28,382 bases of DNA. Origin: a virus. The notes under the pieces are model-generated. The model ran no database searches. It saw nothing but the letters and a program-made list of their open reading frames with translations, and was not told where the DNA came from. Of the stretch, positions 1-28,382 are shown one piece after another (the first letter of the stretch is position 1; each line of letters starts with the position of its first letter). A program made the position numbers and the translations under genes. Location of the stretch: positions 1 to 28,382 of IMG/VR virus record IMGVR_UViG_3300031215_000056. One strand, 5' to 3'.

Positions 1-138
1 GAGCGAGGCGGCGTAGTCGGTGCCTGCTTCGAGGAGCCCGGAGAAGCTGAGGCCGAAGACGCCGTAGCGGAATCTTGCGTGCTTGTCGAATGTGAGGGTG
101 GCCGGGCGGCCTGCGAGTTGGATGGTTATGGTGTTCAT
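1..138 (-). CDS. Partial phage tail-region protein (N-terminal 46 residues)
   Basis: An ATG at 136-138 opens a leftward frame that runs off the window edge without a stop. The visible residues start MNTITIQLAGRPATLTFDKH and continue into a hydrophobic, Gly/Leu-rich stretch. This beginning (a short beta-strand pair followed by a helical part) is compatible with the small tail-assembly or chaperone proteins found downstream of tail-tube genes, but too little is present to name a family. It lies 37 bp beyond the stop of the SGNH protein in the same direction, so it is probably the next gene of the late operon. No Shine-Dalgarno is seen; an A-rich tract precedes the ATG, as in most late genes here. 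Confidence 0.6.
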   Translation of the reverse strand, partial: MNTITIQLAGRPATLTFDKHARFRYGVFGLSFSGLLEAGTDYAASL

Positions 139-175
139 TTTTTTTGTTTGGATCGGATTTAATTCGTAAGTAAAA

Positions 176-2446
176 TTACCACCCGTTGGCACGAAGGGCG
201 GCGTGTATTTGTGCGGCCAATGCCTCATACCCTGCGACAGTCAGATGCACACCGTCAGATGATAGTGAGGCTGCTGGCGTGTCTCGCGCTATCTCCGTTG
301 AGGTCCCTTGACTGACGAGCCAAGCGCGGGAATCAAATGAGTTGTCAGGCCAACGCAAAACAACTGCTTTAGCTTGGTCGACCATCGACTGATAGCGGCC
401 CTGTTTCATGCCGACATATTCACCTGTCTGACCGCCAAGCTCTGTCGCATTGTGGGGGGTCATTACCAGCCAGCGCCCTGTTGTTTGGTTGAGCCGAGAC
501 ACTATATCGTCGAGACTAGCAATCAGTGCATTTGCACTACTGTTTGGAGAAACCACGTTATTGGACGAGACATTATTACGACCTAACCAAAGGACATTAA
601 TCATATCATCCTCTTTCGTTCTAGTTTTGATGGTGTAAACGTCCCCGCTTGTGTGGTTTGGAATCTCTAAAGACCAACCGTGGTGGATTGTTAGCGGAGT
701 AGCACCTGTGCCGTCGTCAGAAAATTCTGTGGGGGATTCCCCGGTTTTCCAGAGGATTTCAAAGCTAGAGGGATTCCAAAGGTCGATGTTCCGGAGATAA
801 ACCACCGTGCCTGTGCAGTCCTCATCAGTGCCGTTTGCCCATAGACGTAGATCGCCGGATGCTGCCGCCGTAAATGTTACCGACGCCTTAGTCCACCCGT
901 CATCAGCACCCCAATAAATGGACGCGTTGGGGTTGTTAGTCTCAATGATTGTGCCGCTTGAAATACCAGCACCGCCAATAGTCACATAAAGAGATGTAAT
1001 ATCCACCGCGTTAGCGTCGGGCTTATAAAATTCAAATTCAAATGTAACAATTTCGCCAGATGTGACAGTGTGGTTGTCAAGGTTCAGATATTTAATAGTC
1101 GTGTCCGAGCCTAAATCCCATTGTAGGCAGTCGTCCGCGCTGACCGAGTTACCATCTGAAATCGAATCAACATTTGCAGTTAGAGTGTCATTTGCTCTAT
1201 GCGCAGTAACGCCTGAAACATCAGTCCCAAAATCGGACGCATAAAGGCCGTCGGTTAATGCGCTAACTATATACGGCTTATATTTATACGCTCCGCCTGT
1301 CGCGCTTGCATCTGTTGCGGGCATTGTTTGACCAGCGGTTAAACTCATCCAAACATAATCTGCATTTTGGAGTTGGTGTTTACCTGTTATATAAATCCTG
1401 TTGGCGTCAGTGGCGAATGCGGTAGAGCCTAGCAACAAACGCTCTTCAAGGTTACCCATTATCACCCCTCCGCGCATTGCGGTCACATGCTCAACAACTC
1501 CCCAAGTTTGGCCGTACGTTTCCCAACTGGTCACATAAGAGCCGTTAAAAATGCGAGACGCGGACTCATTGTAATTATTAAATGCTCTTTGGGTGTAGAG
1601 CGTGATTGGACCAGTGCCCGGCGCATCAGTGCCATTTATTGGGTATGCCAGAAACTCACTAGCTGCTCTTGATGCTGCTTCGTACGAACTGGCAGAGCCA
1701 ATGCCTGCCGATTTCACAGTGCGGCCGTCACCATAGAGTGCTGCGATCTCAGCACCAAAAGCACCAGTTGCAGTCAAGGAGTCGCCCCAGATGACAATAT
1801 TATCACGGTTGGTGGTCGTATTTCGTAAATCTAATATATCGCTTTTGGATGCGGCATTATCAGAAAGAGCGTCGAGCGCGGTCTGGGTGGCCGTGGAGAT
1901 AGGCTTGTTGGCGTCGGAAGTGTTGTCGACGTTAGTGAGTGCGCTGGCGTCGGCTTTAAGGCCAATGGCTGTATCGGCATCGCTCTCGTTTTGGTCCACA
2001 TCACTCTGCACGGCGGCGATCGATGTATCGGCATCGCTCTCGTTTTGATCAACGTCGCTTTGCACGGCGGCGATCGCGGTGTCGGCATCGCTCTCGTTTT
2101 GATCTAGGTCAGCCTGAACGGCGGCGGCTGCCCCTGCTACCTCAAAGGCGCTGTCCGCTGCTGCGCGAGTATAGCCGGTCGAGGTGTTGAGCAGGGTTTG
2201 ATCCGCAACGATCGCGTCAAGTTCGGCAAAGGTGTCGATCTCAGTATCGAGGATCGCTCCCGATGGCAAATCGCTGGCCGCTATAGTCACGGCGCCGGTG
2301 AGGTTGAGCGTCGTGGGCTGGGTCAAACTGCCGTCACTCAGATTGTAGCGCACGGCTGCGGACTGTCCGTCGGCCGAGGTGGCGGCTAGCACGGTGATGG
2401 CTAGCGCGTAGAGTGCGCATGCAATTGGTTTTGATGTGGTTTTCAT
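176..2446 (-). CDS. Signal-peptide-bearing SGNH/GDSL hydrolase, probable tail appendage
   Basis: A 756-residue protein. Residues 1-27 form a classical Sec signal peptide (basic start, hydrophobic core, small residues before the cleavage site). Residues about 110-170 hold three copies of an 18-residue repeat (ADTAIAAVQSDVDQNESD) likely to form a coiled coil, followed by a TNVDNTSDANKPIS stretch typical of phage tail fibres. An SGNH esterase follows: block I IWGDS with Ser223, a GRNN motif (Asn624) and the final block DGVHLT with Asp731 and His734. The long gap between the blocks includes a beta-rich insert (about 420-560) that could bind carbohydrate. Known SGNH enzymes remove acetyl or acyl groups from polysaccharides, so a role in deacetylating host capsule or LPS during adsorption is the likely inference. 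The gene lies among tail genes. The signal peptide is odd for a virion protein; secretion as a free enzyme is the alternative. Confidence 0.8.
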   Translation of the reverse strand: MKTTSKPIACALYALAITVLAATSADGQSAAVRYNLSDGSLTQPTTLNLTGAVTIAASDLPSGAILDTEIDTFAELDAIVADQTLLNTSTGYTRAAADSAFEVAGAAAAVQADLDQNESDADTAIAAVQSDVDQNESDADTSIAAVQSDVDQNESDADTAIGLKADASALTNVDNTSDANKPISTATQTALDALSDNAASKSDILDLRNTTTNRDNIVIWGDSLTATGAFGAEIAALYGDGRTVKSAGIGSASSYEAASRAASEFLAYPINGTDAPGTGPITLYTQRAFNNYNESASRIFNGSYVTSWETYGQTWGVVEHVTAMRGGVIMGNLEERLLLGSTAFATDANRIYITGKHQLQNADYVWMSLTAGQTMPATDASATGGAYKYKPYIVSALTDGLYASDFGTDVSGVTAHRANDTLTANVDSISDGNSVSADDCLQWDLGSDTTIKYLNLDNHTVTSGEIVTFEFEFYKPDANAVDITSLYVTIGGAGISSGTIIETNNPNASIYWGADDGWTKASVTFTAAASGDLRLWANGTDEDCTGTVVYLRNIDLWNPSSFEILWKTGESPTEFSDDGTGATPLTIHHGWSLEIPNHTSGDVYTIKTRTKEDDMINVLWLGRNNVSSNNVVSPNSSANALIASLDDIVSRLNQTTGRWLVMTPHNATELGGQTGEYVGMKQGRYQSMVDQAKAVVLRWPDNSFDSRAWLVSQGTSTEIARDTPAASLSSDGVHLTVAGYEALAAQIHAALRANGW
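1967..2128 (-). repeat. 54-bp tandem repeat, about 3 copies, inside the SGNH gene
   Basis: The segment GTATCGGCATCGCTCTCG (or a one-base variant) starts at 1971, 2025 and 2079, exactly 54 bp apart. Each unit encodes the same 18 residues of the predicted coiled coil. Because the period is a multiple of three, copy-number changes would lengthen or shorten the shaft without a frameshift. The third copy diverges towards its end. Confidence 0.85.
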
Positions 2447-2475
2447 AATGGTTTAATTTTCCGTTGAGGTTTGAT

Positions 2476-3246
2476 TTAGAGGACTCGGATCCAGATTTTT
2501 TCGTTGGTCGACGCGGCGTAGTCGTCTGGACGGACGATGCCTTGGGCGGCGGCTTCGCCGTTGGTTCCCGCCTGCAAACGCCAAAATTGGAGCGCACCGG
2601 AGATGACGATGGCGACCTTAGAATTTACGGCTAGCTCGGTAGTGGCTATGGAGTCGAGGTCGGTGGCGGTGCCTCCGGTTAGGCCGGTAAAATCTCGGAG
2701 GTCGTGGGTGCTGGCGGCGAGTGTGCGGTAGGCATCGAGCTGGGTGGTAGTGACATAGTCGGGATCGATCACGGCGGGGGTGCTGGTGGGGCCGGTCCCG
2801 TCCTGCACGATTTCGACTTGACCCCAGCCTAGGGAGACGAGGGAGCCGTCGTCCATCACTGCGGAGATGACTAGCCAGGCTGGGCCGATTGCGATGTTCG
2901 TCTCGGTGTCGGCAAAGACAAAGGTGACGTGCTGGGCGGTTGTGGCGGCCCACTGGGCTGCCGTAAATGTCACGGCATCGAGGGTAGTAATGGTGTCGGC
3001 CATGAGGGCGGCGGCTTCGGCGGCGGGTGCCGATCCGGAGACAAGTGCTTTGACCTCGAGGGTGATGTTGGCGACATTGGTGAGATCGTAGGGCGTGGAG
3101 CCGCTCTCCATGATGCCGACCTCGATTTGCACGTCTACTCCGGCGGGGATCTTGAGCTGCTTGGATGTGAGGGCGTCGATCCAGCTGCCCTGGTCGACAA
3201 ATGCGTTTACGGGGAGGCGGTAGCGAGTTTTTGCGAGTGTGGTCAT
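2476..3246 (-). CDS. Phage tail/baseplate-type structural protein
   Basis: A 256-residue, beta-rich protein without a signal peptide. Residues 1-130 read as a beta-sandwich (VDVQIEVGIME, ANITLEVKAL, HVTFVFADTETN, AWLVISAVMDDG), a pattern common in upper baseplate or tail-tip proteins. Residues about 160-256 form a second small domain ending KIWIRVL. Its QFWRLQAGTN and RPDDYAAST segments resemble a module often placed at the C-terminus of phage tail-tip or receptor-binding subunits. The gene lies 29 bp upstream of the SGNH appendage gene and 12 bp after the preceding tail gene, so it may be the protein that anchors the appendage (inference). No catalytic motif is visible. The exact family is uncertain. 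Confidence 0.7.
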   Translation of the reverse strand: MTTLAKTRYRLPVNAFVDQGSWIDALTSKQLKIPAGVDVQIEVGIMESGSTPYDLTNVANITLEVKALVSGSAPAAEAAALMADTITTLDAVTFTAAQWAATTAQHVTFVFADTETNIAIGPAWLVISAVMDDGSLVSLGWGQVEIVQDGTGPTSTPAVIDPDYVTTTQLDAYRTLAASTHDLRDFTGLTGGTATDLDSIATTELAVNSKVAIVISGALQFWRLQAGTNGEAAAQGIVRPDDYAASTNEKIWIRVL

Positions 3247-3258
3247 AATGTGGGAGGC

Positions 3259-3690
3259 TTAGAATTTTGTGAGTCGCGAGATTTGGAGGCGGCCGCCGGT
3301 GAGGCGGTAGGTGTGCTCGGTGCGGGAGCCTTTGATGTTGGAATCTTGGATCTCGATAAATGGGGTCGTCAGGTAACGGACGGCTCCGTTGTTTAGGGTG
3401 ACTTCGCAGACCATGTCATCGGCGGTGGGCAGGTCGGCTGGGTGGAGGATTAAAAAATCTTGCGCGCTCTCGATGTCGAGATGCTCCCGCCAGACCGTAA
3501 ATGAGCCCTGCCAAGTCACGTTGCCGCGATTAAAAATTTTGGCGGTGTCCGCGCGGAGGAAAGAAACTGTCTCTAGGATAGGGCCGCCTGCGACACGTAA
3601 ACCGGACGGGCCGCGCGCCTCGACGGGCCCACCGACGCCGAGGGCGACGAAGGTGGGCGATCCAGTTTTCGTAAAGCGGACGGATTTCAT
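3259..3690 (-). CDS. Hypothetical tail protein
   Basis: A 143-residue protein lying between the tail-tube-like gene and the baseplate-type gene, in the same direction. It is beta-rich, with a conserved-looking core FTVWREHLDIESAQDFLILH and a C-terminus rich in Arg, Thr and Gly. There is no signal peptide, membrane segment or recognised enzyme motif. Size and position would suit a tail-completion, tail-terminator or tail-tube-associated protein, but this is context only. The start at 3690 is the only good ATG. It has no Shine-Dalgarno, and a heptanucleotide repeat tract (3700-3734) lies directly upstream. Confidence 0.7.
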   Translation of the reverse strand: MKSVRFTKTGSPTFVALGVGGPVEARGPSGLRVAGGPILETVSFLRADTAKIFNRGNVTWQGSFTVWREHLDIESAQDFLILHPADLPTADDMVCEVTLNNGAVRYLTTPFIEIQDSNIKGSRTEHTYRLTGGRLQISRLTKF

Positions 3691-3699
3691 AATTCAACA

Positions 3700-3734
3700 A
3701 TGACTAATTGATAATTACTAATGACTAATCATTG
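3700..3734. repeat. Degenerate heptanucleotide tandem repeat downstream of tail-tube gene
   Basis: Five 7-bp units read in order ATGACTA, ATTGATA, ATTACTA, ATGACTA, ATCATTG. The tract fills the gap between the tail-tube-like gene stop (3739) and the next start (3690). It is AT-rich in a GC-rich region and belongs to the short tandem heptamer type known from intergenic DNA of some bacteria. Confidence 0.65.
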
Positions 3735-3738
3735 AGAG

Positions 3739-4653
3739 CTAGGCGACTACTCCGACTGAGAAAAGGGCATCGTTGTCTCCGGTAGTTTGGCGGCGGGCGG
3801 TGCGGAATGTGAGCGCCTGAGTGCGGTAGGTGTCGCTGCCGTATGCGTAGCCGCCCGGCTCGGCAGAGCAGTCTTGTAGGACTACGGAGGGGTCGCCGGT
3901 GGCACCGCCCGCGATGGTGAGATCGTAGCGAGCGGCCTCTTTGCCGATGCCACCGCCAAACCCGATGAGGGTGGTCAGGGCGCTTTCGGCCATGGCTGGC
4001 GGGATGAATGTGGCGCTCACCCGCAGATCTTGCAGCGCCATGCCGACGATGCCGAGGCCGTCGATGCGATTTTCGGAGAGCGTCATATCAAAACTGATCG
4101 TGTAGCCCTCGCTACTGTGGTAGGTCGCGCCGTTATAGCTAGCGGTGTAGGCCGCGTTTAGGACCTTGGTGAGATCGAGGCCGGTGAGTGATGCGCCAGT
4201 GGCATCGGTGCCAAAGGCCAGGTAACTGGCTAGGGCGTCGACGTCGCTTTCGTTTGCGATCAGGCAGGTGATGGTCATCTCGCCAAATTGGCTGCCGCTG
4301 CCGGAGAGCAAAATATCGGACATCGATGTGATGGCGGCATTGGAAAACGTGATAGGGAAGCCAGTTGTCGGCGTGAGCACGGCGGCGGCGTCAGCTGCTC
4401 CGAAAATGTCGGTGCCGATGGTTGTGCTGGCATAAGGGAAGAGCACGGAGAGATTATCCCACTGTGTGGGGGTGCCGGAGATCTCAACTGTCTTGCCGAT
4501 GAGCAACTCTTTGACGATGCCAAAAGCATCGATCATGCGAGTCTCTTTCTCCATGTTGAGATTTACGGTGAGGCCGTTTTCAAAGAAAAAGGAGCCGCCG
4601 TCGAGTGTGAGTGAGGCGGGACCTTTGCGAATGGTTGAGCGATCGATGGACAT
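3739..4653 (-). CDS. Phage major tail tube protein-like
   Basis: A 304-residue, strongly beta-rich protein with low Cys and Trp content and many Thr, Ala and Gly residues, typical of virion tube subunits. Alternating hydrophobic strands are visible (PASLTLDGGSFFF, TVNLNMEKETRMID, KELLIGKTVEISG, EMTITCLIANESD). The duplicated strand pattern around 60-170 and 190-300 matches the two-sheet fold of long-tail tube proteins. It lies after the tail-terminator-like genes and before the tail-tip genes, which is the expected slot. No contractile sheath gene is seen next to it, so a non-contractile tail is inferred. It is flanked on both sides by heptamer repeat tracts. An alternative reading is a generic beta-sandwich tail protein. 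Confidence 0.65.
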   Translation of the reverse strand: MSIDRSTIRKGPASLTLDGGSFFFENGLTVNLNMEKETRMIDAFGIVKELLIGKTVEISGTPTQWDNLSVLFPYASTTIGTDIFGAADAAAVLTPTTGFPITFSNAAITSMSDILLSGSGSQFGEMTITCLIANESDVDALASYLAFGTDATGASLTGLDLTKVLNAAYTASYNGATYHSSEGYTISFDMTLSENRIDGLGIVGMALQDLRVSATFIPPAMAESALTTLIGFGGGIGKEAARYDLTIAGGATGDPSVVLQDCSAEPGGYAYGSDTYRTQALTFRTARRQTTGDNDALFSVGVVA

Positions 4654-4662
4654 AATATTTTA

Positions 4663-4703
4663 GAATTAAGAATTAAGAATTAGGAATGAAGAATGGAGAA
4701 TTG
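4663..4703. repeat. Heptanucleotide tandem repeat upstream of tail-tube gene
   Basis: Consecutive 7-bp units are GAATTAA, GAATTAA, GAATTAG, GAATGAA, GAATGGA and a partial GAATTG. The tract lies between the small gene ending at 4720 and the tail-tube start at 4653. Its sequence differs from the tract at 3700-3734 but the period is the same. Confidence 0.8.
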
Positions 4704-4719
4704 TGTATGGATGACAGTC

Positions 4720-4896
4720 CTAGGAAGCTTTGGGCTTGCCTGCGGATTCGGCGACTTGCGCGGCGTGGGCGGCTTGGCGTTTGGCTTCGCGGTCTTTGAG
4801 CGTCTTGGCGTCGGCTTCGTGTTGGGTTGCGGCTTTTTCGCAGAGGGCTTTGTTTGGATCCTCGGCGATGGCGGGAGTTGGTTTTGCTGGTTTCAT
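4720..4896 (-). CDS. Small charged helical protein in tail cluster
   Basis: A 58-residue frame from the ATG at 4894-4896 to a TAG at 4720-4722. It begins MKPAKPTPAIAEDPNK and continues as a charged, Ala/Lys-rich helix with no hydrophobic segment. Third codon positions are GC-rich, as in the neighbouring genes. It fits a gap that would otherwise be about 280 bp of empty DNA in a tightly packed operon. Its position between tail-terminator and tail-tube genes resembles the small linker genes of Mu-like phages, but no function can be assigned. An overlapping rightward frame in the same interval looks like a shadow. Confidence 0.6.
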   Translation of the reverse strand: MKPAKPTPAIAEDPNKALCEKAATQHEADAKTLKDREAKRQAAHAAQVAESAGKPKAS

Positions 4897-4937
4897 TTTA
4901 TCGGTGGGTTGGATTGTGAGTGGTTTTTTTTTTGTGA

Positions 4938-5405
4938 TTATTCGGGCCGGGCTTGGAGCCCGGCGGCGGTTTCAAAATTGACTCCGAAGCTGCGGTAGCC
5001 CTCGGGGGCATCCTCTACTGTGAGGGCGTTGCTTTGTGCGATGACCATGCAGTGTTGGCCGTCGAAGAGATTGAGATTAAACTGGTGTAGTGAGCGCAGG
5101 ATGCGCTCTGCGATTTCGATGGCGGTGGCGCCTTGGTTTACGATGGGGCTCTCGGCGATTAGTATCGCGATCTCGATGCTGTCAAAATACGGGCCTGGGA
5201 GATTTGGCCGCGACACACGTGGCACGGGGTAGCGGACGATGATCGAGACGCCGATCTCGTCGACGGCTTTTTGCACCTCATACTCGGTCTCGGCCTGATC
5301 CTCTGAGAGCACGCCGAGGGAGTCGCCAGCGAAGAGCGTGATGAGGCGGATGCGGACGAGCTCTTGGATTTGCTCGAGGGTGGAGGTGGAGGTTGATTTG
5401 CTCAT
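4938..5405 (-). CDS. Mu gp37-like / tail terminator-type protein
   Basis: A 155-residue protein. The N-terminal region has a helix containing ELVRIRLITLF. A repeated strand pattern follows (GVSIIVRYPVPRV, SIEIAILIAESPI), then the helix AIEIAERILRSLHQF and a closing strand (YRSFGVNFETA). This layout matches the DUF1834/gp37-like and tail-terminator proteins that cap the tail tube at the head-proximal end. It starts one base before the virion-morphogenesis gene ends (5405/5406), indicating translational coupling. A GC-rich 8-bp hairpin (4946-4964) lies in its last codons. Family assignment is from pattern and position. Confidence 0.6.
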   Translation of the reverse strand: MSKSTSTSTLEQIQELVRIRLITLFAGDSLGVLSEDQAETEYEVQKAVDEIGVSIIVRYPVPRVSRPNLPGPYFDSIEIAILIAESPIVNQGATAIEIAERILRSLHQFNLNLFDGQHCMVIAQSNALTVEDAPEGYRSFGVNFETAAGLQARPE

Positions 5406-5990
5406 CTAGTTGGTCTGTCTGGCGATGTAGTCCTGAGCGGCCTCGACGAGGGCGCGGCCTGACTCGGCCTCGGTGGGGAGGGCGGTGGGATCTTTGGGCA
5501 CGGTGACTTTGGGCGTGAGAAAGTAAAAAAATCTTAGGGAGTCGTCGCCTTGCGATTGGACCAGGAAGCCGCCGGGCTTGCTGCCTTTGCGCGGGATAAA
5601 AAAGAGATTAGGCACGGTGCCCGCTGAGGCGCGGACGCCGTAAACGGACTCGTCCATGGGGATGGCTAGGAATTTACTGCGGCGCGGGGTGATGGTGGCA
5701 CCGTAGATTTTTGCCGCGATGGCGGGATCGCCGATGGCGATGGTGGCGTTGCTGGTAGTGGCTCCGGTGTAGGAGGTGGCGCGTCGGATGCGCGCCCAGA
5801 AGTTTGTCTTCTTCCATCCGCGCTTGTTGGGCTTTTGGTTTTTGCGCAGGAAATGGCGATGCAGGGTTTGTTCATGGGTTTTTCCTAGCACTTGCATGAG
5901 GCCCTGGCGGCGGGGGCCGTCCACGGTGGAGGCGAGCCGGGCAAGTTCGGCTTGGGTCGCTTCGTCTGTGACTGTGATTTTTGATTTCAA
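5406..5990 (-). CDS. Phage virion morphogenesis / tail completion protein (Mu gpG-like)
   Basis: A 194-residue protein with a basic N-terminal half: a helix with QGLMQVLGKTHEQTLHRHF and a conserved-type KRGWKKTNFWARIRRAT segment. It then has short strands (ATIAIGDPAIAAKIYG, GATITPRRSKFLAIPM) and a C-terminal helix (ALVEAAQDYIARQ). This pattern matches the virion morphogenesis proteins (Mu gpG, P2 gpS-like tail completion) needed for head-tail joining. The best start is a TTG at 5988-5990; no ATG is available until residue 32. A GATC-repeat element (6018-6048) lies just upstream. Confidence 0.75.
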   Translation of the reverse strand: MKSKITVTDEATQAELARLASTVDGPRRQGLMQVLGKTHEQTLHRHFLRKNQKPNKRGWKKTNFWARIRRATSYTGATTSNATIAIGDPAIAAKIYGATITPRRSKFLAIPMDESVYGVRASAGTVPNLFFIPRKGSKPGGFLVQSQGDDSLRFFYFLTPKVTVPKDPTALPTEAESGRALVEAAQDYIARQTN

Positions 5991-6017
5991 AAGGTTTGGA
6001 GGTGGGAAGGTTTCGAG

Positions 6018-6048
6018 GATCGGTCGGATCAGACTGATCGGACTGATC
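6018..6048. repeat. GATC 9-bp repeat element, copy 1
   Basis: Four GATC tetramers occur exactly 9 bp apart (6018, 6027, 6036, 6045) with five-base spacers GGTCG, AGACT, GGACT. The two halves (6018-6030 and 6036-6048) form an imperfect inverted repeat with a 5-base loop. The element lies between the minor head gene and the virion-morphogenesis gene. Confidence 0.85.
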
Positions 6049-6058
6049 TTTTATTTTG

Positions 6059-6853
6059 CTAGGTGAGTGAGGCTTTTAGACCTTGGATGACTACGCCGGG
6101 AAAGAGGGTTTTGAGGGTATCGATCATGCCGGGGTTGAGGCCTCGGATGCTTTGCTGGTTGGCGGCGTTGTAGCTGGGGTCGGCTGAGGGTTGCGGTGCG
6201 GGATCGTCTGCGGTGATGACGCCGAGGGCGATGGCTTCGCGGCGGCTAATGGCAGCGACGCCCATGCCGCTCCCGAAATTGAATGGGGGATAGGGGCGAC
6301 CGAATCGGCTGATCGCTATCCAGATCGGTGCGTTGACCAGGGCGATCATGCGGCCGCCGTATAGGGTGCCGCCGTTGGCTGACCAAATGCTATTCCAGTC
6401 GCGGCGCTCTTCGCGGCCTTCGACGCGGATCAGCTCTTGGGCGGGGAATGCTTCGAGAAGCTCGGGAGTTTGCTGGGCTTTGTGCCTGCCAAACGAGGTG
6501 GCCTCCTCCATTTGGAAATCGTAGATTAACTCTAAGCGGCGGCGGCTAGTGATGTCGGTTAGGGCACCAGAGTCTCCGGGAGCGGCGCCGAGGTTTTTGC
6601 GCATGTCGGAGACGAAGCGAGACCGATCGGCAAAGGCGTCTGCCGGGTTGAGCGTGAGCGCCTCATCGAGGATGCCCTGCATGTCGGAGAGAGTGCGCAT
6701 CTCGGTGATCGTCGAGGAGAAAAACGCGCGGTCCGTGATCTCGCTCGGCACCTCTGCCCACTGCGCTGAGTTCAAGGCCGAGGCAACCGGCGTCTTGGAG
6801 CCCAGGCGGTCGACGGCGTCGGCGAAGGGAGCTATGTTGGCGTTTAGTTTCAT
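6059..6853 (-). CDS. Phage minor head / head morphogenesis protein (Mu gpF-like)
   Basis: A 264-residue protein. The N-terminal half is helical and charged. The core around 110-160 reads like the DFQMEEATSFGRHKAQQTPE segment typical of minor head proteins, followed by EELIR/ERRDW. The segment around 175-200 (APIWIAISRFGRPYPPF) corresponds to the part that in many gpF proteins holds a Cys-containing motif; here the cysteines are absent. The gene follows dam by 3 bp and is probably translated with it. In Mu the F gene lies next to the portal, whereas here it lies downstream of the capsid gene, so its identity is less certain than that of the terminase or portal. Confidence 0.7.
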   Translation of the reverse strand: MKLNANIAPFADAVDRLGSKTPVASALNSAQWAEVPSEITDRAFFSSTITEMRTLSDMQGILDEALTLNPADAFADRSRFVSDMRKNLGAAPGDSGALTDITSRRRLELIYDFQMEEATSFGRHKAQQTPELLEAFPAQELIRVEGREERRDWNSIWSANGGTLYGGRMIALVNAPIWIAISRFGRPYPPFNFGSGMGVAAISRREAIALGVITADDPAPQPSADPSYNAANQQSIRGLNPGMIDTLKTLFPGVVIQGLKASLT

Positions 6854-6856
6854 GGG

Positions 6857-7630
6857 TTAAAAACTGGTGGCAATTAACTCTGAGAATCTAGAAGAGGAGG
6901 CTTTGATTGAGGCGGTGGTTTGCAGGTGCTTTTTGATGTAGCCATGCAGCAGGTCGCGCGTCTCGGCAGAGTCGTTTAGCGTGAGTATCCAGTGGCCTTT
7001 GATCTTTTTTAGCGCGGCGATTAGGTCGCTGGCTTGTTCGATGGTCCAAGCGGTGTATCCGACTGACTTAGACTTGGGAGCAACGTAAGGCGGATCTAAA
7101 AAGAAGAGGGTCTCGGGCGAGTCGTAATTTTTTAGCATGCGCTCCCATGAGATGTTTTCGATCATTACTCGGTCGAGCCGCTGAGATGCGTTGAGTAAGG
7201 CTTGCTGCTTGTTTATTAGAGAGGTTGTAGCTCCCCCCTTCGATAAGATTGTAACGCCGTAAGAGTCATTATTGCCCCCGAAGCTAAGCGTATTAATAAA
7301 AATATAATCGGCGGCGCGTTGGACTTCAGTTCGGGTGCCTTTCTCGTCGCGGGCTTCGTAAAAATCAGCGCGAGAATTGATGCGGAAATCAAGCTCGGCG
7401 CAGACGGCATCGGCATGGTAGCGCACTTGCTTAAACGCGTTGGAAAGCTCGCCATCGAGATCGTTGTAGCACTCAACCTTGCTGCGCTCTTTGCCAAAGA
7501 GCACGGCTGCCCCGCCGCCGAATACTTCGCAGTAGAGCGTGTGCGGCTGCGAGGCAATCAGCGGGAGCAGGTGCTTGAGTAGGCGACTCTTGCCCCCGGC
7601 GCGGCTGATAAATGGTTTAGGTTTTGGCAT
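6857..7630 (-). CDS. dam: Dam-family DNA adenine N6-methyltransferase
   Basis: A 257-residue class D12 (Dam-type) methyltransferase that transfers a methyl group from S-adenosylmethionine to adenine N6. The FISRAGGKSRL start (residues 7-17) and the VFGGGAAVLF motif (36-45) bind the cofactor. NDLDGELSNAFKQVR (56-70) is the usual acidic motif and LDPPY (178-182) is the catalytic DPPY motif. Length is close to that of Dam enzymes. The family often methylates GATC, but specificity cannot be read from the motifs alone. It is inserted between the connector gene and the minor head gene, in the same direction. A four-GATC repeat element (7644-7674) lies 13 bp before its start, suggesting possible autoregulation (inference). 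It could protect the phage from restriction, as other phage methylases do. Confidence 0.92.
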   Translation of the reverse strand: MPKPKPFISRAGGKSRLLKHLLPLIASQPHTLYCEVFGGGAAVLFGKERSKVECYNDLDGELSNAFKQVRYHADAVCAELDFRINSRADFYEARDEKGTRTEVQRAADYIFINTLSFGGNNDSYGVTILSKGGATTSLINKQQALLNASQRLDRVMIENISWERMLKNYDSPETLFFLDPPYVAPKSKSVGYTAWTIEQASDLIAALKKIKGHWILTLNDSAETRDLLHGYIKKHLQTTASIKASSSRFSELIATSF

Positions 7631-7643
7631 GTGCTTTTTTTTT

Positions 7644-7674
7644 GATCGGACTGATCGGACAGATCAGTCGGATG
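7644..7674. repeat. GATC 9-bp repeat element, copy 2, upstream of dam
   Basis: Units GATCGGACT, GATCGGACA, GATCAGTCG and a final GATG lie 9 bp apart (7644, 7653, 7662, 7671). The halves pair imperfectly around a GGACA loop. The element fills most of the gap between the connector gene stop (7687) and the dam start (7630). Confidence 0.85.
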
Positions 7675-7686
7675 TTTTTTGATTGG

Positions 7687-8148
7687 TTAGAGGCCGTTTA
7701 GGTCATCGTGACGGATTGGGTTTTCGCGCTTGGTTGCGACTTGGATGCGGCCGCTGGAGCCTTGGTCGGTGGGCGTGGTCTGGGGGTCGGTGGGCGCGGC
7801 GACGGTGTAATCACAGGCGGCGATCATCTTGAGGAGCTTGCGGGCGTTTTCGGCGGCGGCTTTTTGATCGTCGCTTAGTTTTAGTTTTAGCCTGGGCTGG
7901 GCGGCCTCTATAATTAGGGCGACGGCGTGGCGGCGTAACTCGGGCGGAATGGCGTTGGGTGTGATGCTGAGGATGTTGGTCGAGCAGCTGCGGATGTAAT
8001 TGCGGACCTCGGCGGAGATGTCGGCGATGGCCTCAGTGACTGGATCGCTCTGACCGGCGGAGAGCGCGGCGGTGCGGAGGGCGTTGACTTGGGCGCCGAC
8101 GAGATAGTCGGCGACGTCGTCTATGGTGAGTGTGATCCAGGCTGGCAT
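7687..8148 (-). CDS. Head-tail connector protein (DUF1320 / Mu gp36-like)
   Basis: A 153-residue, mostly helical protein. It opens MPAWITLTIDDVADYL, followed by a helical stretch with EVRNYIRSC, then PPELRRHAVALIIEAAQPRL and a disordered, Asp/Thr/Gln-rich C-terminus. The short N-terminal strand followed by a helical bundle with an RxYI and LRRxA-type core is the usual pattern of gp36/DUF1320 adaptor proteins that dock under the portal. It lies directly after the major capsid gene, which is the expected place. GATC-repeat elements lie on both sides. Confidence 0.75.
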   Translation of the reverse strand: MPAWITLTIDDVADYLVGAQVNALRTAALSAGQSDPVTEAIADISAEVRNYIRSCSTNILSITPNAIPPELRRHAVALIIEAAQPRLKLKLSDDQKAAAENARKLLKMIAACDYTVAAPTDPQTTPTDQGSSGRIQVATKRENPIRHDDLNGL

Positions 8149-8166
8149 GATATGTCGTTTGGGAGT

Positions 8167-8197
8167 GATCGGTCGGATTGGTCTGATCTGACCGATC
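8167..8197. repeat. GATC 9-bp repeat element, copy 3
   Basis: Units start at 8167 (GATC), 8176 (GATT, one base changed), 8185 (GATC) and 8194 (GATC), again 9 bp apart. Left half 8167-8179 and right half 8185-8197 pair with two mismatches around a GGTCT loop. It lies between the capsid gene stop and the connector gene start, in a 120-bp gap that also holds weaker inverted repeats. Confidence 0.85.
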
Positions 8198-8269
8198 TGT
8201 GAAAGTTTGAAAACAGTCGCGTGATTGGATCCGGAATGCGCGTCCCTCCGGGTTTATTATGGCTAGAAT

Positions 8270-9247
8270 CTAGCTAGCAGACACGGTGTGCTTGCGGATG
8301 CCGAGCGTGCTGGTGATCTTGATCTTGCTCTTGTGAGCGAGGGTGATCTCGACCTTGCGGGCGAACTCCTGCCGGTAGACCATAACGCTTTGTCCACCTG
8401 TCAGCGCGAGGAAACGCTTGATGTTGGAGGGGTCGTCTTTGCTGACGCCGCTAGCGGCGTTATACATCAGCACCTTGCTGCCGAGGAATGTGGCGAGGCC
8501 ACTGGATCCACGGTAGCGGCTCTCGCGGTAGGCGAGCGCGTTGACCATGAGGAAATCGGCCAACTCATCGGGCGTCATCTTGGCGCTGGCGTAACCGCCA
8601 GCGTTGTCTTGTGCCCGATAGGCTTTTTGGCGCAGTGCCCAGGCGGCAGACCCGTAGATGACATTCGTGGGGCGCACCCCGCTGGTATTTTCTGCGGTGA
8701 GTAGTGTGTCGGAGACAAACTGATCGGGATCAGTTGCAGTGGCATAGACCTTGGCCTCGTTGGTGGCAGCGGCATCGAGCAAGCCAAATGCGCGGCGGAT
8801 TTCTGTGCGAAACAGTATGCGACGGAGGCGGTCGACGGCCTTCTCTTCGGCGTCGGGATCGGCTTCGATCTCGCGAGCATCGACCACGATGACTAAGCCC
8901 TTTTCGTCGAGTTGCTCATTGACCTCGTCTTGGCGTCCGGTGTCGAGGCGCCCGAAATCGCCGCCCATGGCGCGGATATCTTCATCGCCCTCGAGGCGTT
9001 GAAAATAGTCTGCGTGTTGAGCCGTCTTGTAATTAAATCGCTCAGGCACTGTGACGGCGGGCGAGAGAAACTCGAGCAGCTCTTGGAGGGGATCGCTATC
9101 CCAACCGCCGACCGCGTAGTTTGCGAGTGGCTCGCTGCTAAAGGCAGACTCGAAGCGGCTGGCGTTGGCCATCGCTGCGTAGACTTGCCCGATTTGCCCG
9201 TCGCCTGGACGGCACTCGGGAAGAATTAAATCTAGGTTATCTTTCAT
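8270..9247 (-). CDS. Major capsid protein
   Basis: A 325-residue protein of the HK97-fold major head type. The N-terminal arm (1-60) is followed by ERFNYKTAQHADYF and a central GLVIVVDAREIEADPDAEEKAVDRLRR (shown here only as landmarks near 115-145) giving the strand and spine helix. A conserved-type segment ending VIYGSAAWALRQ (near 195-206) and a P-domain ending with strand KIKITSTLGIR follow. There is no delta domain or protease site inside the frame. It lies after the decoration protein gene, matching the scaffold, decoration, capsid, connector order of transposable siphophages. Start by ATG without Shine-Dalgarno. Confidence 0.85.
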   Translation of the reverse strand: MKDNLDLILPECRPGDGQIGQVYAAMANASRFESAFSSEPLANYAVGGWDSDPLQELLEFLSPAVTVPERFNYKTAQHADYFQRLEGDEDIRAMGGDFGRLDTGRQDEVNEQLDEKGLVIVVDAREIEADPDAEEKAVDRLRRILFRTEIRRAFGLLDAAATNEAKVYATATDPDQFVSDTLLTAENTSGVRPTNVIYGSAAWALRQKAYRAQDNAGGYASAKMTPDELADFLMVNALAYRESRYRGSSGLATFLGSKVLMYNAASGVSKDDPSNIKRFLALTGGQSVMVYRQEFARKVEITLAHKSKIKITSTLGIRKHTVSAS

Positions 9248-9300
9248 AATTTTTGGATCTTTGAATTTTTTTAATTGGTGAGTGGGAACGTAGCCGCCTC

Positions 9301-9804
9301 TTATTCAGAGACTACGGTTGCGATGGGGAAGCAGGGATCGACCTCGACCTCTTCGCCATCGGCTGCTGCGGTGAGCGCGGTGCCGATGAGGTAGTAGGTG
9401 CCGGAGGCGACTGGTAGGTCTTGGACTTGGCCAGCTGCTGCGGTAAATACGTCTTCGCCGATCACGATGTCGCCACTAGCTGTGAGGACTGCGGTATTGG
9501 GCGAGGTGCCGAGCAGTGCGACTGGGATCGTCGTATCGATCAGGGCGGTGTCTTCGATCCAGCCGATGGGCTTATCGCTTGCGCCGTTGATGAGCACCTC
9601 GTTTGACGCGGTGCCGGGTTTGACGAGCACGTGGGCGGCGGTAAACGCTGCCTCAGCGTAGCGAGTGATGCTTCCGGCATGGGAGCTGACTGTGCCAGCG
9701 ACGACGTTGGCCATGATAGCCGTATGCCCGACGATGCCGCGAACGGTGTCGATCATAGTGAGCGCCACGAAGGCGAGGAGTTGGATGATTGGATTTTTTT
9801 TCAT
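9301..9804 (-). CDS. Capsid decoration/stabilisation protein
   Basis: A 167-residue, Ala/Thr-rich beta protein. From MANVVAGTVSSHAGSITRYA onward it matches the style of head decoration proteins: VLVKPGTASNEVLI, then KPIGWIEDTALI, then a repeated ASGDIVIGEDVF and EVEVDPCFPIATV end. It is placed just before the major capsid gene. The first 30 residues (MKKNPIIQLLAFVALTM...) are hydrophobic and absent from typical family members. An internal ATG at 9712-9714 (residue 31) would give the usual start. The extension has GC-rich third positions, so it may be translated. Confidence 0.75.
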   Translation of the reverse strand: MKKNPIIQLLAFVALTMIDTVRGIVGHTAIMANVVAGTVSSHAGSITRYAEAAFTAAHVLVKPGTASNEVLINGASDKPIGWIEDTALIDTTIPVALLGTSPNTAVLTASGDIVIGEDVFTAAAGQVQDLPVASGTYYLIGTALTAAADGEEVEVDPCFPIATVVSE

Positions 9805-9848
9805 GATGATTTTCTTTGAGCGATTATTTATTTGTGATTGTGATTTGG

Positions 9849-9863
9849 TGTCTAAATTAGACA
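9849..9863. promoter_or_regulatory. Perfect 15-bp palindrome in intergenic gap
   Basis: TGTCTAA and TTAGACA flank a single central A. The element lies between the stop of the small coiled-coil gene (9876) and the decoration protein start (9804), in an AT-rich leader. It is large enough for a dimeric DNA-binding protein; as RNA the 1-base centre would disfavour a hairpin. Function unknown. Confidence 0.4.
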
Positions 9864-9875
9864 GGGCGATTTGGG

Positions 9876-10124
9876 TTACTTTTTGGCGGCGGCGTCGGCG
9901 CGCACCTGAGCTACTTGAGCCTCGATGGCTTGGGCGCGGTCGAGACCAGCGGCGATCTTGGCTTTGATTTCCTTGGCGTAGCGCGTTTGGAATGCGTTTG
10001 CGGCGTCGGCCAGTTGCACGCCGTTGCTGGCTGCGGGTGCAGCCTTGAGGGCGTCGAGCTCGGTTTTGAGAGCGGCGTTCTCAGCGATAAGAGCGTCGAG
10101 TTGATCTTGTTCTTTTTTGTTCAT
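9876..10124 (-). CDS. Small coiled-coil protein in head cluster
   Basis: An 82-residue, highly charged protein. Residues 3-30 form a heptad-patterned coiled coil (LDALIAENAALKTELDALK), then an Asn/Ala linker and a second amphipathic helix ending DAAAKK. It contains no Cys, Trp or membrane segment. It lies between the protease-scaffold gene and the decoration protein. This position and shape would suit a head assembly cofactor or an accessory scaffold, but there is no family evidence. A perfect GATC hairpin element lies upstream (10158-10188). Confidence 0.65.
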   Translation of the reverse strand: MNKKEQDQLDALIAENAALKTELDALKAAPAASNGVQLADAANAFQTRYAKEIKAKIAAGLDRAQAIEAQVAQVRADAAAKK

Positions 10125-10157
10125 GATTTTTTTTTAGGTGATTGTTTGTTGGATTAG

Positions 10158-10188
10158 GATCGGTCGGATCGGACTGATCCGACCGATC
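10158..10188. repeat. GATC 9-bp repeat element, copy 4 (perfect hairpin)
   Basis: GATC occurs at 10158, 10167, 10176 and 10185. Arms 10158-10170 (GATCGGTCGGATC) and 10176-10188 are exact reverse complements around a 5-base GGACT loop. It lies between the stop of the protease-scaffold gene (10204) and the next start (10124). No U-tract follows on either strand, so a simple intrinsic terminator is unlikely; mRNA processing, attenuation or protein binding are possible. Confidence 0.9.
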
Positions 10189-10203
10189 AGGAATGCGGAT
10201 CGA

Positions 10204-10938
10204 CTACTCGGCAGACTCGCTCATCTGATTGAGCAGCTCTTGACCCTCGGCGGTTTTCTTAAACTTAAAATACGCCGTTGGATAATCGGCCTTGAGGTCG
10301 ATCCCTTTGGCGTTTGCGAAGTCCTCTAACTTGCGGTTGAAGGTGTTGCGAGCGTTGGCCATGTCTTGCATCTCGCCTTTGCGCTTACCGACGCCGTCGA
10401 CGACGCTGCCGGTGGGCAAGGCTGCTTCGGCCTTTTCGAGGTCGGCGATGGCGTTTGCCATATCAGCGGACTCGGTGAGCTGCGTGATGGTGGCGACGCG
10501 GTCGGCCTCGGGGAGGCGGCCTGCTTCGATGGCGTTTTCCACAACGAGGGTGGCGTGTGCCTGGCGCGCATTGGCGAGATCGGCGGTGAGTGCGGTGACG
10601 CGCTCTTGCTCAGTGGTGAGTGCGGCCTGTGCGGTAGTGAGGCTTTCGTTGGCCTGATCGGCGGTGCCGAAGGCAGCGGTCATCTTGGTGACTAGATCGT
10701 CGATGGATGGAGCGGCGGCTCCGTCTTCGCGCAGGCCGTCGATCTGCTCATCGGTATAGCCGAGCGCTCGCATGAGTGCGATTTGTAGATCGAAGTAGCC
10801 GTTAGCGGCATCGAGCTGAGCGCCGAGACGTGTCTCGATCTCAGTGGTTTCGGGAGCGCCCTCTGCCGAGTTCGCGAAAGCGGTGATTTGTGCTTCGGAG
10901 AAACCGAGGCGTTGCATTATCTTCTGGATCCAGTTCAT
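10204..10938 (-). CDS. Candidate nested scaffold (Mu Z-like) from internal start
   Basis: In-frame ATG at 10936-10938 inside the protease gene would give a 244-residue protein starting MNWIQKIMQRLGFSEAQ. The start falls at the boundary between the protease domain and the helical scaffold, just after a low-complexity linker (SRPHQTATHEN). The upstream bases are A-rich, as at most starts in this window. In Mu, gene Z is nested in the same way. This is an inference; no Shine-Dalgarno is seen. Confidence 0.35.
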   Translation of the reverse strand: MNWIQKIMQRLGFSEAQITAFANSAEGAPETTEIETRLGAQLDAANGYFDLQIALMRALGYTDEQIDGLREDGAAAPSIDDLVTKMTAAFGTADQANESLTTAQAALTTEQERVTALTADLANARQAHATLVVENAIEAGRLPEADRVATITQLTESADMANAIADLEKAEAALPTGSVVDGVGKRKGEMQDMANARNTFNRKLEDFANAKGIDLKADYPTAYFKFKKTAEGQELLNQMSESAE

Positions 10939-11694
10939 ATTTTCGTGGGTTGCGGTTTGATGAGGGCGGCTATTAGCAGCACAGCCCATGATGTTTGGCG
11001 TGGGCGTGAGCCCCGCGGAGATGAGTTTAAAGGGGCGCCATATGCGTTTACTGCCATCGCGGCCACTGAGCGCGGCCACCCAGCGGGGCGACCAGTAGAG
11101 TTTTTCTCCGGAGGCGAGGAGCTCGTTGCCCGCATCCTTCCAGTCGGGCTTGACGTAGATGCCATCGCTACGGGTCTCGATGGCGGTGATCTCTCCCTGG
11201 AGGGTAAAGTTGTCGTGGCCGTTGGCCGAAAATACGGGGTGATCGGGGTGGCCTTCGTAGATGGGGCGGTGCCCATTACTAAAAGCGCGCACGATGACGC
11301 TGTTGGCTAAATCGAAACGGCGCACGATGGCATCGCTGGCCTCGGCATCGACGACTTGGATATCGCCATCGCGGCCATAGGGGTGGCGACCGAAGGGTGT
11401 GAGGCGATAAAAACCGTCTTCGCCACGCGCACCGATCTCGATGGCATTCGCCAGGCATTCCACTTTTGCACCGAGTTGAGTCTCGTCTGTGCCGAGGGCT
11501 TCCCACTCGCTGATTTCGTCGATCTCCGGCACTTCGTTGGCAAAATCTGCCAGTGTCGTTGGCGTGTTAATCCGAGACCCTTTTGCAAATCGCCGCAAAG
11601 TTATTGCAAAATCGTTTACGCGAGAGATGCGGCTCAATACGTAATCCATAACGTCGCGGCCTTTGTAGGGCATTCTGTGGCTTTTAGTTTTCAT
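10204..11694 (-). CDS. Head maturation protease with C-terminal scaffold (Mu I/Z-like)
   Basis: A 496-residue fusion-type protein. Residues about 85-240 match the Mu gpI protease style: IYEGHPDHPVF (145-155), GEITAIETRSDGIYVKPDW (167-185), a GEKLYWSPRWVA segment (196-207) and FKLISAGLTPTPNI (222-235). Residues about 255-496 are helical, Ala/Glu/Leu-rich and coiled-coil, typical of scaffolding that is cut away during head maturation. An N-terminal stretch of about 85 residues precedes the protease. In Mu the scaffold Z is also made from an internal start within I. Here Met253 (ATG at 10936-10938, MNWIQKIMQRLGF) is a candidate for the same arrangement. It lies after the portal gene by 11 bp. 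Confidence 0.85.
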   Translation of the reverse strand: MKTKSHRMPYKGRDVMDYVLSRISRVNDFAITLRRFAKGSRINTPTTLADFANEVPEIDEISEWEALGTDETQLGAKVECLANAIEIGARGEDGFYRLTPFGRHPYGRDGDIQVVDAEASDAIVRRFDLANSVIVRAFSNGHRPIYEGHPDHPVFSANGHDNFTLQGEITAIETRSDGIYVKPDWKDAGNELLASGEKLYWSPRWVAALSGRDGSKRIWRPFKLISAGLTPTPNIMGCAANSRPHQTATHENMNWIQKIMQRLGFSEAQITAFANSAEGAPETTEIETRLGAQLDAANGYFDLQIALMRALGYTDEQIDGLREDGAAAPSIDDLVTKMTAAFGTADQANESLTTAQAALTTEQERVTALTADLANARQAHATLVVENAIEAGRLPEADRVATITQLTESADMANAIADLEKAEAALPTGSVVDGVGKRKGEMQDMANARNTFNRKLEDFANAKGIDLKADYPTAYFKFKKTAEGQELLNQMSESAE

Positions 11695-11705
11695 GGCAGA
11701 TTTGA

Positions 11706-13277
11706 TTATTTAATTGAGTCCAAAGTAGTGGGAGCATCCTGCTCCCTAATTGTATCTGCCTGGGAGCTGGAAGCTCCGGCTACTACGGCGGTGCCGAGGG
11801 CGGCTTCGAGGAGTTGCGCGTAGGCGGATTGTGCGGGGTCGATCTCGCGCTCACGTAGGGCGGTGGCGAAGGCTTCGAGCGCGTCGACATACTCTTCGGG
11901 CGTGGGGGCTGCTTCGACGGCGGCGAGGAGTGGTTGTAGATCGGCAAAGTCTTCGGCGAGCGCTTGTGCGATCTGGGAGACTTCTTCATTGCTGGCGTTG
12001 GCCATGTCAGTGGCTGCGGGATTTTTAGGCGCGGGGTTTTTCTCGGGTGGGGTGAGCACGGCATCTTTAGTCCGCTCACCTGTGCCGACGATATTAAGCC
12101 TCTCACAATAATCGGCCTGATCGATGGGGACGCCGTAATCGGCGGCGGCGTGGAGTTTGTCCTGCTCAGCCTTTTCATCTTGGCGGTCCGGGGCGGTGAG
12201 CTTAAATGAGCATAGCGGTTTTACCTCGTTGCCAAATTTCCAGCGCAAAGCGGGCAGGCTCAGGGCGTGCTCGAGGGTCTCATTGATCATCTCGATATCG
12301 TCCTCGACCAGGAGGTCGCTCTCATCCTGTTGCAGGCTGGCACCCATCCCATCCTTGCTACTCATGGTGGAGAGGTCGGCACCGCGCCAAAGCATGGCGA
12401 GGGCGCGATCCATGCGCTCGACGAGTTGGGGCATCGGTAGCTCGCCACTAACAGTCATGTCGTGGATGCTTATCTCAGAGCCTCGGCTGTGCTGCATGGC
12501 AAACTCTTGCGCGATGCTTTTGAGGGCCTCGATGCCGTCATCCCACTCTTTAGAGCCATAGGCTGCATCGGTGGCGTTAGCGACAAACGGCATCCCGCAC
12601 CGCCCGGAATATACGAGCCAGTCCTTGAGAGGTAAATGTTTAAACATATAGGCGACGAGCGACGCCACCATTAGGCCGTCGCCACAAGTGACCATCCAGC
12701 GGAGTGGCTCCAGCTCGACGCCATGCAGCTGGCCCGCCGACTGTAAAAAGCGTAGCTCGCCATCGGTGGCCTCGAAAAACCAGAGCGGAGTAAATGTGAG
12801 CGATGCGGTCAGTGAGCCATCGCGGCCAGGCAACCAGCTGATATTATGCACCGCATACTCTTTGCCGATGGCATCGGCCATCTGGTAGATCATTTTGCGC
12901 ACGCCGCCGCGCACGTTGCGTTTGAGCGCGTGAGTAGTCGTCAGCCGATTGTAAAAATCCTCTAAGAATTCCTTTTGCGCTTCTAGCTGAGCAGCCGTGC
13001 CGAGATTTTCCCACGACTCATAAGCTACGATGTCATACTCCTGGCGACTTAGACCTTTTTTTCGTTTGGGCGCGACAGTCTGGAGCATGTCGTCGGTGCG
13101 CTCGACCTTATCCATCATCCACGCAGCATCGCGCAGGATACCACGGTCGAACTGCTCAAGCATCGTGACTATACGTTGCGGCGTGAGGTTCTTGATCGGG
13201 CTAAACCGCGATTGGATCTCGTAGCGCACACGTGCAGCGGTCACTGCCGGGGCTTGGTCTTTAGGTAATTGAGTCAT
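11706..13277 (-). CDS. Portal protein (DUF935, Mu gp29-like)
   Basis: A 523-residue protein of the Mu-like portal family, forming the dodecameric ring through which DNA enters and leaves the head. The N-terminal region reads NLTPQRIVTMLEQFDRGIL and AAWMMDKVERTDDML. A central KEYAVHNISWLPGRDGS, FFEATDGELRFLQ and GLMVASLVAYMFKHLPLKDW follow. The SKEWDDGIEALKSIAQEFAM and LAMLWRGADLSTMSSKD segments are typical of DUF935. A C-terminal tail of about 120 residues is acidic and helical (PLLAAVEAAPTPEEYVDALE). The gene starts 6 bp after the terminase stop, giving the standard terminase-portal pair. Confidence 0.9.
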   Translation of the reverse strand: MTQLPKDQAPAVTAARVRYEIQSRFSPIKNLTPQRIVTMLEQFDRGILRDAAWMMDKVERTDDMLQTVAPKRKKGLSRQEYDIVAYESWENLGTAAQLEAQKEFLEDFYNRLTTTHALKRNVRGGVRKMIYQMADAIGKEYAVHNISWLPGRDGSLTASLTFTPLWFFEATDGELRFLQSAGQLHGVELEPLRWMVTCGDGLMVASLVAYMFKHLPLKDWLVYSGRCGMPFVANATDAAYGSKEWDDGIEALKSIAQEFAMQHSRGSEISIHDMTVSGELPMPQLVERMDRALAMLWRGADLSTMSSKDGMGASLQQDESDLLVEDDIEMINETLEHALSLPALRWKFGNEVKPLCSFKLTAPDRQDEKAEQDKLHAAADYGVPIDQADYCERLNIVGTGERTKDAVLTPPEKNPAPKNPAATDMANASNEEVSQIAQALAEDFADLQPLLAAVEAAPTPEEYVDALEAFATALREREIDPAQSAYAQLLEAALGTAVVAGASSSQADTIREQDAPTTLDSIK

Positions 13278-13283
13278 GGGGTG

Positions 13284-14822
13284 CTAAAAGTTGCGGCGTG
13301 AGGAGGCACCGGCTGTGCCAGTGCCGGAAAAGTGAGTGGGGCCGCCGGAGGTCTTGCCTGCGTGCATCATCAGGGCCAGCGCCCAGAATCTGTCGGCGTG
13401 TGAGTCGCCCTCATTGTCTTCGTCTTCGGCGACGTAGCGGACTTTGTCGCCCACGGTCTCCTTTTTGATCATGCGTAGATCGGTCTCGAAGAGGTCATCA
13501 TCCGGCACGCGGATCGAGCGATCCTCGAAGGCGGTGCGCACGGGCGGTGCGAGCATTTGCTTATTACCAGGCGTAAAGGTCACGCCTTCGACGCGCCAAT
13601 CGCCAAACTTCTCGGCGGCGCGCTCGGCAAACTGCATCCCGATCCCCGTCTCGTCCACGCAACTGCGGGACATAGAGGGCATCAGCGGGTAAAGGATCGC
13701 CTCCTGGCGCGAGAAGGCGCAGCGGTCGAACTCGATCACGCAGCGCACGAAGAGCATGCCGTCGCGCTTCTCACCGATCACATCGACCGAGAGGTCATGG
13801 CGCCGGGCTACGTCTTTGCCGTGGTAGAGGTCGCCGCCATCGGCTTTGACCTTTTTGATATAGGCGAGCAGGCCAGCAGGCTCGACACCCTTGGGGAGTA
13901 GATAGCGGATGCGACCCTTCTTCCCGCGAAAGTCCGTCGTCTCCTCAGTATGCGCGACGAGGTTATCCTCCGGAGTGTAGTAGCTGCCTTGTAAGAGATC
14001 GTAAGGCAGATACACGCTGGATTCGTCCTCGGGCTGGCACTCATACTCCTGGAGGAAGCGCTCGTCAGTCGAGGCGCGGCGCTTCAAGTAGTCGTAATAC
14101 TCGGCCTCGTCCATCGCCATGCGTGGATCGGATTCGGGTAAAACCGTTTGCAGCTTCCAAAGGAAAAACTGATCGAGCGCATCGCTGAGCGTGACCCGGT
14201 GGATTGATAGGCCGCGATGCTTGCGCGTGTCGGTGTCGCGCTCGTCGGTGATCAGCTTGTTAAAAAAGTTCTTCGCGCCCCGGTGCGTGGAGATAATCGA
14301 GAGGCGACCGCCCCAGTCGATAGTCGGCTGTGCGATATCGTAAACATGCCGTGGATCGTTACGCAGCGCGAACTCGTCGAGGCCGACATTGCCACCCTTA
14401 CCCGCAAACACATCAGGGTTTGAGGAGATCGAGTTGATCGTGGTATCGGTGGCGAAGCGGAGCACGCGAGCGGTCGCTGAGTCCTTACCATCGTTAAAGA
14501 GGATCGCCTCATCGTAGGCGTTGGCCGCTAGATTAAGGACCCCTGCAAACTTCTTGCAGTAGTTGATAAAGCCCTGCGCGGTGAGGTCATCGCGGCTACT
14601 AAACCACGTATCGACCTTGCAGCCTTTGAGTGACTTCTGCCGGACTTCGTCGTAAGCCGTGGCGTAGCTGATGCCGACGCGGCGGCTCTTTTCCATCACG
14701 CGGACCAGTGAGCGGTCATTGACCCAGCGCGCTTGATACGGCAGCAAGAACGTATCCCGATCGGGGATGTTCTTCGCACGGCCGCGAAAGCTCTTAGCGT
14801 GATCTGGGAGTCGGTTGGCCAT
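13284..14822 (-). CDS. Terminase large subunit (Mu gp28-like)
   Basis: A 512-residue DNA-packaging motor. ATPase domain: an adenine-binding LLPYQARWVND region (26-36), a divergent Walker A KSRRVGIS (45-52), a Walker B ending in VGLDE (146-150) and a coupling motif ISTHRG (177-182). The nuclease domain of RNase H fold has acidic residues Asp343 (HDLSVDVIG), Asp390 (SCVDETGIG) and Asp477 (HADRFWALAL). Length fits gp28. Transposable phages package by headful from integrated copies, with host DNA at the ends, so this enzyme cuts near the prophage end and then at head filling. It follows the small subunit gene by 3 bp. Confidence 0.92.
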   Translation of the reverse strand: MANRLPDHAKSFRGRAKNIPDRDTFLLPYQARWVNDRSLVRVMEKSRRVGISYATAYDEVRQKSLKGCKVDTWFSSRDDLTAQGFINYCKKFAGVLNLAANAYDEAILFNDGKDSATARVLRFATDTTINSISSNPDVFAGKGGNVGLDEFALRNDPRHVYDIAQPTIDWGGRLSIISTHRGAKNFFNKLITDERDTDTRKHRGLSIHRVTLSDALDQFFLWKLQTVLPESDPRMAMDEAEYYDYLKRRASTDERFLQEYECQPEDESSVYLPYDLLQGSYYTPEDNLVAHTEETTDFRGKKGRIRYLLPKGVEPAGLLAYIKKVKADGGDLYHGKDVARRHDLSVDVIGEKRDGMLFVRCVIEFDRCAFSRQEAILYPLMPSMSRSCVDETGIGMQFAERAAEKFGDWRVEGVTFTPGNKQMLAPPVRTAFEDRSIRVPDDDLFETDLRMIKKETVGDKVRYVAEDEDNEGDSHADRFWALALMMHAGKTSGGPTHFSGTGTAGASSRRNF

Positions 14823-14825
14823 CGG

Positions 14826-15356
14826 TTACAGTAGCTTGAGCTTACGCTCGATCTCCTCCATGTCTTCCGGGGTGAGTCCGCCTTCGCGGTTTTCGGCGCG
14901 GTCCTTCATCTCATCGACAAAGGCAGCCTTGGCCTCCAGCAGCGCGATCTTGCGCTCGTCTTGGCCGAGTTTTTTTTCCTGAAGCTCCAGCTTGCGGGAG
15001 TCGCCGATCATCTTGGCGAGCTTACCTAGCTCGTCGATGCTGGCGTCTCGGCACATGCTGAGCTCAAAGGCGCGTTGCTCGACGGCCTTGATCGTGAGAT
15101 CGGAAAAGTCAGTCTCTTGGCGATACATTTCCCCGACCTGCTCGGCCAGCTTGCGCGCCTTTTTATGCTTATACCCAATGCAATGTTTTTGGTAAAAGCT
15201 CCAGAGCATCCCCACGCTGGCTTCGACGCCATACTCCTCTGCGAGCTTGTCCGATGTCTGCTCATAGGTGAGCCCCTCGATAGAGAGCCACTCGACCAGC
15301 AGGTCAAATTGCTCCTCGGGTAGGAGGTCGAGCATGGCTTTGGATTTGCGAGACAT
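14826..15356 (-). CDS. Terminase small subunit (DUF3486, Mu gp27-like)
   Basis: A 176-residue, almost all-helical protein. The N-terminal half contains an HTH-like region (EGLTYEQTSDKLAEEYGVEASVG, seen as two helices, residues 27-49) and FYQKHC. The second half is a long coiled coil with KAVEQRAFELS and LELQEKKLGQDERKIALLEAK. The end, GLTPEDMEEIERKLKLL, is the family signature: a short linker plus a terminal helix that contacts the large subunit. Together with the large subunit it recognises the packaging start site. It lies directly upstream of the large subunit. Confidence 0.85.
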   Translation of the reverse strand: MSRKSKAMLDLLPEEQFDLLVEWLSIEGLTYEQTSDKLAEEYGVEASVGMLWSFYQKHCIGYKHKKARKLAEQVGEMYRQETDFSDLTIKAVEQRAFELSMCRDASIDELGKLAKMIGDSRKLELQEKKLGQDERKIALLEAKAAFVDEMKDRAENREGGLTPEDMEEIERKLKLL

Positions 15357-15380
15357 TGTAAAAGTGGGAAGGTGGAAAAG

Positions 15381-15635
15381 TTAGATGCGGTTATTTTGCA
15401 GCCAGACGCGGCCTGCGTCGGTGATCGCGTATTTAGTGCCACGGTCGCTGGCCACGCTCGTCACGAGGCGCCGGGTGTCTGCGGTGGCGAGGGCGCCATC
15501 GAACTCTGCAGTAGTCAGCTGGCGCGTCGCCATGGCCACATCGGCCTGTAGATGCCGCGATGCAGTCGGGTAGTCGCCTGCCTCGGCTAGAGAGGTGAGC
15601 AGGTTGCGCAGGATTAAAAATTCGCGGTCGTTCAT
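15381..15635 (-). CDS. Small winged-helix protein (Mu gp26 position)
   Basis: An 84-residue protein: helix (DREFLILRNLLTSLAEAG), helix (QADVAMATRQ), helix (TTAEFDGALATADTRR), then a beta wing (LVTSVASDRGTKYAITDAGRVWLQ). The wing sequence with KYxITDAGR is a common winged-helix ending. It sits just upstream of the terminase pair, where Mu has gp26. It has one of the few Shine-Dalgarno sequences of the late operon (GGAG, 7 bases before the ATG). It could be a regulator or a structural helper. Function unknown. Confidence 0.7.
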   Translation of the reverse strand: MNDREFLILRNLLTSLAEAGDYPTASRHLQADVAMATRQLTTAEFDGALATADTRRLVTSVASDRGTKYAITDAGRVWLQNNRI

Positions 15636-15638
15636 ATC

Positions 15639-16043
15639 TTAACTCCGTTTGAGTAGTTGAGTGTTTACCGCTCGCTGCTCCTTCGAGAATTCTCGGAAAT
15701 CCGCAGAGAGTAGCTCGAGCGTGTTGGTCTGAGATTTGTTTTGCTCCTCCAGGCGCGCGATGCGCGTGCCCTGGTGCTCCTGTGTCTCGTGGATTTGTTT
15801 GCGGCTCATGGCAGCTGTAACTAATTTGCCCTCGACGTAGTTTGCGTGCTTCTGGTGGTCGTCGTGACTGACAAACCGCTTCTCCATTGAGACGATAAAC
15901 GGTTGCTCAATCTTGCGTTTGCCGAGCGCAACTTGCATCTGATTCCAAAATCCGATCATGGCAAAGAGCGAGACGAACACGGCCGCAAAAACGAGAGCCA
16001 TCATAGGATCAGGCAGAGCGGAGAGTTGTGAGATTTGGATCAT
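15639..16043 (-). CDS. Membrane-anchored coiled-coil protein (DUF2730 / Mu gp25-like, possible i-spanin)
   Basis: A 134-residue protein with one N-terminal membrane segment (residues about 13-34, MMALVFAAVFVSLFAMIGF), then a basic stretch (LGKRKIEQ). A long periplasm- or cytoplasm-facing coiled coil follows (QGTRIARLEEQNKSQTNTLE). Mu gp25-type proteins have this shape and lie just before gp26-gp27. The same topology fits an inner-membrane spanin subunit, and two small lipoproteins that could be outer-membrane partners lie immediately upstream. The stop is 3 bp from the next start (15635). Confidence 0.7.
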   Translation of the reverse strand: MIQISQLSALPDPMMALVFAAVFVSLFAMIGFWNQMQVALGKRKIEQPFIVSMEKRFVSHDDHQKHANYVEGKLVTAAMSRKQIHETQEHQGTRIARLEEQNKSQTNTLELLSADFREFSKEQRAVNTQLLKRS

Positions 16044-16084
16044 AGCGAATAAAAAAAACAGAGCAGGTAGGCAGTGGCTAGAGG

Positions 16085-16552
16085 CTACAGGCCGGCGACC
16101 GTGACAAAATAGACCGGGACAAACTCATAGCTCACATCAGGCCGCAGCGCATCCGCCAACTGGAGCTGGTAGGTATGGGCAGGGCCACTAGCCGGGACGG
16201 TCGGATCCGGCTCAGCCGCCAGCACATTCGCCCACTCATCCACAATTAACCGTTGCAGGCTCGTATCATCCGGATAGACTGAGGCCACACCCTCCTGTAG
16301 CGCGAGGGCCACATCACCCGGAGCGGAGGCACGGTCGAAGGCCGCGTTGATTACCGCGCTAAGAGCAAACTGCCCCGCGCCTTCATCAGTGATTTGAGGC
16401 ACTTGTGAGAGTAAGAGAGCCTTGGCCGTGCCCTTGATCAGATCATAGGCGACCGGCTGATCCTCCTTAAAATCATCAATAGCCTGGCAGCCGGTAAACG
16501 CAACCGCTCCAATGAGCAGCGCGGCAAGTAGTATGTGTGTTAGTTTTTTCAT
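16085..16552 (-). CDS. Phage lipoprotein, lysis region
   Basis: A 155-residue protein with a lipoprotein signal: MKK, a hydrophobic core (ILLAALLIGAVAF) and lipobox FTGC with Cys22. After Cys22 the mature part is acidic and helical (QAIDDFKEDQPVAYDLIK; QFALSAVINAAFDRA; ALALQEGVASVY), ending in strands (YEFVPVYFVTVAGL). It is larger than typical Rz1-type spanins. It lies between the small lipoprotein and the membrane/coiled-coil gene. It may act in lysis, or in superinfection exclusion as some phage lipoproteins do. The lipobox is clear; the function is inference. Confidence 0.7.
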   Translation of the reverse strand: MKKLTHILLAALLIGAVAFTGCQAIDDFKEDQPVAYDLIKGTAKALLLSQVPQITDEGAGQFALSAVINAAFDRASAPGDVALALQEGVASVYPDDTSLQRLIVDEWANVLAAEPDPTVPASGPAHTYQLQLADALRPDVSYEFVPVYFVTVAGL

Positions 16553-16561
16553 GATTAATTG

Positions 16562-16687
16562 TTAGTCGAGCGGTTGAAATTCAATCGGCGGGAACGCGGG
16601 CAAATCGCTGCCTGCGGTGGTATCGGCAGTGTGCGCACAGCCGATCATTGAGAGCGCGAGCGCGCAGGCTAAAATAGTGCGAACCAT
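16562..16687 (-). CDS. Small proline-rich lipoprotein, Rz1-like outer-membrane spanin candidate
   Basis: A 41-residue frame from the ATG at 16685-16687 to a TAA at 16562-16564. The first 16 residues are a hydrophobic signal (MVRTILACALALSMIG) with lipobox MIGC at Cys17. The mature part of about 25 residues is short and Pro-rich (LPAFPPIEFQPLD), the usual picture of an o-spanin that fuses inner and outer membranes at the end of lysis. It overlaps the end of the cysteine-peptidase-like gene by 19 bp in another frame, and such overlaps are common among lysis genes. Confidence 0.6.
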   Translation of the reverse strand: MVRTILACALALSMIGCAHTADTTAGSDLPAFPPIEFQPLD

Positions 16688-17112
16688 ACAGAGTCCATTT
16701 CCTGGCGGGTGAGTGTGTAGAGGCCACCATTAGGCTGGGGCTCGATTTCGGTGATGCGGTATCCCTGGCCATCGGCGATGATCGCCGCGTTGACGCTGTG
16801 CGGCTGGCTCGGGTCGCCCTCCTGTAAGTAGCAGATCAGCCCAATCGCTCGAGCATTATCGCCTCGACCCAGCGCATTGCGCACGATCACGTAGGCCCGA
16901 AATAACCACGCCCAGTCGTCGCAATCCAGTTTATCGCGCAGCCAATACGTCAGGCCGATCAAACGCATCTGCCAAACAAATTGTTTATAGACGGGCAGGA
17001 GTTTACCCGGCTCCCACGCATCGACCGAGGCGTCCATCATCTCGACATGCGCGTTCGGGTAGCGGCGACGCAGGCTCTCGCGCAGCTGAAAAGATGTTAC
17101 GGTTTTTTTCAC
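16669..17112 (-). CDS. Papain/transglutaminase-like cysteine peptidase, endolysin candidate
   Basis: A 147-residue protein with a plausible Cys-His-Glu catalytic set: Cys64 in LDCDDWAWLFRAY at the head of a helix, His105 in PHSVNAAIIADG and Glu124 in ITEIEPQ. The order Cys-helix, His-strand, acidic residue in an I-E-P-Q strand is that of the papain-like/transglutaminase superfamily. No signal peptide is present, so export would need a holin. The start is a GTG at 17112 overlapping the previous stop by 4 bp (GTGA). In the lysis region it could cleave peptidoglycan cross-links, which would make it the endolysin. Alternative: a virion-associated or regulatory peptidase. Confidence 0.55.
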   Translation of the reverse strand: MKKTVTSFQLRESLRRRYPNAHVEMMDASVDAWEPGKLLPVYKQFVWQMRLIGLTYWLRDKLDCDDWAWLFRAYVIVRNALGRGDNARAIGLICYLQEGDPSQPHSVNAAIIADGQGYRITEIEPQPNGGLYTLTRQEMDSVWFALF

Positions 17113-17987
17113 AGCGCACCCCCTCTCAATTTTTCGGTCTCAGGCCGGCGGGCTGGATCTAACGCTAGATGCCCTAGTCGCGCATGGATCACATCCTCCG
17201 CCTCCTTGATCGCGACCCGGTGGTAACTCCGACTCTCATCGATTGAGGCGTGGTCATAACCATGTTGCTCTATCATGTCGACCGCAGTGGCATCCCAATC
17301 CTCGGCGCACACTAGATGCCCATGCAGGAGGCCGTCCTCACGCTGGAAAAACGCATACACAGTTGAGACATTACTCGGCACCCGGATCGCAAACAGCCCA
17401 CGAAACCATTTTGCGCTCAACCATTTCAGCCAGCGGAATCGCTTAATCCCATCACAAAGCACCGCCGTTTCAACCGCGATTCCATGGGCCTGCAAAGCCT
17501 CTGCAAGCCGCACAAAATAATGCCCCGCCCCATAAGAGTATCCGGTAAAAAACACGACCGGCTTACGCATCGAGTTGCGAGCGATGTAGTCCGCCAGAGC
17601 CACCGCATCATCATCCCAGCGCTGCGGGGTGAGCACGCAAACATCAGGAGAGGCCAACGAGCGCAGTTTGCGCCAGAGTAACTCCAGCCCCGTCACCCGG
17701 TGCCAGTCCTGGCGAAAACCCGTAGCCGATACGATCCAAACCGCAATCGTGCCCGTAGAAGCAACACTCTTGCCGCTTTTTTTGGCGCTCGATCCGCTAG
17801 CTAACAGTCCAACAGATCGAGCGCCCCGGCTCACAGTCCGGCAGGCCGCGCGTATTACGCTAGTTAGGCAAAAAAAGGATGCGACCCGACGGCCTACCCC
17901 TAGTCCGCCGGGCCGGGGGCCGGAAACAAAAAACCGGCCCCTTTGGTTAACCCCAAAATTGTTAGGAAAATTGATAAGTGTGCTCAT
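17109..17987 (-). CDS. Alpha/beta-hydrolase-like protein, lysis region
   Basis: A 292-residue protein. Residues 80-292 show an alpha/beta hydrolase pattern: a strand ending in SATGFRQDW (oxyanion region, 87-95), a strand plus elbow VVFFTGYSYGAGH with Ser151 in G-Y-S-Y-G, an acid candidate Asp179 (VLCDG) and His246 near the end (QHGYDHASID). Phage esterases of this fold are known as LysB in mycobacteriophages, which cut outer-layer lipid links during lysis; a similar role here is inference. The first 75 residues are Arg/Ser/Gly-rich with no domain character, and the DNA there holds two strong inverted repeats. The start is an ATGA overlap with the previous gene, so coupling supports it. Confidence 0.6.
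   Translation of the reverse strand: MSTLINFPNNFGVNQRGRFFVSGPRPGGLGVGRRVASFFCLTSVIRAACRTVSRGARSVGLLASGSSAKKSGKSVASTGTIAVWIVSATGFRQDWHRVTGLELLWRKLRSLASPDVCVLTPQRWDDDAVALADYIARNSMRKPVVFFTGYSYGAGHYFVRLAEALQAHGIAVETAVLCDGIKRFRWLKWLSAKWFRGLFAIRVPSNVSTVYAFFQREDGLLHGHLVCAEDWDATAVDMIEQHGYDHASIDESRSYHRVAIKEAEDVIHARLGHLALDPARRPETEKLRGGAL
17784..17825. repeat. 11-bp perfect inverted repeat inside hydrolase 5' region
   Basis: GGCGCTCGATC (17784-17794) and its exact reverse complement (17815-17825) flank a 20-base loop. It lies in the low-complexity N-terminal part of the alpha/beta-hydrolase frame. No U-tract follows on the coding (leftward) strand; only A residues do. A terminator is therefore unlikely. 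Confidence 0.75.
17916..17941. repeat. 8-bp GC inverted repeat with A-rich loop, near hydrolase start
   Basis: GGGGCCGG (17916-17923) and CCGGCCCC (17934-17941) flank a 10-base A-rich loop. On the leftward RNA the loop is U-rich. The element is about 45 bp inside the hydrolase frame and could modulate its translation or be a remnant of non-coding DNA. No clear terminator tail. Confidence 0.6.
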
Positions 17988-18301
17988 CGCGCACCTCCCG
18001 TTTCAGATTTTGCCGACGTCGCGATAGTCGCCGCCTTACCCAGCGGCGTCGAATCGCAAAGGATCACAGCCAGCCCAGCAGGCATCCGGATCTCCACCAC
18101 CTGCCCCTCATCGATGGTTGCCCGCAATATCGAGCGACCATCCACAGTCGGAGTGCTCACCCCGTGTGCAGCAAACTGCACCGCCCCACACTTGCCCTTA
18201 GTCGCAGGCAGCTCACGCTGCCCACGCACCGCCGCCCGGTAGCCCGGCGAGCACCGAGCCAGGAACTCATCTTTTTCTTGTGTTTTTACGGCAGGGATCA
18301 T
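17984..18301 (-). CDS. Hypothetical protein at head of late operon
   Basis: About 105 residues from the ATG at 18299-18301 (a GTG at 18311-18313 would add four). It starts MIPAVKTQEKDEFLARC, with a middle rich in Gly/Ala and a beta-rich end (ILRATIDEGQVVEIRMPAGL, AVILCDS). It has two Cys and no membrane segment. It is the first frame after the strong terminator at 18385-18420, so a late promoter should lie between 18301 and 18385; none with good consensus is visible, as expected if it needs a phage activator. Its stop overlaps the hydrolase start (ATGA). No family recognised. Confidence 0.6.
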   Translation of the reverse strand: MIPAVKTQEKDEFLARCSPGYRAAVRGQRELPATKGKCGAVQFAAHGVSTPTVDGRSILRATIDEGQVVEIRMPAGLAVILCDSTPLGKAATIATSAKSETGGAR

Positions 18302-18339
18302 AATGTGAGCCACACCATAACAGACCCCAAAAAAGCCGT

Positions 18340-18666
18340 CTAATCACCAGTCCCACCAGTCCAGTCGGTCATAAAAAACATCAAAAAGCCCCGCTCAGAC
18401 AACCAGTCTGGCGGGGCTTTGTATTTTAAAAGTCCGCATTCGCCAGCTCGCTGTGAGTCACCTTGGACGTTCTCAGTCTTGTGGATAATTTGGACAGATA
18501 GAGAGTTATCGTCATCCTTATGATCAGGGCAGTTCGGACAGTAGATCGCTGTCACTCGATTTTCCGTGTGGAGAGCGTCGAACATCGAACCAGTCCAGCC
18601 GCAGCGATGACATCGGCAGGACTGAGAACCAGACGGACTATTCAATTCATTTCGTTCCTCATTCAT
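18340..18666 (-). CDS. Small zinc-ribbon protein ending in a terminator
   Basis: A 108-residue frame. Two Cys pairs, CRCHRC (residues 17-22) and YCPNC (42-46), and further His/Asp make a zinc-ribbon that often contacts DNA or RNA. The gene starts in an 8-bp overlap with the upstream basic-protein gene, so the two are translated together. Its last 30 codons run through the strong intrinsic terminator at 18385-18420. The functional protein may therefore be shorter than the frame, or the terminator leaves truncated messages. No function can be assigned beyond metal binding. Confidence 0.6.
   Translation of the reverse strand: MNEERNELNSPSGSQSCRCHRCGWTGSMFDALHTENRVTAIYCPNCPDHKDDDNSLSVQIIHKTENVQGDSQRAGECGLLKYKAPPDWLSERGFLMFFMTDWTGGTGD
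18385..18420 (-). terminator. Strong intrinsic terminator of the repressor operon
   Basis: Arms AAAGCCCCGC (18385-18394) and GCGGGGCTTT (18411-18420) pair perfectly, with an inner CAGAC/GTCTG extension and a short loop. Reading leftward, the stem is followed by TTGATGTTTTTT, a good U-tract. Reading rightward the stem is followed by GTATTTTAAAA, so weaker bidirectional use is possible. It separates the regulatory genes (18.3-20.5 kb) from the lysis and packaging genes. Confidence 0.85.
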
Positions 18667-18976
18667 GATTCAGTTCCACGTTCTGAGAAAGTTTCTTTGC
18701 CGCTTTGCGCTCTCGTTTGAGCCTCGCCGCTTCCAGCTTTTCCAGATCGCTTTTAGTTTTTGGCCGCGCTGGATCGTTGCGGACAGACACCGCTGACCTT
18801 TTTCGACGTCTAGGCATTTTGTATCCATAATCATAATCCATAGGGGTCACACCGAAAGCGGCAGCGAGCATCATGGATCCTGCCGTACGATCCCGAACCA
18901 CACCCACAGAACCAGTCAGATCGTGCGAACGCGAGCTATCGTCGCGGTTGTTTGAGTCATTGATTGTATTAGTCAT
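18659..18976 (-). CDS. Basic hypothetical protein
   Basis: A 105-residue protein with a polar, disordered N-terminus (residues 1-28, Asn/Asp/Ser-rich), a short hydrophobic patch (GSMMLAAAFGVTP) and a strongly basic second half (KMPRRRKRSAV; LEKLEAARLKRERKAAKKL). It looks like a nucleic-acid binder with a C-terminal helix. It lies between the ASCH gene and the zinc-ribbon gene in the regulatory operon, overlapping the latter by 8 bp. Family unknown. Confidence 0.6.
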   Translation of the reverse strand: MTNTINDSNNRDDSSRSHDLTGSVGVVRDRTAGSMMLAAAFGVTPMDYDYGYKMPRRRKRSAVSVRNDPARPKTKSDLEKLEAARLKRERKAAKKLSQNVELNHE

Positions 18977-19028
18977 AATTGTGTTAGTTCAGGATTCAGG
19001 CGGACGGCTCGCGTCCACGTCTTCGATG

Positions 19029-19496
19029 TTATTGTAGATTGAAAAATCCAAGCGCCCCTTTGCATGGCGTGAATGGAAGCGGACGGGCGTACTTTAGCAC
19101 AAAGCCGTAATCACCCATAAACCAATTGGAGTCGGAACTATCCACGCAATCAACTATTTCGGCCACACCGACAACGCCGCCCCGTTGCAACTCGGACAGT
19201 TTCGGCAGGTTGTTGACCCCGCAATATTGGATGGCGAAAAATTCAGCATCATCGTATTCATCGCGGGTGCAGCCCTTCCCAGCGTGAACTAAAAAGCGAC
19301 CTCGAAAGTTTGTCTTCCAGCTACGATTCTCTATGTCTTTGCCAGCATTGACAATGAGCCATGCCCAAGGCTGTCTGATCGAGAGCGCGGGCAGTTTCGG
19401 CAAGTCCAACACAGAACCAGCCGGAGCAGGACAATCCAGCTCGCGCTCGGTTATTTGAGGCATTTCATCCTCTAGTAGATTCATTTGTTTTTCCAT
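19029..19496 (-). CDS. ASCH/PUA-like domain protein
   Basis: 155 residues from the ATG at 19494-19496, chosen because AAGGA lies 8 bases upstream and the start follows the repressor stop. The core starts LPALSIRQPWAWLIVNAGKD (about 34-53), followed by KDIENRSWKT and the strand GRFLVHAGKG. A GVVGVAEIVDCV strand and the end GFVLKYARPLPF plus GALGFF complete it. This is the ASCH fold, a beta-barrel related to PUA that binds RNA or modified nucleotides. Several phages carry ASCH proteins near regulatory genes; the exact role is unknown. A role in reading modified bases is possible given the methylase, but this is speculation. Confidence 0.85.
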   Translation of the reverse strand: MEKQMNLLEDEMPQITERELDCPAPAGSVLDLPKLPALSIRQPWAWLIVNAGKDIENRSWKTNFRGRFLVHAGKGCTRDEYDDAEFFAIQYCGVNNLPKLSELQRGGVVGVAEIVDCVDSSDSNWFMGDYGFVLKYARPLPFTPCKGALGFFNLQ

Positions 19497-19500
19497 CGTT

Positions 19501-19707
19501 TTAGTCCTTTCGTTCGCTGGATCGCCTGTCCTCAGTGTTCTGGGAAGCAATCAACTGCCGTATCGCAAGCGCAGCCTCGTCCGAAATATTGAGCTTCCCC
19601 GACTCACGCCTCGAAATCGACGTGCGCGGAACTCCGAGTAAGGAGGCAAGCCCCGCCTGTGTTAGGCGGAGCTTTTCGCGAGCTTGTTTATATTCGGCGG
19701 CGGTCAT
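19501..19707 (-). CDS. HTH repressor (Cro/C1-type), probable immunity regulator
   Basis: A 68-residue single-domain Xre/Cro-C1 protein. Helix 1 AEYKQAREKLRL, helix 2 TQAGLASLLG, turn, recognition helix PRTSISRRESG, then ALAIRQLIAS. It has no dimerisation or LexA-like cleavage domain, so it is not RecA-regulated in the lambda manner. Its start codon directly follows the upstream stop (TAA-ATG). In Mu-type phages the repressor gene is read opposite to ner and A, as here. Its likely target is the pair of GTGCA-N4-TGCAC sites upstream of the operon (20138-20183). It could instead be an antitoxin-like regulator, but no toxin is adjacent. Confidence 0.8.
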   Translation of the reverse strand: MTAAEYKQAREKLRLTQAGLASLLGVPRTSISRRESGKLNISDEAALAIRQLIASQNTEDRRSSERKD

Positions 19708-20073
19708 TTAGATGGCTAGGTTTACATAGATTCTGGATGTGCTCCCAGTAAGGAATCCTTGATCGTCCTCGTGATCGCAATCAAAGGCAATCCACTCGTC
19801 GCCGTCGCAAAGTTCGCCCCCAGCGTCAGCTACGTGATCGCGGAGTTCTGCATACTCGAAATTAATTGGCTCGTAAGCATCGAGATGCTGATCGTCCTCA
19901 TCTGCTCTGACAATGTCAGAGATTTCAGAGAGCATCCCCCCGTTGCCGTTAGCGCCTAGTGTGGCGGTAAATGTGTAGTAGCCGCGCCGAGCTGCAAGCA
20001 GGTCGCGGATGGACTCCGAGTTAAGGGGATTGATTTTCAGAGTGCGGTTGTTGCTGATTTTGATCGTTTTCAT
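19708..20073 (-). CDS. Acidic hypothetical protein upstream of repressor
   Basis: A 121-residue protein. Beta-rich start (KTIKISNNRTLKINPL), a helix (SIRDLLAARRG), then an acidic middle and end with many Asp/Glu (RADEDDQHLDAYEP; FDCDHEDDQGF). Strong acidity and small size are features of some DNA-mimic or anti-host proteins of phages, but nothing specific identifies it. It is the first gene behind the candidate promoter at 20133-20160 and is immediately followed by the repressor, so it is probably expressed in the lysogen. Confidence 0.6.
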   Translation of the reverse strand: MKTIKISNNRTLKINPLNSESIRDLLAARRGYYTFTATLGANGNGGMLSEISDIVRADEDDQHLDAYEPINFEYAELRDHVADAGGELCDGDEWIAFDCDHEDDQGFLTGSTSRIYVNLAI

Positions 20074-20132
20074 TTTCGTGTATCTCTTTTTTTTGGTTTA
20101 TGGTCTCGGCTCCTTGCCTTAACTTGACTCAA

Positions 20133-20160
20133 ACAATGTGCAGTATTGCACTTAATGCAA
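20133..20160 (-). promoter_or_regulatory. Candidate leftward promoter of the repressor operon
   Basis: Reading leftward: -35 TTGCAT (20155-20160), a 16-bp spacer and -10 CATTGT (20133-20138). One GTGCA-N4-TGCAC palindrome occupies the spacer and another lies just upstream of the -35. This placement is what a repressor-controlled promoter would show. The match to consensus is moderate; the operators give most of the weight. Confidence 0.45.
20138..20151. promoter_or_regulatory. Operator-like palindrome O1
   Basis: GTGCA, four bases, TGCAC: a perfect 14-bp dyad of the 434/P22-operator type. It lies in the spacer of the candidate leftward promoter and is a likely site for the HTH repressor. Confidence 0.6.
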
Positions 20161-20169
20161 ACTTTATTT

Positions 20170-20183
20170 GTGCATTTTTGCAC
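20170..20183. promoter_or_regulatory. Operator-like palindrome O2
   Basis: A second perfect GTGCA-N4-TGCAC dyad, centred 32 bp (about three helical turns) from O1. A lone TGCA half-site lies between them. Same-face spacing suits cooperative repressor dimers. Confidence 0.6.
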
Positions 20184-20185
20184 TT

Positions 20186-20260
20186 TTATTTATTAGGAGG
20201 TTTGGCAAGGTTCGGCTCCCAGAACCATGCGGATCGGGGAATGATTTCGCTAAGGCTCAT
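20186..20260 (-). CDS. Possible 24-residue peptide
   Basis: Short frame from the ATG at 20258-20260 to a TAA at 20186-20188, containing SAWFWEPNLAKP. AAGGA lies about 9 bases upstream. It sits between the tiny 22-residue frame and the operators. With so few residues, coding cannot be distinguished from a transcribed leader. Confidence 0.2.
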   Translation of the reverse strand: MSLSEIIPRSAWFWEPNLAKPPNK

Positions 20261-20285
20261 CAATCCCCGTCCTTATCGTTGTTTT

Positions 20286-20354
20286 TTAGTATTCGATCTC
20301 AAGTGAGATTTTTTCACCGGCTTGAGTGGTTTGGATTTCGATGATGTTTTTCAT
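20286..20354 (-). CDS. Possible 22-residue peptide with strong Shine-Dalgarno
   Basis: Frame MKNIIEIQTTQAGEKISLEI plus EY, from the ATG at 20352-20354 to a TAA at 20286-20288. A perfect AAGGAG lies 10 bases upstream, in a window where most genes have none. It directly follows the zinc-ribbon membrane protein gene. The predicted peptide is two beta-strands. It may be a real small protein. Confidence 0.4.
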   Translation of the reverse strand: MKNIIEIQTTQAGEKISLEIEY

Positions 20355-20373
20355 GATTTTATTTCTCCTTTAT

Positions 20374-20547
20374 TTATTTTTTAAAGGCGGGCATCTCAGC
20401 CCCACAGTCCGGGCAAACTTTGCCCCGGCTCAGGTGCGTAGTGCCGCAATTAGGGCAGCTCAGATCCGGACCCGCAAACGCTACGATGAGCGCAAACGCA
20501 GTGATTACGATACTCAGGCCTCCTAGTATGATGATAATTCCCAGAAT
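20374..20547 (-). CDS. Small membrane protein with zinc ribbon (ATT start)
   Basis: 57 codons read leftward. An N-terminal hydrophobic segment of about 26 residues (ILGIIIILGGLSIVITAFAL) spans the membrane. A two-CxxC zinc ribbon follows (CPNCGTTHLSRGKVCPDCG), then a short tail ending AFKK. No ATG, GTG or TTG exists in frame. The best start is ATT at 20545-20547, five bases after AAGGA; CTG follows as an alternative. An ancestral ATG changed to ATT is possible. It faces the early genes across the central control region, so it may be made in the lysogen. Similar one-TM zinc-ribbon proteins exist in many phages without known role. Confidence 0.55.
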   Translation of the reverse strand: MLGIIIILGGLSIVITAFALIVAFAGPDLSCPNCGTTHLSRGKVCPDCGAEMPAFKK

Positions 20548-20608
20548 GATTTCCTTTTTATTTAGTGGTTAGGTTGTCGTCGGATTCGCCAGGATTGACG
20601 GCTCCGAA

Positions 20609-20632
20609 TTGTCAGGTGTTTTGACCCGACAA
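20609..20632. promoter_or_regulatory. Central interrupted palindrome, candidate operator
   Basis: TTGTC-N-GGT, a six-base centre, ACC-N-GACAA. The two halves match exactly at eight positions each. It lies in the gap between the divergent early and regulatory genes and overlaps the predicted start point of the leftward promoter at 20637-20664. A dimeric regulator such as the Ner-like protein or the repressor is a likely ligand. Confidence 0.55.
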
Positions 20633-20636
20633 AAAT

Positions 20637-20664
20637 AAATTAAACTTTTTGCTTGCACAGTCAA
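20637..20664 (-). promoter_or_regulatory. Candidate leftward promoter in the divergent gap
   Basis: Reading leftward: -35 TTGACT (20659-20664), 16-bp spacer, -10 TAATTT (20637-20642). Transcription would start inside the palindrome at 20609-20632 and serve the zinc-ribbon membrane gene. The -35 is good and the -10 is moderate. No convincing rightward promoter was found for the early operon. Confidence 0.35.
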
Positions 20665-20665
20665 G

Positions 20666-20686
20666 ACATTTGGCTAAACATTTGGC
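20666..20686. repeat. Direct repeat of ACATTTGGC before the Ner-like gene
   Basis: ACATTTGGC occurs at 20666-20674 and 20678-20686, 12 bp apart start to start. It ends 5 bp before the Ner-like ATG (20692) and adjoins the -35 of the leftward promoter. Possible binding site for the Ner-like protein (autoregulation). Confidence 0.5.
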
Positions 20687-20691
20687 GAATC

Positions 20692-20889
20692 ATGCAAAAC
20701 ACCAGCACCAACATTAAATCTTTTGCCGAGTGGCGATCCGGATTCGCCCTGCGCGGCACCTCGATCAATAAGTGGGCAACGCAGTCGGGTTTTCGGCCTC
20801 ACACCGCTTACGACGCCCTAAAAGGCGCGCGCGGTGGTCCCAAAGCACAGGCCGTGCTCAAAGCGGCAGACAAATACCTCGCACAATAA
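20692..20889 (+). CDS. Ner/Cro-like HTH regulator, first early gene
   Basis: A 65-residue protein from the ATG at 20692 (the frame is open from 20653, but the direct repeats lie there). The body FAEWRSGFALRGTSINKWAT, SGFRPHTAYDALKG and AQAVLKAADKYLAQ gives a short helix followed by an HTH whose recognition helix is likely RPHTAYDALKG. Mu Ner represses the early promoter and is the first early gene; this protein occupies the same slot, read opposite to the repressor. Assignment is by size, HTH pattern and position. Confidence 0.75.
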   Translation: MQNTSTNIKSFAEWRSGFALRGTSINKWATQSGFRPHTAYDALKGARGGPKAQAVLKAADKYLAQ

Positions 20890-20907
20890 TAGCCTCCACT
20901 ATACCCC

Positions 20908-21273
20908 ATGCCAAAAATATCACAGCCCCACCAGATAGAGCTAGCCCTCACCGAGTTAGGGTTCCCAGGTCGCGACACCGTGACCGCCGGGGAGATCGCA
21001 GCAAAATTAGGATGTGACCTAAAACACATCCATAACCTCATCGATGAGGGGCACATCGTCGCGGCCAACATAGCCCGACGCCAGCGCGGAGCCTATCGCA
21101 TCCCCGTCTCCGCCTACTACGCCTGGCTCACGACCTGCCTGACATCCATGCCTGCCGAAAATCCAGTCCTAAATCTAGAGACCGGAAAACTCATCACCCT
21201 CTTCCGGCAACTCGCCGCCCGCCTAGAGCTACGCGGCGAGCATCCAATAACCCTGCTCAAAAATAAAAAATAA
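20908..21273 (+). CDS. HTH protein, MerR/excisionase-like
   Basis: A 121-residue protein. Residues about 20-58 (TVTAGEIAAKLGCDLKHIHN, then LIDEGHIVAANIARRQRGAYRIP) follow the HTH_17/excisionase layout: scanning helix, recognition helix, a loop ending in GAYRIP. The rest is helical (AYYAWLTTCL; LITLFRQLAARLEL). It lies between the Ner-like gene and the transposition genes, so it may regulate early genes or assist transposome assembly like an architectural factor. No Shine-Dalgarno. Confidence 0.7.
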   Translation: MPKISQPHQIELALTELGFPGRDTVTAGEIAAKLGCDLKHIHNLIDEGHIVAANIARRQRGAYRIPVSAYYAWLTTCLTSMPAENPVLNLETGKLITLFRQLAARLELRGEHPITLLKNKK

Positions 21274-21294
21274 ACAACAAAACCGCCTAACCCC

Positions 21295-21456
21295 ATGACC
21301 GTCACACTCCTCATCACCATCACACTCACCATCCTAGCCGCCGTGCTAGTCGCCACACTCACGCTAGCCTCCATGCTACTCGCCGAGGAGGCAAACGACC
21401 GCCGCGACCGCCGCGACCGCGCCCACCGCCTAACCCAAGGCGGCAGCCTCTCCTAG
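21295..21456 (+). CDS. Small single-pass membrane protein
   Basis: 53 residues from the ATG at 21295 to the TAG at 21454-21456. Residues 3-34 are a long hydrophobic, Thr/Leu/Ala-rich segment (VTLLITITLTILAAVLVAT). The C-terminus is polar with an Arg/Asp run (NDRRDRRDRAHRL). GC-rich third positions support coding. The stop codon overlaps the first base of a degenerate GATC-repeat element. Early membrane proteins of transposable phages often act in superinfection exclusion or host modulation; here this is only a possibility. Confidence 0.6.
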   Translation: MTVTLLITITLTILAAVLVATLTLASMLLAEEANDRRDRRDRAHRLTQGGSLS

Positions 21457-21477
21457 ATCCGTCCGATCCATCTGATC
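21456..21477. repeat. Degenerate GATC 9-bp repeat element, early region
   Basis: GATC at 21456, 21465 and 21474, again 9 bp apart, with spacers CGTCC and CATCT. The fourth unit is lost. The stop of the small membrane gene runs into it. Confidence 0.7.
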
Positions 21478-21504
21478 AAAATCAAACCCACAAAAAAAAT
21501 TACC

Positions 21505-21771
21505 ATGAAAATCGAACTCCAAATCAACAACTCCCGCCCCTGGCAGATCAACACGCCACCACCCCGCGACCGCCTCTTCGTAATCATGCACCAAGGCACC
21601 CGCCTAATCTGCGGCTACGACGAGCGCCGAGAGTGCTGGGGATTCGGCACCGACACCCGCCTGGAGCGTGAGGACATCACCCACTGGCGCGAGCTCAGCA
21701 CCGAGCAACACGCCCACATTTGGGACACACTCATCGCCAATCCATTCAATAGCAATTTCGACCAAAAGTAA
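21505..21771 (+). CDS. DUF551-like small protein
   Basis: An 88-residue protein with a pattern seen in DUF551-type phage proteins: an opening that includes SRPWQINTPPPRDRLFVIM, a middle RLICGYDERRECWGFG, and the ITHWRELS end (ITHW motif at about 58-61). Family members are small, often encoded in early regions of temperate phages, and have no known function. A second protein with the same general layout lies just after the B gene (25789). No membrane segment or catalytic motif is seen. Confidence 0.6.
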   Translation: MKIELQINNSRPWQINTPPPRDRLFVIMHQGTRLICGYDERRECWGFGTDTRLEREDITHWRELSTEQHAHIWDTLIANPFNSNFDQK

Positions 21772-21797
21772 ATACCTCGCCACCAACCACTAAAACC

Positions 21798-22544
21798 ATG
21801 AACACACCCACACCAAAACACAACCTCACCATCGAGATGAGCCGCATCCTGGACCTCACCCTACAGGAGCTACAGATGCGCGAGGAGATCGACCACACTC
21901 ACGTCGACGACCTTAAAGGGCACCTCGACGAGCTGCCCCCGATCACAGTGTTTCAAGACGGGGAGTTTGATCGCTATTTCATTGGCGACGGCTGGCACCG
22001 ATTCCTGGCGCATAAACTGAGCAATAAAAAGCAGATCAAAGCCGACATCCGCCCAGGCGGCAAAGACGCCGCCCTACGCCACTCCCTAGGAGCCAACGCC
22101 GAACACGACGCCCTCCGCCGCACAAATCGCGACAAGCGCAAGGCCGTAAAAATCGCCCTAAAATCGCATAGTGCGATTTTTGGCACCGATAAAATCAAGA
22201 ATGTAGCCGTCGCGGAACTCTGCAAAGTCGCCGAATCATTCGTCCGCAAAGTCCGCAAAGAGCTAGAGATAAAAGCCGACAACCAGCCAACCGAAAGCGG
22301 ATCAACCGGGGGCGAGCCTCCCGCACAAACCGACTTTTTCGCTGAGCTAAACGCCTCTTACAAAACCATTGCAGACGGGTTTAACCAGGTATTAAACCAC
22401 ACCTATTTCATCCGCCCCGACGTTACCAAGGCCGAAAAACTCGCAGCCGTAGCCGACATCCAGCGCGACCTAGCCAACCGCTCCCAGTCCATCAAAGATC
22501 TCAAGGCCAGGCTCGAAGCTCAGGAGGATGCCTCCGGAAAATAA
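21798..22544 (+). CDS. ParB-like nuclease-domain protein in the transposition operon
   Basis: A 248-residue protein. The N-terminal ParB/Srx domain reads LDLTLQELQMREEIDHTHVD (19-38), then LPPITVFQDG (46-55) and YFIGDGWHRFLAH (60-72). The last of these holds the G-D-G-x-H-R-type motif that binds nucleotide (CTP in chromosomal ParB). A second part, ALRHSLGANAEHDALRRTNR (92-111), followed by KAVKIAL, is the typical continuation in phage ParB-like proteins, with an HTH-like helical region after it. The C-terminal part (from about 165) is a helical, Ala-rich domain. It lies directly before the transposase and may act in target choice, DNA condensation or regulation. It shows no centromere-partner ParA. 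Confidence 0.8.
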   Translation: MNTPTPKHNLTIEMSRILDLTLQELQMREEIDHTHVDDLKGHLDELPPITVFQDGEFDRYFIGDGWHRFLAHKLSNKKQIKADIRPGGKDAALRHSLGANAEHDALRRTNRDKRKAVKIALKSHSAIFGTDKIKNVAVAELCKVAESFVRKVRKELEIKADNQPTESGSTGGEPPAQTDFFAELNASYKTIADGFNQVLNHTYFIRPDVTKAEKLAAVADIQRDLANRSQSIKDLKARLEAQEDASGK

Positions 22545-22563
22545 TCATCCTGCCTAAAAAATC

Positions 22564-24714
22564 ATGACACAACTCGCCTCCACCTCCACCCTGCACACCG
22601 CCGCGCTCGACATCGTCTCACAATCAGGCGGGATCGAAGCACTCTTGAATCTGCGCAAACAGGTCGACCGCGACAACGTGCTGCGTAAGGTCGAGGCCAT
22701 GCTCCACATCGAGCACATGCTCGACGATAGCGCACCCCGCAAAACCGCGATTGCCCAAACCGCCATCCGCTACAGCGGTCAGCGCGGATTCTCCACCGCC
22801 AAACTCGCCAGCGACTATCGCCTCTGGGCAAGAGGCGGACAAAAGCCCGGCAGCGACGGCAAACCCACCGGCCATACCTACGCCGCCCGCTCTTGGAAAA
22901 TTTTCCTGCCCAACTATACCAACGGCGATAAATCAGCCGCCCTCAAAAACCACGAATTCACCCGCTACATCCGCACGCTATTCGCCGAGACCTCCCGCGC
23001 CGATGCCACTGGCAACGCCCTGCACGAGCGCCTGCTCGACAACTGGTTTGGCGGTCACGCCATCCCCGGCTACGGCACCATCCAGAAATGGTGCGCCGCC
23101 CAAGGCCGCCCCGTCCCCACTGGCCACCTAGCCCGTGCCCGCGCCGAGAACTTCCCCGGCGGCTGGAGCGCGAATAACCTCCGGCGCATGCTCCCCAGTA
23201 TGCCCACCCGCATCTACCTCCAGCGCGGCGAGCATGCCGCCCACTCACACTGGGGCGATCAGCTCCTACGCGATCGCTCAAAACTCATGCCCTTCCAGAT
23301 GCTCACGTTCGATGATGTTCGTTTCGATCTTAAAGTGATCCAGCCAATGCCAGGCAAAGCCGCGCAAGTCGTCTATCCCGAGGCAATTTTTACGCTCGAC
23401 GTAGCCACTGGCCTGATCCTAGCCAAGGCGGTCGTCGGCACCTACACCCGCGATGCCGACTCAGACGGCGGCAAAAAAGGCACCAAGCGCGCCTTCCAGC
23501 ACGCCGATATGCGCTGGCTCATGGCCAAAGTGATCGAGCAATACGGCCTCCCAAAAGATTGGAAAACGCGCGTCCTCCTCGAGAATGCCTCCGCCTCAAT
23601 GAGCACCGCCGACATTCACACATTCGAACAGTTGACCGGAATCGAGTTTGAAAAAACCGGCTTAATCCGCCAAAAGCTCACGCAATCAGGATTCGTCGAG
23701 CAGGGCGGCATGCCCTGGCAAAAAGGCTGGATCGAGGCTCTATTTCGCCTCGTCCATACCCGCATCAATCACCTACCGGGCACAGTCGGCGCCCGCTACG
23801 ACCTCACCGATGGCCGAATGACCCAGACCGAGCGCTACACGCTCAACACCATCGCCGAGGCTCACCGCAAAGGCATCCCGCTCGACGAGCTAAACCTCCC
23901 GCTCCTCACCATCGATCAATTTCACGGCCTGCTCGACGAGTATGTCCAGCGTCTCAACTGGCGCATCAACCACAACCTCCAAGGGTTCGCCCGCGTCCAT
24001 GAGCTAGAGATCGAGCCAGGCCGCTACATTAGGCACGACGATCCACTCGCCGCCCAGCTAATGACAGTCGGCACCAAGCTCGACTCTCGTATGGAGAGCC
24101 CCGCCGAGCGGTTTAGCCGCCTCATGACAGGCCACGAGATGCAGCCCGCTCACCCCCGCCAGCTCCTGCCACTCAGCCTCGACAAAAAACCCGTCACCGT
24201 CGCCGCCGAGCGCGTGGCCTACAAGCCCAACGGCGAGGACACCATCTATTTCCGCGATCAAAAAACCGCCCAAGCCCTCGCAAAATGGAACGGCCAGAAA
24301 AAAGCCCTCATCGGATTCCTCGCCACCGATCGCAGCGCCATCCACCTGTTTACCAACGATGACAACCTCGAATACATCGGCAGCCCCGCCCGAGTAGGCC
24401 GCGTCGACATCACCGACGAGCACGCCATTCTGAAGCGCAGCGGCGAGGTGCATCGCGGCCGCGAAAATGTCCGCCAATACGCCGCCGACCTCATGGCCGA
24501 TCAAGACGCCACTCACAGCGACATGCGCCAACACAATGCCGACCGCCTAGGCTCAGCCATAGCCACCGCCGAAACCTCAGCCGCCAAAGCCCAGTCCGAC
24601 CGCACCCGCCTCAATAAAATCAGCGACGAAGAAGCCGACGAATACTTCGTGGCGTGTCCGCTCGCGGACGCCCCCGCACCCCAAGACGCCGACCCCGAAG
24701 AATCACCATTTTAA
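22564..24714 (+). CDS. MuA-like DDE transposase
   Basis: A 716-residue transposase. N-terminal region 1-240 holds HTH-like DNA-binding parts (GFSTAKLASDYRLWARGG). The catalytic core begins at LTFDDVRFD (Asp250, matching MuA Asp269). The second acidic position lies in LLENASASM, where Glu340 takes the place of MuA Asp336. QKGWIEALFRLVHTRI supplies Glu391, corresponding to MuA Glu392. The C-terminal 250 residues contain the beta-barrel and end in an acidic, Pro-rich tail. The protein cuts and joins the phage ends to target DNA. It is preceded by a ParB-like gene and followed 44 bp later by B. It carries out integration and replicative transposition together with the B-like ATPase. Confidence 0.92.
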   Translation: MTQLASTSTLHTAALDIVSQSGGIEALLNLRKQVDRDNVLRKVEAMLHIEHMLDDSAPRKTAIAQTAIRYSGQRGFSTAKLASDYRLWARGGQKPGSDGKPTGHTYAARSWKIFLPNYTNGDKSAALKNHEFTRYIRTLFAETSRADATGNALHERLLDNWFGGHAIPGYGTIQKWCAAQGRPVPTGHLARARAENFPGGWSANNLRRMLPSMPTRIYLQRGEHAAHSHWGDQLLRDRSKLMPFQMLTFDDVRFDLKVIQPMPGKAAQVVYPEAIFTLDVATGLILAKAVVGTYTRDADSDGGKKGTKRAFQHADMRWLMAKVIEQYGLPKDWKTRVLLENASASMSTADIHTFEQLTGIEFEKTGLIRQKLTQSGFVEQGGMPWQKGWIEALFRLVHTRINHLPGTVGARYDLTDGRMTQTERYTLNTIAEAHRKGIPLDELNLPLLTIDQFHGLLDEYVQRLNWRINHNLQGFARVHELEIEPGRYIRHDDPLAAQLMTVGTKLDSRMESPAERFSRLMTGHEMQPAHPRQLLPLSLDKKPVTVAAERVAYKPNGEDTIYFRDQKTAQALAKWNGQKKALIGFLATDRSAIHLFTNDDNLEYIGSPARVGRVDITDEHAILKRSGEVHRGRENVRQYAADLMADQDATHSDMRQHNADRLGSAIATAETSAAKAQSDRTRLNKISDEEADEYFVACPLADAPAPQDADPEESPF

Positions 24715-24758
24715 CCCACGGCAACCCGCCTAAAATCAACGCAAAAAAACAAACAAAC

Positions 24759-25784
24759 ATGACACCCCAACAACCAAATCAACCAAGCCTCTCCATCCCC
24801 GGAGACGTCGTCAACAAGGCCACCGCCGAACTGCCCGACAAACAGCGCAGCGCCATCCGCTGGCTCCACTCCCACGCCCTCGATCAGGGCTGGACCGTAG
24901 CCGACGCCGCCAAACAAATCCACAAAGCCGAGAACACCCTTTACCAGGTATTCACCGGCCGCCACGGCGCGGGCAAAGAGTCCATCGTCACCGAGATCGA
25001 AAAACTACGTAAATCCGTAGCCTCCCGCGCCGGGACGAATGCACTCTCCTATATCGAGACCGCCCTCACTAAACGCATCTGGACAGTCTGCGACAGTTGC
25101 CTCATCTACCAGCGCATCGCCTTCATATTTGGCGATTCCCAAATAGGCAAAACCACCGCCCTCGAAGAGTATCAGCGCACCCACAACCACGGCTCCACGA
25201 TCATGATCCGTATGCCCGCCGGAGGCAAAATGGGCGACTTCCTCCGCGCCCTGGCAAAAGAGCTACGAATCTCAAACCGCCTCAACACCGCCGACCTAAA
25301 AATGCGCATCAAAGAATCCTTTGACGACCGCATGATCCTCATCATCGACGAGGCCCACCAGACCATGCGCCAAAGCCGAAACAGCCGCACCTACTCAACC
25401 GAGGTCTACGAGTATCTCCGCGAGATCCACGACGAGCGTAAATGCGGCCTAGTCATCGCCGCCACAAATGTCTTCCGCGACGAGATCCACCACGGCCAAC
25501 ACTCCGGAGTCCTAGAGCAACTAAGCCGACGTAAGCTAGTCGCCCTCCAACTCCCCAACACCCCCACCGCAGCCGACCTCCAAACCTTCGCCGCCGCCTA
25601 CGGCCTCGACAAGCCCGAAGGCGAAGCCGCCGAACTGCAAAAAACAGTCGTCACCGAGCAAGCCCTCGGCGTCTGGCTAATGCTCCTACGCATGACCGCC
25701 GGTCGCTGCCACAAACAAGAGATCGAGATGACCTGGGACCAGGTCATCCGCTCCCGCGACCTATTAGCAAAATTAGAAGGATAA
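24759..25784 (+). CDS. MuB-like AAA+ transposition ATPase
   Basis: 341 residues from the ATG at 24759 (the open frame extends upstream but lacks domain character). The N-terminal HTH-like part (VADAAKQIHKAENTLYQVF, 47-65) matches the DNA-binding appendage of MuB. The ATPase has Walker A GDSQIGKT (125-132), Walker B MILIIDEAH (192-200) and a sensor-type strand LVIAATN, followed by FRDEIHHGQHSGVLEQLSRR with the arginine-finger-like end. MuB binds DNA, selects target sites and activates MuA. Length and order (A then B) agree with Mu. Confidence 0.92.
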   Translation: MTPQQPNQPSLSIPGDVVNKATAELPDKQRSAIRWLHSHALDQGWTVADAAKQIHKAENTLYQVFTGRHGAGKESIVTEIEKLRKSVASRAGTNALSYIETALTKRIWTVCDSCLIYQRIAFIFGDSQIGKTTALEEYQRTHNHGSTIMIRMPAGGKMGDFLRALAKELRISNRLNTADLKMRIKESFDDRMILIIDEAHQTMRQSRNSRTYSTEVYEYLREIHDERKCGLVIAATNVFRDEIHHGQHSGVLEQLSRRKLVALQLPNTPTAADLQTFAAAYGLDKPEGEAAELQKTVVTEQALGVWLMLLRMTAGRCHKQEIEMTWDQVIRSRDLLAKLEG

Positions 25785-25788
25785 GACC

Positions 25789-26001
25789 ATGGATACCACC
25801 GCAAAAATCACCTGGATAAACGTCCAAGACGAAATGGCCGACGCCGACGCCGAAGTCCTTATGGCCATCGACGACGACAGCGTCGAGACAGGCTACCACG
25901 ACGGCGAAGAATGGAAGTATTGCCCCGGCTGCCCTGTCCAAGACCTCACGGTTCTATACTGGGCAGAATACCCAAACCCACCCACCAGCAACAAACAATA
26001 A
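25789..26001 (+). CDS. Second DUF551-like small protein
   Basis: A 70-residue acidic protein. KITWINVQDEMADADAEVLM, then SVETGYHDGEEWKYCPG, then LTVLYWAEYPNPP. The W-x-x-V-start, W-in-the-middle and YW-x-x-x-P end follow the DUF551 layout, related in style to the protein at 21505. It starts 4 bp after the B stop and is probably coupled to it. Function unknown. Confidence 0.6.
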   Translation: MDTTAKITWINVQDEMADADAEVLMAIDDDSVETGYHDGEEWKYCPGCPVQDLTVLYWAEYPNPPTSNKQ

Positions 26002-26018
26002 TTAGATCACGAAAAATC

Positions 26019-26642
26019 ATGAACACCACCGAACAACCCACCGCCCCCGCAGGCTACCGTCAAAATGCCCACGGCCACCTAATCCCCATCGATCAAATCA
26101 AAGAGATCGACCTCGCCCGTGACGAACTCGTCAACGAGATCGTCACCCAAGCAAAAGCAATCTCCGGAACCCTCCGCAAATTCCGCGACCAGGCACTCGA
26201 CGACAGCCACGCATTCGTCCAGCTCTCAGCCGAAAAATACGGATCATCCATCGGCGGCAAAAAAGGCAACCTTAGCCTCCACAGCTTCGATGGCCGCTAC
26301 CGCCTAGACCGAGCCATCGCCGACAGCATCACCTTCGACGAGCGTCTTCAAACCGCCAAATCCCTGATTGATCAATGCCTCAATGAATGGAGCCAGACCG
26401 CCGATCCAAAGATCAAGACAGTCATCCAAAGCGCATTCGAGACCGACGCCAAAGGTAACGTCGCCACTCACAAAGTCCTCGAACTACGCCGCATCAAGAT
26501 CTCCGACCCCGCCTGGGAAAAAGCCATGGAAGCCATCGCCGACGCCATAAACATCACCGGCAGCAAAACCTACATCCGCCTCTACGAGCGCGACGAGCAC
26601 GGACGCTACAACCAAATCCCCCTCGACCCAAACAAACTATAA
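26019..26642 (+). CDS. DUF3164 family phage protein
   Basis: 207 residues from the ATG at 26019. Core features of DUF3164 are clear: RDELVNEIVTQAKAISGTL (34-52), a FVQLSAEKYGSSIGGKKGN stretch (66-84) and SLHSFDGRYRLDRAI. The rest includes FDERLQTAKSLIDQCLNEW, HKVLELRRIKI, and a C-terminal KTYIRLYERDEHGRY. The family is specific to Mu-like phages and lies after B in many of them. Its role is unknown, perhaps in replication or host take-over. No membrane or metal motif. Confidence 0.9.
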   Translation: MNTTEQPTAPAGYRQNAHGHLIPIDQIKEIDLARDELVNEIVTQAKAISGTLRKFRDQALDDSHAFVQLSAEKYGSSIGGKKGNLSLHSFDGRYRLDRAIADSITFDERLQTAKSLIDQCLNEWSQTADPKIKTVIQSAFETDAKGNVATHKVLELRRIKISDPAWEKAMEAIADAINITGSKTYIRLYERDEHGRYNQIPLDPNKL

Positions 26643-26661
26643 ACGAAGACACCCAAGCCAA

Positions 26662-27165
26662 ATGCCGCATCACACTGATCCCATCATGAACGCCAAAACC
26701 GCAGCCTCCCTCCGTGGTCGATACCACGCACTATTCAGCGAGCTATGCCGCGCATTCGACTATCCAAAAACCAGCGAATCACGGCACCAGCTCACTGAGT
26801 GGATCCTCGGATATAGCAAATCATCCAGCCAATTCGCGGCCAAAGAATATTGTTTAATAATTGATCAAATGCAGGACTGGATTCGCGGCGATATCCAGCC
26901 CCACGAACTCACCAAATACGACCAAAGAAACCGCTCCTATAACGAGCACCATAAACAATTAATCTACGCCATCGAGCACCTGGGAGCACCCGAAGCCTAT
27001 ATCCAAGCTATAGCAAACGACCGTCACAGCAAGCGCCCCTGGCGCGACCTCGGTGCAGTAGCCCTCTCCAAACTCCGCATGACAATCACAGCCCGCGTCG
27101 CAGCCGCCCGCAAAAAAGGCCAACCGATAACGAAAAGTAATCACGTGCCGTCTTCGGCGTTGTGA
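26662..27165 (+). CDS. Hypothetical early protein
   Basis: 167 residues from the ATG at 26662; an alternative ATG at 26686 gives 159 and begins MNAKTAASLRGRYHALFSEL. Helical throughout: RHQLTEWILGYSKSS, CLIIDQMQDWIRGD, and HKQLIYAIEHLGAPEA, with a basic C-terminal segment (RMTITARVAAARKKGQP). Size and position just after DUF3164 resemble the Gem/gp16 region of Mu, but no sequence signature of GemA is visible. Possible DNA-binding regulator. Confidence 0.6.
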   Translation: MPHHTDPIMNAKTAASLRGRYHALFSELCRAFDYPKTSESRHQLTEWILGYSKSSSQFAAKEYCLIIDQMQDWIRGDIQPHELTKYDQRNRSYNEHHKQLIYAIEHLGAPEAYIQAIANDRHSKRPWRDLGAVALSKLRMTITARVAAARKKGQPITKSNHVPSSAL

Positions 27166-27209
27166 TATACGCTTGGTTAGATTTATTTTATTTATTATCG
27201 ACAACTGTC

Positions 27210-27237
27210 TTGACAACCCAAGCGCATAGGGTATTGT
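27210..27237 (+). promoter_or_regulatory. Strong sigma70-type promoter of AT-rich cassette
   Basis: -35 TTGACA (27210-27215, perfect), 16-bp spacer, -10 TATTGT (27232-27237). The predicted start point is about 27244, one base before the ATG at 27245, so the message would be nearly leaderless. Best consensus promoter in the window. Confidence 0.65.
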
Positions 27238-27244
27238 TTTAAGT

Positions 27245-27460
27245 ATGGTAACAATAAAAGGCACAATAACAAACGAAGCTAACAACTATATTGCAGTCCG
27301 TGTGGATGGCGCAAATGGCAATTATTCAGAGGGAGACCGCGTGGAAGTGTCGGCGCCCTTTTTAGATATGCACTCTCTTTTTATAAATGTAATAACTGAG
27401 GTTCAAAACTTAGGCGAATCCACTTACGTCTATTTTAATAAAGTAAAAAAAGGATTTTAA
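27245..27460 (+). CDS. AT-rich small beta protein, moron-type gene 1
   Basis: A 71-residue protein. It reads as a small beta-barrel: VTIKGTITNEANNYIAVRVD, RVEVSAPFLDM, FINVITEVQN, STYVYFNKVKKGF. The composition is far more AT-rich than the flanking phage genes, and it has its own strong promoter, two marks of a recently acquired moron gene. Such genes are expressed in the lysogen and often change host fitness or block other phages. No family recognised. Confidence 0.65.
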   Translation: MVTIKGTITNEANNYIAVRVDGANGNYSEGDRVEVSAPFLDMHSLFINVITEVQNLGESTYVYFNKVKKGF

Positions 27461-27461
27461 T

Positions 27462-27791
27462 ATGAAAAATAAAGCAGCTCAACAATTAGGCCGCAAAGGC
27501 GGCAAGGCTAAAACAATCAAAAAATCCGAGGCATCTCGAAAAAATGGCGCAACTCAAAGAGGCATAAAAAAACCTTATGTAATTGAGGTTTCTTTTTTTA
27601 TGGCAGGGCCGAACCCAGGCTCTAAGTGGCTTGCAAAGTCAGGTGACTTCTTGGCGACAAAACGGGGGGCTTGGCGTTTTGAGGATAAGGCTGAAGCGGA
27701 GGCGCAAGCAAAATCCTGCAATGACCGCGAAACTGGAATTGAATCAAGGTTTTACGAGGTAGTTGATACGCAGATTAAATCTAACAAATAG
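27462..27791 (+). CDS. AT-rich basic protein, moron-type gene 2
   Basis: A 109-residue protein starting one base after the previous stop, with AAGGA (inside the previous gene's end) as ribosome-binding site. N-terminal basic region KNKAAQQLGRKGGKAKTIKK with a SRKNGATQRG continuation is a lysine/glycine-rich DNA- or RNA-binding-like helix seen in many small proteins. The C-terminal part (YVIEVSFFMAG; GAWRFEDKAEAEAQAK) forms a small mixed domain. Shared promoter and base composition tie it to the previous gene. Function unknown. Confidence 0.6.
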   Translation: MKNKAAQQLGRKGGKAKTIKKSEASRKNGATQRGIKKPYVIEVSFFMAGPNPGSKWLAKSGDFLATKRGAWRFEDKAEAEAQAKSCNDRETGIESRFYEVVDTQIKSNK

Positions 27792-27819
27792 GACTGCCGC
27801 GAGGTCTGCCGAGTTGAGC

Positions 27820-27834
27820 AGATCCGTCTGGTTC
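27820..27834. repeat. Very degenerate GATC-type remnant
   Basis: AGATCCGTCTGGTTC resembles the start of the element at 21456 (GATCCGTC), but later units are lost. It lies 29 bp after the moron cassette. Weak evidence. Confidence 0.25.
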
Positions 27835-27856
27835 TAATTACGAAAACACTAAGACT

Positions 27857-28027
27857 ATGATAATACTCAAATTGCTAAAAATACTGTTAATCCTGCCGCT
27901 GGCCTTCGTCGAATTGTTGACGCTGGCGATGTGTTGGATTCTCGCGATACCGTCGCCCAAAACTGCCGAAAGGCTGATGAAGTGGGCGTGTCGGACGCTA
28001 CCTAATCGCGATTGGCATTTTAATTAG
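27857..28027 (+). CDS. Small membrane protein
   Basis: 56 residues from the ATG at 27857 to the TAG at 28025-28027. Residues 2-29 are hydrophobic (IILKLLKILLILPLAFVELL, then TLAMCWILAI). The C-terminus is short and basic/polar (ERLMKWACRTLPNRDWHFN). It follows the moron cassette and precedes the winged-helix gene. Too short and generic to name. Confidence 0.5.
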   Translation: MIILKLLKILLILPLAFVELLTLAMCWILAIPSPKTAERLMKWACRTLPNRDWHFN

Positions 28028-28036
28028 AACATAGCT

Positions 28037-28382
28037 ATGGATGACCAGCTCTCACTATTCCAGACCGCCAAAGATGCCCCCGAGGTCGCAGAGCTCATTC
28101 GCATCCTGGATAACCGAGGCTGGCTCACAGCTGCGCAAATCTCCCAAGCCACCGGCATCAGCGACCGCAAGATCCGCAGCATCGCCAGCGCCACGCCCAA
28201 GATTTTGAGCTACCCAGGCAGCCCCGGCTACAGACTCACCCACCAAGCCAGCCGCGAAGAGATCGACGCCGCAGTCACCCTAAAAACCCAAGGGCAAGCC
28301 ATGATTGCCCGCTACGTAGCCCTACTCAACGAGCATCGCTACGGCCAAGGCACTTTCCGAGACCCCGCAAGCAGCTCCTACG
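28037..28382 (+). CDS. Winged-helix phage protein (partial, C-terminus outside window)
   Basis: Opens at ATG 28037 and remains open to the window edge (115 residues). LIRILDNRGWLTAAQISQAT, then GISDRKIRSIASATPKILS and PGYRLTHQASREEID form a winged-helix DNA-binding domain of the type common in phage early regions. A C-terminal helix (QGQAMIARYVALLNEHRYG) follows. GC-rich like the early genes before the moron cassette. Probably a regulator or replication helper. Confidence 0.75.
   Translation, partial: MDDQLSLFQTAKDAPEVAELIRILDNRGWLTAAQISQATGISDRKIRSIASATPKILSYPGSPGYRLTHQASREEIDAAVTLKTQGQAMIARYVALLNEHRYGQGTFRDPASSSY

Follow-up and report, generated by a model that had tools for sequence, protein, structure and literature searches.

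The GATC elements in the late operon of this phage probably belong, although we hold this with some reserve, to one family of degenerate short tandem repeats (unit GATC-N-G(A/T)C-N) that scattered bacterial chromosomes share and that is tolerated at gene borders and in linkers. The arrays are independent of the D12-class methyltransferase gene that lies in the same operon, and they look like gap-filling DNA repeats of a class that is widely shared and little described, rather than a methylation switch run by the virus. The interest of the family lies in one exact rule with free positions that unrelated phyla and their phages have in common, with up to ~900 matches per genome.

The arrays of the window and their unit

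The window, that is, the whole virus record of 28,382 bp, gave domain matches to a Mu portal, a Mu-like protease and a TniB/MuB-like ATPase, and on these grounds we regard the phage as Mu-like. The capsid-like gene had no match of its own in Pfam or PHROG, and Rfam and tRNA scans of the window returned no matches. The portal relatives of the phage (32-45% identity) were located in genomes of one phylum; the host itself was not found.

The sequence-only reading had described four elements between genes, each with units exactly 9 bp apart, with one GATT and one GATG among them and with the ability to fold on themselves. We found all four in gaps of the leftward late operon with exactly this spacing (Table 1), and the exceptional units are the GATT at 8176 and the GATG at 7671. 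Each element can form 13-bp arms around a 5-nt loop, the inverted repeat being perfect at 10158-10188 and imperfect in the other three. A search of the window for GATCN5GATCN5GATC with up to 3 mismatches gave 50 matches against 15.4 ± 4.6 in shuffles, and the four elements reached unit scores of 24-26 (the score of the one at 8167 runs on to 8200), against a maximum of no more than 12 in 30 order-2 Markov copies of the window. The four elements are genuine and greatly exceed what chance would produce. The gap between the dam and minor-head-like genes (6854-6856) has no array. A fifth array, shorter and located in the early operon, was absent from the sequence-only reading.

Table 1. Arrays, other tandem repeats and neighboring genes in the window.
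Feature	Coordinates	Strand	Remarks
GATCNGWCN array, 4 GATC units	6018-6048		between the minor-head-like gene and gene 5406-5990
GATCNGWCN array, last unit GATG	7644-7674		lies 12 nt past the stop of gene 7687-8148 and 13 nt ahead of the dam start codon
GATCNGWCN array, one GATT	8167-8197		between the capsid-like gene and gene 7687-8148
GATCNGWCN array	10158-10188		between the protease/scaffold gene and the 82-aa gene
Fifth, shorter array	21456-21477		3 GATC, one spacer off the rule; starts at the stop codon of the early gene
Degenerate 7-mer tandem repeat, TAATNAC-like	3705-3729		gap between genes 3259-3690 and 3739-4653
Degenerate 7-mer tandem repeat, AGAATTA-like	4659-4708		fills the gap between genes 3739-4653 and 4720-4896
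Late-operon gene	5406-5990	-	
Minor-head-like gene	6059-6853	-	
D12-class adenine DNA methyltransferase (dam)	6857-7630	-	putative Dam; DpnM-like by sequence; exchangeable slot
Late-operon gene	7687-8148	-	
Putative major capsid-like gene	8270-9247	-	assigned by its location within the Mu-like late operon; also conserved among syntenic prophages
Late-operon gene (82 aa)	9876-10124	-	
Mu-like protease/scaffold gene	10204-11694	-	
Mu-like portal gene	11706-13277	-	without arrays here; relative L055 has in-frame arrays
Early gene	21295-21456	+	

The unit spans 9 bp and its pattern, GATCNGWCN, is palindromic, so that the repeated unit is its own reverse complement. Spacers of five bases had been noted before with no rule for their sequence; the length was right, and the sequence turned out to be restricted to NGWCN. 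Two unrelated array-rich genomes were sampled at random regions, without regard to the spacer, and 172 of the 175 spacers between 9-bp-spaced GATCs obeyed this rule, i.e., 83 of 84 in 400 kb of Oligosphaera ethanolica DSM 24202 (G003) and 89 of 91 in 387 kb of a Myxococcales bin (G010). In the same set the first N was T in 0 of 175 spacers and the last N was A in 1 of 175, and the W position was occupied by A and T in roughly equal parts. A typical array has 3-5 GATC units and no fixed unit sequence: six of the nine positions are constant, and N1, W and N2 vary inside one array. Among 4-bp palindromes spaced by 9 bp, GATC is the only one to reach such numbers in G003; for G010, TCGA at this spacing was also raised (35 against 64).

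Distribution, placement and turnover

Among the matches listed, the two-spacer pattern was present in 105 stretches in viral contigs and in more than 118 in genomes. Per-genome counts, which take in overlapping matches within long arrays, amounted to 909 perfect matches in G003 and 848 in G010, with 243 and 167 matches in two genomes from the phylum of G003, 287 in a Planctomycetaceae bin, 106 in an Acidobacteria bin, and 88 and 108 in two Hydrogenedentota bins. The reversed-pattern control gave 0 in every genome. The array unit is abundant in scattered chromosomes of Verrucomicrobiota/Lentisphaerae, Planctomycetota, Hydrogenedentota, Acidobacteria and Myxococcales; most relatives of the array-rich genomes have 0 two-spacer matches, and in the phylum of G003 any match was detected in 43 of 241 genomes. 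Single matches elsewhere, for example in Streptomyces, may be due to chance or to coding repeats. Chromosomes with arrays also harbor families of 6-, 8- and 10-mers, the 9-mer being dominant in G003 and G010. The earlier suggestion of a host repeat family captured by the phage was largely right in kind, since the unit is abundant in bacterial chromosomes. In Rfam and the open full-text literature we found no description of GATCNGWCN, of its exact sequences or of GATC/9-bp repeats.

Array placement in bacterial genomes was judged with a simple purpose-made gene caller, according to which 28 of 28 arrays in G003 and 21 of 30 in G010 are intergenic; random regions of G013, G017 and G002 held one array altogether. 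Housekeeping operons are included, as in G154, where arrays lie between guanylate kinase and flavoprotein genes and beside an aconitase gene. In the viral loci, 80 of the 82 gap arrays are located between co-directional genes, mostly no more than ~16 nt from the preceding stop codon and 10-40 nt from the start that follows. About half of the arrays in these loci, which were fetched for containing the pattern, lie in predicted coding DNA, and 70 of 99 predicted coding arrays are in the frame GAT CNG WCN (frame A). This frame is free of stops on both strands and encodes Asp-[Pro/Arg/Gln/Leu]-[Ser/Thr], giving mostly hydrophilic D-x-S/T repeats. No clear relation was observed between the stop codon and the reading frame of the array that follows.

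Related phages differ in whether they carry arrays at all. Of 12 syntenic Mu-like prophages, 11 were without arrays. The remaining one (L339 in G154) had four, at places that match arrays of L055: within the protease/scaffold gene, behind that gene, and on either side of the capsid-like gene. A 72-bp array-bearing stretch of phage G260 is missing from the same gap of the window, and, with flank repeats masked, the related loci L033 and L051 differ by 9 bp in length. L055 has in-frame arrays at two places of the portal gene, where L339 carries a (CGCTCAA)n 7-mer repeat encoding LNAQRVA. At one of the two places all relatives have a loop whose length varies and, as it varies anyway, we infer rather than observe an insertion there; no insertion event with target-site detail was caught. 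Mosaic junctions were seen at arrays in two examples, too few to claim a role in recombination.

Degenerate 7-mer repeats of similar habit coexist with the arrays in the window, and others of this kind are present in L339, G254 and G260. Periodic segments in gaps numbered 6-7 per phage against 0.03-0.18 after shuffling (6 against 0.07 expected in the window), and three array-free prophages had 0 at the same threshold. A wider set of eight array-free prophages contained two 7-mer segments, so these repeats are not restricted to array-bearing phages.

If the arrays are tolerated repeats, they would arise or be acquired at a site and then change length in 9-bp steps, most likely expanding and contracting by slippage and spreading by recombination or template switching helped by their self-complementarity. 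They would survive where they are harmless, namely in gaps after stop codons and, within proteins, as hydrophilic linkers that keep the reading frame. At the least, the arrays of the phage late operon may serve as intercistronic spacers with modest structure. Because the unit pattern is palindromic, array transcripts are expected to form weak-to-moderate hairpins, which could insulate neighboring genes or alter mRNA decay. Here we infer both the spreading mechanism and any effect on expression. The GATCNGWCN rule makes the birth and spread of short tandem repeats at bacterial gene borders testable, and likewise whether phages carry the repeat dialect of their host; arrays could also provide a putative host-linking clue for unplaced phages.

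Alternative explanations

Transcribed arrays might act as intercistronic RNA elements, either as post-stop hairpins that stabilize or separate cistrons in a REP/BIME-like manner or as targets of a post-transcriptional regulator near the start codon. Their location right after stops and ahead of Shine-Dalgarno sequences is consistent with such a role, and so is the folding of the window's four elements (RNA z of -3.8 to -6.1), each of which folds better than versions with its units oriented at random, as well as that of 18 of the 19 gap arrays tested, which fold better than shuffles. However, for L098, L109 and L055 the arrays fold less well than such randomly oriented versions, no overall covariation of the arms was detected across other phages and genomes, and conserved stem complementarity was limited to the window's own four elements. 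Foldability is a consequence of the palindromic unit rather than the generally conserved feature, and we rejected the hairpin as a conserved trait on the ground that its arms do not covary overall. Moreover, nothing fixed was found in the orientation of arrays relative to transcription across phages, and in hosts, arrays are also located in coding DNA and between genes that converge or diverge. We consider a role of this kind possible but unlikely.

Several observations speak against repeats that are simply tolerated. The GATC, G, W and C positions are fixed in unrelated phyla while N is free, which suggests that slippage alone is insufficient and that a protein or enzyme recognizes the unit. 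The arrays in nearly every gap of L109 (all six of its gaps of 10 nt or more) and L098 (6 of 8) look purposeful, at densities that are biased upwards because the viral loci were fetched for the pattern, placement being less affected. Finally, all-or-none presence in related phages implies either a trans-acting factor or history. Since W is fixed and the rule is the same in unrelated phyla, there is room for a host factor that, conserved across several phyla, would recognize, write or maintain the GATC-N-GWC-N lattice, with phages carrying it in their gene gaps to use or to satisfy the factor; we consider this proposal unlikely.

We found no gene common to array-bearing phages and absent from array-free ones. 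A phage-encoded factor was rejected for this reason, and for the same reason a host factor is plausible. A link to RAYT/Y1 transposases was also rejected, as Y1_Tnp counts are alike in array-rich and array-free genomes (p 0.75). The four-helix-bundle family PF05635, which came to our attention through arrays in or beside such-looking genes at L199 and L168, is present in 41 of 43 array genomes against 140 of 198 array-free ones, uncorrected for genome size; with the family present in most array-free genomes too, this link was discarded.

In a related proposal, the arrays would be binding sites, each unit a palindromic site, for a DNA-binding protein supplied by the host and acting as an insulator, as a silencer or in a stoperator-like way. 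The strict palindromic pattern, with only A or T at W and with T seldom at N1 and A seldom at N2 in several phyla, would suit such a protein, as would the occurrence of several arrays in one operon and the plausibility of a host factor where no phage gene is distinguishing. But there is no candidate protein, neither PF05635 nor Y1 transposases being discriminating, the 9-bp period differs from the helical repeat of DNA, and the long uniform arrays and in-frame coding arrays resemble products of slippage. Altogether we judge binding arrays to be improbable.

Intrinsic transcription terminators, to which the GC-rich hairpins and the location of some of them between convergent host genes could point, are very improbable and were rejected: on the transcribed (-) strand the hairpins lack a downstream T-run, terminator-like matches in the region (7) do not exceed those in shuffles (7.9), and the arrays lie within a long operon.

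The sequence-only reading had also placed the arrays beside a Dam-type gene and considered control by methylation. A D12-class methyltransferase, a putative Dam by its DpnM-like sequence, is indeed present in the same operon, in an exchangeable slot. In the late operon the window shares 93-97% identity with a sister phage, G260, in which all four late arrays are retained. The slot of the D12 gene is taken there by a cytosine-C5 methyltransferase, recognized from sequence, and the 35.5 kb of G260 contain no D12 gene. Searches for D12 genes likewise gave no match in the array-bearing phage records G251, G252, G253 and G255, which may be fragments, or in the array-rich genomes G007, G009, G017 and G023. 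Thus, mom-like control of the arrays by the phage Dam, favored by the sharing of one operon between GATC sites and a D12 methyltransferase, is hardly credible when the arrays persist without the enzyme, the GATC count of the window is ordinary (220 against 219.7 expected, neither enriched nor depleted) and the GWC part of the rule plays no part in Dam recognition. As judged from gene content, the arrays do not share the dependence of Mu mom on Dam methylation of GATC, and a false lead is removed for the window.

Relation to described repeats

The tolerated-repeat family that we favor has features in common with several known systems. Like REP/BIME, the arrays are extragenic elements of 20-40 bp with potential hairpins and up to hundreds of copies, lying between co-directional and convergent genes and mostly downstream of coding regions (PMC3733652). 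They differ in that they are not copies of one consensus, show no association with Y1 transposases and do not conserve arm complementarity, and the GTAG/CGTC tag of REP/RAYT was found in none of the flanks of the four window elements.

The ESAS/SAS of Cluster K mycobacteriophages, of unknown function, are also repeats found just upstream of many start codons, some of them imperfect inverted repeats, but they are fixed 13-bp and 17-bp motifs of unrelated sequence from one phage cluster (PMC3203893). The arrays contain no 13-bp GGGATAGGAGCCC-type motif 3' of 17-bp inverted repeats; both sequence and layout are different.

Borg elements resemble the array-bearing phages in having tandem repeats in the gaps and ORFs of an extrachromosomal element, with in-frame copies that make disordered linkers; their units are perfect, often longer, differ by place and are virtually absent from the host (PMC9879509). 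The arrays, on the contrary, follow one degenerate rule, which is found again in different phyla and hosts.

Cyanobacterial short tandemly repeated repetitive (STRR) sequences are a similar kind of repeat. The TAACTGA intergenic heptamer direct repeats of Beggiatoaceae, Cyanobacteria and Bacteroidetes are of unknown origin and function and have been proposed as the target of a post-transcriptional regulator near the start codon (PMC4679880). Like the TAACTGA repeats (PMC4679880) and the STRR sequences, the arrays form short head-to-tail sets of few units, mostly intergenic and near start codons; they also occur in essential operons and sometimes in ORFs, are sporadic over distant phyla, change length by whole units and share their gaps with other repeat families. 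Whereas TAACTGA is one fixed heptamer, the arrays have a 9-bp unit with three variable positions and, owing to its palindromic pattern, are strand-symmetric. Unlike TAACTGA and STRR repeats, they keep a stop-free frame on both strands and are dense in phage late operons. We file the arrays as degenerate, palindromic, 9-bp short intergenic tandem repeats, with the TAACTGA heptamers as the closest described kind.

The exchangeable methyltransferase slot

The late operon of the window and that of its sister phage G260 (loci L320 and L321) carry the same array upstream of the methyltransferase slot, although the enzymes encoded there differ in type. The slot is exchangeable, with an adenine D12-type enzyme in the window versus a C5-cytosine type in G260, and it is possibly a counter-restriction cassette. 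A separate record, IMGVR_UViG_3300031329_000095 (L064/L254), is an 8.2-kb contig with 99.9% identity to window 5642-13814; the two records are one phage sampled twice.

Coordinates of methyltransferase genes, in-frame arrays and 7-mer repeats
Feature	Source	Position
D12-type adenine methyltransferase	window	6857-7630
C5-cytosine-type methyltransferase	G260 (L320+L321)	reverse complement 21830-22702
In-frame array, protease-scaffold junction	L055	5075-5114
In-frame array, protease-scaffold junction	L339	reverse complement 13195-13222
Degenerate 7-mer tandem repeat, late-operon gap	window	4659-4708
Degenerate 7-mer tandem repeat, another late-operon gap	window	3705-3729

Arrays within or beside genes

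In the viral relative L055, the junction array is followed by a Shine-Dalgarno-like sequence and then an ATG, which may be an internal scaffold start. Genes with flanks that align across loci L199, L168 and L139 seem to encode four-helix-bundle proteins; in L199 and L168 arrays lie within or adjoin their coding sequence, and the L139 counterpart has none.

Other repeats

Three consecutive TCGA at 9-bp spacing were also elevated (35 cases) in regions of the Myxococcales bin G010 (L248-L253, L256-L271); they may be a by-product or form a second kind of repeat. The tail-fibre-like gene of the window contains a 54-bp tandem repeat (1970-2126, 2.9 copies) of coding, QSDVDQNESDADTAIAAV-like units.

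The syntenic prophage L339 (G154:C70:112000-131900) holds a number of distinct 7-mer families (GTTCTTN, ATGGTTR, GAGCGTW, CGCTCAA) in its gaps and at two portal places, several with a single preferred variable position. The window's second 7-mer repeat (TAATTGA) is similar to the TAACTGA-type intergenic heptamers.
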